DNA of 45,170 bases, from the NCBI RefSeq assembly GCF_000383795.1, contig NZ_KB912728.1, positions 179,779-224,948 on the forward strand. The letters are read 5' to 3'. A program made the position numbers and the translations under genes. The notes beneath the pieces are model-generated. The model did no database searches. It saw nothing but the letters and a program-made list of their open reading frames with translations, and was not told the DNA's origin. The stretch comes from Saccharomonospora saliphila YIM 90502 (GTDB lineage Bacteria; Actinomycetota; Actinomycetes; Mycobacteriales; Pseudonocardiaceae). This document shows, one piece after another, positions 1 through 45,170 of this stretch (position 1 is its first letter; every line of letters begins with the position of its first letter).

Positions 1-1
1 C

Positions 2-406
2 CGCGAGGCCGTCACCGCGCTGCTCACCCGCATCCTGGTGGCGGCCGCGCGTCTGGCGCCGTCGGCGCCGGGCGCGCCCGACCCGCTTGTGGAACGGGTT
101 TTCGCGCGGATCGAGGCCACCTTCCACGAGCGGGTCACCGCGGCGGACGTCGCACGCGCGCTCGGCTACACCCCGGGACACCTCACCACGGTCGTCCGGG
201 AGCGCACGGGCCGTCCCCTGCTGGAGTGGATCACTGAGCGGCGCATGACCGAGGTTCGCCGACTGTTGCGGGAGACCGACCTGCCCCTCGACGTGGTGGC
301 CGCCCGCACCGGCCTGCGCGATGCCACCTACCTCGTCCGGCGGTTCCGCCAGCGGTACGACACCACTCCGCAGCGGTGGCGTCGCGACCAGCGGATGTGG
401 CCATGA
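2..406 (+). CDS. AraC-family transcriptional regulator, C-terminal part (5' end outside window)
   Basis: The open frame runs in from the left edge and 134 residues are visible. They contain the double helix-turn-helix of AraC/XylS regulators: a first helix pair around VTAADVARALGYTPGHLTTV and a second around PLDVVAARTGLRDATYLVRRF, ending with the usual TPQRWRR segment. The sensing domain lies upstream of the window, so the ligand cannot be guessed. A GTG at 38 is an internal codon, because the frame stays open back to base 2. The gene converges on the minus-strand operon that ends at 444. The family is clear and the target genes are unknown. Confidence 0.85.
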   Translation, partial: REAVTALLTRILVAAARLAPSAPGAPDPLVERVFARIEATFHERVTAADVARALGYTPGHLTTVVRERTGRPLLEWITERRMTEVRRLLRETDLPLDVVAARTGLRDATYLVRRFRQRYDTTPQRWRRDQRMWP

Positions 407-443
407 CGCCGTGGCGGGCCCCGACCGCTGAGCGCACTTACCG

Positions 444-842
444 CTACCGATGCGGTCCGGGAGGTCGGCCGAACGCGATCCCTCCGTGAATGTCCCTGGC
501 CTGCACCGCGCTTTCCACGTCACCGTCGATCTGGTTCACCACGGCATGCGTACCGACGCCCGGGTTGGCGCTGATCCGGTGCCACAGCTGCCTCAGCTCA
601 ACGCCGAACTCCGGATTCGCCCGCTCGGCGTCCGCGAGCGCCCGCGTCAGCGATGCCACGCCTTCCGCGTCGGCCGGATCGGCGACAGCCGCCTGCCACG
701 CCCGCTCTGCTGCGGAGTCCTCGGCGAACCGGTGCCGGACCAACCGCACCAGTGCCTCCCACGCGCCCTTGCCGCCCGCCACGACGGCATGTGCCGTTCT
801 GGTCGCCAACGCGGTCGCGACCGCCTCCAACACCGGGTCCAT
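444..842 (-). CDS. Small helical (BELL-like) protein with C-terminal RHIM/BASS3-like amyloid motif
   Basis: This protein has 132 residues. The ATG at 842 has a GGAGGGA ribosome site 6 nt upstream and leaves 26 nt after the preceding gene. Residues 1-95 look all-helical, with an Ala-rich amphipathic N-terminal helix (MDPVLEAVATALATR) followed by charged helices. The tail carries NQIDGDVESAVQARDIHGG (from residue 103). This fits the pattern N-x3-G-x5-VQA-x2-I-x-GG of bacterial amyloid signalling sequences related to mammalian RHIM (BASS3). In known systems such motifs sit at the C-terminus of BELL-domain proteins, proposed membrane-disrupting cell-death effectors, which are encoded next to NLR-type partners. 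Here it is the last gene of a Crp/cyclase/STAND operon. The BELL assignment is inference from layout and helix pattern; the motif is visible. Confidence 0.6.
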   Translation of the reverse strand: MDPVLEAVATALATRTAHAVVAGGKGAWEALVRLVRHRFAEDSAAERAWQAAVADPADAEGVASLTRALADAERANPEFGVELRQLWHRISANPGVGTHAVVNQIDGDVESAVQARDIHGGIAFGRPPGPHR

Positions 843-868
843 GTCGTTTCCCTCCCTGCCCACCGAGG

Positions 869-1639
869 TCACGCCCCGCCCTCCGGACCGGACGGCAGCC
901 GGTCGGCAAGATCCGGCCGTCCGTATTCGACGAAGAGCTTCCTGAGAGTCGTCGCCAGCCGGTCCCGGCACGCCTCTTCGGTGCCGTCCAGCAACTCGTC
1001 CAGGAGCCGCCCGGGCGATTCAGGACGTTCGTCGGTCGCCGGTGCGAGCAGGTCCCGGAGTGTGGTGAGCTGCCGTGCGACCTGCACCGCGTCGTCGGGC
1101 CGACCGGGGTTTTCCACGATCCACCGCGCCGTCCCGCGCAGTGGGTCGCGGATCAGCGCGCACTCCTGCTCGACGTGGTAGGACGGCTGCTGGCGCTGCC
1201 AGGCACGGACCGTGGCCATGCCGACGGCCCGTTCCCGTTCGGCCACGGCGTCCACCAGCGCCGGGTCGGCATCGGCGTGCTCGCACACCGCCCGGGCCTG
1301 CACACCGGTCTCGTCCACGTCCTGCCAGGTCAGCAGCACCCGATTGAGCTCGCTGCGCAACCGCTCGGTGGTGGTCAGCGTGTATTCCCTGCTCACCACC
1401 TCGGCGCGGTGGGTGATTCCCGCCCGAGCGACATCCAACAGCGCGTGTGGCGCCTGCCCGGGCCCCGTCCAGCGCCCCTCCACCCGCATGGTCACGCTGA
1501 AGCGCAGGTACTCGTCCGCGCTGGGTACGGTCACTGTGACCCGAATCGCCTGCCGGAACGGCTCCCAGGCGGACATCGTGCGGTCTCCCGCCGGATTCCC
1601 TTCCTCGGGAGCGGCCCACAGTCGCCGGAACCACCTCAT
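869..1639 (-). CDS. Conserved hypothetical protein of the cyclase/STAND operon
   Basis: This protein has 256 residues. The start is taken at 1639 because the ATG overlaps the stop of the upstream gene by one base (TGATG), which indicates translational coupling; a longer frame would reach into the upstream gene. I do not recognise the family with certainty. Residues 1-30 are basic and aromatic (MRWFRRLW), 30-120 look like beta strands (IRVTVTV, LRFSVTMRVEG), and 120-256 are helical and rich in Arg, Glu and Leu. No signal peptide, membrane span or catalytic motif is visible. A stomatin/SPFH-like fold is a weak possibility from the strand-then-helix pattern only. Its place between the STAND-like gene and the amyloid-motif gene suggests an adaptor or scaffold role. 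Confidence 0.6.
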   Translation of the reverse strand: MRWFRRLWAAPEEGNPAGDRTMSAWEPFRQAIRVTVTVPSADEYLRFSVTMRVEGRWTGPGQAPHALLDVARAGITHRAEVVSREYTLTTTERLRSELNRVLLTWQDVDETGVQARAVCEHADADPALVDAVAERERAVGMATVRAWQRQQPSYHVEQECALIRDPLRGTARWIVENPGRPDDAVQVARQLTTLRDLLAPATDERPESPGRLLDELLDGTEEACRDRLATTLRKLFVEYGRPDLADRLPSGPEGGA

Positions 1640-3771
1640 CAAGGATCCTCCCTCCCCCAGATCGGATCGACCTCGTCCAGCCGGGTCACCAGCTGGTCCA
1701 CCATCGTCGTGTGGTCGGCATCGGGCGACTCCGGAACCGGAGTGGCCCACCTGACCCGGCTCGCGTAGTGGACGCGCGCGATCCGGACCGACTCGCTGTT
1801 CGTCGCACGGACGAGATGCTCGATCAGCTCGTCACTCTCGGTCCGGTCCGGACACCGTTGGGCAGCGTGCAACCACGCCTGCACCGCCGTGCGCAGGTAC
1901 GGGGGCTGCATGGTGTCGAACGCGCGGCGCCAGAACGACACCGCCGCCTCGGGTTCAACCTTGGGTGCAGCGGTTCTCAGCAGGCCCGCGACACCCTCCG
2001 CCAGCACGCCGAGGCGTTCCGGTGTGTCACCCTCGAACCACTCCCGCACCGACCGCAGGAACGTGGTGAATCCAAGTTCTCGACCGAGTCCCACCAATGC
2101 TTCGCGGACCGTGTCCCGGACGGTGTCGTCGGCCGACCCGGCCAGGTACTTCAATCGGGTGAACGCGATCCGGGGAAACGAGCGGCCGATCTGCGCGCAC
2201 ACTTCGGCCGTCAACAGTTGCACGTCCGTGTCCGCACGCCGTGACCAGCGGTAGAGCGTGTCCCGGACCTCCCGCCCGATCGCCGGGTGCAGGGCGGCGC
2301 CAGCCAGCAGCCGCACCGCGACCGACCGCCGGTAGGCGTCACCGCCCCTCGATCCGGTCCCCGTCGTTCTCGACCACTCCCGGGCGAGGGCGGTCGCGAG
2401 GTGGGCTCCGCCCGCGGCGGCGAGTTCGAGGGAACGGTCGGCGAGGCGGTCCAGTTCGGGTGCCTTGAGGTCCTCGAACTTCCGCGGGATCTCCCCGATC
2501 CAGTGCCGCAGCTCGGCCCGTAGGTCCGGGTGCTCGTGCCAGACGTGGCGCAGGACCAGATCGCCGAACGTGCTGGACCGAAAGGTGGCCGCCTCGGGGT
2601 CGTGGTAAAAGCCCGCCGCTCGCTGGAATCGAATCTTCGGGCTGGCCCGGAGCAACGGTGCCGATGGCTCCCGCTCCAGGCCGTTGCGCGCGAGTAACAG
2701 GTCGGCGGTGGTCACGAGACGCGACACGTCCGCCCCTTCGAGCAGTGCGGTCGCCAACAGCAGCGCCAGCCCTTCGGCATCGTCGGCGTCCTGCCTGGTG
2801 CGAATCTCCTTGCGCAGCGCTTCGTCCGACTCCCCGGATAGGTCCCGAAGAGCGTTGAGGAGCGCCGTTCTCGGTTGCTCGTCCTGGTCCAGCCTGCGTT
2901 TAACCGCGTCGGCGATCTGTTCAACTCTCGGTGGCCATAGCGTCTCCAGTTCCTCGGTCACACCGGTCTCAGCCACGAGGTGGCGAACGTCGACACCGGT
3001 GAGATACAGGTCGAGGACGTCTACTGAGGACGGTTTGCCGAGCTCGTGAACGGCGTCTGCGGGGAGGATGTTGGCGATCTCGTCGCGCTGCCACCAGGCA
3101 ACGACGAGAATTAGGTAGCTCTGGTAGTCGTCGAGTTTCCCAGTGAACGCGACGAGCTGCCTGCGCAGCTCGCGAAGGTCGTCGGCCGCCGCCGAGCGAC
3201 CGTCGATCAGGACCACCGCAGGGCTCTCCCGATCCAGCAGCTCGGTGGCGTCCAGCCCAACCTCGGGCTCGAACAGATCCTCCCGCACGTCGAGCCCCGG
3301 GTGCTTCCGCCGCATCTCGTATCCCAAACGCAGGCCCGCGCTGAACTGACCGCCCTCGTCGTTCTGCCCGACGAGCACGACGACCCGCTGCTCGCGCAGG
3401 ATGGCGAGCGCCGAGGCCCCGTCCCGGTCGTCGGCCGCGAGTAACCCGGGCGGCACGACGTAGCGTTCCGCGCGACGAGCGAGTGCCGCGGGGTCCTGCA
3501 GACCACGATGCTGCCGGGGCCGCGCGTTGGCGCGGCCGAGCACGTCGGCACCATCACCGAAGTAGATGGTGCTGGCCGTGTAGGTCGTCACGGTGGCATC
3601 GCGCCCCGCGGCCGTGCTGTTCTTCCCGGGGGCCGCGATCCGGTCGCTGTCGTTCTCGGCGCTCTCCGTTGGGAGAAGGGGCTGATCGCCCGGTGCGAAG
3701 CTATCCGGAGTCTGCTCAGCCGAGTCGAGCACGTTGAAGCCGTCGAGGTCGTGCGCGTCCATCGGAGTCAC
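1639..3771 (-). CDS. Degenerate STAND-NTPase-like protein with helical-repeat C-terminus and N-terminal amyloid-like motif
   Basis: This protein has about 710 residues. The GTG at 3771 overlaps the cyclase stop as GTGA, so it is preferred; GTG 3774 and ATG 3762 are alternatives. Residues 50-77 hold a Gly/Thr/Asn motif (KNSTAAGRDATVTTYTAST...YFGDG) of the kind found N-terminal to bacterial NLR-like proteins. A P-loop-like strand follows (VVVLVGQNDEGGQ, about 130-142), but the Walker A Lys is missing. VVLIDG (about 187-191) resembles Walker B. From about 300 onward the protein is helical with HEAT-like character. Nucleotide binding may therefore be lost or altered. By context it is a sensor or signal transducer between the cyclase-like protein and the small BELL-like protein. 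Confidence 0.7.
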   Translation of the reverse strand: MTPMDAHDLDGFNVLDSAEQTPDSFAPGDQPLLPTESAENDSDRIAAPGKNSTAAGRDATVTTYTASTIYFGDGADVLGRANARPRQHRGLQDPAALARRAERYVVPPGLLAADDRDGASALAILREQRVVVLVGQNDEGGQFSAGLRLGYEMRRKHPGLDVREDLFEPEVGLDATELLDRESPAVVLIDGRSAAADDLRELRRQLVAFTGKLDDYQSYLILVVAWWQRDEIANILPADAVHELGKPSSVDVLDLYLTGVDVRHLVAETGVTEELETLWPPRVEQIADAVKRRLDQDEQPRTALLNALRDLSGESDEALRKEIRTRQDADDAEGLALLLATALLEGADVSRLVTTADLLLARNGLEREPSAPLLRASPKIRFQRAAGFYHDPEAATFRSSTFGDLVLRHVWHEHPDLRAELRHWIGEIPRKFEDLKAPELDRLADRSLELAAAGGAHLATALAREWSRTTGTGSRGGDAYRRSVAVRLLAGAALHPAIGREVRDTLYRWSRRADTDVQLLTAEVCAQIGRSFPRIAFTRLKYLAGSADDTVRDTVREALVGLGRELGFTTFLRSVREWFEGDTPERLGVLAEGVAGLLRTAAPKVEPEAAVSFWRRAFDTMQPPYLRTAVQAWLHAAQRCPDRTESDELIEHLVRATNSESVRIARVHYASRVRWATPVPESPDADHTTMVDQLVTRLDEVDPIWGREDP

Positions 3772-4754
3772 CACCCCGCCCGGTCCGGAACACCGCTGTT
3801 GCGGCGTCCGCTGGCCGGTCCGAAATTCGCGTCGCCCTGTGGAGAGACGTCACCGTTGATCTCCGTGGTCGTCTGCGTGACGTCGCCCCGCGCGGCGACG
3901 CTCCGGTCACCGGACGCGACGATGCTGCCGCCGCTGACGTTGCCCACCGTCTGGTGCCGTACGCCGTCATGCACGGTTTCGCTTTGCGTGACCCCGGAGG
4001 CGCCGCCGGTCACGGTGTTGGACACCGACGCCGGTCGCGCATCGGTGTCCTCGGTTTCAACCTCGTCCGAGGTGGTGGGGTCGGGCTCGGCGGGCGCCAA
4101 CCCCGACCGGAGCAGGTCCCCGGACGGCGCGGGCACACGGAGGTGGCCGGTGCCGGAATACTCCTTCGCCTCCAGCCGGAGGGGCACGTCGACGAACTCG
4201 CTCGGCCGCCGCCTGGTTCTACCCGCCTGGATGATGTCCTCCATGACGGTGCCCGACACCACCGAGGCCACCAGAGTCACCTCCGGGTCGGAACGGTCCA
4301 ACAACCGACGGACCGGCTCCGCGTCGAGCATCCGCCCGGCGTTGACCAGGACCCGGCCCGCAGGGGAGTCGGCCAGCAGCGCGTCGAAGGCGCGAACCGG
4401 GCCGTAGTGCAGACTCGTGCGCAGGCGCAGCTCGATTCCCGAGGCCCGCAACTCCCCGGTACGTCGGCGTAGCTCGGCTTGGAGTGCGTCGAAGAACCCG
4501 TCCACCACGGCGGCCACCAGACCCGGGCGGACACCGATGAGGTAGCCGTCCCCGCGGAAGGCACGGAAGTGGTGTCCCCGCCAGGCCTCGGCCAGCTGGG
4601 CCCGGGTCGCCGCCGCTTCGAGCACGGCGGGGAGTTCGCGCTGGATCGTCTCCTGTTGTGCGGTGGTGTGCCTGCTGAAGCGGCGGACGTCCACGGCGAG
4701 GATGCCCATATGCTTGCCGGGGTGCTGCTCGGCGGTCGGGGGAAGGTGTTCCAC
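3768..4754 (-). CDS. Class III nucleotide cyclase-like protein with Gly/Ser/Thr-rich tail
   Basis: This protein has 328 residues. GTG 4754 is chosen because GGAGG lies 6 nt upstream; TTG 4769 in the same frame lacks such a site. Residues 15-110 resemble a class III cyclase domain: VDVRRFS gives the first metal Asp and FRGDGYLIG the second. The Lys that normally selects adenine just before GDG is absent (RAFRGDG), and the Asn/Arg transition-state region reads VNAGRML, shorter by one residue than the common form. The enzyme may use another nucleotide or be inactive. The last 100 residues are low-complexity and Gly/Ser/Thr/Val/Asn-rich (TVTGGASGVTQS, GNVSGGSIVASGD, AARGDVTQTTTEINGD), resembling the head of the next protein. 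It overlaps the next gene by 4 nt and follows a Crp-type gene. Confidence 0.7.
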   Translation of the reverse strand: MEHLPPTAEQHPGKHMGILAVDVRRFSRHTTAQQETIQRELPAVLEAAATRAQLAEAWRGHHFRAFRGDGYLIGVRPGLVAAVVDGFFDALQAELRRRTGELRASGIELRLRTSLHYGPVRAFDALLADSPAGRVLVNAGRMLDAEPVRRLLDRSDPEVTLVASVVSGTVMEDIIQAGRTRRRPSEFVDVPLRLEAKEYSGTGHLRVPAPSGDLLRSGLAPAEPDPTTSDEVETEDTDARPASVSNTVTGGASGVTQSETVHDGVRHQTVGNVSGGSIVASGDRSVAARGDVTQTTTEINGDVSPQGDANFGPASGRRNSGVPDRAGW

Positions 4755-4808
4755 CTGGAGCCTCCACAAGATCGAGTGTTCGCGGACGACGCCGAGCGTG
4801 CCGGAGGC

Positions 4809-5507
4809 TCACGGCCGGTTCTGTCCAGAACTGGACACATCCGTCCCGGAGATTCCGGCGAGATCGACGATCTCCAGACGTCCGCGCCCCACCCGGATCA
4901 GGCCGCGTGCCTTCCATTCCGCGAGCACCGGCGTGACCGCCGAGCGCGCGAGTCCCAGCGCCTCCGCGAGCTCCTGCTGGGACAGCGAGATCCGGTGCGG
5001 AGCGGGGTGGTCGGGACCGGCCGCCGCGACGAGGGTTTCGAGCAGATCTGCCAGCCGGGTCGCCGTCGGATGGTGCGCCATTCGCCAGGCGTGCGCGGCG
5101 CTCTCCCGGAGTTTGCCCAGGATGTAGCCGTTCAGTTGGGTGTCGATCCCGAACCGCCGGACCAGTTCCCCGAAACGCCGCTCGGGAAGGCGCACCGTGA
5201 TACCCGGCTCGATCGCCGCCACCGTCGCCGACCGGGGCCGGCCGTCGCGTTCGGAGAACTCCCCCACCACGTCACCCGGGCCGCGGACCGCGAGCATGAT
5301 CTCGCGGCCGTCGGGTTCGGCGTAGCGGACCGCCAGCCGGCCCGACAAGCACAGCAGCGTCCACCCGCCCGGGTCGCCCTGTCGCAGCAGGCGTTGCCGG
5401 GCACGGTGGCGGGTGCGGACCCCCTCACCGACGAGGCCCGCCCACGCCGTGGTGGGAACGACGGCCCGGAAACCGCGTGACCGACCTGGCTGTCTGGCTT
5501 CCCGCAC
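4809..5507 (-). CDS. Crp/Fnr-family transcriptional regulator
   Basis: This protein has 232 residues, the usual Crp length. Residues 30-115 form the cyclic-nucleotide-binding beta roll, with a well-kept phosphate-binding cassette (GDVVGEFSERDGRPRSATVAA: Gly-Glu plus the Arg before SATV). A dimerisation helix follows, then a winged helix-turn-helix near residues 165-210 (LSQQELAEALGLARSAVTPVL). The start is GTG 5507; the ribosome site there is weak. The cyclase-like gene starts 54 nt downstream on the same strand, so maker and reader of a cyclic nucleotide could be encoded side by side. This is likely an autoregulated operon regulator. Its target may include the palindrome inside its own 3' end. 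Confidence 0.88.
   Translation of the reverse strand: MREARQPGRSRGFRAVVPTTAWAGLVGEGVRTRHRARQRLLRQGDPGGWTLLCLSGRLAVRYAEPDGREIMLAVRGPGDVVGEFSERDGRPRSATVAAIEPGITVRLPERRFGELVRRFGIDTQLNGYILGKLRESAAHAWRMAHHPTATRLADLLETLVAAAGPDHPAPHRISLSQQELAEALGLARSAVTPVLAEWKARGLIRVGRGRLEIVDLAGISGTDVSSSGQNRP
4822..4837. promoter_or_regulatory. 16-bp palindrome upstream of the cyclase-like gene
   Basis: TGTCCAG-AA-CTGGACA is a perfect inverted repeat with 7-nt arms. It lies in the last codons of the Crp-type gene and about 70 nt before the cyclase start. Its size suits a dimeric Crp/Fnr regulator, though it is not the E. coli Crp consensus. It could be an internal operator for the downstream four genes. It may also be a coincidence of coding sequence. 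Confidence 0.35.
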
Positions 5508-5711
5508 GTGCTCATCTGTACTCGCTGCCCCCGCCCCGCGGGACGAGAACCTCCAAGATCACCCCGACGGAGGCGGTCGTGCGACTCTCCGTGCGCGCAC
5601 GCACGATCACCGCTGCCCTGTTGTCCGCCGCCCATGGTCTTGACACGCTGGACCGGCGGTGTGCGGAAAGGTCCGGGCCGCACGATGCGCCGGTCGGCGT
5701 GGAGGTGAGTG

Positions 5712-6140
5712 GTGGCGCGGCACAGGGTGGTGCTGGTACGCGAGTGGGACCAGCAGATGGGTAGCTCCGGCTGCTGCGGCCGGTTGCACGGTGACGTGGT
5801 GGGCGCGCTCGGCGGTGCCGATCCCGGTCTCTACGCACACTGCCGAGCCGACATGGAACGGATGGGCGCCGTCTACCGGGCGCTGCGCGAGCGGTTCAGC
5901 GCCGACGACGTGGACCTCACCGTGGTCGATCCCCGCAACACGGCGTGGCTCCTGCCCGCGGTGTGGCGCGACGCGCGGCGTCGCGGACTGTCGCGGCGCG
6001 CGGCGTTAACGCAGGTCAACGCCGCGACACAGGCCTGTGCGGTGCTCTGTGACGGCTTGGCCTTGGGATGTGCGGCCGAGCCGAAAGTGGCTGTGGCGGC
6101 GGTGGAGGCCGACATCGCCGGACGCGACCGGTCCGGCTGA
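5712..6140 (+). CDS. Conserved hypothetical protein with Cys-Cys motif
   Basis: This protein has 142 residues. GTG 5712 lies 6 nt after GGAGG, better than GTG 5709 in the same frame. I do not recognise a named family. The N-terminus has a beta strand (RVVLVREWD) followed by GSSGCCGRLHG. The middle is helical and contains VDLTVVDPRN, and a second Cys group follows (CAVLCDGLALGC). Strand, vicinal cysteines near the N-terminus and alternating helices suggest a thioredoxin-like or metal-binding fold, which is inference only. It is divergent from the Crp-type gene across about 200 nt, so it could belong to the same regulon. It is probably cytoplasmic, with no signal or membrane segment. Confidence 0.65.
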   Translation: MARHRVVLVREWDQQMGSSGCCGRLHGDVVGALGGADPGLYAHCRADMERMGAVYRALRERFSADDVDLTVVDPRNTAWLLPAVWRDARRRGLSRRAALTQVNAATQACAVLCDGLALGCAAEPKVAVAAVEADIAGRDRSG

Positions 6141-6281
6141 GCGACCGGAGTCGCCCACGTCGTGCCTTTCGTTGTTGTGGCCGCGAGGCCGCCGGTATCG
6201 GGTCCCGCCGCCACGGTGCGCGGTCGTATACCCGGCTCTGCCCGAGCACCGGCACGGAGTGGCACTCTGTTGCTTAGTGTT

Positions 6282-6292
6282 CGAAACTTTCG
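6282..6292. promoter_or_regulatory. Operator-like inverted repeat upstream of GH43 gene
   Basis: CGAAA-C-TTTCG is a perfect inverted repeat 76 nt before the GH43 start codon, in a locally AT-rich stretch. CGAA/TTCG repeats of this kind are operators for sugar-responsive repressors of actinomycete xylan and cellulose genes. No repressor gene is adjacent, so the binding factor is unknown. Confidence 0.5.
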
Positions 6293-6367
6293 ATTTCCGT
6301 TGAACTTCGTTAGAGTGGTGTATGCCACAGCAGGGCCCGTCAGCCGGACTCGAAGGGGCACTACATC

Positions 6368-7951
6368 GTGCAGAGATCTCGTGTCATCGCCGTCGCCGCG
6401 TCGCTCACCATGCTCACCGGTGCGGGCGGAATCGCGTCTGCCGCAGACCTGTCGCACAGCGCGTCGGCTAGCGCTGCGCTCGATTACTCCACCGCCGAGG
6501 CAGGAAACCCGATCGTCGACGGGTGGTACGCGGACCCGGATATCACCATCTACGACGACCGCTACTGGGTCTTTCCGACGACATCCCGGGCATACTCGGA
6601 ACAAACGTTCATGGACGCCTTTTCTTCGACCGACCTTGTCCACTGGACGAAGCACTCCAGAGTCTTGGACATCGCCGACGTCTCCTGGGCGGAGGAGGCA
6701 CTGTGGGCGCCGGCTCCTGTCGCCCGCAACGGCAAGTACTTTCTCTACTTCGCCGCCAACGACATTCAGAGCAACGACGAGCTCGGTGGAATCGGCGTTG
6801 CCGTCGCCGACGACCCCAGCGGCCCTTATGTGGACGCCCTCGGCCAGCCGTTGATTTCCCAGTTCCACAACGGGGCACAACCGATCGACCAGGACGTCTT
6901 CATCGATGACGACGGCCAGGCGTACATGTACTACGGCGGGTGGCGCAACTCCAATGTGGTCAAGCTGAACTCCGACATGATCAGCCTCGGCACGTTCGAC
7001 GACGGGACGACGTACAAGGAGATCACTCCGGAGAACTACGTCGAGGGTTCGTTCATGTTTAAGCGCAACGGGAAGTACTACTTGATGTGGTCCGAGGGCG
7101 GCTGGACCGGACCGGACTATTCGGTGTCGTACGCGATCTCGGACTCGCCGACAGGACCCTTCGACAGGATCGGGAAGGTGCTGGAGCAAGATCCCGCGGT
7201 CGCACGGGGGTCTGGCCACAACTCCGTCATCAACGTCCCGGGCACCGACATCTGGTACATCTTCTACCACCGCAGGCCCCTCAGTGAGACGGATGGGAAC
7301 TCCCGCGCACTCGCCTACGACCGGATGTACTTCAACGAGGACGGAACGATCCGGCCCGTCACGATGAAGGTCGAGGACAACTTCGACGACAACAACGCCG
7401 TCGGCTGGCGGACCTACGGCGCGGGGTGGACCGCGAGGGACGGTGCCTACTCCGTACGCTCGGCGCAGGCAAGCATGGCGTTGCAGGACACCGACTTCTC
7501 AGACCTGGTCTACGAGGCCGACGTGACCCTGGAATCGGGCAGCGGCGAGGCGGGCGTCGTCTTCCGCGTCACCGAGACCGGAGCCGACGGCTACCACGGC
7601 TATTTCGCCGCCCTCCGCCCCTCAGGCGTGGTGCTCGAAAAGGCGGTGGGCGAGCGGACGGAGAGGCTTGCATCGGCACGGATGGGCGTGGGGGTCAACC
7701 AGGCCCATCACGTGAAGGTCGAGGCCTCGGAGGCGCTCATCGAGGTCTACGTCGACGACATGACGACCCCGAAGATCAGCGTCACCGATGACAGCCACAC
7801 CTCGGGTGCCAACGGCCTACGTTCCAGTATGACCGCTCCCGACGGCGAGGTCGCCGGGAGCAGTGTGGAAGGCCCCCGTGCTCATGGTGCGCGATTCGAC
7901 AATCTCGCGATCCGTCCCTCCGTGGCGTCGTCGCCCGTGGCGGTGGGGTGA
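6368..7951 (+). CDS. Secreted glycoside hydrolase family 43 protein with C-terminal concanavalin-like domain
   Basis: This protein has 527 residues, starting at GTG 6368 after an AAGGGG-type site. Residues 1-26 are a signal peptide. The five-blade GH43 domain covers about 45-340. Asp56 in YADPDI fits the catalytic base, Asp174 in PIDQDVFIDDDG the pKa-setting residue, and Glu226 in YVEGSFMF the catalytic acid, so the enzyme should be active. Residues 345-517 resemble the beta-sandwich (3-keto-disaccharide hydrolase/LamG-like) domain often attached to GH43, which helps bind glycan. GH43 enzymes remove arabinose, xylose or galactose from plant polysaccharides outside the cell; the exact substrate cannot be read from sequence. 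It is a single-gene unit with its own operator-like site and terminator. Confidence 0.9.
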   Translation: MQRSRVIAVAASLTMLTGAGGIASAADLSHSASASAALDYSTAEAGNPIVDGWYADPDITIYDDRYWVFPTTSRAYSEQTFMDAFSSTDLVHWTKHSRVLDIADVSWAEEALWAPAPVARNGKYFLYFAANDIQSNDELGGIGVAVADDPSGPYVDALGQPLISQFHNGAQPIDQDVFIDDDGQAYMYYGGWRNSNVVKLNSDMISLGTFDDGTTYKEITPENYVEGSFMFKRNGKYYLMWSEGGWTGPDYSVSYAISDSPTGPFDRIGKVLEQDPAVARGSGHNSVINVPGTDIWYIFYHRRPLSETDGNSRALAYDRMYFNEDGTIRPVTMKVEDNFDDNNAVGWRTYGAGWTARDGAYSVRSAQASMALQDTDFSDLVYEADVTLESGSGEAGVVFRVTETGADGYHGYFAALRPSGVVLEKAVGERTERLASARMGVGVNQAHHVKVEASEALIEVYVDDMTTPKISVTDDSHTSGANGLRSSMTAPDGEVAGSSVEGPRAHGARFDNLAIRPSVASSPVAVG

Positions 7952-7976
7952 GGTTGTCCGGAACCTGGAAATGACC

Positions 7977-8014
7977 GCGTAGGCCGGCGTGAGCACGACC
8001 ACGCCGGCCTACGC
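7977..8014. terminator. Intrinsic terminator after GH43 gene
   Basis: A perfect 14-bp stem (GCGTAGGCCGGCGT with its complement) encloses a 10-nt loop. It lies 25 nt after the GH43 stop and about 120 nt beyond the stop of the convergent secreted-protein gene, so it can serve both strands. Confidence 0.8.
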
Positions 8015-8137
8015 GGCACTTCCATCGCGAATTTCCATCGTGAGGCTTACCTCGACGTGAAATGCCGCGGCCACCTGCCGTCGGCGACGGACGATATGAG
8101 CGGCGGGATCGGTCGCGTCAAAGTTCGCGATTCGACC

Positions 8138-9415
8138 TCAGTCGGTCACCCGTAGGACGAACAGGCCGCGGTCCATACTGCTGACCCCGATGACGTCCCG
8201 CTTGAAGTACGGGTAGTTGCTCCAGGTCCCGCCCTCGAAGGACGCATTGTCATTGTCCGGGTACAGGTCGAAGTAGCCGACCTCCTTCAGCTCACCCTCG
8301 TCGACCTTGCCCGTGTGGTACACGCGCAGCCCCGACGTGTAGTTCGAGGCGAACGCGAGCTCGCGTTCGGTGTAGATGTTGTGGTCGATGGAGGTGGTGT
8401 CGTTGTCGAACGAGCCGGTGTGTCGCGGTGCGTCCAGATCGGTCATGTCCCAGACGCGGGTGCGGGTGTTGTTTCCGCGATCCAGCTCGTCCAACTCGTC
8501 GCCGTGCAGGAAATGCCGTTGGTCGGGGGTGAACCAGCCCTGGTGGCTGTAGCCGTCCTCGGAGTACGACATCCGAGCCAGCACCGTCGGGTTCACCTTG
8601 TCGGTCACGTCCACAACGGACACGTAGTTGCCGTCCGAGGCGGCGTTGGAGTTCACGCAGATCTCCCGGCCCGTGTGCTCGGTGTCCGGCCCGTGGTAGG
8701 TCACACACTGGGTGTCGTGGATGTAGCCGTGAGCGGCGAAGCAACCGGCGAAACTCGGCTCGGTGGGCCGGGACACGTCGACCATGTGCAGGCCGCGACA
8801 GCTCGACGTCCCGACCGCGTAGGCGTAGCCGGTGTCGGTGTTGATGGCGAGGTTGTGCGCGTTGCCGAATCCGGCGTAGTGCGCGTCGGCCTCGAACGTG
8901 CCGCGCTCGTCGCGCAGCCGGGTCAGATCGAATACCTGCATCCCGTGCGGTATCTGTTCCGAGACCACGAAGGCGTGATCGTCGAAGACCTTGATGTCGC
9001 GCCACGACGTGCGCTCGGACGTGGGAATGTGCCGGGGCAGCATCCCCACCACGGTGGCCTTGCCCGGGTCGCTGATGTCGACGAAGACAGTTCCCTCGGC
9101 ACCGCCGACAAGCGCGTAGTCACGGTGGGTGGCCGGGTCCGTCCAGCCCCACATGTCGTTGGCGAAACTGAGTCCGAGGTCCTCCAACCACAGGTGGTCC
9201 ACCATCTCGACGTTGTCGCAGGCGTAGGTGTCGGCCGCGGTTCCGTCGCTACAGTCGGCCTGGCCGTCCGGCGCGGATTCCGCTTCCGCCCGCCGTTGCT
9301 CCTCCGTCGGCGGTGAGACCGCGTCAAAGGACTGTTCGTGCGCCGCGGCGGTCGGGGCACCGAGGATGGATGCCGCCAGCACCACGGTCCCCACGGTCGC
9401 GAGTGTCGCTCTCAT
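8138..9415 (-). CDS. Secreted LVIVD-repeat / choice-of-anchor B family protein
   Basis: This protein has 425 residues. ATG 9415 has GGAGG 7 nt upstream, and a signal peptide (MRATLATVGTVVLAASILGAPTAAA) begins there. The mature part contains beta-propeller-like repeats, each ending in strands such as YALVGGAEGTVFVDISDP, HAFVVSEQIPHGMQVFDLTRL, AYAVGTSSCRGLHMVDVSRP and YVSVVDVTDKVNP, which match the LVIVD repeat. Several His residues recur in similar places (GNAHNLAIN, GYIHDTQCV, DHNIYTE). The family is common in environmental bacteria, is exported, and has no firmly known reaction. It stands alone, convergent with the GH43 gene. Confidence 0.85.
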   Translation of the reverse strand: MRATLATVGTVVLAASILGAPTAAAHEQSFDAVSPPTEEQRRAEAESAPDGQADCSDGTAADTYACDNVEMVDHLWLEDLGLSFANDMWGWTDPATHRDYALVGGAEGTVFVDISDPGKATVVGMLPRHIPTSERTSWRDIKVFDDHAFVVSEQIPHGMQVFDLTRLRDERGTFEADAHYAGFGNAHNLAINTDTGYAYAVGTSSCRGLHMVDVSRPTEPSFAGCFAAHGYIHDTQCVTYHGPDTEHTGREICVNSNAASDGNYVSVVDVTDKVNPTVLARMSYSEDGYSHQGWFTPDQRHFLHGDELDELDRGNNTRTRVWDMTDLDAPRHTGSFDNDTTSIDHNIYTERELAFASNYTSGLRVYHTGKVDEGELKEVGYFDLYPDNDNASFEGGTWSNYPYFKRDVIGVSSMDRGLFVLRVTD

Positions 9416-9630
9416 GTGACCTCCGGTCTTTTCCTCCCGAGGACTGTCAGCCCGCGGGAGGGAAAGACAACAACCGGCGACCGCCCTACGGCAAGCGACC
9501 GTTCGGGGGCCACCGTGTTGCTCCAGGTAGCACGCGACCCGGTGTCGGTGCGGTCGGCTGTCCGGGCACCGCGCACGAACCGGACGAGCTGCTGAGCGTG
9601 TCGGCCAACACGAGTCCGGGGTCGAGCGGC

Positions 9631-10167
9631 TCAGGCTCCCCGCGAGCGGTAGCTGCGCATCTTGTGGCGGGCGCCGCAGATTCGCATGCTGCACCAAATG
9701 CTGTTGCCCTGTGGCGAGCGATCGTAGAAAACCCACCGGCACTCCGGCGCGCGACACGGTTTGAGCCGGGTGAGCGTGCCACGGAGCCCGGCGGTGAACA
9801 CAACGGACACCAGGTCGGCGACCAGTTCGTCGGCAGGCGCATCGGCCTGTGTGCGCACGTGGGCCGCGCCGTCGCGGGTCCATGCGGGCCTGGCGTCGGC
9901 GCGCTCGGCGAAGCTGTTCAGGGCTTCGGACGTGCGCTCCCGTTCGGTGCCGCCGAGGTGTGCGCGGATCGCTTCGCGGAGTTCGACCAATCGCGCGAGT
10001 GCGTGCTCGTCGAGTTCGATGTCAGTGCGTGCGAGCCCGGCGTCGCGCAGCCATGCGGATGCGGTGGCCGGTGTGGTGAAGGAGTCTTCGCCGTACAGCA
10101 AGCGCGCCGAGTTGCAAAACGTCTCCAGCCGCGCGAGGTCACCGGGCGCGGCTTCTCGGGAGTACAC
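9631..10167 (-). CDS. CGNR zinc-finger (ABATE-domain) transcriptional regulator
   Basis: This protein has 178 residues. GTG 10167 has AGGAGG 7 nt upstream; GTG 10170 would be only 4 nt away. The first 120 residues form the helical ABATE ligand-sensing domain. The tail is a zinc finger of the CGNR type with Cys residues in CRAPECRW and WCSMRICGARHK; the signature tetrad reads CGAR here. Such proteins are small repressors. It is divergent from an alpha/beta hydrolase gene, with three copies of the same half-site between them, so it most likely controls itself and that enzyme. Confidence 0.88.
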   Translation of the reverse strand: MYSREAAPGDLARLETFCNSARLLYGEDSFTTPATASAWLRDAGLARTDIELDEHALARLVELREAIRAHLGGTERERTSEALNSFAERADARPAWTRDGAAHVRTQADAPADELVADLVSVVFTAGLRGTLTRLKPCRAPECRWVFYDRSPQGNSIWCSMRICGARHKMRSYRSRGA

Positions 10168-10170
10168 CAC

Positions 10171-10238
10171 GTTACCTCCTGACGCTTGATGCTGGTAACG
10201 CGAAACGTTACCGTGTACACCCTGAAGCTGGTAACGCG
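10171..10238. promoter_or_regulatory. Operator region between CGNR regulator and hydrolase genes
   Basis: GGTAACG-N5-CGTTACC is a perfect inverted repeat at 10194-10212. A further direct copy of GCTGGTAACGCG lies at 10227-10238, and a reverse half-site GTTACC at 10171-10176. Clustering of four GTAAC half-sites inside a 70-nt divergent promoter points to binding by the neighbouring CGNR regulator. Confidence 0.65.
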
Positions 10239-10248
10239 GGGAGCTCGC

Positions 10249-11064
10249 ATGGACGACTGGACACTCTCGGAGCGATTCGACAGCCCTGACGGAGCGGTCC
10301 GCTGGGGCAGGCAGGGATCAGGACCACCGGTGGTCCTGCTGCACGGAACACCCTTCTCCTCCGTGGTCTGGCGCGATATCGCAGCGGCGCTCTCCGCCCG
10401 CCACGAGGTCTACGTGTGGGACATGCTTGGCTACGGGCAGTCGGCGATGCACGAGGGCCACGACGTCTCCCTCGGCGCGCAGCAACGAATCTTCTCCGCG
10501 CTCCTGGAGCACTGGGGGCTGGATTCCCCCGCGGTCGTCGCGCACGACTTCGGGGGCACCGTCGCACTACGCACAGCCCTGCTGTCGGGAAACCGCTATG
10601 CGCGCCTTGCCCTGTTCGATGCTGTCGCGCTGGGGGACTGGGGAACGGGTTTCTTCCGGCTCGCACGCGACAACCGGCGGGTGTTCACCAGCGTGCCGGA
10701 GCATCTCCACGAGGCGATGGTGCGCGGCTACATCGCCACCGCGAGCCACCACGGCTTGCCCGGCACGCTGGCCGACGAGCTCGTCCGACCATGGCTCGGC
10801 TCCGAGGGGCAGGCGGCGTTCTACCGGCAGATTGCCCAGAACGACGAACGTTTCACCCGCGAGATCGAATCACGCTACGCCGAGTTGGATATGCCGGTCC
10901 TCATCGGTTGGGGCGCCCAGGACACCTGGCTGCCTCCCGAGTTCGGCGCCCGGCTCGCCGAACGCATTCCGAACGCCGAGTTCCGGCTGTTCGGATCGGC
11001 CGGGCACCTGGTCCAACTCGACGCGCCCGCCCAAGTGACGGCCGCGCTCGGTACCTTCCTCTGA
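10249..11064 (+). CDS. Alpha/beta hydrolase (haloalkane dehalogenase/epoxide hydrolase-like)
   Basis: This protein has 271 residues. ATG 10249 follows GGGGAG, and the longer frame would run through the operator. The oxyanion motif HGTPFSS is followed by the nucleophile elbow AHDFGG. It contains Asp instead of Ser, as in haloalkane dehalogenases and epoxide hydrolases. A helical cap lies around 130-200. The acid is probably in GWGAQDTWLP and the His is in GSAGHLVQLD. The enzyme is cytoplasmic. The natural substrate is not evident; the divergent CGNR regulator suggests induction by a small molecule. Confidence 0.85.
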   Translation: MDDWTLSERFDSPDGAVRWGRQGSGPPVVLLHGTPFSSVVWRDIAAALSARHEVYVWDMLGYGQSAMHEGHDVSLGAQQRIFSALLEHWGLDSPAVVAHDFGGTVALRTALLSGNRYARLALFDAVALGDWGTGFFRLARDNRRVFTSVPEHLHEAMVRGYIATASHHGLPGTLADELVRPWLGSEGQAAFYRQIAQNDERFTREIESRYAELDMPVLIGWGAQDTWLPPEFGARLAERIPNAEFRLFGSAGHLVQLDAPAQVTAALGTFL

Positions 11065-11083
11065 GACGTGGCCGGTCCTGCGT

Positions 11084-12046
11084 TCAGCCCACCAGGGCCG
11101 CCCAGGTCACCGGTCCGCACACGCCGTCGACGTAGAGGCGGTTGACGCTCTGGAAGTCGCGCACGGCGGAGTCCGTCACCGCTCCGAAGTCGCCGTCGAC
11201 CAGCAGTCCGGCGCTGTGCTTGTTGAGCGCTGTCTGCGCGGCCTTCACGTGGTCCCCGTCGGCTCCACGGGTGAGCGTGTAGACCAGTTCGGGCCAAGTG
11301 ACCGGGCCGACCTGGCCGTCGGCGACCAGTCCCCGCGAGGATTGGAAGTCCTTGACCGCCGACACCGAGACGGGGCCGTAGTACCCGTCGGTGACGAGCG
11401 CGGTGCCCCGCTGCGTGATCAGCGACTGGATGACCTTGACCGTCTCGCCCCGGGCTTCCGGGTCGATGGTGGACCACCCGCCACCGAGGTCGACGCCACG
11501 GGCGCCCATGAAGTCCACCGGGTCGAGCACCGAGCCCAGGCCACCCGCGTGGGTCTCGAAATGCAGGTGCGGGCCGGTGACATTGCCGGTGGCGCCCATG
11601 TCCGCGATCCACTGGCCAGCGCTCACGGTGGCGCTCGAACCCACCCGGAAGGTGTTGAGGTGGCCGTAATAGGTGTAGTAGCCGCTGCCGTGGGAGATGA
11701 CGATGCCGTAACCGGTGCGTCCGGTCAGCACGTTGGTCCCCCGGGCGATCACCGTGCCCGCCGCGGCGGCATAGACGGCGGTACCGACGCTGTTGGTGAT
11801 GTCCTGACCGGCGTGCGAGTACGAACCGCGTGGCGCGCCGAAGTGCCCGCCGTCGGGGAAGTAGCCCCGCGCGGGATTGCACCAGCTCGCGTCCTTGAGC
11901 GACGCGGCCGAGGCCGTGCCGGAGCCGCGTACGCCGCCCGCGACGCCCCAGGCCAGCGCGCCGACACCGAGGCCGGCCAGCACCGTTCGGCGCCGCAACC
12001 CCCGGCCGTTACCGGCGTGTCCTGTTCCGGCGCACTGGTCGCACAT
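11084..12046 (-). CDS. Tat-exported M23 peptidase with two peptidoglycan-binding domains
   Basis: This protein has 320 residues. ATG 12046 follows a GGAGG site. The N-terminus has a twin-arginine signal (GLRRRTVLAG) and a hydrophobic stretch. The M23 (LytM) metallopeptidase domain lies around 60-180; zinc ligands are seen in SHAGQD (His, Asp) and GPHLHFE (HxH). Two PG_binding_1 repeats follow, each ending in DG..GPVTW or DGDFGAVT. Together these fit an endopeptidase that cuts cell-wall peptide bridges and is anchored to peptidoglycan. It ends 20 nt from the convergent hydrolase gene, and no operon partner is seen. Confidence 0.92.
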   Translation of the reverse strand: MCDQCAGTGHAGNGRGLRRRTVLAGLGVGALAWGVAGGVRGSGTASAASLKDASWCNPARGYFPDGGHFGAPRGSYSHAGQDITNSVGTAVYAAAAGTVIARGTNVLTGRTGYGIVISHGSGYYTYYGHLNTFRVGSSATVSAGQWIADMGATGNVTGPHLHFETHAGGLGSVLDPVDFMGARGVDLGGGWSTIDPEARGETVKVIQSLITQRGTALVTDGYYGPVSVSAVKDFQSSRGLVADGQVGPVTWPELVYTLTRGADGDHVKAAQTALNKHSAGLLVDGDFGAVTDSAVRDFQSVNRLYVDGVCGPVTWAALVG

Positions 12047-12191
12047 GCCGTCCTCCGTACGTGGTGGGTATGTCCCGAAGCCTCGCCGTAGCGGACGAAA
12101 CGGTAGTAACCGGACACCCTTCGTGACCACCTACGATCGGAGGGTTCCGAGAGTGGGAAGCGGTGCGGGCAGGCCCGACGGCTGGCACACC

Positions 12192-13388
12192 TCAGGTCAG
12201 CAGGGCGTGGTCGTGTGGATGCCAGGCCAGCATCGCCTCGATGCGGACCATGCCCGCCTGTTCGAGTAGCAGCACGGGATCGTCGCCGGTGAAGTGGTAG
12301 AGGCCCGTATTCGGATCGTGGAACCGGTCTCGCGCCCGCTCGGCGTAGGTGCGCATCGCCTCGCGGAAGGCCGGATCCGGATCGCACACCCCCAGTTGGA
12401 GCAGGTTGGCGAAGAAAATCGCGTGGAACCGGGCGGGCTGGGTGAAGTACCGGTCGTTCTCGGCGTAGTGGGCGAGCGCGCGCCGCGCGGTCTCGGCGGC
12501 CTGGTCGAGATACGTCTCGTCGCCGGTCGCCCGGAACAGTAATGTTCCCGCCCCGATCATCACGCCCTGGTTGTAGGAGAACTGCGCCTTCCAGATCGAG
12601 CCGTCGAGCCGGATGTTGTCCCAGTAGAGACCGTTGGGCGCGAGCAGACAGCCACGCACCCACTCGTACATGCGCAGTGCCCAGTCGAGGTAGTACCGCT
12701 CGCCCGTGAGCAGGTAGAGGTGCAGTCCTACTTGGGCGCCCGGCGCGGTGGAAACGGTGTTGCGGTCGGTGCTCCACTCGGCTTGGGTCCAGAACACTCC
12801 ACCGGGGCAGGGATGGTCGGGGTCGGTGTCCCAGCCGTGGACGACGAGGTCGAAGATCTCCGCCGCGCGGGCGACTGCATCCTGGTCCCCGCCCGGCGTG
12901 AGGTAGTGGCGCTGGAGGAAGGCGAGGGCGTTCCACTCGTTGTCGTCGTAGAACTTGTCCCCGCCGTGCCCCAGTGGCGGGCGTACGTACGAGTCGTACC
13001 CGGGCGGGTCCGTCTCGTCGTTCCAGTAGGCTTCCAGCGCCGCGTAGCGGTCGGCGACGTCGGTGGCGTACCGGTGGTGCTGTCCCCGGATTCCGGCCAG
13101 CACCTGCGTGGCGACGAGCGCCTGGGAGAACGGCCACACGTAGGACCACGGGTGCTCGCCGGTGGGCGGATACGTCTCGCGGTAGAGCCCGCTTCGCTCG
13201 TCGTGGAAACAGCGCTGAAGTGCCGCGTAGGCCTCGCGGGCGCGCCGGGCGTGCAGGCCCTGGTCCGCGCCTGCCGCGACGCCTTCCCGCGCGAACGCGA
13301 GCGGTGGCACGGCCACCAGGCCCGCGGTCGTGGCCGCCGTCCCCACGAGCAGGTGGCGGCGTGAGACGGATCGAGAGTGGTACCGCAT
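12192..13388 (-). CDS. Tat-exported glycoside hydrolase family 76 (alpha-1,6-mannanase-like)
   Basis: This protein has 398 residues. ATG 13388 lies 6 nt after AGGAGG. The Tat signal reads SVSRRHLLVG and is followed by a hydrophobic core. The rest is an (alpha/alpha) barrel with typical GH76 elements. The Asp pair in FYDDNEWNALAF corresponds to the catalytic Asp-Asp of the family, and FSYNQGVMIGAGTLLFRATGD is also characteristic. GH76 enzymes cut alpha-1,6-mannan, including actinobacterial lipomannan and fungal mannan. It is 28 nt downstream of the Tat-exported isomerase-like gene on the same strand, so the two are probably co-transcribed and act on an exported sugar substrate. Confidence 0.88.
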   Translation of the reverse strand: MRYHSRSVSRRHLLVGTAATTAGLVAVPPLAFAREGVAAGADQGLHARRAREAYAALQRCFHDERSGLYRETYPPTGEHPWSYVWPFSQALVATQVLAGIRGQHHRYATDVADRYAALEAYWNDETDPPGYDSYVRPPLGHGGDKFYDDNEWNALAFLQRHYLTPGGDQDAVARAAEIFDLVVHGWDTDPDHPCPGGVFWTQAEWSTDRNTVSTAPGAQVGLHLYLLTGERYYLDWALRMYEWVRGCLLAPNGLYWDNIRLDGSIWKAQFSYNQGVMIGAGTLLFRATGDETYLDQAAETARRALAHYAENDRYFTQPARFHAIFFANLLQLGVCDPDPAFREAMRTYAERARDRFHDPNTGLYHFTGDDPVLLLEQAGMVRIEAMLAWHPHDHALLT

Positions 13389-13416
13389 GGTGGCCTCCTG
13401 CCCGTGGGGGAGCGGA

Positions 13417-14319
13417 TCAGCGGTGCGGACTGACGCGCAGACCGCGCAGATACTCGTAGGAGACGTTCGCGGTGCGCACCGGATGTGGTTGCTCGTCACG
13501 TTCGATGACGAAGTGGTGTGCTCCCGGGTGCGCGAGATCGGCGAGGATGCCGGGGAAGTCGACGTCGCCGTCGCCGAGGTCGGTTTCGATCCCGGCGGTG
13601 GGGGTGCCGTCCTTCAGGTGCAGGAGCGGGAACCGGGACTCGTGGGCACGCAGGTAGGGCTCCGGCGCGACGCCCGCCGCGAGGATCCAGTACAGGTCCA
13701 GTTCGTACCAGACGAGGTCCGGGTCGGTGTGGTCGAGCCACACGTCGAACAACGTGCGCCCGGTATCTGGGTCGGTGTGGAACTCGTGGTCGTGCAGGTG
13801 CGCGTACCACCGCAGTCCCCACGACCGGGCGAGTTCGCCGAACCGGTTCATTTCCTCGGCCATGCGCCGATATCCCTCGACGGACTGGTTACCGTCCATG
13901 TAGGACACGCCGACGTACTTCTGGCCCAGCACCGCGGCACGCTCCAGCGTCTCGTGGGCGCGCTCGCCACGGAAGTCGCCGGGATGATGGTGGCTGCCGA
14001 TCACACGCAGGCCGTTGTCGTCGGCGATCCGCCGGAACTGGGCGGGCGTGCGATCGCCGTAGTCGTAGGCCGGTTCGATCTCGGAGTAGCCCGCGTCGGC
14101 GAGCATGGCAAGGGTGCCTTCCGGATTCTCGGCCAGCAGGGAACGCACCGAGTACAGACCGAAACCGATCTTGCCGGGTGGTACGGGCCGTGCTCCCCGG
14201 GTGGTGGTCCCGGCGGCAGCGGCACCGGAGGCGGCCCACGAGGCCAGGCCTACCGCGGCGGCCCCTCCGGCGCCGTGGAGGACGCGACGCCGCGAGATCT
14301 TCTGATTATGTCCAGCCAT
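13417..14319 (-). CDS. Tat-exported sugar phosphate isomerase/epimerase-like TIM-barrel protein
   Basis: This protein has 300 residues. A Tat signal (KISRRRVLHG) occupies the first 38 residues. The remainder is an AP-endonuclease-2/xylose-isomerase-like barrel: IGFGLYSVR at strand 1, YSEIEPAYDYG at strand 2, GSHHHPGDF at strand 3, WYELDLYWILAAG at the metal-binding strand 6, and LLHLKDG at strand 7. Metal ligands are plausibly the Glu, Asp and His residues in these strands. Export by Tat fits a metal-loaded, folded protein. It precedes the GH76 gene by 28 nt. The substrate is unknown; epimerase, isomerase or lyase activity would all fit the fold. Confidence 0.82.
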   Translation of the reverse strand: MAGHNQKISRRRVLHGAGGAAAVGLASWAASGAAAAGTTTRGARPVPPGKIGFGLYSVRSLLAENPEGTLAMLADAGYSEIEPAYDYGDRTPAQFRRIADDNGLRVIGSHHHPGDFRGERAHETLERAAVLGQKYVGVSYMDGNQSVEGYRRMAEEMNRFGELARSWGLRWYAHLHDHEFHTDPDTGRTLFDVWLDHTDPDLVWYELDLYWILAAGVAPEPYLRAHESRFPLLHLKDGTPTAGIETDLGDGDVDFPGILADLAHPGAHHFVIERDEQPHPVRTANVSYEYLRGLRVSPHR

Positions 14320-14428
14320 CTTCTGCGTCCAATCATCAGAAGTTGTTCCGCGTCACGCTAATGGGTGGCCAGGGACGAATCAAGCCCATGACGCCCGTGC
14401 GCCCGCGTCCGGTGCGGGCGAAGGGAAG

Positions 14429-14594
14429 CCGGTTCTGCCGGTCTGCCTGGGCACGATCCCGACGAACTGCTCGATCAGACCGGTGGTCTGGTCCTGCGGC
14501 AAGGCGAGCCGGTGCGGCGATCGCGGCGATGAGGAGGTCCGGTACGGAGAAAGCCCGGTGGGGCCCGCGCATGCCAGACAGGTAGGTCGCCAAG
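14429..14594 (-). pseudogene. Chimeric remnant: PIN-domain fragment joined to a LysR-type C-terminal fragment
   Basis: On the minus strand, bases 14594-14512 encode ATYLSGMRGPHRAFSVPDLL then IAAIA, typical of the C-terminal half of a VapC-like PIN domain (HRAF-x-PDLLIAA). From 14512 down to 14429 another frame reads HRLALPQDQTTGLIEQFVGI, which resembles the end of the LysR substrate-binding protein at 43.9 kb (VALAWREDETTDLMEQFIGI). The DNA also matches that region visibly. Two unrelated gene ends are thus fused and neither is complete. This is a recombination or deletion scar. Confidence 0.5.
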
Positions 14595-14604
14595 GAAGCA
14601 CCCC

Positions 14605-14662
14605 GAAGCTCCTGGTAGGGACAGAGTTGATTTAAGCAATCACTCGTCTACCCAGGAGCTTC
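14605..14662. repeat. Imperfect inverted repeat beside the chimeric remnant
   Basis: GAAGCTCCTGGTAG at 14605-14618 is matched by CTACCCAGGAGCTTC at 14648-14662 with one bulged base; the spacer is 29 nt and AT-rich. CTCTGTCC-like segments flank both arms. It could be an insertion-sequence end left by a lost element, or a terminator. No transposase frame remains. Confidence 0.4.
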
Positions 14663-14718
14663 TCCTCTGTCCGCACCAAGCCTCACCAGCGCCGAGGCTC
14701 TACGGAGCCAAGTGGTTG

Positions 14719-15684
14719 TCATGAGCTGGGGAGGTCGCCACGGTCGGGAGGTGCGCTGCCGGTGCGCCGGAACTCGCTGGGGGTAATGCCGCGGGTGCGT
14801 TTGAACGCTGCGCTGAACCCGAAGGCGTCGGAGTAGCCCACGGTGCGGGCGATCTCGGCGATGGTGGCCGCCTTGCGGTCGGCCAGCAGGTCCGCCGCGA
14901 GGGTCATGCGCCAGCTTGTGAGGTAGGTCAGGGGTGGTTCGCCGACCATGTCGGCGAACCGTTTCGCCATCGTGGCGCGCGATACCCCGCTCCGGTCGGC
15001 CAGCGAGGAGACGGTCCACGGCGCCGCAGGTTCGGCGTGCAGCAGCCGTAGGGCGTGGCCTACCACCGGATCGCGGTGCGCGGCGTACCAGGCGGGCGGC
15101 TCGCCGCCGGGCCGGTCGAACCACTCGCGTAGTGAGCACACCAGCATCCAGTCCAGCAGTCGGTCGAGCACGACCTGCTGGCCTGGCGCGTCGACGGCGA
15201 CCTCGGCGGTCAGGAGGTCCCGCACGGCGCCGGCCGTACCGCTGGGTGCGACGCGCAGGACCTCGGGCAGCGCGTCCAGCAGTCGACGGCCGATCTCGCC
15301 CCGTACCGGGTAGGCGCCGACGACCAGTGTCGTCGCGTCGGCCGGGTCGTCTGCGCCGCGGTCGTTCCAGCCGAGCCGGTGTCGGGTCCCGCCCTGATCG
15401 GGCGTCGCGCAGTGCTCGCCGCACTCGATCGGGTCTGCCTCGGTTCCGATCTCGTCGACGAGGGAGAACGGCGCGGGGCCCCGCACGAGGACCGTGTCAC
15501 CGGGTGCGAGGTGCTCGGGCGGGCAACTCTCCGGGACGATCCACCCGGAGCCCTCGAGCACGGTGCACAGGGTCAGCGGGGCGCCGTCCACGAAGAACAA
15601 CGACCAGGGCGCGGACAGGGTCGAGCTGCCGAACAGTGACCCCTGAGCTCGTACACCCCGGAACAGATCAGCGAAGGCGTCCAC
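14719..15684 (-). CDS. AraC-family regulator with cupin sensing domain
   Basis: This protein has 321 residues from GTG 15684. The ribosome site is weak, and the start is chosen because the domain begins here (VDAFADLFRGVRAQGSLFG). Residues 1-170 form the cupin domain of the AraC_binding_2/cupin_6 group (LEGSGWIVPE, LAPGDTVLVRGPAPFSLVDE). A linker follows, and then the double helix-turn-helix at about 215-310 (WTVSSLADRSGVSRATMAKRF, ATIAEIARTVGYSDAFGFSA). It is divergent from the PPOX-fold gene at 15801, separated by 116 nt, and probably regulates it. The inducer is unknown. Confidence 0.87.
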   Translation of the reverse strand: MDAFADLFRGVRAQGSLFGSSTLSAPWSLFFVDGAPLTLCTVLEGSGWIVPESCPPEHLAPGDTVLVRGPAPFSLVDEIGTEADPIECGEHCATPDQGGTRHRLGWNDRGADDPADATTLVVGAYPVRGEIGRRLLDALPEVLRVAPSGTAGAVRDLLTAEVAVDAPGQQVVLDRLLDWMLVCSLREWFDRPGGEPPAWYAAHRDPVVGHALRLLHAEPAAPWTVSSLADRSGVSRATMAKRFADMVGEPPLTYLTSWRMTLAADLLADRKAATIAEIARTVGYSDAFGFSAAFKRTRGITPSEFRRTGSAPPDRGDLPSS

Positions 15685-15800
15685 TCCCGCGAGGCTAGAC
15701 GAATACGCAGGTGATCGAGCTTCTCGCCTATGGATTCGTCCGAGATGGTGCCGTTGAATTGCCTGCCATGGGCCTGTAATCCTCTTCTGGAAGGGACACG

Positions 15801-16223
15801 ATGAGCACCGCCACCAGCATGCTGACCGTCGAAGACCTCGAGTTTCTCGGACGCCCTCTGCACGGGTTCCTGACCGTGGCTGGGGGACCGCAGCCACCAC
15901 AGCCCCGGCCGGTGTGGTTCGAGACCACCGCGGACGGGACGATCCAGTTCTTCACGCCGCGGGACTCGCCGAAGGTGCGGCGCCTGCAGCACGACCCCCG
16001 CGCCTCACTCGTCGTGGCCGCCCCGGCAGGCGAACGCGAACGCTGGGTGTCCATCACCGGGAGCACCACCGTGGAGACCGACGGAGCGCCCGACCTGGTC
16101 TCCCGCCTCGCCGCCCGCTACTGGAGTCTCGACGACCGGGCCGACGATCTCGCCGCGATCTTGGCCGAGCACCAGGTTCGCGTCGTCCTTCAGCCGGAGG
16201 CCGTGCGCCGCTTCGCGTTCTGA
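15801..16223 (+). CDS. Pyridoxamine 5'-phosphate oxidase-fold (FMN/F420-binding split barrel) protein
   Basis: This protein has 140 residues, with ATG 15801 after GGAAGGGA. The sequence is a single split-barrel domain: LHGFLTVAG..QPRPVWF as the first strands, DGTIQFFTPRDSPKVRRL as the flavin-phosphate contact region, DPRASLVVAA, then WVSITGSTTVE. Proteins of this size act as small flavin- or F420-dependent reductases or flavin carriers, so the precise reaction is open. It is likely controlled by the divergent AraC-type gene and has a strong hairpin 45 nt after its stop. Confidence 0.85.
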   Translation: MSTATSMLTVEDLEFLGRPLHGFLTVAGGPQPPQPRPVWFETTADGTIQFFTPRDSPKVRRLQHDPRASLVVAAPAGERERWVSITGSTTVETDGAPDLVSRLAARYWSLDDRADDLAAILAEHQVRVVLQPEAVRRFAF

Positions 16224-16267
16224 CCTCGCACAAGTCCGACCAGCCCTCCGGCGCTCAGCGAAGGATC

Positions 16268-16320
16268 CTGTACGGCTGCGATTCAAGCCTCGGTTGAGGA
16301 CGTGAGTAGCAGCCGTACAG
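16268..16320. terminator. Stem-loop after the PPOX-fold gene
   Basis: CTGTACGGCTGC at 16268-16279 pairs perfectly with GCAGCCGTACAG at 16309-16320 across a 29-nt loop. The position just after the gene supports a terminator role, although the loop is long. Confidence 0.5.
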
Positions 16321-16883
16321 CCGCCCCGCTGCCCCGCAGGGGCTGGCGCACGGCCGCCTGATCCTCCGCGTCAGCCCTCCAAGATCGTCGGCGGGTGGTC
16401 GATCGTGCTGTCAGTGCGCCTCAGGGGCCCGACGAGGGGTCGTCGACGTCGACATGCGTGGAGGTCGCCGGGGACCCACCCGTGCTGCCGAGTTTCGTGT
16501 TCTGACCGTGGGCGGTGCCGTTGCTAGCGACGGGTGAGCGCGCCAGGAAACAGTGATCCCGCCCCGGTCGACGGGCACCTGGCCGGGGCGCGCATCCCAG
16601 GCTGGTGTATGTGGGATTGGAGTAACGCTCGTTCGCCTCGAACAGCCTGCGCGGCGTGCGCCGCGACGCGGAGTACGTCACCGCCGCGCTGGCCGCGCAC
16701 GTCCGTGGGGCGGGCGTCTGGTCGCCTGACAGTGTGGGACGCGACCCGGGGTGAACGGGGTGGGTTCACTCGCTTCGCGAAACGGTGTCACGGGCGAGGG
16801 CAGCCGTCGGAAGCGGGGTCGAGCCCCGTGCGGACGTGCCGCGCGGCTTGACGGGAGGCGCTGCCGGGGACTGGAGTGGGGAC
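16321..16883. other. Gene-poor stretch with possible coding remnants
   Basis: No intact gene is supported. On the plus strand SSTSTCVEVAGDPPVLPS (about 16438-16490) vaguely recalls the end of a DUF397 protein. NSLRGVRRDAEYVTAALAAH (about 16640-16700) also looks like protein sequence but is stopped directly upstream. Both read as decayed fragments. Stop codons interrupt every frame with coding character. Confidence 0.3.
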
Positions 16884-17954
16884 ATGGGCTTGGTTCTCAG
16901 CCTGTTCCTGATTGCCTCTCTGGTGGTGGGGATCGCGGCCCTGTTCCGAAGCAGCCCGGTCCGACGCTGGTACGCCGGGCGGAACAATCCCCGGCGCGCG
17001 GCGGGTCTGTCCGTGGCGGCGTGGGTCGTCGTGTTGGTCGTCCTGAGTGCTCTGGCCCCCGCCCCGGTGGACGAGGCCGGTGACGGCGGAAGATCCGACG
17101 CCGGCCCGCCGCCGACCCCGCCCTCCACCTCCGCACCGCAGACGCCCGGCGAGCCTCCGAGCCCCCGTATCCCCACCCCGACGGCGCCCCGGACGTCGAT
17201 GCCTACGCCGGTGGTACCGGCCGGGGTTCCGGGCGAGGCCCAGGAAGCCGAGGTCCGCCGGATCGTGGACGGGGACACGATGGAGTTGGCCGCACTCACG
17301 GGGGGTGTCGCTCTCGCCGGCACCGGGCAGGTGGATGTGCGCTTGTTGGAGATCGATGCTCCGGAGACCGGGCGTCCCGGGGAGCCGACGCAGTGCTACG
17401 GGGACGAGGCGACCACACGGCTGACTGAACTCGCGCCGCCCGCGAGCACGGTGTGGATCCAGCGGGACGAACAGCTGCGCGACCCGTACGGCCGTCATCT
17501 GCTCTATCTGTGGAACGACGAGGGGACCTTCGTCAACCTGGAGATGGTCGAGGACGGCTATGCCGATGCGGTGCTGTTCCCGCCGAACGACCGGTACTGG
17601 GCACAGATCAGCGCCGCCCGGGAGGATGCGGAGGCCTTTGGCGCCGGGTTGTGGGGCGAATGTGCCTCCGCCGGTGAACCGGAACAGACGCCGCCTCCGC
17701 AACTGCCTCCCGAGCCGGAGCCACAGCTCGAGTTCGAGCCACAGCCCGAGCAGCCCCCTGAGCTGGAGCCGGACCTGCCATACCAACCGGAGCCGCGGGA
17801 CCAGCCGGAGCCGGAACCGAACGACGATTACGTCGTCCCGGCGCCTCCGCCGGACCTCGACTGCGGCGAGATCGCAGACCGCAACTTCCCGGTCCGTCCG
17901 GGCGATCCCCATCGGTTCGACGCGGACGGGGACGGTATCGGCTGCGAAGACTGA
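16884..17954 (+). CDS. Membrane-anchored thermonuclease (SNase-like) with excalibur domain
   Basis: This protein has 356 residues. ATG 16884 follows GGAGTGGGG. Two hydrophobic segments occur near the N-terminus (GLVLSLFLIASLVVGIAAL and AAWVVVLVVLSALAP), then a Pro/Thr/Ser-rich linker. The staphylococcal nuclease fold follows at about 120-260. VRLLEIDAPET carries the Arg, Asp and Glu, and DPYGRHLLYLW the second Arg, of the active site, so catalysis should be kept. A long Pro/Glu/Gln-rich spacer (about 265-320) leads to an excalibur calcium-binding domain ending DADGDGIGCED. The likely role is a cell-surface nuclease degrading extracellular nucleic acid. Confidence 0.88.
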   Translation: MGLVLSLFLIASLVVGIAALFRSSPVRRWYAGRNNPRRAAGLSVAAWVVVLVVLSALAPAPVDEAGDGGRSDAGPPPTPPSTSAPQTPGEPPSPRIPTPTAPRTSMPTPVVPAGVPGEAQEAEVRRIVDGDTMELAALTGGVALAGTGQVDVRLLEIDAPETGRPGEPTQCYGDEATTRLTELAPPASTVWIQRDEQLRDPYGRHLLYLWNDEGTFVNLEMVEDGYADAVLFPPNDRYWAQISAAREDAEAFGAGLWGECASAGEPEQTPPPQLPPEPEPQLEFEPQPEQPPELEPDLPYQPEPRDQPEPEPNDDYVVPAPPPDLDCGEIADRNFPVRPGDPHRFDADGDGIGCED

Positions 17955-18190
17955 GGAGTCTGAGCCGACGACGGTTCGCTGAGCAGTGCTGTCTGTTGGC
18001 CACCACGCAGGCGCCGTTCGTGCAGGTCGCGGCGTTATCCGTCGGATACGACCGACGCTCAGTGGGCTGCGATCGAACCCTTTGTTGCCGACGCTAGGCC
18101 GCTCGCTGGCAACGAAACTAGAATTTTGGCCGGATACCCCTCGGGAAGGTATCGTTCGCAGAACGGGCGCGAAAAGAAGCATGTGAGTAT

Positions 18191-18659
18191 ATGAGTCGAT
18201 CAAATGGAGAACATGTGTGTGTGCAATTTAAACTGACGAAAGACGAGGATGGTCATCCTCCTTTCGAGGCAGAAACCTTGTGGGTGAAGCTGGCGGGTGT
18301 GCCCGGGCATGAAATAGTGTCCAGCATTCCTTTTTTTCGTGCGAGGTGTTAGCCTTGGCGATCGCGTTGAGTTCGGGCTTTCGAAGGTTGAAGAGAACGA
18401 AGTGAACGCCTACTCTCGAACTGTAGGTAGAGGTGCGCATTCAACAGTCCGAATCATATCGCTCGACGATGAAAGTTTTAGTGCCGTCTGTGCGATATCG
18501 GAGAGCGAGAAGTGCGATTAAGAGATCTGGTCGGGTACTAGGCTTGTTGCTGTAGACGTGCCTCCAGGTGTGAGCTACGAGTCGTTCTTTGGACGCCTAG
18601 AGTATCTGTATTCATACGAATTCATTGAGATTGAGGAGAGCTGCATTCAGCACGGTTAA
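18191..18659 (+). pseudogene. DUF4265-family protein, broken by frameshift and nonsense codon
   Basis: ATG 18191 opens a frame reading VQFKLTKDEDGHPPFEAETL then W, followed by a segment ending SSIPFF, which is the DUF4265 pattern. The frame breaks at a run of seven T (18331-18337). Removing one T restores FVRGVSLGDRVEFGLSKVEE and then GRGAHSTVRIISLDDE. A second break is the in-frame TAA at 18519-18521. Beyond it the same frame continues EIWSGTRLVAVDVPPGVSYE and FFGRLEYLYSYEFIEIEES to the stop at 18659. An intact protein would have about 155 residues. DUF4265 genes often sit among polymorphic-toxin immunity genes. The local AT-richness is unlike its neighbours. A sequencing error at the T run is possible, but the TAA makes true decay more likely. 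Confidence 0.75.
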
Positions 18660-18964
18660 TCTAGGCGCTGCCCCGACATTTCTCGGGTTGGTAGTATCTA
18701 CCCGGTAGGAGATGATCCATCCGCTGCCAAATGATGTTTAGGAGGGAATCTGGATGGAAGTGTTTTGAACGACATCTTTAAAGTAGTGACCCCGACTTGT
18801 TTGACATATCGAGAAAGCACGGTCTCGTGTTGATGGTCGACGGTGTCGTTGAGCTGCTTTTCGCGAAAGCGTCGGAGTTCTTTGACTTTTGAGCGCTGGG
18901 TAAGTGTGGTCGCGGACGAGGGTTCTTGTCGGGTAGTTATGGTCGTACCGGGAAAGATGGAGCA
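18660..18964 (+). other. AT-rich spacer with a short coding remnant
   Basis: At 18788-18892 a frame reads DPDLFDISRKHGLVLMVDGV followed by VELLFAKASEFFDF and a stop. This looks like the C-terminus of a small protein of the same AT-rich composition. A stop lies just upstream in that frame, and a possible start (GGAGGG then ATG at about 18754) is in another frame. It is probably a third degraded gene of the island. Confidence 0.35.
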
Positions 18965-19264
18965 ATGACACGTGAAAGCGGTGAAGAGGGCGATACTGTC
19001 GCTAGTAGTGCGCGCGATACAGTGGCTCGCTATCGATCGGGGGTCATATCGTTCCCCCTGCTAGTAGATTCATTGTATGCTATCATTTCTCACTTCGATG
19101 AGTCCGAGTGGCTCCAAGAGGTGCGTGGGCAATGGCTCACATTGGAGCAGGTTTATGCCGTCGATTTAGATCGAGGTGAGTTGGGTGATATGTCAACGCA
19201 GTCACTAGAATTGATCGATGAGGCCGTAGGTGCTTTGGAAGACCTGCTATCCCAAGTCGAATGA
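18965..19264 (+). CDS. Small hypothetical helical protein (immunity-protein-like)
   Basis: This protein has 99 residues from ATG 18965, with a close GGAG upstream. It is acidic and predicted helical: ARDTVARYRSGVISFPLLVD, LYAIISHFDESEWLQEVRGQ, WLTLEQVYAVDL, and a final helix LELIDEAVGALEDLLSQ. Proteins with this layout (Arg-Tyr-Arg-Ser-Gly, then Trp-x4-Leu-Glu-x2-Tyr) are common beside polymorphic toxins in actinomycetes and are thought to be antitoxins or immunity factors. No toxin gene is present here. Codon use is AT-richer than the surroundings, as for the DUF4265 remnant upstream, which suggests a transferred module. Confidence 0.6.
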   Translation: MTRESGEEGDTVASSARDTVARYRSGVISFPLLVDSLYAIISHFDESEWLQEVRGQWLTLEQVYAVDLDRGELGDMSTQSLELIDEAVGALEDLLSQVE

Positions 19265-19405
19265 TGCGCTCAAGGGGTTGGTCATCGGTGTCCCGGCGTC
19301 CGTGTTGGAGCACTGGCCCGAGTAGTCGGCGAAGACGGCGGGACGGACGGCATGGGCGTGCTTGTGCGGTCAAGGGGCGGGCAGAAGGAAGGTATGCGGG
19401 CATGT

Positions 19406-19434
19406 CACCGACGCGCTTCAGTAGCGCGTCGGTG
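19406..19434. terminator. Bidirectional terminator hairpin
   Basis: CACCGACGCGCT and AGCGCGTCGGTG form a perfect 12-bp stem with a 5-nt loop. It lies between convergent genes ending at 19264 and 19587. The remainder of this 320-nt gap holds no gene I can support. Confidence 0.75.
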
Positions 19435-19586
19435 CGGGTTGCAGGTCACATCCGCGATTCCGGGCCCAGGTGTTCCGGGCACGGACGATCACTAATGAGG
19501 TCGGCTGTGCGGTGAAGACCACCGTTCGGTGGATGCGGCGGCGGGACAAGGTTCAGGCCGATCACTCTTCGTCCCGGGTTGCTCGT

Positions 19587-20534
19587 TCAGCCACGCCGGG
19601 CTTGCGGTGTGGTGCCGGAGGAGGCGAGTTCGTCGGCGAACCCCTGGCGCCACGACGGGTGGCGCGGCTGCCAGCCGAGCTCGCGTTTGGCCTTGGCGTT
19701 GGAGAAGGCCCGGCCCTCCGTCATCATGCCCACCATCATCTCGCCGGCGACCAGCCGGGCCAGCCACGCCGGCACCCGCCGGGGTGGTTTGGCGCCAGCG
19801 CACTGCGCGAGGTGGGGCAGCCATTCCCGGACCGGTGCGGGGTCGTCGTCAACGATGTTGAACACGCCGGTGGCCTGCTGTTCGACCGCGAGGACGGTGG
19901 CGTCGGCCGCGTCGTCGAGGTGCACCCACGAGAAGTGCCCTTCGCCGTCCCCGACCAGTGGGAACAGCCGTTTCCGCACGAGCCGGACCTGGTCGTCGGT
20001 GGCGCCCGGCCCGTAGAAGCTGCCGTAGCGCAGGACGCCGCCGGCGGCTCCGGTCACCGCGTCCTCCAGGTGGTTGACCGCCGTCGTGCCCTCCACCTCC
20101 TCCAGCGGGTCGTCCTCCGTCTTGACCCATCCGCCCTGGCGGATCCCGTTCATGCTGCCGTGGCTCTGCGCGAGAACGTGGGAGACGCCGGTCGCCTCGG
20201 CCGCGGCCAGCAGGTGGTCGGTGCCGTCGCTGCGCAGCCGGTTCGTCGCCGCGAAGAAGCGGTCCGGCCTGCGGAAGTTGGGTTTTCCGGCATGCGCCGC
20301 GGAGAGGGCCGTCATCTGGTTCACAATCGTGTCTGGCCGGGCCGCGGTCACCGCCGCCTCGACGGAGGCCGGGTCCAGTCCGTCCATCACGACGCCCTCA
20401 GCGCCCAGTTCCTCCAGCATTCCCAGCTTGTCGGCGCTCGTCGTCGTCGCCGTCACGTGGTGGCCACGGGCCACCAGCCGTGGAACGAGCCGACGCCCGA
20501 GAACACCACTCCCACCTGCCACGAACACGCGCAT
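19587..20534 (-). CDS. NAD(P)-dependent epimerase/dehydratase-family protein (extended SDR)
   Basis: This protein has 315 residues, with ATG 20534 after GGGAGG. The Rossmann nucleotide-binding motif GGSGVLG is at residues 7-13 (VFVAGGSGVLGRRLVPRLV). Later segments include RPDTIVNQMT, GVLRYGSFYGPGATD and FSWVHLDDAADATVLAV, as in atypical extended SDRs. The usual active-site YxxxK is not clear (HVLAQSHGSMN stands near that place), so reductase activity on a small substrate is uncertain. It precedes nothing in an obvious operon, with 308 nt to the SDR gene on the same strand. Confidence 0.82.
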   Translation of the reverse strand: MRVFVAGGSGVLGRRLVPRLVARGHHVTATTTSADKLGMLEELGAEGVVMDGLDPASVEAAVTAARPDTIVNQMTALSAAHAGKPNFRRPDRFFAATNRLRSDGTDHLLAAAEATGVSHVLAQSHGSMNGIRQGGWVKTEDDPLEEVEGTTAVNHLEDAVTGAAGGVLRYGSFYGPGATDDQVRLVRKRLFPLVGDGEGHFSWVHLDDAADATVLAVEQQATGVFNIVDDDPAPVREWLPHLAQCAGAKPPRRVPAWLARLVAGEMMVGMMTEGRAFSNAKAKRELGWQPRHPSWRQGFADELASSGTTPQARRG

Positions 20535-20842
20535 CGTGTCACCTCCCGTCCACTACTGCTTCCGCTACGACGACGAGACGAGCCGGCGGTCTGTGACACC
20601 GGTGGGTCGACTGTGCGGTGTCCGGTGACCCCAGCCCTCGCGACTCGGCGGCCTCGACGAGGATTCCCCGCAGCCGGCTCCGGAACCATCCGTCCACCAG
20701 CCACCGGTTTCAGATCATGTCGATGCCGAGGGGCGGACGGTGAACGGAAACTCCTCGATGCGCGGCCCGAGGACGTCCCGCAGCGCGGGGTGCCTGCAAC
20801 CGGCTCAGCCGCTACCCCTGCGGACCCGGCGACGGGGATGTA
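20535..20842. other. Intergenic stretch, possible remnant on minus strand
   Basis: No intact gene. On the minus strand around 20720-20790 a short frame reads HPALRDVLGPRIEEFPFTVR, which has protein-like composition but no start. It may be the tail of a deleted gene. Confidence 0.25.
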
Positions 20843-21580
20843 CTACGCGGCACCGCCATTGACGTGGAGGACCTGGCCGTTCACCCAGCGCGCGGGCCCC
20901 GCGAGGAAGGCGACGGCCTGGCCGATGTCCGCCGGGGTGCCGAGCCGCTCCATCGGGTTCATCGACGCGATCTGGTCGACGTGCTCTTGAGTCTTGCCCT
21001 CGAAGAACAGCGGTGTGGCGGTGGGTCCGGGCGCGACGGCGTTGACGGTGATGTCCCGGCCGCGAAGCTCGCGCGCGAGGATCAGGGTCAACGCCTCGAC
21101 CGCCCCCTTCGAGGCCGCGTAGGCACCGTAGCTCGGGATCTGCAGCCGGGTGACCGACGTGGAGAAGTTGATGATCGCCCCGCCGTCGCGGACCCGCCGG
21201 GCAGACAACTGGTCGACCACGAAAGTGCCGCGCACGTTGGTGCGCTGGACGCGATCGAAGGTCTCCAGGTCCATGTCCGCGACCGGCGCGAGCGGCATGA
21301 TGCCGGCGGTGTGCACGACGACGTCGACGCCGCCGAACTCGCGCTCCGCCGTATCGAAGACCTCGGCCATCGCCGACTCGTCCGCGACGTCACCACCCGC
21401 CGGGATGGCTCGACCACCCGCGGCAGTCACCGCACGCACGATCTCGTCCACGCGGTCCCTTCCTGCCGCGTAGTGCACGACCAGGGAGTAGCCCTCGGCG
21501 GCCAGACGCTCGACCGCGGCCCTACCGATGCCGCCGGATCCGCCGGTTACGAGCGCGACGCGGTCCGAGTGGTTCGTCAC
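20843..21580 (-). CDS. SDR-family oxidoreductase
   Basis: This protein has 245 residues and is a classical short-chain dehydrogenase. VTGGSGGIGRA is the cofactor loop, GGDVADESAM gives an acidic adenine contact, and VHTAGI is the NAG-type motif. Ser in INFSTSV and YAASK are the catalytic residues, and the ending GPARWVNGQVLHVNGG is typical. The Arg/His environment after strand 2 (HYAAGRDR) fits NADP(H). ATG 21580 is preceded by a GAGGGTGAACC-type site. A TetR gene lies upstream on the same strand, and both promoters share TGTTCATATG, so TetR probably represses this gene. Confidence 0.9.
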   Translation of the reverse strand: MTNHSDRVALVTGGSGGIGRAAVERLAAEGYSLVVHYAAGRDRVDEIVRAVTAAGGRAIPAGGDVADESAMAEVFDTAEREFGGVDVVVHTAGIMPLAPVADMDLETFDRVQRTNVRGTFVVDQLSARRVRDGGAIINFSTSVTRLQIPSYGAYAASKGAVEALTLILARELRGRDITVNAVAPGPTATPLFFEGKTQEHVDQIASMNPMERLGTPADIGQAVAFLAGPARWVNGQVLHVNGGAA

Positions 21581-21610
21581 GGTTCACCCTCCCGCCAAGA
21601 TATGGATACC

Positions 21611-21647
21611 TTGTTCATATGCATCGACGGTACCGAGAAATGAACAA
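21611..21647. promoter_or_regulatory. Operator-like inverted repeat upstream of SDR gene
   Basis: TTGTTCAT (21611-21618) and ATGAACAA (21640-21647) form a perfect inverted repeat separated by 21 nt, 31-67 nt before the SDR start. The 10-mer TGTTCATATG here recurs upstream of the TetR gene at 22466-22475. Confidence 0.5.
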
Positions 21648-21804
21648 GCTGTCTATAAGCGGGAGTCGGTGCCTGCCCGAGTCGCACACAGAGGCGCTGG
21701 TCGTGGCGCCGCCGTACATCGCCTCGCCGGGCGACGAACCGGGTGCCGGGCGCGGGCAGACCGCTGGCGTCGGCCGCCCGCGCCGGAGCGAGGGGGTGGT
21801 CTCC

Positions 21805-22422
21805 TCAGCGTGCTGCGGCTCCGTACAGGGCGTGGTCGACGAGGCGCTCGACGAGGCCGTCGTCGAAGGGCACGTTGAGGACGAGCAGGCGGTGGTAGCA
21901 GGCGCCCCAGAGCTGGTCGACGATGATGTCGAGATCGGCGTCCTCGCGCAGTTGGCCCGCTCGCACCGCGATCCGGAGTCGTTCCCGGGCCAGCTCCCGC
22001 CTCGGCAGCGCGTAGCTCTCGGACCAGGCCTCGGCGAGGGCGCGGTCCAGCTGAGCCGCGCCGACGAGCTCGGAAACGGGCCTCTCCGCGCCTTCTTCCT
22101 TCAGCCACCGGACGAACGCGCGCAGCTGTGTGATCAGATCTGCCCGCACGTCCCCGGTGTCCGGGAAGTCCAGCATGCGCCGGCTTCGGGCGAAGTACGC
22201 CTCGGCCGCGAGCGCGCCCGGTGACGGCCACCACTTGTAGAGGGTCGTCCTGCTGGCTCCCGCTTCCGCCGCCACGCGGTCGAACGTGACCGCCCGCATG
22301 CCATCGCGCAGCAGAATGGTCCCGGCGGCCTCCAGCACCTCGGCGCGGACCTCGGCGGCCGGTCGACGTCCCCGGCCTCTCGGGACGGTGTTCCTGACGC
22401 TGGCCACTACGTTCGTCACCAC
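21805..22422 (-). CDS. TetR-family transcriptional repressor
   Basis: This protein has about 205 residues. The start is uncertain: GTG 22422, 22419 or 22407 are preferred because the operator-like TGTTCATATG would otherwise lie inside the gene; the frame itself extends to 22527. The TetR helix-turn-helix is clear (EVLEAAGTILLRDGMRAVTF then RVAAEAGASRTTLYKWW). The helical C-terminal part (SELVGAAQLDRALAEAWSES, LDIIVDQLWGACYHRLL) resembles the TetR_C_11 ligand domain. It likely represses itself and the SDR gene downstream. The ligand is unknown. Confidence 0.85.
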   Translation of the reverse strand: MVTNVVASVRNTVPRGRGRRPAAEVRAEVLEAAGTILLRDGMRAVTFDRVAAEAGASRTTLYKWWPSPGALAAEAYFARSRRMLDFPDTGDVRADLITQLRAFVRWLKEEGAERPVSELVGAAQLDRALAEAWSESYALPRRELARERLRIAVRAGQLREDADLDIIVDQLWGACYHRLLVLNVPFDDGLVERLVDHALYGAAAR

Positions 22423-22465
22423 CCTTGGGCCGGTCGACTTGGGTACTCGCCGTTTGTGGACGACG

Positions 22466-22475
22466 TGTTCATATG
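22466..22475. promoter_or_regulatory. Operator-like site upstream of TetR gene
   Basis: TGTTCATATG is identical to the site before the SDR gene at 21612-21621. Its position just before the likely TetR start fits autoregulation. Confidence 0.4.
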
Positions 22476-22584
22476 GTACGTGGTGGTCGAGCATGGTCGG
22501 CCACACGGCTGTGAGCGCAGGGCGCACGCGCTCACGATCCGCCTTTCCGGTGGCATCGGCAGGGCGCGGAGCCGGGCGTGGGGT

Positions 22585-23262
22585 TTAGACCAGGCCGAGT
22601 TCCCTGGCGCGGATGCCAGCTTGGAAGCGCGATCCGGCGCCGAGCGCGGCCATCAGCTCGGCGACGCGCCGTCGGTAGGTCCGCACGCCCAGACCGAGCG
22701 TCCGTGCGGCGGCCTCGTCCTTGACACCCCGGCTGAGCAGGTCGAGCACGGCAGGGGCCAGTTGGCGGATCTCGGCGACCTGTGCGTCGTAGACGGCGAG
22801 GTCGGTGGCCGACCGCCAGGCCGTCTCGAACAGCGACCTCACTCCCTGGACGGTCTCGGGCTGGGTGATCACGCTGTAGCTTCGCCGGCCGGCGCTGAGG
22901 TCGCCCGCCAGGATCACCACTCTGCGGTCGAGGAGGATCGTCTCGTTGATCTCCTCGGTGGTGATCCGGATCTGTGCCCCGAGCCGGTCCCGGCGCCGTG
23001 CGAGCTCCTGTGTGGACACCGAGTCGAGTAGCAGCCCGGACCGGTAGATCTTGCGGATACGCATTTCGCCGAGGCGTCCCGCGGTCGCCGCGGCCAGCTC
23101 ATCCGACTTGCGGACGGCGACCCAGCTCGCGAGGTCGTTGGCGGCACACGCGATGTCGGTAACGGTCGCGAACAAATGCCCCGTCCGCTGGAACAGCTCC
23201 TCCTCGCCGCGCACGACCGTGACCGCGCCGCTCGCCCGCACCAGGCCGTCGCTCATCCGCAT
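22585..23262 (-). CDS. LuxR-type helix-turn-helix regulator with N-terminal sensor-like domain
   Basis: This protein has 225 residues from ATG 23262 (ATG 23256 is possible; both ribosome sites are weak). Residues 1-150 resemble the TrmB/PLD-like sensor part of small actinomycete regulators (SGLLLDSVSTQELARRRDRL, then RRVVILAGDLSAGRRSYSVI). The C-terminus is a LuxR-like HTH (LAPAVLDLLSRGVKDEAAAR then TLGLGVRTYRRRVAELMAAL), ending in the GSRFQAGIRARELGL helix. It is divergent from the aldo/keto reductase gene across 95 nt, which is its most likely target. Confidence 0.8.
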   Translation of the reverse strand: MRMSDGLVRASGAVTVVRGEEELFQRTGHLFATVTDIACAANDLASWVAVRKSDELAAATAGRLGEMRIRKIYRSGLLLDSVSTQELARRRDRLGAQIRITTEEINETILLDRRVVILAGDLSAGRRSYSVITQPETVQGVRSLFETAWRSATDLAVYDAQVAEIRQLAPAVLDLLSRGVKDEAAARTLGLGVRTYRRRVAELMAALGAGSRFQAGIRARELGLV

Positions 23263-23357
23263 ACCAGCGATTCTGCCCGGACCTGCCCGAGGTCGGCGAC
23301 CTCGGCAGGTTGTTGCCATTCCCGGACGGGCGGCGAGCGAGCCAGCACGCTGGGGTC

Positions 23358-24290
23358 ATGACGACGAACACCATGGACACGAACAGCACACCGACCGCCG
23401 ATGCCGCGGGTACCTGGCAGCTCGGCGACCGCACGGTCAACCGGGTCGGTTTCGGCGCGATGCGCCTGACCGGCATGCCCTGGGACGAGAAACCCAGGGA
23501 CCGCGCCGACGCGATCGCCGTGCTGCGCCGCGCTATCGAGCTCGGCGTCAACCACATCGACACCGCGGCCTTCTATTTCCTGCCCACCCGGTCGGCCAAT
23601 GAGTTGATCAGCACCGCGCTGCAGCCCTACCCCGACGACCTGGTCATCACCACGAAGGTCGGCCCCGGTCGTTCCCGGGACGGCGCGTTCGAGTACGCGC
23701 GTCCGGAGGCGCTGCGGAGTCAAGTGGAGGAGAACATCCGCCAGCTCGGGCTCGACCACCTCGACGTCGTCAATCTGCGCTGGGGAGCTGGGATGGAGAA
23801 GGCTCCGGGCTCTCTGGTCGAGCACTTCGGCGCGCTCGCCGAGTTGCGGGAGGCCGGCCTGGTCCGCCATCTCGGTGTCTCCCACATCGTGGCGGAGCAG
23901 CTGACCGAGGCGATGTCGATCGCGCCCGTGGTCTGTGTGCAGAACCGGTACGGTCTCACCGAGCGGCAGGACGACGACCTCGTGGAGCTGTGCGCCGAAC
24001 ACCGTATCGCGTTCGTGCCGTTCTTCGCCGTCGCGGCTTCGGTCCCCGGCGCGACACCGCACGGCGGCCACGACGAGGCGGGTCAGGCCGAGGTCATCAC
24101 GGTGGCCGAGGCCCACGGCGTGACGCCTGCGCAAGTCCGGCTCGCCTGGACGCTCCACCAAGGCGATCACATTCTCGCCATCCCCGGCACCGGCAACCGC
24201 GCACATCTGGAGGACAACATCGCGGCGGGCGCCCTCCAGCTCAGCGACGACGAGCTGGCACTGCTCGACAGTGTCACCGACGCGGGCTGA
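23358..24290 (+). CDS. Aldo/keto reductase
   Basis: This protein has 310 residues. ATG 23358 is chosen because the domain begins at once (residue 20 onward: VNRVGFGAMRLTG). The TIM-barrel motifs are present: NHIDTAAFY carries the Asp and Tyr, VITTKVG the Lys, and DHLDVVNLRW the region that normally holds the catalytic His. AIPGTGNRAHLEDN is the NADP-binding loop. It is probably a cytoplasmic NADPH-dependent carbonyl reductase of broad substrate range. The divergent LuxR-type gene is the candidate regulator. Confidence 0.9.
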   Translation: MTTNTMDTNSTPTADAAGTWQLGDRTVNRVGFGAMRLTGMPWDEKPRDRADAIAVLRRAIELGVNHIDTAAFYFLPTRSANELISTALQPYPDDLVITTKVGPGRSRDGAFEYARPEALRSQVEENIRQLGLDHLDVVNLRWGAGMEKAPGSLVEHFGALAELREAGLVRHLGVSHIVAEQLTEAMSIAPVVCVQNRYGLTERQDDDLVELCAEHRIAFVPFFAVAASVPGATPHGGHDEAGQAEVITVAEAHGVTPAQVRLAWTLHQGDHILAIPGTGNRAHLEDNIAAGALQLSDDELALLDSVTDAG

Positions 24291-24312
24291 GTCCTGCCGA
24301 CCCAACGGCCGG

Positions 24313-24939
24313 TCAGGGCAGGTCAAGGTCGCGCGGCCCGGCGTCGATGACATCGACCGCGGTACCGGAATGCTCGGCCAGCCACGCGTCGAAGCCGTCC
24401 ACCGCGTCTTCGGCGACGGCGACCGTGAAGGTGACGTCCGAGCCGTACTCCACGCCGCTCACCCGGTACGGCGAGTGGCGCAAGTGATGCTCCAGGCGCC
24501 CGGCCCGGTCGTGCGGGACCGCGACCAGCAACTCGCGGTGGCGCACCCGGCGAAGCTCGCCGACCGTATCCAGCGTCGCGGTCAGCGCCCCAGAGTAGGC
24601 ACGGACCAGGCCACCGGCACCGAGCTTGATACCGCCGAACCAGCGGGAGACGACGGCGACGACGTCGGTCAGGCCGCGTCGGGTCAGTACCTCCAGCATC
24701 GGGACACCGGCCGTGCCCGAGGGCTCGCCGTCATCGTTGCTGCGGGCCGTGAGCCCGCCGGTCTCGGGGTCACCGATACGCAGAGCGGAACAGTGGTGGT
24801 GGGCGTTCGGCCCGGCTCGCCGGACCCGGGTGATCACCGCGGCGGCCTCGTCGACGTCGGTGACACGGGCGACGGTGCACAGGAATCGGGAGCGCTGGAT
24901 CTCGATCTCGTGCTCCCCGTCGCGGGCGATCACCCGCAT
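24313..24939 (-). CDS. YigZ/IMPACT-family protein (UPF0029)
   Basis: This protein has 208 residues, with ATG 24939 after GAGGTGGGG. The IMPACT domain is unmistakable: SRFLCTVARV, NAHHHCSALRIG, SNDDGEPSGTAGVPML and SRWFGGIKLGAGGLVRAYS. A C-terminal DUF1949-like half follows. Bacterial YigZ proteins are conserved and of unsettled function; links to translation or proline peptide turnover have been suggested. It ends 22 nt from the convergent reductase gene. Confidence 0.93.
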   Translation of the reverse strand: MRVIARDGEHEIEIQRSRFLCTVARVTDVDEAAAVITRVRRAGPNAHHHCSALRIGDPETGGLTARSNDDGEPSGTAGVPMLEVLTRRGLTDVVAVVSRWFGGIKLGAGGLVRAYSGALTATLDTVGELRRVRHRELLVAVPHDRAGRLEHHLRHSPYRVSGVEYGSDVTFTVAVAEDAVDGFDAWLAEHSGTAVDVIDAGPRDLDLP

Positions 24940-25066
24940 TGCCCCACCTCGACCGCGCACTCACCGGATGTTCCGCTCAGCTGTCCGCTCGATCCTAACC
25001 CTGGTGTGCGGTAGTACGGCCGGGTGCGCCGGAGCTCACCGTCAGCGTGGACGGGCGCGCGAGTCC

Positions 25067-25104
25067 TTGACAGGCAAGTGTCTACTTGCCTATAACTGCG
25101 CTCA
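25067..25104 (+). promoter_or_regulatory. Promoter with embedded operator for ArsR gene, predicted leaderless
   Basis: TTGACA (25067-25072) and TATAAC (25091-25096) are 18 nt apart. The perfect inverted repeat AGGCAAGT-GTCT-ACTTGCCT (25072-25091) fills the space between them. The ATG at 25104 sits 7 nt after the -10 box, where transcription would begin, so the mRNA is probably leaderless. Repressor on the repeat would block polymerase directly. Confidence 0.75.
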
Positions 25105-25394
25105 TGGACGCGGACCTGTTCAAGGCTGTTGGCGACGCGACGCGACGCACCATCCTGGACGAGCTGACCGACAAGGACGGTCAGACGCTGTTCGAGATCT
25201 GCGGCCGACTGGCCATGAAGCACGGGCTGTCCTCCTCGCGGCAGGCCATCTCGCAGCACCTCGCGGTGCTCGAACAGGTCGGCCTGGTGCGCACCCGACG
25301 GCAGGGTCGGTACAAGTTCCACTACCTCGACACGAGCCCCCTGCGCTCGATCGTCGAGCGGTGGCCCATCGACAGAGAGGAACCGGGACCATGA
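25104..25394 (+). CDS. ArsR-family transcriptional repressor
   Basis: This protein has 96 residues. ATG 25104 is supported by the promoter spacing; an upstream TTG at 25086 lies inside the -10 box. It is a winged helix-turn-helix of the ArsR type (MDADLFKAVGDATRRTILDE at the start, SSSRQAISQHLAVLEQVGLV as recognition helix, RQGRYKFHYLD as wing). No metal-binding Cys pair is seen, so it is not a metal sensor; it resembles the SdpR/YdfF-like group. The stop overlaps the next start (ATGA), so regulator and VOC enzyme are co-translated. Confidence 0.9.
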   Translation: MDADLFKAVGDATRRTILDELTDKDGQTLFEICGRLAMKHGLSSSRQAISQHLAVLEQVGLVRTRRQGRYKFHYLDTSPLRSIVERWPIDREEPGP

Positions 25395-25780
25395 TCCGCA
25401 TCAACATCACCAGCGTGCTGGTCGACGACCAGGCCAAGGCGCTGGCCTTCTACACCGACATCCTGGGGTTCATCAAGAAGACCGACGAACCCGTGGGCGG
25501 GGCTCGCTGGCTCACCGTGGTCTCACCCGCCGACCCGGACGGGGTCGAGCTGCTGCTGGAGCCGGACGGCCACCCGGCGGTCGGCCCGTTCAAACGAGCC
25601 TTGGTCGCCGACGGTATCCCGTTCACCCAGTTCGCCGTCGACGACGTGTATGCCGAGGTCGAGCGGCTCAAGGGGCTGGGCGTCGAGTTCACCCAGGACG
25701 CGACCGACATGGGGCCGGTGGTCACCGCCGTGTTCGACGACACCTGCGGCAACCTGATCCAGATCGCCGCCACGAAATAG
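25391..25780 (+). CDS. VOC-family (glyoxalase/bleomycin-resistance-like) protein
   Basis: This protein has 129 residues from ATG 25391, overlapping the ArsR stop by 4 nt. It is a single VOC domain with two beta-alpha-beta-beta-beta modules: ITSVLVDDQAKALAFYTDIL then GF first, and IPFTQFAVDDVYAEVERLKG second, ending FDDTCGNLIQIAATK where the Glu or Gln metal ligand would lie. Substrates of this family vary widely (methylglyoxal adducts, antibiotics, aromatic compounds). Pairing with an ArsR repressor suggests an inducible stress or detoxification unit. Confidence 0.88.
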   Translation: MIRINITSVLVDDQAKALAFYTDILGFIKKTDEPVGGARWLTVVSPADPDGVELLLEPDGHPAVGPFKRALVADGIPFTQFAVDDVYAEVERLKGLGVEFTQDATDMGPVVTAVFDDTCGNLIQIAATK

Positions 25781-25901
25781 TGGGCGGGCACCGCCGACCG
25801 GAATCTCGGACCTGGTTATCGAACCTGTGCGCTGAGGGGCAGGAGCCCGCGGGCCTGCGGGGGTGCGATCGCGTGCGTGCTATCCGCGGCCCGCGGGCGA
25901 G

Positions 25902-26108
25902 TCAGCGCGTCAGATCGTCGAGAACGGCCGTGACGTCGTTGGGATGGTAGTAGGTGCGCACACCCTCGGTATAACGGCGCCACCGGTGTTTGTGCGCATA
26001 GCGATAGATGGTGCCCTTGGGAATGCGCCAGATGCTGGCGATGTCATCGGCCGTCAAGCCCGCTACCGCGTGTTCACGGTCCACGTTCGTCCGCCTTGGT
26101 TGTGTCAT
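25902..26108 (-). CDS. Small helix-turn-helix DNA-binding protein
   Basis: This protein has 68 residues. ATG 26108 overlaps the upstream stop as ATGA, which fixes the start; a longer frame to 26147 lacks a ribosome site. The single domain is a MerR/excisionase-like HTH with wing: LTADDIASIWRIPKGTIYRY, then RYTEGVRTYYHPNDV. It is translationally coupled to the 206-residue protein upstream. Such pairs are widespread in streptomycetes and relatives, often near secondary-metabolite or integrated elements, and have no settled role. Confidence 0.75.
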   Translation of the reverse strand: MTQPRRTNVDREHAVAGLTADDIASIWRIPKGTIYRYAHKHRWRRYTEGVRTYYHPNDVTAVLDDLTR

Positions 26109-26725
26109 ATCAGACTGCCGAGCTTCGACCAGCGGGTCACCGGCCATGAGTGGACGGAGGATTCAGAGCAGGTGATCTCGGAACGAGGAAGGTCACCGTG
26201 GGGCCGGATGAGAGCGAAGAGCTCACCATCACACTCGGGGGCGGGGCAGTGGCCGACACGGATGCGTCTGCCGTCGTCCGGGTAGGCGACGCGGGCTGCC
26301 GTCCGCTCGAGGTGCCGGATCTCGTCCGCCAGATCGCCCGCGGCGGGATGCCGGCACAGCCAGTCGACATGGCGAACCAGGAATCGCGCCAGGACCGCGA
26401 TGTCCCGTGCCGGCGGCTCCACGCGTCGTTCCTCGGTCACGAGTCCCGCCCACGAGGCAAGAACCGTACGAATCGACGACCGTACTTCGACCGCGGCGGC
26501 ATTCATCGAGGAATCCCTGTTCGCGGCCCTGCGCGGGCGCTTCCGTATGACCCGTACTTCTTTCGACCCTTCACCCCCGCCGCAGTCCGAATACAGCGCG
26601 GGCAATGCCCGAAGCCCTTCTACGAGATGGTCTCGGCACGGGAGGCAGAGAAACCCTGCGTCGGCTCTCCGTGATCCCTTCCCTTCGCTTCTGCACGAGG
26701 CGGTCCGGCATAACTCGCTTCCCAT
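26105..26725 (-). CDS. Conserved actinomycete protein of OvmZ-like type with Cys pairs
   Basis: This protein has 206 residues. ATG 26725 has GGAGG 7 nt upstream. The N-terminus has paired cysteines (CRTASC, LCLPCRDHL) like a small zinc ribbon. The middle is helical (NAAAVEVRSSIRTVLASWAG, LARFLVRHVDWLCRHPAAGD), and the C-terminus has another Cys group (GHCPAPECDGELFALIRP, ITCSESSVHSW). This layout matches a common streptomycete family sometimes labelled OvmZ protein, function unknown. With the downstream HTH gene it probably forms a two-protein regulatory unit. Confidence 0.72.
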   Translation of the reverse strand: MGSELCRTASCRSEGKGSRRADAGFLCLPCRDHLVEGLRALPALYSDCGGGEGSKEVRVIRKRPRRAANRDSSMNAAAVEVRSSIRTVLASWAGLVTEERRVEPPARDIAVLARFLVRHVDWLCRHPAAGDLADEIRHLERTAARVAYPDDGRRIRVGHCPAPECDGELFALIRPHGDLPRSEITCSESSVHSWPVTRWSKLGSLI

Positions 26726-27990
26726 CACGCGGCCTCCGGGTTGAGGATCAGCTCAACTATTCGGAAATCGACGATCGTGTCGTGTGCTATTATCGACAAA
26801 TCGCCTATCCCCTGTGTTGCGCAGGGAGTAGATCGCAGGTTCGCTACGCCTGTCAACACCGAAGGTGGGGGAGTACGCGTGCGGGCCGAGTAGCGACCGA
26901 ATGGCGTAGAGACCGTCCGGTGGACGGGCTAACCGTGGATTACGACCGTTGGTCGTGGATGGTCGGTCCGTGGTTGGGTGAGCGTTGCGCTGGATGTTGC
27001 CGGCCCGTTACTTCCTGGGCGTTCGAGGTGGCTTGGTCGTCGGGTTCGGACCGTGGTCGAGCCGTTGTATCCCACGCGGCCGCTCGGATGAGCTCGTCGT
27101 GGCCTGCCGCGAACGTCCGCCGGGCGCGAGTCCCGCCCGGCGAAGGTCCTATGAGGGCTGTCGAATTGAGCTGGTTCTCCCGCGCAGCCCTGACCGGGCG
27201 GCGTGTGCCCCGGTAAGAGGGTCATGTGCCGCGGTGCGGGGCGTGGGCGCCCTGCCGACGTCCGGCCGCCACCCGTGAGAGCCGCTCGCTGGGCCGGAAC
27301 TCGTCGCCGGAGGCCGGACTCTGGTGGTTCAGGTCGACGGGTCGCAGCCCACGACCCGTGCGTTGTACGGGGGCTTCCGCCGAAAAGCGCAGTGGACTGC
27401 ACCAAGAGCAAGAAGAGGCGCGGCTCAATCGGTCCCGTGGGTCCCGGGCAGCCCTATGGGAAGACTCAAGAGCCGCTGAAGATGACCTTGACAGTCGGAC
27501 TGCGAAGACGGTACCAATATACTCGTTGTCCTGATTGTACCCACGTGAAAGAGTCGACGCGGAAACGTGAGGTCACAGTGGCGCCGTGAATGAGTAGCCA
27601 CAGTAGTTGAGTAAAGGTCGATCTGGTCTCCGTAGCGTTCTGGAGATGGTGATGATTTCTGTGGTGGACCGCTGTGACTGACCGGAAGCGACCGCTGCTG
27701 TAGGTCCGCGTCACCGCCGCGGACCGAATCCGGCCGGGAGCGGTGTCGTATTTGTCGGCGGATTCGTTTTCGTGCGCCGTGGCAAGCGGTTCGGAGGCAA
27801 CGTTCTGACCGTCTCGGTGCGTGGTCTGTGCGGTAACCGGGCGACCGGAATCGGTTCGCTGTTTTCCGAAGGGCGTGGACGGACCGGTGCGGTTCCGGTG
27901 CCGCGCTCTGTTGGTGTGTGTCAGAGTCGGGGGTCGTTCGGCGAGCGATCCGGCGGATTTTCGAGGACAGACGACAAGGAAGCGACGGGT
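26726..27990. other. Long gene-poor stretch before the biosynthetic cluster
   Basis: No gene is supported on either strand across about 1.2 kb; the open frames lack ribosome sites and family features. A promoter-like TTGACA (27488-27493) with TACCAA 18 nt later points toward the cluster but lies about 500 nt before the cupin start. The region may hold regulatory sequence, a small RNA, or decayed DNA. Confidence 0.35.
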
Positions 27991-28533
27991 ATGAGCGGTC
28001 TGATTGTCCCGCCCGGTGAGGGGCGACAACTGAACACGGAGATGCAGGAGATCACGTTCAAGGCCACCGCGGCGGACGGTTCGGCGATCTCGGTTTTCGA
28101 GGTGATGGTCCCGCCGGGGTTCGATGTCGGGGCGCACACCCACCAGCACTCGCAGGAGTTCTTCTACGTCCTTGAGGGGACGCTGGAGCTGCTCGCGTTC
28201 GAGCCGGTCGAGCGCACCGGCGACCGGTGGCAGCACTGGGAGTCCGCCGAGGGGGAGCGGGTCGTCCGTGCGGGGCCGGGTAGCTGCATGTTCGTCCCTC
28301 CCGGGTGCCCGCACGCGTTCCGGAACGCCACCGACGAGCCCGCGCGCATGCTGTTCCAGAGCTACCCCTCGCCCGATCACGAGCACTACTTCGAGGAGAT
28401 CTACGACATCTTCTCCGCGGGCCGGTCAATGAATCCGGAGGCCGTCCAGGAGCTGCGGGACCGTTACGACATCAATCAGATCACGCCGCTTCGCTTCGAG
28501 CCGCCCGCACACTCGCACGCCCAGGATCGGTAA
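27991..28533 (+). CDS. Cupin-domain protein, candidate tetrahydroxynaphthalene monooxygenase
   Basis: This protein has 180 residues; ATG 27991 follows AAGGA. The cupin barrel is clear: GAHTHQHSQEFFYVLEGTLE supplies the metal His-His-Glu set, and FVPPGCPHAFRN the later His. Cupins of the MomA type oxidise 1,3,6,8-tetrahydroxynaphthalene to flaviolin in naphthoquinone meroterpenoid pathways. As first gene of a cluster containing RppA, aminotransferase and ABBA prenyltransferases, this role is likely. A C-terminal helical extension (HYFEEIYDIFSAGRSMNPEA) extends beyond the barrel. Family certain, reaction inferred from neighbours. Confidence 0.82.
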   Translation: MSGLIVPPGEGRQLNTEMQEITFKATAADGSAISVFEVMVPPGFDVGAHTHQHSQEFFYVLEGTLELLAFEPVERTGDRWQHWESAEGERVVRAGPGSCMFVPPGCPHAFRNATDEPARMLFQSYPSPDHEHYFEEIYDIFSAGRSMNPEAVQELRDRYDINQITPLRFEPPAHSHAQDR

Positions 28534-28561
28534 CGCTCGACTCGGAACCCGAGGTGCCATC

Positions 28562-29716
28562 ATGGAGACGATTCCCCTGGTTCACGCGAGCTTGGGCGAA
28601 CAGGAGCTGGCGGCCGTCGCCGAGGTGTTCTCCTCGGGGTGGCCTGCCGGCCAGGGACCGAGCGGGAAGGCGCTCGAAGCCGAACTGGCCGAACGGTACG
28701 GTGTGGGCGACGCGCTCGCGCTGAGCAATTGTGGCGCCGCGCTCCATCTGTCACTGCTCGCGCTCGGCGTCGCGCCCGGTGACGAGGTGATCGTCGCGGA
28801 TTACACGTTCCCGGCTCCGGCCCATGCGGTGCGCTACGTCGGTGCGGAACCCGTCTTCGCCGACGTGCGCGCCGACACCGGCACTGTCGATCCCCGGGCT
28901 GTGGCGGACCTGATCGGTCCGCGAACGGTGGGCGTGATCGCGGTGGACACGGTTGGTCTGCCCGCCGACTACGCGGAATTGCAGTCCCTGGCCGACCGCC
29001 ACGGGCTGTTCCTCGTCGAGGACGCCGCCTGCGCTGTCGGGGCGACCTACCGCGGGCGGGAGGCGGGCACGCTGGCACCGGTGGCGTGCCTGTCGTTCCA
29101 CGGTCGCAAAGGCGCCACCAGTGGTGAGGGCGGGGCGTTGCTCGCCGCCGATCCGGCGCTCGGGGCAGGCGCGCGGCTGCGCTCGTCGTTCGGTATCGGG
29201 AGCATCTTCGAGCAGTCGCAGGAGGTCGGCCTGCCGATCCCGGTATTCGAGGAGATCGGGTACAACTACAAGTTGTCCGACATCGCCGCCGCGATCCTGC
29301 GGGTGCAGCTCGGCCGGATCGGCGAGCTGCTGGACCGCCGGAGCGCCGTCGCGGCACGCTACGGCGAACTGCTCGCGGACGAGGAACTCCTCACGGTGCC
29401 GACGGTGCCGCAGGACCGTACGCACGCGTGGCAGTCCTACATGGTGACACTCGATCCGGGCGTGGACCGCGCGGCGGTCGCCGCCGACCTCCGTTCCCAG
29501 GGGATCGGTTGCGGCCACGGGACCTGGGCGTGTCATCTGCAGCCCGTGTACGCCAAGGAGGGGTCGTGCCCGGTCTCGGCGGACCTCTTCCGGCGCAACC
29601 TCGCCATTCCGATGCATGCCGAACTGGACACGCAGCAGGTCGAACGGGTCGCGGAGGTCCTGCGCGATGCGGTTCGCACACACGCACGTCCGCACGGTGG
29701 CCGCCGGGCGGGGTAG
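28562..29716 (+). CDS. PLP-dependent DegT/DnrJ/EryC1/StrS-family aminotransferase
   Basis: This protein has 384 residues from ATG 28562, with GAGG 7 nt upstream and 28 nt after the cupin gene. The fold type I features are SNCGAALHLSLLALGV (phosphate and ring contacts), FLVEDAAC with the Asp for the pyridine nitrogen (Asp154), and SFHGRKGATSGEGG with Lys183 as the Schiff-base Lys. Most relatives act on keto-sugars, but no sugar genes are nearby. In furaquinocin-type pathways a homologue (Fur3) aminates the hydroxynaphthoquinone to 8-amino-flaviolin, which suits this cluster better. This functional call is inference. Confidence 0.85.
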   Translation: METIPLVHASLGEQELAAVAEVFSSGWPAGQGPSGKALEAELAERYGVGDALALSNCGAALHLSLLALGVAPGDEVIVADYTFPAPAHAVRYVGAEPVFADVRADTGTVDPRAVADLIGPRTVGVIAVDTVGLPADYAELQSLADRHGLFLVEDAACAVGATYRGREAGTLAPVACLSFHGRKGATSGEGGALLAADPALGAGARLRSSFGIGSIFEQSQEVGLPIPVFEEIGYNYKLSDIAAAILRVQLGRIGELLDRRSAVAARYGELLADEELLTVPTVPQDRTHAWQSYMVTLDPGVDRAAVAADLRSQGIGCGHGTWACHLQPVYAKEGSCPVSADLFRRNLAIPMHAELDTQQVERVAEVLRDAVRTHARPHGGRRAG

Positions 29717-29777
29717 GACGACGAATGACCGGCCCAGGCCGGATCGGGAAGCCAGAATCGATGTTCGGGAGGACGAT

Positions 29778-30686
29778 GTGTCCGAAACCGCTGAGTTGAC
29801 GCGTCTCTACTCGGCCCTTGAAGAATCGGCCGCGGTGCTGAACGTCCCCTTTTCGGGGGCCACGGTTCAGCCTGTCTTGACCGCGTACGGCGATGTGGTC
29901 CCGCACGCGATGATCGCCTTCAGGGTGACCAGCGCCGAGAGTGACGAGGGAGAGCTCGACTGCCGAATCCTGTTCCGGAAAGAGGTCGATCCGTACGCCG
30001 TGGCCTTGTCCGAAGGCTTCGTCCCGGCCTCCGGCCACCCCGTTGACGAGCTGCTCTCAAACATCCGCGAACGCTGTCCCATCGACAGCTACGGCATTGA
30101 TTTCGGGCTCGTCGGCGGGTTCAAGAAGATCTGGGCGTTCTTCCCCGAGGACGACTTCCAGCCGCTGTCGACGCTGGTCGAGATGCCGTCGATGCCGCGC
30201 AGCCTCGCAGCCAACGTCGAGTTCTTCGCACGGTACGGCCTGGACGACAGAGTGGGCCTGGTCGGCATCGACTATCACGACCGAACGGTGAACGTCTACT
30301 TCGGCAAGCTGCCGGGCGAGTGCCTCGATCCGGACGCTGTCCGGTCGATGCACCGGGAGATCGGCGTCGCGGAACCGAGTGAGCAGATGCTGAAGCTCTG
30401 CGAGCAGTCGTTCGGCATCTACTTCACGCTGAACTGGGACTCGCCGACCATCGAGCGGATCTCCTTCAGCGCGATCACTCCGGACCCGCTGTCGCTGCCC
30501 GTGCGGTTCGGCCCGAGGATCGAGCGCTTCGTCGAGAACTTCCGGCACGGCGCCGACAACCCCAAGATGGTGCATGCCGCGGTGAAGTCGACCGGCGAGG
30601 AGTACTACAAGATCCAGGCGTACTACCGGTGGCGGCCCCGTACGGTCAACCTGACCTCGGACGACTCCGCCGAGGTGTCCGCGTAG
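29778..30686 (+). CDS. ABBA-fold aromatic prenyltransferase (CloQ/NphB family), copy 1
   Basis: This protein has 302 residues, the normal size. GTG 29778 has GGAGG 5 nt upstream. Family features run through the whole chain: VQPVLTAYGDVVPHAMIAFR, DCRILFRKEVDPYAVAL, GIDFGLVGGFKKIWAFFPED, LVGIDYHDRTVNVYF, GIYFTLNWDSPTIERISFSA and EEYYKIQAYYRW at the end. These soluble enzymes attach dimethylallyl or geranyl groups to phenolic rings and usually do not need magnesium. The aromatic substrate should be the flaviolin-type product of this cluster. It shares the same blocks with the second copy at 34364, from which it has clearly diverged. Confidence 0.93.
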   Translation: MSETAELTRLYSALEESAAVLNVPFSGATVQPVLTAYGDVVPHAMIAFRVTSAESDEGELDCRILFRKEVDPYAVALSEGFVPASGHPVDELLSNIRERCPIDSYGIDFGLVGGFKKIWAFFPEDDFQPLSTLVEMPSMPRSLAANVEFFARYGLDDRVGLVGIDYHDRTVNVYFGKLPGECLDPDAVRSMHREIGVAEPSEQMLKLCEQSFGIYFTLNWDSPTIERISFSAITPDPLSLPVRFGPRIERFVENFRHGADNPKMVHAAVKSTGEEYYKIQAYYRWRPRTVNLTSDDSAEVSA

Positions 30687-30899
30687 GTGGGTTCCCGGCA
30701 CGCCACGGTGCCGCGCACGGTGTCGCGGTGCGCCGGCCTCGGCACTCTCGCCGGGGCGTTCCGCTCGACGGCGGTCCCGCCGTGGAGCACGCGGCCGGCC
30801 CGGCGACGTATCCCGGCACACGGGGAATCCCGTGCCGGACGCACGCCCCCGGTGCTGACGCGCCCCATGTCCTGTATTCGAAGAGGAAGGTGACCCGCC

Positions 30900-31448
30900 G
30901 TGGTTAGTCGGGAAGCGCAGCTGGTGGAGCTCGTCGATACGGACGGTGCTGCCAGCGGGTCCTGCAGCGTCGCCGAGGCGCACACCGCGCCCGGCCGGCT
31001 CCATCGGGCATTCTCGGTGATTCTGCTGGACGATCTCGGCCGGATCATGCTCCAACAGCGGGCCGCGGAGAAGAGCCGGTTCGCGTTGCGGTGGGCCAAC
31101 GCCTGCTGCAGTCACCCGGCGCCGGGGCAGAGTGTGTTCGACGCCGCCGATCAGCGGCTGCGTGAGGAGATCGGCGTGCGCGAGGTGGAGCTGCACCAGG
31201 CCGGTGTGTACCTCTACCGGGCGCAGGACCCGGAGACCGAGCGGGTCGAGCACGAGTACGACCACGTACTCGTCGGCCGCGTCACGGCCGACCCGGTCGT
31301 GCGTCCTGACCCGGCCGAAGTGGCCGATGTCCGCTGGGTGGACCCGGACCACGTCTGGGCGGACATGGCAGGCAATCCGGACCGGTATGCCCCCTGGCTC
31401 GAGGGCGTGCTCAAGGTGGCGACCGAGGCCACCGGCCGACCGTCGTGA
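30900..31448 (+). CDS. idi: Isopentenyl-diphosphate delta-isomerase type 1
   Basis: This protein has 182 residues from GTG 30900, after GGAAGG. It is a Nudix-fold IPP isomerase: LHRAFSVILLDDLGRIMLQQ, then RWANACCSHPAPGQSVFDAA with the catalytic Cys, LREEIGV with metal-binding Glu, EHEYDHVLVGRV with the second catalytic Glu, and VRWVDPDHVW. It converts isopentenyl to dimethylallyl diphosphate, the donor for the ABBA enzymes beside it. No mevalonate-pathway or geranyl-diphosphate-synthase gene is in the window, so the cluster only tunes the supply of the five-carbon donor. Confidence 0.95.
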   Translation: MVSREAQLVELVDTDGAASGSCSVAEAHTAPGRLHRAFSVILLDDLGRIMLQQRAAEKSRFALRWANACCSHPAPGQSVFDAADQRLREEIGVREVELHQAGVYLYRAQDPETERVEHEYDHVLVGRVTADPVVRPDPAEVADVRWVDPDHVWADMAGNPDRYAPWLEGVLKVATEATGRPS

Positions 31449-31522
31449 GCCGCGGTGCCCGTTCCCGCGTTGGCTGGTGGCCGTCCGCGCGTCCCGCGCG
31501 CACGACAAGGGAGACAGTCACG

Positions 31523-33160
31523 ATGAAGGACTCAGTCATTCACAGGTCGATTCGAAAGCACGGCCTTCATCTCGGCATGGTGCCAAGGTGGGCCGTGGCC
31601 AGGAACCCCTCGACGGAGCTCACACTCGATCACGACCTGGACGCCGTCCCCGAGATGGGACGGCATCTGACCGTGGCCGAGCTCGCCGAGCACGTCGACG
31701 ACCTCGCGGGACGGCTGTGGACGGCCGGGGTCCGGGCCGGCGAACACGTCGCGATCCACAAGAGCGCCAACTTCGATGTCTGGATGCTCGCGACCGCGGC
31801 CGCGCAGACCGGAGCGGTTCCCGTGATGCTGTCGCCGGCGCTGGACGGCGCGACGGTCGGCGCGCTGCTGGAGCGGCTGGACAGACCACACCTGCTCAGC
31901 GACGCGACCAAGCTCGACGCGCTTGGTGAGGTCCCGGTCGGGGACCTCACCAAGCAGGTGATCACCGTGGCGGGCTCGGTGCCGGGGACCGTCTCGCTCG
32001 CCGAACTCGACGGTTCCGCGAGAGTCCGGCCGGTGCTCAACGGACCGGACGATCCCGCGATGATCACCCACACCTCCGGGACCACGGGGATTCCCAAACT
32101 GATCGTGCACACGCCCCGCAGCATGGGAACCCGGCTTCGGCCGCAGTGGTGGCTCCTCTCGTTGATCAGGAAGCAAGAGACCGTCGCCATCGACGTTCCC
32201 TTCGTGCACTCCCGGACGTTCGCGGCGATGTCCCTGGTGTTGCTCAAGGCGATGCCGACCCTGTTGCTGAACGACCCCGAGCCGGAACAGGCGGCCGAGT
32301 CCTTCGTCAGGCACCGGCCGGGACTGGTCGAAGCGCTGCCGAACGCGCTCATGGCATGGGAGAAGCTCGCCGACGACCCACGGAAGCCGTTCTCCTCGAT
32401 CAGGTACTTCAGCAGTACCTTCGACGCGATCCATCCCCGCACGATCGGTCGTATCCTCGACTCGTCCGACCGGCGGATGCCGTTGTTCGTGCAAATCTAC
32501 GGACAAAGCGAGGTGGGTCCGGCCGTCGGTCGGTTCTACCTGCGTCGGTTCCTCGACCGAGCGAACGGCCGCTGCGTCGGTTGGACCATGCCGGGCTGTG
32601 CGAAGGTCCGGGTGGTGAGCAGGGACGGCAACCCGCCGTCGAAGAACAATCCCGGACACATCGAGGTCGCGTGGCCGGGCCTGGCGAAGACCTACCACGG
32701 CGAGGCACAGCGGTACGCCACCAACCGCTACGGCGACTGGTGGCGTACCGGGGACATCGGTTACCGCACCAGGCTGGGCTGTCTGCACATGTTCGACCGG
32801 GAGATCGACATGATCGACGGAGTGCGCAGCACCTTGGAGGTCGAGGACCTGATTCTGGACCGGCTGGAGGAGCTGGGTGAGCTCGTGCTGGTCCGGGGTT
32901 CGGAGTCCGAGCCGATCCCGGTGTTGTGCACCAACGACGATCAGCCACTGGACCGGCAGCGCTGGCACGCGGCCGTGGGCGACCTGCCCCAACTGGCCGA
33001 GCCGGTGCAGTTGCCGGAGGCCGAACTGCCCAGGACCGCCACGTTGAAGGTGCAACGGGTCGAACTGTCCCGCACGCTCCGGGAGCGAATCGGACGTGCG
33101 CGAGACGTGTCGGCAGACGAGTGCGGTGAGCGAACAGCACGGAACGGAGCGAGCCAATGA
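31523..33160 (+). CDS. AMP-forming ligase of the ANL superfamily
   Basis: This protein has 545 residues. ATG 31523 follows AAGGGAG; a GTG at 31445 would overlap the isomerase gene. The nucleotide loop THTSGTTGIPK, the IYGQSEVGP motif, the GDWWRTGDIGYR hinge segment and a C-terminal Lys in RTATLKVQR are all present, so adenylation should work. ANL enzymes activate acids as acyl or aryl adenylates and CoA esters. No carrier protein or acid-forming gene is nearby. Some ANL relatives act as ATP-dependent diazotases on aromatic amines. With the aminotransferase in the cluster, that is a testable alternative. It overlaps the next gene by 4 nt. Confidence 0.85.
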   Translation: MKDSVIHRSIRKHGLHLGMVPRWAVARNPSTELTLDHDLDAVPEMGRHLTVAELAEHVDDLAGRLWTAGVRAGEHVAIHKSANFDVWMLATAAAQTGAVPVMLSPALDGATVGALLERLDRPHLLSDATKLDALGEVPVGDLTKQVITVAGSVPGTVSLAELDGSARVRPVLNGPDDPAMITHTSGTTGIPKLIVHTPRSMGTRLRPQWWLLSLIRKQETVAIDVPFVHSRTFAAMSLVLLKAMPTLLLNDPEPEQAAESFVRHRPGLVEALPNALMAWEKLADDPRKPFSSIRYFSSTFDAIHPRTIGRILDSSDRRMPLFVQIYGQSEVGPAVGRFYLRRFLDRANGRCVGWTMPGCAKVRVVSRDGNPPSKNNPGHIEVAWPGLAKTYHGEAQRYATNRYGDWWRTGDIGYRTRLGCLHMFDREIDMIDGVRSTLEVEDLILDRLEELGELVLVRGSESEPIPVLCTNDDQPLDRQRWHAAVGDLPQLAEPVQLPEAELPRTATLKVQRVELSRTLRERIGRARDVSADECGERTARNGASQ

Positions 33161-34227
33161 CACGGGAAGCCACACTCGCGCGGTTGCGCGAGTACATGGT
33201 GGGCCCCACGCGTTTCATGACCCTGCTGTCCTGCGTCGAGCTGGGCATCATCGACAGGCTTCGGGAGAAGCCGGGCATGACCGCGGCCGAGCTGGGAGAC
33301 ACGGTCGGCGTCAAACCCGATGCGGTCGAGCAGCTCTTGCACCTGCTCGTCAAGGAGGGCTTCGTCGCCCACGACGACAGCTCCGGGGGCTACACTCTCG
33401 ACGCCCTGGCGGAGGTGCCGGAAGCAGACCTCCGGCGTGCCCACTCCTACATGAACCTGATCAAGGTCGTGGCGCTGAGGCAACTGTTCTACCTGCCCGA
33501 GAGCGCGCGGGAGGCAGTTCCGGTCGGTCTGCGGGAACTCTACGGGCACGAAGGCACCCTGTACGACGCCGTGGCCGAGCACAGAGACCTGCGTGCGGCA
33601 TGGGCGCCGTTGATGAACACCGTCACGGCCAACACCGATCCCTGGTTCTTCGACAACATCGACATACCTCCCAAGGCGCGGGTGCTCGACCTCGCCGGAA
33701 ACACCGGCATCGGTGCGATCCATACGCACAAGATGACGTCCTCGCCGGACATCCACGTCACCACCTTCGATCTGCCGGAAAAGCGTGAGGAGTGCCTGGA
33801 GAACTTCAGGCAACACGGCGTGGAGGAGGACTCCTCGTTCATCGGTGGTGATGTCTTCGAAGGCGTTCCCGAAGGGTTCGACATCGTCCTGATCAAGCAC
33901 TTCCTGGACATGTTCGACCAGGACGACGTGTTCCGCATCCTCAACGGGGTGCACAAGTCGCTCGACGTCGGCGGGCAGGTCAACATCCTCGTGCCGGTCT
34001 ACCCTGAGGACGTACGCAGTCCCGACAACTACAATGTGGACTTTTTCCCCGCCTTCTTTCTCGGCTGTACGATGGGCCAGGGTGGACCGCAGAAGCTGTC
34101 CACCTACCAGAGTTGGTTGCGGGAGTGCGGGTTCGAGGTGACCAAGACCGTCACGAGGGATCCGGCCGATGTGCCACCCGACGTGATCCCGCAACAGGGG
34201 ATCCTGTGCGCGACGAAGGTCGAGTGA
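33157..34227 (+). CDS. SAM-dependent methyltransferase (plant-type O-methyltransferase family 2)
   Basis: This protein has 356 residues from ATG 33157, coupled to the ligase gene by ATGA. Residues 1-100 are a dimerisation winged helix (LSCVELGIIDRLREKPGMTA, VEQLLHLLVKEGFV). The SAM domain follows, with VLDLAGNTGIGAIHTH at motif I, less glycine-rich than the usual DxGGGxG. Then come TTFDLPEKREE, VLIKHFLDMFDQDD and LRECGFEVTKT. In the catalytic region DIVLIKHFLDMF keeps a His, as in O-methyltransferases. In related meroterpenoid clusters a methyltransferase alkylates the naphthoquinone on oxygen or carbon; which one cannot be settled here. Confidence 0.85.
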   Translation: MTREATLARLREYMVGPTRFMTLLSCVELGIIDRLREKPGMTAAELGDTVGVKPDAVEQLLHLLVKEGFVAHDDSSGGYTLDALAEVPEADLRRAHSYMNLIKVVALRQLFYLPESAREAVPVGLRELYGHEGTLYDAVAEHRDLRAAWAPLMNTVTANTDPWFFDNIDIPPKARVLDLAGNTGIGAIHTHKMTSSPDIHVTTFDLPEKREECLENFRQHGVEEDSSFIGGDVFEGVPEGFDIVLIKHFLDMFDQDDVFRILNGVHKSLDVGGQVNILVPVYPEDVRSPDNYNVDFFPAFFLGCTMGQGGPQKLSTYQSWLRECGFEVTKTVTRDPADVPPDVIPQQGILCATKVE

Positions 34228-34363
34228 CCGGCGCGACCGCCCCTTTTCGAGGATCACGGACCAGGGTCGACGCGGAGGGTGCGCGGGAGAGCGGTCGGTC
34301 ACTGTTGCCGTCCTGCTCTCCCACGCGGTCGAACGAGCACCGGACCCGACCATTGGAGGAGAT

Positions 34364-35293
34364 GTGCCCAAGGACGCCGACCCGAGAAGCAGCGTGTACT
34401 CGGCGATCGAGGAGGCGGCCGGCCTGATGGGAGCGCCCTGCTCACGGGAGCGGGTGTGGCCGATCCTGACCGCGTACGGGGACGGCATCAGCGAGGCCGG
34501 GATCGTGTTCAGTGTGCAGACGGGCGAACGTCATGCCGGCGAGCTCGACTACACCATCACGGTTCCCGCGGACGGCCCCGACCCGTACACCTCGGCTCTG
34601 TCGAACGGATTCCTCGAGGCCACGCAGCACCCGGTCGGCACCCTGCTCTCGGACATCCGGGCTCGATGTCACATCAGCGAGTACTTCATCGACTGCGGAG
34701 TCGTCGGCGGTTTCAACAAGGTCTACGCGCACTTCCCGCACGACCCGCTGAGCGTGGAGCGACTCGCCGAGGTCCCGTCCCTCCCGCGTTCGCTGGCCGA
34801 CAACCTCGGCTTTTTCCTGCGTCACGCGTTACGCGACGTGGCGATGATCGCGATCGACTACCGGAAGAAGACCGTCAACCTGTACTTCGCACAGCTGTCC
34901 GCCGAGTGCCTTCGTTCGGCCAACATCCGGGCGATGCTCCGGGAGAGCGGGCTTTCGGAGCTCGACGGACCGATGTTGGACTTCGCCCTGGGTTCCTTCA
35001 GGATCTATGTGACCCTGGCGTGGGACTCCGCGGGGGTCGAGCGGATTTCGTTCGCTTCCCTGATGAGCAGCGGCTGGGTGAACGCGGCTCTGTCGGAGTT
35101 TCCGGTTCGGATCGAACCCGAGATCGAGCGGTTCGTGAAGAACGCGCCACAGGCCTACTCCGGTGATCGCGTGCGGATTCTGGCGATCAAGTCGTCCCCT
35201 GGCGACGAGTGCCTCAACTTCGGGTCGTACTACCAGATCTCGCCGGTCGTGCGGAATCTGCTGGCGGCGCGGGCGGGCGACGCGGAACAGTGA
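34364..35293 (+). CDS. ABBA-fold aromatic prenyltransferase (CloQ/NphB family), copy 2
   Basis: This protein has 309 residues from GTG 34364, close behind TTGGAGGA. Matching blocks with copy 1 include ILTAYGDGISEAGIVFSV, GELDYTITVPADGPDPYTSA, VVGGFNKVYAHFP, IAIDYRKKTVNLYF, RIYVTLAWDSAGVERISFAS and FPVRIEPEIERFVKN. Many substrate-pocket positions differ between the copies, so it may use another acceptor position, another prenyl donor, or act after the methyltransferase encoded just before it. The pair suggests a doubly prenylated product or alternative products. Confidence 0.92.
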   Translation: MPKDADPRSSVYSAIEEAAGLMGAPCSRERVWPILTAYGDGISEAGIVFSVQTGERHAGELDYTITVPADGPDPYTSALSNGFLEATQHPVGTLLSDIRARCHISEYFIDCGVVGGFNKVYAHFPHDPLSVERLAEVPSLPRSLADNLGFFLRHALRDVAMIAIDYRKKTVNLYFAQLSAECLRSANIRAMLRESGLSELDGPMLDFALGSFRIYVTLAWDSAGVERISFASLMSSGWVNAALSEFPVRIEPEIERFVKNAPQAYSGDRVRILAIKSSPGDECLNFGSYYQISPVVRNLLAARAGDAEQ

Positions 35294-35513
35294 CGGCTCC
35301 TCGGCGAGGGTGGCGCGAGGCCCCACGGCGAAGCACGTACCCGGTTGAACAAGTGAAACTACCGGTTCACCGGCTTTCCGGAGTTGTGATGTCGCGAGGC
35401 CCTGACGGAGTTGTGGCAAGATCAGCTAGGCCGGTATATTGCGCTGCCGAGCAGCGGCACATGGCGCGTCGTCGGCCACTGGGGATCGCCACGATGTTAA
35501 GGAGAAGGAGTTC

Positions 35514-35897
35514 ATGAACCTGGCTCTGTGGATCGTCACCGGACTGCTGGCGGTGGTCATGGTGGTCGGCGGGACGACGAAGCTGTTCATCCCGAGGGAG
35601 AAGTTGGCCGCGACCACCCACGGGGGTTGGACCAACGACTTCAGTGACGGGTTCGTCAAGACCCTGGGAGCCGTCGAATTCCTCGCGGCGATCGGCATCG
35701 TGGTGCCGGCCGTGGTGAACATCGCGACGTTCATGGTTCCGGTGACCGCTGTCTGCTGGGTGTTGCTGATGATCGGTGCGATGATCACGCACCTTCGTCG
35801 TCAGGAGAAGCTTCCCGTCGCCGCGAACCTGATCTACCTGGCGATGGCTGCTTTCGTGGCATGGGGCCGCTTCGGGCCCGAGTCCTTCACCGGCTGA
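35514..35897 (+). CDS. DoxX-like integral membrane protein
   Basis: This protein has 127 residues; ATG 35514 follows AAGGAGAAGGAG. Four membrane helices are visible: ALWIVTGLLAVVMVVGGTTK, VKTLGAVEFLAAIGIVVPAV, TFMVPVTAVCWVLLMIGAMI and ANLIYLAMAAFVAWG. DoxX relatives are linked to quinone or thiol redox chemistry in the membrane. Its location inside a naphthoquinone cluster, followed by a hairpin, suggests a role in handling or protecting against the quinone. This is inference, and it may also be an unrelated passenger. Confidence 0.82.
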   Translation: MNLALWIVTGLLAVVMVVGGTTKLFIPREKLAATTHGGWTNDFSDGFVKTLGAVEFLAAIGIVVPAVVNIATFMVPVTAVCWVLLMIGAMITHLRRQEKLPVAANLIYLAMAAFVAWGRFGPESFTG

Positions 35898-35920
35898 TCC
35901 AGCCAGCCCCATAGCGAAGA

Positions 35921-35964
35921 AGGCCCTCGCCTCCCTCCCGGCCGAAAAGAGGGAGCGGGGGCCT
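35921..35964. terminator. Stem-loop after DoxX-like gene
   Basis: AGGCCCTCGCCTCCCTC (35921-35937) pairs imperfectly with GAGGGAGCGGGGGCCT (35949-35964), with a short AAAA-containing loop. It lies 23 nt after the stop and would end the first transcript of the cluster. Confidence 0.6.
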
Positions 35965-36453
35965 ACGCCAGGATCTCCGCCGTTTCGACCCGCGTAACCG
36001 TGTCCGTTCCCGGCAGTAGGGACGAAGGCGCCGGGAATTCGGGCGGAGACGAGAATACCCGGGCCCGGTCACCGTCGGCGGGCGCTCCCGGACCACAACG
36101 TCGCGGGCTGCGTCGTCCGCGTTGGTGGCCGGGCCCAGTTGTTGTCCTCGCCGGACGTTCGGCGCCGGTCGGCGCGGCGTACCCGCGGCGCGAGGGCAGG
36201 AAGCCCGAGCGATGCCGGATGTCGGCGGCGGTCGATCGCGTCGCCGGGGTCGGAGTCGCACTCGGATTTCGTGAGCGACGCCGGTCGTCGTGTGGCACGG
36301 AGCGGGCGTACCGGACGACACGACACAGTGCCACCTCCCGGCCCCGGTCCGGGAGGTAACAACGCTGTCGTCGACGCTGTGCGGCGCAGCTGAGCGAATC
36401 ACCGTGAAGATGCGTACGAATCAGGGGTAATCCCCCGGAAGGTAGATTCGGGT
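35965..36453. other. Intergenic region before the type III PKS gene
   Basis: About 490 nt without a supported gene; the frames seen are GC-rich shadows. The last 60 nt are AT-richer and contain GGGGTAATCCCCC and a GGAAGG ribosome site at about 36438, so the PKS gene probably has its own promoter here. Confidence 0.4.
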
Positions 36454-37503
36454 ATGCCAGTTCTATGTCGGCCGTCGGTGAGAGTTCCGGAACATGTCAT
36501 CACGATGGAGGAAACACTCGATTTCGCCCAGAGAGTGCATTCCGGAAAACCGCAGTTATCACTTGCTTGTCGGTTGATCCAGAACACCGGTGTTCGAAAA
36601 AGGCATATCGTACAGCCTATCGAGCAGACGCTTCGTCATCCCGGTTTCGAGGAACGCAACCGGATCTACGAAGCCGAGTCGAAGAAGCGTGTTCCCGAGG
36701 TGGTCGAGGAAGCACTGTCGAATGCCGATCTGGCGGCCCGTGATATCGACGCTATCGTATACGTGTCGTGCACCGGGTTCTTGATGCCGTCCCTGACCGC
36801 ATGGATGATCAATACCATGGGTTTTCGTTCCGACACGCGGCAGATCCCTATCGCGCAGCTGGGTTGCGCCGCGGGTGGTGCGGCGATCAACCGGGCCCAT
36901 GACTTCTGCGCCGCCCATCCCGAGAGCAACGTGCTGATCGTTGCCTGCGAGTTCTGCTCGTTGTGTTACCAGCCTGAGGACGACGATGTGAGTTCATTGC
37001 TGTCCGACGGGTTGTTCGGGGACGCTGTGGCGGCGGCGGTGGTGCGAGGGTCCGGGGGTGTGGGAGTGTCGCTGGAGCGGAACTCCTCGTATCTCATCCC
37101 CGGGACCGAGGACTGGATCTCCTACGCCGTGCGTGACACCGGCTTTCATTTCCGGCTGGATCGGCGGGTTCCCGGCACGATGGAACCCCTCGCGCCGGTT
37201 CTGGATGAGTTCGCGGCAGGGCACGGCTGGGACGTCCGTGACCTCGATTTCTACATCATTCATGCCGGTGGCCCTCGGATCTTGGACGACCTCGCGAAGT
37301 TCCTCGACGTCGATCGCAAGATGTTCCGCCACAGTTGGGCGACTCTGGTCGAGTACGGCAACATCGCGAGCGCGGTCGTGCTCGATGCGCTGCGGCGGCT
37401 GTTCGAGGAGGACGCCCCGTCCCCGGCAGCGTCCGGAATGGTCGCCGGTTTCGGCCCCGGAATCACCGCCGAGATGGCGGTGGGTAGCTGGGTCGTCGAC
37501 TGA
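36454..37503 (+). CDS. rppA: Type III polyketide synthase, 1,3,6,8-tetrahydroxynaphthalene synthase
   Basis: This protein has 349 residues, with ATG 36454 after GGAAGG. The sequence follows streptomycete RppA from start to end. The catalytic triad falls at exactly the positions known for the S. coelicolor enzyme: Cys138 in QLGCAAGGAA, His270 in IIHAGGPRIL and Asn303 in EYGNIAS. Cys106 in YVSCTGF, typical of THN synthases, is also present. The reaction condenses five malonyl-CoA to 1,3,6,8-tetrahydroxynaphthalene, which oxidises to flaviolin. It supplies the aromatic core for the cupin, aminotransferase, methyltransferase and prenyltransferase genes upstream. It lies after a terminator, so it is likely a separate transcript. 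Confidence 0.96.
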   Translation: MPVLCRPSVRVPEHVITMEETLDFAQRVHSGKPQLSLACRLIQNTGVRKRHIVQPIEQTLRHPGFEERNRIYEAESKKRVPEVVEEALSNADLAARDIDAIVYVSCTGFLMPSLTAWMINTMGFRSDTRQIPIAQLGCAAGGAAINRAHDFCAAHPESNVLIVACEFCSLCYQPEDDDVSSLLSDGLFGDAVAAAVVRGSGGVGVSLERNSSYLIPGTEDWISYAVRDTGFHFRLDRRVPGTMEPLAPVLDEFAAGHGWDVRDLDFYIIHAGGPRILDDLAKFLDVDRKMFRHSWATLVEYGNIASAVVLDALRRLFEEDAPSPAASGMVAGFGPGITAEMAVGSWVVD

Positions 37504-37751
37504 CCGGTCGGCGTCCCGTCTCCTCCGTACGCGATGACCACGCGACGGTACGAGCCGTCTCGTTGCTTTCGTGGCCGGGGGAGAACACACTGAAAAGGCG
37601 TGGGCGACTCCGCCGAAACGTCGTCGGCGCCTTCTCGAGCGATGCGTGAATCGGCCGGTTCTGTGGCCGATCACCGCGATCGGCGCATTCCCGGAAAAGA
37701 CCCGGACCACGATCGCCGATCGATTCTCCGACGAAGAAAGGACCACATCTC

Positions 37752-39302
37752 ATGGCTGCCTCCGAACCCTCCTCCCGCTTCGTGCTCCAGCGGAGGTCGT
37801 TGCTCGCCGGAGCCGCCGCGGCGGCGACGCTTCTCCCTCTGGGCAACGTCGGTGTCGCGACCGCCGCGCCGTCCGTGCGCTCGTCGTCGGGATCGACCAG
37901 TGAGTTCGACCTCGACACCGGAAACTTCATCCAGTACCTCTCCAAGAACGCCGACACCTCCGCCGTCTCCGAGTTCATCGCGCCCATGGACGTGACGATC
38001 CTCATCCGGTACACCTGCATGGCGCACAACGCGTGGTTCGACGCGTTGGCGCCCTACCACCCGACGGCGGTCGGCGTGTACTCCGACCTCGGGCGTCGCC
38101 CCGCCAGTGAGTCGGAGACCAACAGGAACAAGAACATCGCCGCTCTGTACTCCTGGCGCCACGTGATGGAAAGCGTGGTGCCCGCGGGTATGCCGACGTT
38201 CCGGAACCTGATGAACTCCTTCGGACTCGACCCCGACGACGATTCGGAGGACCCGACCACTCCGGTCGGCATCGGAAACCTGGCCGGTAAGGCCGTCGTC
38301 GAAGCCCGGTTGCGGGACGGGATGAACCAGCTCGGCGACAAGGGAGTCCGATACCACGGCAAGCCCTACAGGGACTACACCGGCTACCAGCCGGTGAACA
38401 CCGCGTACGAACTGAACGATCCGTCCCACTGGCAGCCGCAGCTTCTGGAGCACGGCCGTCGCCTCGGAGACGGCGACGGTGACATGGGCATGTTCATGAC
38501 CCAGGTCTTCACCACGCCGCAAATGCGCCTGGTGACGCCGTACACGTACAAGGATCCGAGCGGGTTCAGCATCCCGGTGCCCAAGCACACCGACCACACC
38601 AACGAGGGCCTGTACAAGAAGGTGGTGGACAGGGTGCTGGCGGCCTCGGCCGCGCTCACCGAAGAACAGAAGCTGAAGGCGGAGTTCTTCGACAACAAGT
38701 TCCTCGGTGTCGGTAAGTCGGTTCTCGCCGCGGCCGAGACTCATGATCTCGACCTGGACGGCTGGGTCCAGCTGCTCATGGTGACCGGGGTGGCGCTGTT
38801 GGACTCGCTTATCGCGTGCTGGCACTACAAGCACGAGTACAACGTCGTGCGCCCGTTCAGCGCGATCCGGCACGTCTACGGAACCAACACGGTGACCGCG
38901 TGGGGCGGGGCCGGTGTGGGCACCGTCAACGACATGCCTGCCAACGAGTGGGCCAGTTACCTCAACGTCGGCAACCATCCCGAGTACCCTTCCGCCTCCA
39001 CGACGGTCATCTCCGCTGAGGCGCAGGCGGCGCGTCGCTTCCTCGGCTCCGACGTTCTGGACTGGACCTACACCTATTCCGCCGGCTCGTCGCTGGTGGA
39101 GCCGGGAATCACCCCGGCCAACGACTATCAGCTTCACTGGGACACCTGGACCGACTTCGTTCAGGACAGCAGTAGCAGCCGGGTGTGGGGCGGGGTGCAC
39201 TTCGCGGAGTCGGCCGAGAACTCCATCGGATTCGGTACGCAGTTCGGCGACCGGGCTCACGAGTTCGTGCAGCGACACCTCGACGGCAACGTCAGCAAGT
39301 AA
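37752..39302 (+). CDS. Vanadium-dependent haloperoxidase family protein (NapH-like), Tat signal
   Basis: This protein has 516 residues from ATG 37752. A twin-arginine signal lies at residues 14-30 (LQRRSLLAG then an Ala-rich core). The vanadate-binding set is mostly kept: Lys360 and Arg367 in YKHEYNVVRP, and Arg477 and His483 in RVWGGVHFAESAENS. The central motif, PSGH in fungal enzymes, reads PSAS here (413-416), so the usual acid-base His is missing. Napyradiomycin-type pathways use several such proteins for chlorination, cyclisation or a non-redox ketol rearrangement. This one could be a halogenase or a NapH3-like isomerase. It follows the RppA gene by 248 nt and ends the cluster with a strong terminator. 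Confidence 0.88.
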   Translation: MAASEPSSRFVLQRRSLLAGAAAAATLLPLGNVGVATAAPSVRSSSGSTSEFDLDTGNFIQYLSKNADTSAVSEFIAPMDVTILIRYTCMAHNAWFDALAPYHPTAVGVYSDLGRRPASESETNRNKNIAALYSWRHVMESVVPAGMPTFRNLMNSFGLDPDDDSEDPTTPVGIGNLAGKAVVEARLRDGMNQLGDKGVRYHGKPYRDYTGYQPVNTAYELNDPSHWQPQLLEHGRRLGDGDGDMGMFMTQVFTTPQMRLVTPYTYKDPSGFSIPVPKHTDHTNEGLYKKVVDRVLAASAALTEEQKLKAEFFDNKFLGVGKSVLAAAETHDLDLDGWVQLLMVTGVALLDSLIACWHYKHEYNVVRPFSAIRHVYGTNTVTAWGGAGVGTVNDMPANEWASYLNVGNHPEYPSASTTVISAEAQAARRFLGSDVLDWTYTYSAGSSLVEPGITPANDYQLHWDTWTDFVQDSSSSRVWGGVHFAESAENSIGFGTQFGDRAHEFVQRHLDGNVSK

Positions 39303-39362
39303 CGCGCCTCGTGCGGCCACCGGCAGGACGACACGCCCGGTCTCCACACCGGGTCTCTGCCG

Positions 39363-39406
39363 GGTTCCACGGTGCCCGTTCCGCGAAGGACGGGCACCGT
39401 GGAACC
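39363..39406. terminator. Strong terminator after haloperoxidase gene
   Basis: GGTTCCACGGTGCCCGT (39363-39379) and its exact complement at 39390-39406 make a 17-bp stem with a 10-nt loop, 61 nt after the stop. It marks the likely right boundary of the naphthoquinone cluster. Confidence 0.85.
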
Positions 39407-39740
39407 GGACCGCTCGCCTGCCGGTGCACCGCGAGGCGCTGAATCGTTCGGAAAAGACCGGGAACGGATTCGGCGCGCGGACCGGACCGGGGAGTGCCGG
39501 GGCAGCGACGGGTTCTCGGGTGGACGCCGCCCGGGCGCCTGTGCTGCCCCGGCGCTCCTCAGCGGCCCGGCCGGAGGCCGCGCGCCCCCGGAAGTCGGCA
39601 CGGTGTGACGCGGTTCGCTCCGGATGCGACGCCGGGGCGGCGTGCTGCCGCTATCGTGACCCGCATGGTCGGCACTGAGCGTTCCGCGACCGCGGATGAC
39701 AGCTTGTGGCGTCAGTGTCGACGGCTGAGGAAGGCACCCG
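39407..39740. other. Intergenic stretch
   Basis: About 330 nt with no gene I can support. It contains GC-rich shadow frames only and must include the promoter of the LLM oxidoreductase gene. Confidence 0.4.
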
Positions 39741-40640
39741 ATGAAGATTGGCTTCACCCTGCCACAGATAGGCCCCCTCGGACGGGAAGCCGGGGAGGTG
39801 ATGCGCTTCGCTGAGGAGGCCGAACGCCTCGGCGCGGACAGCCTCTGGGTGGCCGACCGCCTCCTGGCGCCGGTCGAGCCCACCGTGGGATATGCCGGCG
39901 GGGACACGATCCCGGACGTGTTCCACGATGTGCTCGACCCGTTCGCGGTGATGTCCGCGGCCGCCGCGGTGACCGAGCGGGTGGAGATCGGCACCAACGT
40001 GCTGGTCGCCTCCTGGTACGCGCCCGCGGTGCTCGCCCGGTCGATGACCACGATCGACCGCCTCAGCGGGGGTCGGTTGATCGTGGGCCTCGGGACGGGT
40101 TGGTCCCCCGAGGAGTACCGGGCCGCCGGAGTCCCGATGCACGAGCGTGGTGCCCGCCTCGACGAGTGCCTGGACATACTCCAGGCGTGGTGGTCGGACA
40201 ACCCCGTCGTCTATTCCGGGAAGCACTGGACCGTTCCGGCGAGCCGGGTCGACCTCAAACCCGCCCGCGAGCCGCGTCCACCCGTGTATCTCGGCGGCTT
40301 CGCACCCGCGGCGACACGGCGGGTGGCGCAGCGGGCGGACGGGTGGCTGCCCGTGCACGTCCCGGAGTGGGGGCGGTTCGACCCGGCGGCCGTCACCGGG
40401 CCCCTGACCCGGATCCGGGAACTCGCACGGGACGCCGGACGCGATCCGTCGGAGCTGGGCGTGGTCCTGCGCGTGTATCCCGGTAGCGCCGCGTCCCTGG
40501 ACGGAGTACTCGACACCGTGGCCTTGGCGAGGTCTGACGGCGCGATCGAACACGCCTTCGTGGAGCTGATGAACGTGGCGCACACGGTCGACCACGCCCT
40601 GGAGGTCGTCGACCGGGTCCTGCGGGCCGCCCGCCGCTGA
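39741..40640 (+). CDS. LLM-class F420-dependent oxidoreductase
   Basis: This protein has 299 residues from ATG 39741. It is a luciferase-like TIM barrel: KIGFTLPQIGPLGREA at strand 1, RLGADSLWVADRL, VEIGTNVLVASWYAPAVLAR, and GRLIVGLGTGWSPEEYRAAG, the signature of the TIGR03619-type F420 group. A C-terminal PPVYLGGFAPAATRRVAQRA segment follows. It catalyses F420H2- or FMN-dependent reduction or oxidation of an unknown substrate. It lies just beyond the cluster terminator on the same strand, so it may tailor the naphthoquinone or be independent. Confidence 0.9.
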   Translation: MKIGFTLPQIGPLGREAGEVMRFAEEAERLGADSLWVADRLLAPVEPTVGYAGGDTIPDVFHDVLDPFAVMSAAAAVTERVEIGTNVLVASWYAPAVLARSMTTIDRLSGGRLIVGLGTGWSPEEYRAAGVPMHERGARLDECLDILQAWWSDNPVVYSGKHWTVPASRVDLKPAREPRPPVYLGGFAPAATRRVAQRADGWLPVHVPEWGRFDPAAVTGPLTRIRELARDAGRDPSELGVVLRVYPGSAASLDGVLDTVALARSDGAIEHAFVELMNVAHTVDHALEVVDRVLRAARR

Positions 40641-40808
40641 GGTCGCGACGCCGCCGAGTTGCTGTGCGCGACGGGGCACAAGGTCGCCGTCGCGCCGAGG
40701 CGGGGCCGAGATGATTCTCCGCACACGACGGCGGCCTACCCGAACCGAGAAAGTCCGGCATCTTTACCATGTTCGGCCTTGCCCACCCGAGCTGACAAGG
40801 AGTCGGAC

Positions 40809-42230
40809 ATGGAGGAGTTCCTGGACGAGGTCAGCAGTGTGGTGTGGGGACCGTTTCTCCTCATCCCATTGCTGCTGGGTACGGGCCTGTACCTGACGAT
40901 CCGGCTGGGCGGGGTCCAGTTCCTCAAGCTCGTCCCGGCCCTGCGGCTCGCGCTGTTCAAGCGCCGGGACGAGGGCGCGGATGGTGACATCTCCCACTAC
41001 CAGGCACTCACCACCGCGCTCGCCGCCACGGTCGGTGTCGGCAACATCGCGGGCGTCGCGACCGCGATCTACTGGGGTGGTCCCGGCGCGCTGTTCTGGA
41101 TGTGGATCACCGCGCTCGTGGGCATGGCGTCGAAGTATTCGGAAGCCTTCATGGCGGTGCGGTTCCGCACCAAGGACGCTCGCGGTGAGATGTCCGGTGG
41201 GCCGCAGTACTACCTGGCGAAAGCCATCCCGAACCGGTTCGGGCTCGTGCTCAGTATCGCGTTCGCGGTCTTCGCGGTGCTGGCCAGCTTCGGGATCGGC
41301 AACATGACGCAGTCCAACACGGTGGCCGCCTCACTGGAGAACTCCTTCGGCGTCTCACCCTGGGTGGTGGGCGTCCTCGTCACCCTGGCCGCCGGGACGG
41401 TGCTCATCGGCGGGATCAAGTGGATCGGCAGGGTGACCGCCGCGTTCGTGCCCTTCATGATCGTCGTTTACGTGCTGGGCGCGTTGACCGTGCTGCTGCT
41501 CAACATCTCCGAGGTACTGCCCGCGTTGGGAATGATCGTCACCGATGCCTTCACGGGTACGGCGGCCACGGGTGGCTTCCTCGGTTCGGCGTTCATCATC
41601 GTCCTCCAGTACGGCGTCGCCCGGGGGATCTTCTCCAACGAGTCCGGCCTGGGCTCGGCGGCGATCGCCGCCGCCGCGGCGCAGACCCGGCACCCGGTCC
41701 GGCAGGCCATGGTGTCGATGACCCAGACCTTCATCGACACGATCCTCGTGGTGTCGTTGACCGGCTTGGTGATCGTCACGACCGGCGCCTGGCAGTCGGG
41801 CATCGAGGGCGCGGCGATGACAGCGGAGGGCTTCACCCGGGGACTGCCCGGTGAGTGGGGTCACTACCTCGTGACGACGGGTGTGGTGTTCTTCGCCTTC
41901 TCGACGATGCTGGGCTGGGCCTACTACGGCGAGCGGTGCGTGGAGCGGCTCGTCGGCGTCCGGGGTGTCCTGCCCTACCGGCTGGTGTTCACCGTGGTGA
42001 TCCTGGTGGGCGCGACCACGGAACTGAGCCTCGTGTGGACCTTCTCCGACGTGATGAACGGTCTGATGGCGCTGCCCAACCTGATCGGGCTGGTCGTGTG
42101 CGCGGGGCTGATCGCCCGGGAAACCAGGCAGTACCTCGCGGCGGACCCCGACCTGCTGCGGCAACCTGCCGAGTCGACCCTGCACGGCACGGACAGCCTG
42201 GTCGGTCCCGGCCGCGATCCCGTGGACTGA
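40809..42230 (+). CDS. Sodium:alanine/glycine symporter (AGCS family)
   Basis: This protein has 473 residues; ATG 40809 follows AAGGAG, and an in-frame extension to 40659 lacks a ribosome site. About ten membrane helices are visible. Family signatures include TALAATVGVGNIAGVATAIY, GPGALFWMWITALVGMASKY, SGGPQYYLAKAIPN and FSNESGLGSAAIAAAAAQTR. The protein takes up alanine or glycine with sodium. Nothing links it to the biosynthetic cluster. It converges on the P450 gene. Confidence 0.95.
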   Translation: MEEFLDEVSSVVWGPFLLIPLLLGTGLYLTIRLGGVQFLKLVPALRLALFKRRDEGADGDISHYQALTTALAATVGVGNIAGVATAIYWGGPGALFWMWITALVGMASKYSEAFMAVRFRTKDARGEMSGGPQYYLAKAIPNRFGLVLSIAFAVFAVLASFGIGNMTQSNTVAASLENSFGVSPWVVGVLVTLAAGTVLIGGIKWIGRVTAAFVPFMIVVYVLGALTVLLLNISEVLPALGMIVTDAFTGTAATGGFLGSAFIIVLQYGVARGIFSNESGLGSAAIAAAAAQTRHPVRQAMVSMTQTFIDTILVVSLTGLVIVTTGAWQSGIEGAAMTAEGFTRGLPGEWGHYLVTTGVVFFAFSTMLGWAYYGERCVERLVGVRGVLPYRLVFTVVILVGATTELSLVWTFSDVMNGLMALPNLIGLVVCAGLIARETRQYLAADPDLLRQPAESTLHGTDSLVGPGRDPVD

Positions 42231-42274
42231 CGGCGCACCGCCGGGTCGGTGAGGGGGCATTGGCCCGCTCCGAC

Positions 42275-42292
42275 GCCGACCCCGGTGTCGGC
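42275..42292. terminator. Possible short terminator between convergent genes
   Basis: GCCGAC and GTCGGC pair across a 6-nt loop (CCCGGT) midway between the symporter and P450 stops. The stem is only 6 bp, so the call is tentative. Confidence 0.3.
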
Positions 42293-42309
42293 CTTCACCC
42301 GCATCGTCG

Positions 42310-43503
42310 TCACTCCTGCCAGGTCACCGGGAATTCGTGGATGCCGTAGACGTTCGCGTCGTCCTTGAACGGCAGTGTGTCCGGCGGCACGGCCGGTCGC
42401 AGGGACGGGACCCGGCGGAACAGCGTGTCGAACACGATTTCCAGCTCCATCCGCGCCAGGTTCTGGCCCAGGCACTGATGCGGTCCGAAGCCGAAGGCGA
42501 GGTGGTTCCGCGCGCCGCGTGCGAGATCCAGTTCGTCCGGCCGGTCGAACACGTCGGGGTCGCGGTTGGCCGTGTTGCTCAACGCCACCACGCCTTCCCC
42601 GGCGCGGACCAGCACACCGCCGATCTCGACGTCGTCGACCGCGACACGGCCACCCGCGGCGAACTCGGCGATGGTGAAGTACCGCAACAGCTCCTCGACC
42701 GCCGCCGGTGTCCGCGACGGGTCGTCGACGAGCGCGCGGACCTCGTCGGGACGCTCGAGCAGGGCCATCGTGCCGAGGGAGATCATGTTCGCCGTGGTCT
42801 CGTGTCCGGCGATGAGCAGCAGGAAGGCCAGCCCGACCAGCTCGCCCCGGCTCTGTGACCGGGCGAGCTGACGGCTGAGCAGGTCGTCGGCCGGAGCCCG
42901 TTCCTTGGCCGCGATCAGGTCGCCGAGGTAGTCGCGCAGCTCGGTGATGGCGTGCAGGCGCTCCTCCGGCGAGGATTTCCGGCTCAGCAGCCGCGCCGAG
43001 TGTGCCTGGAAGAAGGCGTGGTCGGCATACGGGACGCCGAGCAACTCGCAGATCACCAGCGACGGCACCGGCAGCGACAACGCCGCGACGAGGTCCGCGG
43101 GCGGTGGCCCGGCGAGCATCGCGTCGATGTGCTGGTCGACGATTTCCTGGACGCGCGGGCGCAGCGCGGCCATGCGCCGGACCGTGAACTCGCCGACGAC
43201 CGCGCGCCGAGCGGGCCCGTGCTCGGGTGGATCCATCGCGAGCAACGAAGGTTGCAGGTCCGGCGGTGCCATTCGGGGGCCGTCGACCAACAGCGGGAAG
43301 TTCGGATCGAACCGGTTGGAGCTGAAGCGCGCGTCGGTCAGCATCGTGCGGATGTCCTCGTGCCGGGTCAGCGCCCAGACGGTGCCGCCGTGGGGCAGGC
43401 GCACCCGCGCGACCGGCGCTTCCCGGCGCAGTCGGCGGTGTTCCCCGGGGGGCGCGTGCGGACAGCCGCGGGTGAGGGTCAGGGCGGGAAGCTCAGCCGT
43501 CAC
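42310..43503 (-). CDS. Cytochrome P450
   Basis: This protein has 397 residues from GTG 43503, after GGAGTGGACT. All soluble bacterial P450 landmarks are present: I-helix AGHETT (232-237), EELLR with the ExxR pair (about 270-274), and the heme loop FGFGPHQCLGQ with Cys344 as ligand. The N-terminal half resembles the CYP105/CYP107-like group of actinomycete biosynthetic P450s. P450s near RppA genes can oxidise or couple flaviolin, so a tailoring role is possible, but it is transcribed toward the cluster and separated by two genes. Ferredoxin and reductase genes are not adjacent. Confidence 0.95.
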   Translation of the reverse strand: MTAELPALTLTRGCPHAPPGEHRRLRREAPVARVRLPHGGTVWALTRHEDIRTMLTDARFSSNRFDPNFPLLVDGPRMAPPDLQPSLLAMDPPEHGPARRAVVGEFTVRRMAALRPRVQEIVDQHIDAMLAGPPPADLVAALSLPVPSLVICELLGVPYADHAFFQAHSARLLSRKSSPEERLHAITELRDYLGDLIAAKERAPADDLLSRQLARSQSRGELVGLAFLLLIAGHETTANMISLGTMALLERPDEVRALVDDPSRTPAAVEELLRYFTIAEFAAGGRVAVDDVEIGGVLVRAGEGVVALSNTANRDPDVFDRPDELDLARGARNHLAFGFGPHQCLGQNLARMELEIVFDTLFRRVPSLRPAVPPDTLPFKDDANVYGIHEFPVTWQE

Positions 43504-43712
43504 AGTCCACTCCGATCAGGGCGGCGATGTGGAAGGGATGCCTCCGGTTCGTGCTACCCACGGTAGCCATGCGGACGCGTTCCGTCGCCCCGCGAACGGG
43601 TGAGATCCGGCTCGGGGGGCGGCGTGGGACGTGCTGATGGCCGAACTGACGCGCGGCGTCGAGACGGCGCAGACCGAGGGGAGGTCCCGGTGCCCTGGGA
43701 GGCCGGATGGCG

Positions 43713-44474
43713 TCACGAGCGGCGGCGAGGTTTCCGGCGTGTGCGCTTGCGAGGGGCACCGGAGGCCTGGTTGCGGGTGCGGCGCGTCGCACCGCGGGCG
43801 GCGCCCTTCCGGTCCTCGTCCGCGCGAGGCGTGCGTTTCGCCGGTGCGGCGGCGGGCGGGCGCCCGCGGGTGCTGTTGACGGTGCGCCCACGCACGATCC
43901 CGATGAACTGCTCCATCAGATCGGTGGTCTCGTCCTCCCGCCACGCCAGCGCCACGCGCGAGGACGGGGCGTCGGTCACCGGCCGGTAGGTGAGGTTCCT
44001 GCGGTGGTGCAGCCGGGCCAGCGAGAGCGGGACGACGAGCAGTCCGGCTCCGGCCGCGACCAGCTCGATCGCCGCCGCGGTCGTGGCCGGGCGCTCGATC
44101 GCGGGCAGACCCGGCGGCCGGTCCCAGTCGAGCGTGTCGTCGAGCGGGTGCAGCAGAACCTCGTCGGCCAGGTCGGTGACGGACACCTCGTCTACCGCGG
44201 TCACCACGTGGTCCTTCGGGGTCACGACCACGGTCGTCTCGGTGTAGAGCGGGATCGCGTGCAAGCCCGTGCGGTCGGTCGGCAACCGGAGGAGAACCGC
44301 GTCGGTGTCGCGGGCGCGCACCCTGTCGCCGGCTTCGGCGGCGGACACGCGGAGGAGGGTCAGGGAAACCTCGGGCACCCGCTCGCCCCACGTCCGCACC
44401 CACTTGTCGGGCGTCACCCCCGGGACGTAGGCGAGCGTGAAGGAGGGAGGGTCCTCCGAATCCGAAGCCGGCAC
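43713..44474 (-). CDS. LysR-type substrate-binding domain protein without DNA-binding domain
   Basis: This protein has 253 residues. It starts directly in a LysR effector-binding domain (FTLAYVPGVTPDKWVRTWGE; RVRARDTDAVLLRLPTD; VAAGAGLLVVPLSLARL). The helix-turn-helix is absent: the start at 44474 is only about 60 nt from the divergent DUF5997 gene, leaving no room for one. After VALAWREDETTDLMEQFIGI comes a basic tail of about 60 residues rich in Arg, Lys, Ala and Pro that may bind nucleic acid. The divergent pairing with DUF5997 is a conserved actinomycete arrangement, so the two probably work together. Its 3' end resembles the remnant at 14.4 kb. Confidence 0.85.
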   Translation of the reverse strand: MPASDSEDPPSFTLAYVPGVTPDKWVRTWGERVPEVSLTLLRVSAAEAGDRVRARDTDAVLLRLPTDRTGLHAIPLYTETTVVVTPKDHVVTAVDEVSVTDLADEVLLHPLDDTLDWDRPPGLPAIERPATTAAAIELVAAGAGLLVVPLSLARLHHRRNLTYRPVTDAPSSRVALAWREDETTDLMEQFIGIVRGRTVNSTRGRPPAAAPAKRTPRADEDRKGAARGATRRTRNQASGAPRKRTRRKPRRRS

Positions 44475-44532
44475 GGGCCCAGATTACCGGCCGTGGCCTC
44501 GCCTCGCGCGCACGGTCGATACGCTGAAGCGC

Positions 44533-44916
44533 ATGAGCTCGCCCAAGACCACCCAGACGATGAAACCCGCGACCGCGGCGAAGAAGCTGAGTGTGTACCT
44601 CGAAGCCACGCCCGCGGAGTTTCAGGAGGGTGTCGTCTCGCGTGCCGAGTTGAACGCGCTCCAGGCCGACCCGCCCGAGTGGCTGCGCAGGCTGCGCCGC
44701 GACGGCCCCCACCCCAAGCAGGTCGTCGCGGCGAGGCTGGGCGTGTCCCTCAGTGGTCTCGCGCGCGGCGGTGTCACCGATCCCCTCACCACGGACGAGA
44801 TCAACGCGTTGAAGGCGGACATGCCCGAGTGGCTCCAGCGGGAACGCGCGACCCAGGCCGAGGTCCGCAGGGAAGCGGCGCGGCTCAAGGAGAGAAGCGC
44901 CGAACGCCGCCGGTGA
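44533..44916 (+). CDS. DUF5997-family protein
   Basis: This protein has 127 residues from ATG 44533; an in-frame extension upstream would overlap the divergent gene. The chain is basic and helical, with two similar parts: EGVVSRAELNALQADPPEWL and TDPLTTDEINALKADMPEWL each end in Asn-Ala-Leu-x-Ala-Asp-x-Pro-Glu-Trp-Leu. The duplicated unit suggests a nucleic-acid or protein-binding helix pair. The function is not established. It is divergent from the LysR-like gene (58 nt between starts), which is the family's usual neighbour. Confidence 0.85.
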   Translation: MSSPKTTQTMKPATAAKKLSVYLEATPAEFQEGVVSRAELNALQADPPEWLRRLRRDGPHPKQVVAARLGVSLSGLARGGVTDPLTTDEINALKADMPEWLQRERATQAEVRREAARLKERSAERRR

Positions 44917-44922
44917 CGGCCC

Positions 44923-44961
44923 GGGGCGGGGCAGCCGATCGACCGCGTGCGCCCCCGCCCC
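44923..44961. terminator. GC-rich stem-loop after DUF5997 gene
   Basis: GGGGCGGGG (44923-44931) pairs with CCCCGCCCC (44953-44961) across 21 nt, just after the DUF5997 stop. It is a likely terminator. Confidence 0.5.
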
Positions 44962-45021
44962 GCGTTCCTTGTCTCCGGCGCGCGTGCCGCGCTACCGGGC
45001 GGGCTGGAACGCCGCCGCCGC

Positions 45022-45170
45022 CTCAACATCGGCGACTACGTCAGCAACTTCGCCGACATGACGCTGAACACCTTCGCCTACGACCGGCCCACCGAGTGGC
45101 TGAACTCGTGGACGCTGTTCTTCTGGGCGTGGTGGATCGCGTGGGCGCCGTTCGTCGGGCTCTTCCTCGC
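45022..45170 (+). pseudogene. BCCT-family (betaine/choline/carnitine) transporter fragment lacking its 5' part
   Basis: The frame reads LNIGDYVSNFADMTLNTFAY, a short link, then NSWTLFFWAWWIAWAPFVGL to the window edge. The Trp-rich block is the hallmark central segment of BCCT carriers and normally lies some 300 residues into the protein. Here only about 25 in-frame residues separate it from a possible GTG at 44947, and these are Arg/Pro-rich without membrane helices. The first half of the transporter is therefore missing, by deletion or rearrangement next to DUF5997. The gene continues beyond the window, so its remaining integrity cannot be judged. Confidence 0.65.

Follow-up and report, generated by a model that had tools for sequence, protein, structure and literature searches.

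The window, that is, the whole stretch of 45,170 nucleotides of Saccharomonospora saliphila YIM 90502 that was analysed, contains ten genes, all on the + strand and all open and full length, which extend from the ATG of a cupin gene (position 27991) to the stop codon of a vanadium-dependent haloperoxidase (VHPO) gene (position 39302). In order, they encode a cupin oxidase (27991..28533; Pfam Cupin_2 at 3.3e-17, obtained on a longer frame; 82.6% to the A. mzabensis protein across 178 aa), a PLP aminotransferase of the DegT family (28562..29716; PF01041, 1.1e-93), an ABBA aromatic prenyltransferase, PT1 (29778..30686; PF11468, 7.2e-71, 239 bits for a cut-off of 22), a type 1 isopentenyl-diphosphate isomerase, IDI (30900..31448; NCBIfam NF002995, 172.7 bits for a cut-off of 127), an adenylate-forming enzyme of the ANL superfamily (31445..33160; PF00501, 2.2e-39), a Fur6-like C-methyltransferase (33157..34227; 597.5 bits to Fur6, 8har), a second ABBA aromatic prenyltransferase, PT2 (34364..35293; PF11468, 2.8e-47, 162 bits for a cut-off of 22), a DoxX-like small membrane protein (35439..35897; PF13564, DoxX_2, 2.8e-22), a type III polyketide synthase, the tetrahydroxynaphthalene (T4HN) synthase RppA (36454..37503; 582 bits against 1u0m, spanning the full length), and the VHPO (37752..39302; PF22778, 1e-75, and PF21167, 1.5e-59). 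PT1 starts with GTG and its open frame reaches upstream to 29616; the start of the ANL enzyme is uncertain (31445 or 31523).

The same set of ten genes, in unchanged order, was found in two Actinopolyspora-type genomes at 71-88% amino-acid identity, namely A. mzabensis DSM 45460 (genome G200, loci L023/L041; 71-87%) and G448, of the same genus as A. mzabensis (locus L187; 72-88%). Since order and identity are kept in two genomes of another genus, the ten genes can be taken as one unit, and the co-directional set named in the first-pass annotation held in full. To our knowledge, no product has been assigned to the ten-gene cluster of either genome. In both, a decayed T4HN-synthase fragment precedes the cupin gene, whereas the window has no such fragment. 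The downstream genes of the window, encoding a luciferase-like monooxygenase (39741-40640), a Na:alanine symporter (40659-42230) and a P450 (42310-43503, - strand), and a LysR-type gene were dropped as cluster members, as no match to any of them was found beside the cluster in the compared regions of A. mzabensis and G448. The cluster occurred in 1/12 genomes of the genus of the window. The genome assembly to which the window belongs (G000) is 83.66% complete, that of A. mzabensis is 99% complete and G448 is a single contig. Among the titles listed in a search of open-licence literature, none dealt with this ten-gene cluster.

For wider comparison, 65 T4HN loci were defined by an aminotransferase at >=70% together with a T4HN synthase, and genes were counted in stored flanks of up to 10 kb. 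The cupin was present in 62/65 of these loci, the ANL enzyme in 56/65, an ABBA prenyltransferase in 35/65, the C-methyltransferase in 31/65 and DoxX in 9/65; the luciferase-like gene gave just 27-36% matches, in 4/65. The core-gene tree covered those T4HN loci that carry all three of aminotransferase, synthase and ANL enzyme, minus L091, L096 and L118.

Upstream of the run lies a divergent pair of genes on the - strand, encoding a small helix-turn-helix (HTH) protein of 68 aa (25902..26108; 65-85% identity over 48-55 aa in relatives) and a Cys-rich protein of ~207 aa belonging to no Pfam family (26105..26728; 49-70% identity beside related clusters). The start of the HTH gene overlaps the stop of the preceding Cys-rich gene. 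HTH homologues were found at L041 (A. mzabensis; L023 and L188 denote this place too), L187 (G448), L040, L094, L099, L098, L190, L046, L060 and L061, and Cys-rich homologues adjoined the cluster at L041, L187, L040, L094, L099 and L190, so that the pair is linked to the cluster in most IDI-type relatives; for two further IDI loci, L043 and L051, the stored flanks showed no Cys-rich homologue. The Cys-rich gene stood beside the cluster in seven carriers, picked because they were already known to have it, and in 0/3 genomes of the same genus without the cluster. A Pfam search of this protein with E up to 10 returned nothing useful and its AlphaFold model was weak (pLDDT 55.5). The cluster probably includes this pair (25902-26728), which may act as its regulator; the span of 27991 to 39302 given earlier is correct for the ends of the co-directional run but missed the pair.

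The RppA-type synthase retains its catalytic triad (C138, H270, N303), and together with the cupin, aminotransferase and prenyltransferases it bears out the original assignment to the furaquinocin/napyradiomycin class of prenylated naphthoquinone clusters. The aminotransferase was 80-87% identical to four homologues in other T4HN loci. By analogy with the literature, the cupin would convert T4HN to a mompain-type quinone and the DegT aminotransferase would form 8-aminoflaviolin, which PMC12670698 describes as the proposed common intermediate. On the basis of PMC12814520, the pathway here probably runs via 8-aminoflaviolin to pentahydroxynaphthalene as intermediate, flaviolin more likely being a shunt product, which corrects the flaviolin-based reading first suggested. 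The methyltransferase was identical to Fur6 at 260/355 aligned residues (73%) and, from sequence, looks Fur6-type rather than NapB5-type.

The gene first annotated as an ANL ligase is better read as encoding a diazo-forming enzyme, probably a nitrite-dependent diazotase. Nitrite-making genes (creD/creE-like) were present in the stored flanks of 16/65 T4HN loci in contrast with 0/15 control loci, the remaining 49/65 having none there; near the cluster on plasmid pl_2, the lyase scored 818 bits against an NCBIfam nitrosuccinate lyase cut-off of 650. The nap cluster has a diazo-forming enzyme, which is conserved across fur, nph and fnq (PMC12670698, in part). The translation of the window gene contains the motif THTSGTTGIPK. 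Against this reading, the model of the AvaA6 diazotase, which acts on another substrate, was only its third-best match, at a score well under the cut-off (NF058622; 83 bits vs. 975). In the ava and cma pathways, AvaA6 and CmaA6 are likewise ANL enzymes which use ATP and nitrite to form a diazo group that is later replaced, although their substrates are 3-aminocoumaric and 3-aminoavenalumic acid and an NADPH-dependent enzyme, AvaA7, takes part (PMC10777205, in part); no such gene, nor any separate reductase for the diazo group, was recognised in the cluster studied here. Among ANL relatives outside T4HN clusters, creD/creE occurred in 3/13 regions, two of them (L027, L028) overlapping, which together with the other neighbours is suggestive only as support for a diazotase; one of these relatives has a BFD-domain reductase and a molybdopterin oxidoreductase nearby, another an arylamine N-acetyltransferase.

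creD/creE were not found in the window, in its genome (83.66% complete) or in the one-contig G448. CreE had no match in that incomplete genome, where the best CreD match was 47% identical; a similar match (48%) in two cluster-free genomes of the same genus suggests that this protein is probably PcaB. Nitrite would thus come from elsewhere or from genes in the missing part of the assembly. CreD/CreE are also absent from 72/134 ava-type diazotase clusters (PMC10777205, in part). As the ANL enzyme is likely a diazotase, the C8 amino group is likely cryptic, and the aminated end product proposed at first is not expected.

Both prenyltransferases of the first annotation were recovered as PF11468 proteins. 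In a quick tree, PT2 fell in a 27-row clade (SH-aLRT 100) with L179, one prenyltransferase of a nap-type locus of S. phytophilus. A split (90) placed PT1 together with S. phytophilus L165, but the two belong to separate groups (20 rows, 90, for PT1; 17 rows, 82, for L165). L165 and L179 are presumed nap enzymes, as their contig also carries near-NapH1 and near-NapH3 genes. The nearest PDB entries to PT2 were 7fhe and 1zb6 (213-214 bits). No mevalonate genes were found, in agreement with the first reading, and neither the genome of the window (83.66% complete) nor that of A. mzabensis (99%) yielded an HMG-CoA reductase. There is no polyprenyl synthase among the ten genes; two are encoded in the window genome outside the cluster. 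Since the mevalonate pathway was present in only 11/35 Streptomyces strains with an ABBA enzyme (PMC4650096, in part) and two polyprenyl synthases lie elsewhere in the genome, the missing mevalonate genes are uninformative on chain length, and dimethylallylation does not follow from them or from the lack of a GPP synthase. Prenyl donors, regiochemistry and halide are not readable from sequence.

The VHPO agreed with NapH1 at 9/11 residues compared, the differences being D to N and G to A; structure 9ptr also has A at the latter position. All NapH1-type vanadate-binding and catalytic residues are kept (K, R, S, S at the H404 position, R, H and a further K). VHPO trees were built from 40 matches reduced to 30 loci, of which L132 (no frame) and L144 were left out, giving 28 loci plus three PDB sequences (31 rows); a second tree had 29 rows, without L135 and L136. 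The window VHPO and the A. mzabensis enzyme formed their own branch, outside the NapH1 and NapH3 clades.

The cluster of Micromonospora endophytica DSM 45430 (L042/L190) has cupin, aminotransferase, PT1, IDI, ANL enzyme, C-methyltransferase, PT2 and VHPO in equal relative order, but its T4HN synthase comes first, creE-creD lie between PT1 and IDI, and no DoxX match was found; its VHPO is 64% identical to that of the window, with GDH in place of GNH. The nap cluster shares the T4HN core, the aminotransferase and diazo enzyme, a C-methyltransferase, two ABBA prenyltransferases and VHPO chemistry, whereas it has three VHPOs (NapH1, NapH3, NapH4), mevalonate genes and a NapB5-type methyltransferase, in contrast with a single VHPO, on a branch other than NapH1 and NapH3, here. 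With fur, the core is shared up to the C-methyltransferase. A related paper, on Je 1-369, reports a single prenyltransferase together with a polyprenyl synthase, and mevalonate genes for the original fur cluster (PMC9686526, in part); relative to the fur set described in the literature, the window adds a second prenyltransferase and a VHPO. No characterised cluster was close enough to name a product, as the first annotation had anticipated in proposing a different compound.

All these factors taken together make it probable that the cluster directs the biosynthesis of a C-methylated, probably twice-prenylated naphthoquinone meroterpenoid. By analogy with the fur, nap and mfq clusters, RppA would form T4HN, the cupin would oxidise it and the aminotransferase would yield 8-aminoflaviolin; the ANL enzyme would activate nitrite with ATP and diazotise the amino group, and reductive loss of the diazo group would give pentahydroxynaphthalene. 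The Fur6-type enzyme would then C-methylate this intermediate, PT1 and PT2 would attach one prenyl chain each, and the IPP isomerase would maintain DMAPP, the isoprenoids presumably deriving from the MEP route. Finally, the single VHPO would oxidise or halogenate the prenylated ring, leading to a dearomatised, rearranged or cyclised and possibly halogen-free product, with the Cys-rich/HTH pair probably regulating the genes.

Other readings were weighed against this route. That PT1 and PT2 serve two separate products, only one acting on the naphthoquinone as in mixed clusters, appears unlikely: the nearest PDB entry to PT1 is 4ee6 (265 bits), which we take to be the phenazine enzyme EpzP, but 4ee6 falls outside the 20-row group of PT1, the ten genes include none for phenazine or another second scaffold, and they stay together in two other genomes. 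Moreover, among seven T4HN loci that have a VHPO, the stored flank held both prenyltransferase types in 4 (PT2 only in 2, none in 1). A deletion of mfqM without significant change in meroterpenoid output, MfqW being the naphthoquinone enzyme, speaks for two products (PMC12814520, in part). It is less probable still that the VHPO is a NapH3-type enzyme, catalysing only a non-redox alpha-hydroxyketone rearrangement that shifts the prenyl chain. NapH3 was its best PDB match (598 bits vs. 543 for NapH1), and across the 31 rows N replaced D in GDHPEYPS only in the window and A. mzabensis rows, NapH3 with three near kin, and L128. However, the window VHPO shares with NapH1 and 9ptr a K and an S that are T and F in NapH3 and its close relatives, and an AU test rejected joining the window and A. 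mzabensis enzymes to the NapH3 clade (p 0.003, for a group named after the first tree); a second VHPO to carry out the oxidation was not found in the genome (83.66% complete). Its top PDB score had at first suggested a NapH3-like assignment, which the residue table and the trees led us to discard.

An acyl/aryl-CoA or amide ligase giving an aminated, dimethylallylated flaviolin, as first proposed, would fit the NCBIfam result, in which the ANL enzyme scored highest against a long-chain acyl-CoA ligase subfamily, and amino-flaviogeranins do exist (PMC7463872, in part). We consider it very unlikely given the recurrence of the ANL enzyme with this aminotransferase, the nitrite-making genes nearby and the diazo-forming enzyme named in the literature; besides, none of the reactions inferred for the cluster genes yields a carboxylic acid substrate for a ligase. 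The restriction to one genome in the genus could also reflect a decaying or silent relic, but the open frames, the intact catalytic residues of synthase and VHPO, and the order and sequence conserved with another genus render this highly improbable.

The diazotase-based route to a doubly prenylated product thus remains our preferred reading. More tentatively, the lone VHPO might combine the roles that napyradiomycin pathways divide between NapH1 and NapH3 (oxidative dearomatisation, and prenyl migration or cyclisation). Its substrate would be a C-methylated naphthoquinone with two prenyl chains, from which a diazotase fed by general-metabolism nitrite had removed the C8 nitrogen added earlier, and rare actinomycetes would then make a new structural class. 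The cluster does not allow a product to be named; the pathway type is known, whereas this branch, with its single haloperoxidase, and its product have not been previously characterised. Among T4HN meroterpenoids are antibacterial and cytotoxic compounds, made by pathways with unusual enzymes, such as selective haloperoxidases and those of cryptic amination and diazotisation. Being compact and conserved, this unit provides a simple system for the action of a lone VHPO on a prenylated naphthoquinone and for asking how a diazotase works without nitrite genes of its own, and it extends the T4HN meroterpenoid class well beyond Streptomyces.

All ten genes of the set proposed in the first-pass annotation are present at the places it assigned them, and all are on the forward strand. 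They encode a cupin (27991-28533), an aminotransferase (28562-29716), a first ABBA prenyltransferase (PT1; 29778-30686), an IPP isomerase (IDI; 30900-31448), an adenylate-forming ANL enzyme (31445-33160), a methyltransferase (33157-34227), a second ABBA prenyltransferase (PT2; 34364-35293), a DoxX-like protein (35439-35897), the T4HN synthase (36454-37503) and a vanadium haloperoxidase (VHPO; 37752-39302). Intergenic gaps range from -4 to 248 bases, with 556 bases ahead of the T4HN synthase, and the contig spans 330 kb of a 4.03 Mb assembly that is 83.66% complete. In PMC12670698, 8-aminoflaviolin is the proposed common intermediate, reached by oxidation to mompain and transamination, and is converted to pentahydroxynaphthalene by reductive deamination; that paper describes the diazo-forming enzyme as conserved across the clusters fur, nph and fnq, with nap having it too. 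Two other papers report 8-aminoflaviolin from three genes (type III PKS, monooxygenase and aminotransferase) in a heterologous host (PMC7463872) and shunt product as the likelier status of flaviolin (PMC12814520). Every gene of these early steps is contained in the window. This is a genuine, intact-looking T4HN meroterpenoid cluster.

Directly downstream (39741-44712) lie genes for a luciferase-like monooxygenase, a Na:alanine symporter, a P450 (reverse strand) and a LysR-type protein, none of which had a match beside the Actinopolyspora-type clusters in the fetched regions. Genes for an ArsR-like HTH protein and, after it, a protein of the glyoxalase family occupy 25086-25780, immediately upstream of the cluster-linked gene pair described below, and at 18001-20000 the G+C content drops locally (0.58 vs. 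about 0.69) with positive GC skew. The same contig carries a second type III PKS-like match (30%) at G000:C141:23243-24184.

The ten genes recur as a unit. The ANL enzyme was matched at 1e-40 in 27 of 298 genomes of the order, the window genome counted in, and four of 17 fetched ANL regions (L023-L026) contained the T4HN core; one of these four, from A. mzabensis DSM 45460 (G200), has all ten genes in identical order. The aminotransferase was matched at 1e-150 in seven of 249 family genomes, among them G448, placed in the same genus as G200 by group code (the basis of all kinships here), in which all ten recur in unchanged order, 72-88% identical to the window. Within the window's own genus, the cluster was present in one of 12 genomes. 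A GTDB genome scan with the aminotransferase alignment retained the best 80 of 126 relatives (records close to the window genome may be absent), and 65 of these loci combined an aminotransferase of at least 70% with a T4HN synthase. In the stored flanks of these 65 (10 kb at most, often less), we found a cupin in 62, the ANL enzyme in 56, any ABBA prenyltransferase in 35, a C-methyltransferase in 31, DoxX in nine, and IDI and VHPO in seven each; the last two occurred jointly in two of the 65, those of A. mzabensis and Micromonospora endophytica. Fifteen of the loci L102-L119, with aminotransferases 52-67% identical to the cluster copy, had neither T4HN synthase nor cupin hits nearby, and seven had a second DegT gene close by; they represent a different pathway. 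Aminotransferases of at least 60% were also found on 15 plasmid records.

When four core proteins were joined in a quick 55-row tree (midpoint root only), the window grouped with the two Actinopolyspora-type rows (support 100), within a 27-row half containing all seven IDI-bearing loci; L087, the nap-type locus of S. phytophilus, fell in the opposite half, as did L086 and L092, which have NphB-like enzymes. Most related loci, that of M. endophytica among them, have the T4HN synthase gene immediately 5' of the cupin; in the window and the Actinopolyspora-type clusters it follows DoxX. Because synthase fragments remain before the cupin in both Actinopolyspora-type genomes (G448, L187:17114-17293, 52% over 62 residues, E 2e-13; A. 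mzabensis, L041, about 9141-9320, 39% over 62 with a stop inside, E 9e-5), the gene appears to have been duplicated or transferred in this lineage, with decay of the old copy. No significant fragment was detected before the cupin in the window.

The methyltransferase shares 260 of 355 aligned residues with Fur6. PMC12670698 names sites that distinguish NapB5 from Fur6; when these are mapped by number alone, the window enzyme agrees with Fur6 at Y98, D252 and T306 (Fur6 numbering) but carries Q at the position of Fur6 V347.

In a quick prenyltransferase tree (81 rows, 68 of them different, including one very long row, L157), PT2 and the S. phytophilus enzyme L179 shared a 27-row clade (100), and PT1 fell within a 20-row group (90). 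The other S. phytophilus enzyme of that contig, L165, was placed with 4ee6 in a neighbouring 17-row group (82); a split (90) sets this group and that of PT1 apart from the PT2 side. Near-NapH1 and near-NapH3 proteins are encoded on the S. phytophilus contig as well. We take 4ee6 to be EpzP, 1zb6/7fhb to be NphB and 1u0m to be the S. coelicolor synthase. By best-hit labels among the best 80 of 126 relatives, a PT2-type gene lies directly 5' of the VHPO in five of seven VHPO-bearing T4HN loci (L042, L052, L054, L077 and L098, the exceptions being L041 and L087), and a PT1-type gene directly 5' of IDI in six of seven IDI loci, creE-creD intervening in L042. Outside the cluster, the window genome encodes two polyprenyl synthases, and HMG-CoA reductase was not found in this 83.66% complete assembly. 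The lack of mevalonate genes, from which a different product had been argued, is weak evidence, since PMC4650096 reports that, of 35 Streptomyces strains carrying an ABBA enzyme, only 11 had the mevalonate pathway.

The ANL enzyme is a probable diazotase; the weak match of the AvaA6 diazotase model counts against this reading. The linear plasmid pl_2 from Streptomyces sp. KMM 9044 bears a T4HN cluster (L191, NZ_CP113912.1, 3609-22195) with ANL, methyltransferase, ABBA prenyltransferase, undecaprenyl diphosphate synthase family and DUF6851 genes, neighboured by creE/creD-like genes and a mevalonate kinase. The neighbouring lyase scored 818 bits with the nitrosuccinate lyase model (cut-off 650); for the FAD/NAD(P)-binding protein beside it, NCBIfam gave no match at 1e-18, hence the CreE label derives from place and annotation. 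With this pair, first noticed on the one plasmid and counted elsewhere afterwards, as queries, creD/creE (one or both) were found in the stored flanks of 16 of the 65 T4HN loci (both in nine, ANL also in 12) and in none of the 15 other aminotransferase loci, among the best 80 of 126 relatives, and in three of 13 non-T4HN ANL regions. The M. endophytica cluster itself contains creE-creD, located between PT1 and IDI. CreE had no match in the window genome (83.66% complete) or G448, and two weak 33% pieces in G200. The best CreD matches in these three genomes reached 47-49%; that of the window genome is probably PcaB, since two of three cluster-free genomes of the same genus carry a similar one (48%). 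CreD of at least 60% was present in three of eight tested carriers of IDI-bearing clusters (G000, G200, G448, G300, G298, G319, G321 and G301). Absence of creD/creE here is not unusual, as 72 of 134 ava-type diazotase clusters also lack these nitrite genes according to PMC10777205. The ANL relatives of the 13 regions outside T4HN clusters (L027-L039, 37-58% identity) may belong to further diazo pathways; a molybdopterin oxidoreductase and a BFD-domain reductase lie near that of L031, and an arylamine N-acetyltransferase gene adjoins that of L028.

The window genome (83.66% complete) yielded a single VHPO. Among 26 genomes picked from the loci, 17 had at least one, and nine of these exactly one (ten if two G322 pieces are one gene); Streptomyces sp. 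SBT349 (G301, L043) gave nine haloperoxidase matches, six on its T4HN-cluster contig. NapH3 was the top PDB score. Two trees, of 31 and 29 rows, paired the window enzyme with that of A. mzabensis alone, outside the NapH3 and NapH1 clades; union of this pair with the NapH3 clade, a grouping picked once the first tree had been seen, was rejected by an AU test (p 0.003). In the 31-row residue table, the window enzyme reads K K R N S A S R G V H, NapH1 K K R D S G S R G V H, 9ptr K K R D S A S R G V H and NapH3 T K R N S G F R A A H. Judged from these residues, the window enzyme is expected to bind vanadate and may be able to halogenate. According to PMC8407142, NapH1 hydroxylates and chlorinates, and NapH3 acts in an alpha-hydroxyketone rearrangement; the product of the window cluster may possibly carry no halogen.

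Two reverse-strand genes, 1.3 kb upstream of the cluster, encode a Cys-pair protein of no Pfam family (26105-26728) and a small HTH protein (25902-26108), the start of the latter overlapping the stop of the former. The Cys-pair protein was found beside six related clusters at 49-70% identity and in parts of seven further loci at 29-55%; it was not found in the stored flanks of IDI loci L043 and L051. It adjoined the cluster in 7/7 carriers (50-100%), which had been preselected for it, and occurred in none of three same-genus genomes without the cluster; the HTH gene was matched in ten loci. The pair is linked to this cluster type, and the presence of an HTH protein and the divergent arrangement suggest that it probably regulates the cluster.

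Judged by their described gene sets, the window cluster belongs to neither nap nor fur, and no characterised member could be identified in its branch. Two points slightly reduce our confidence in the main reading: PT1 shares no subclade with the nap-type partner, and carriers had been preselected for the upstream pair. We hold it quite probable that the locus directs formation of a C-methylated, probably twice-prenylated naphthoquinone meroterpenoid, in a cluster that functions like the fur and nap pathways.
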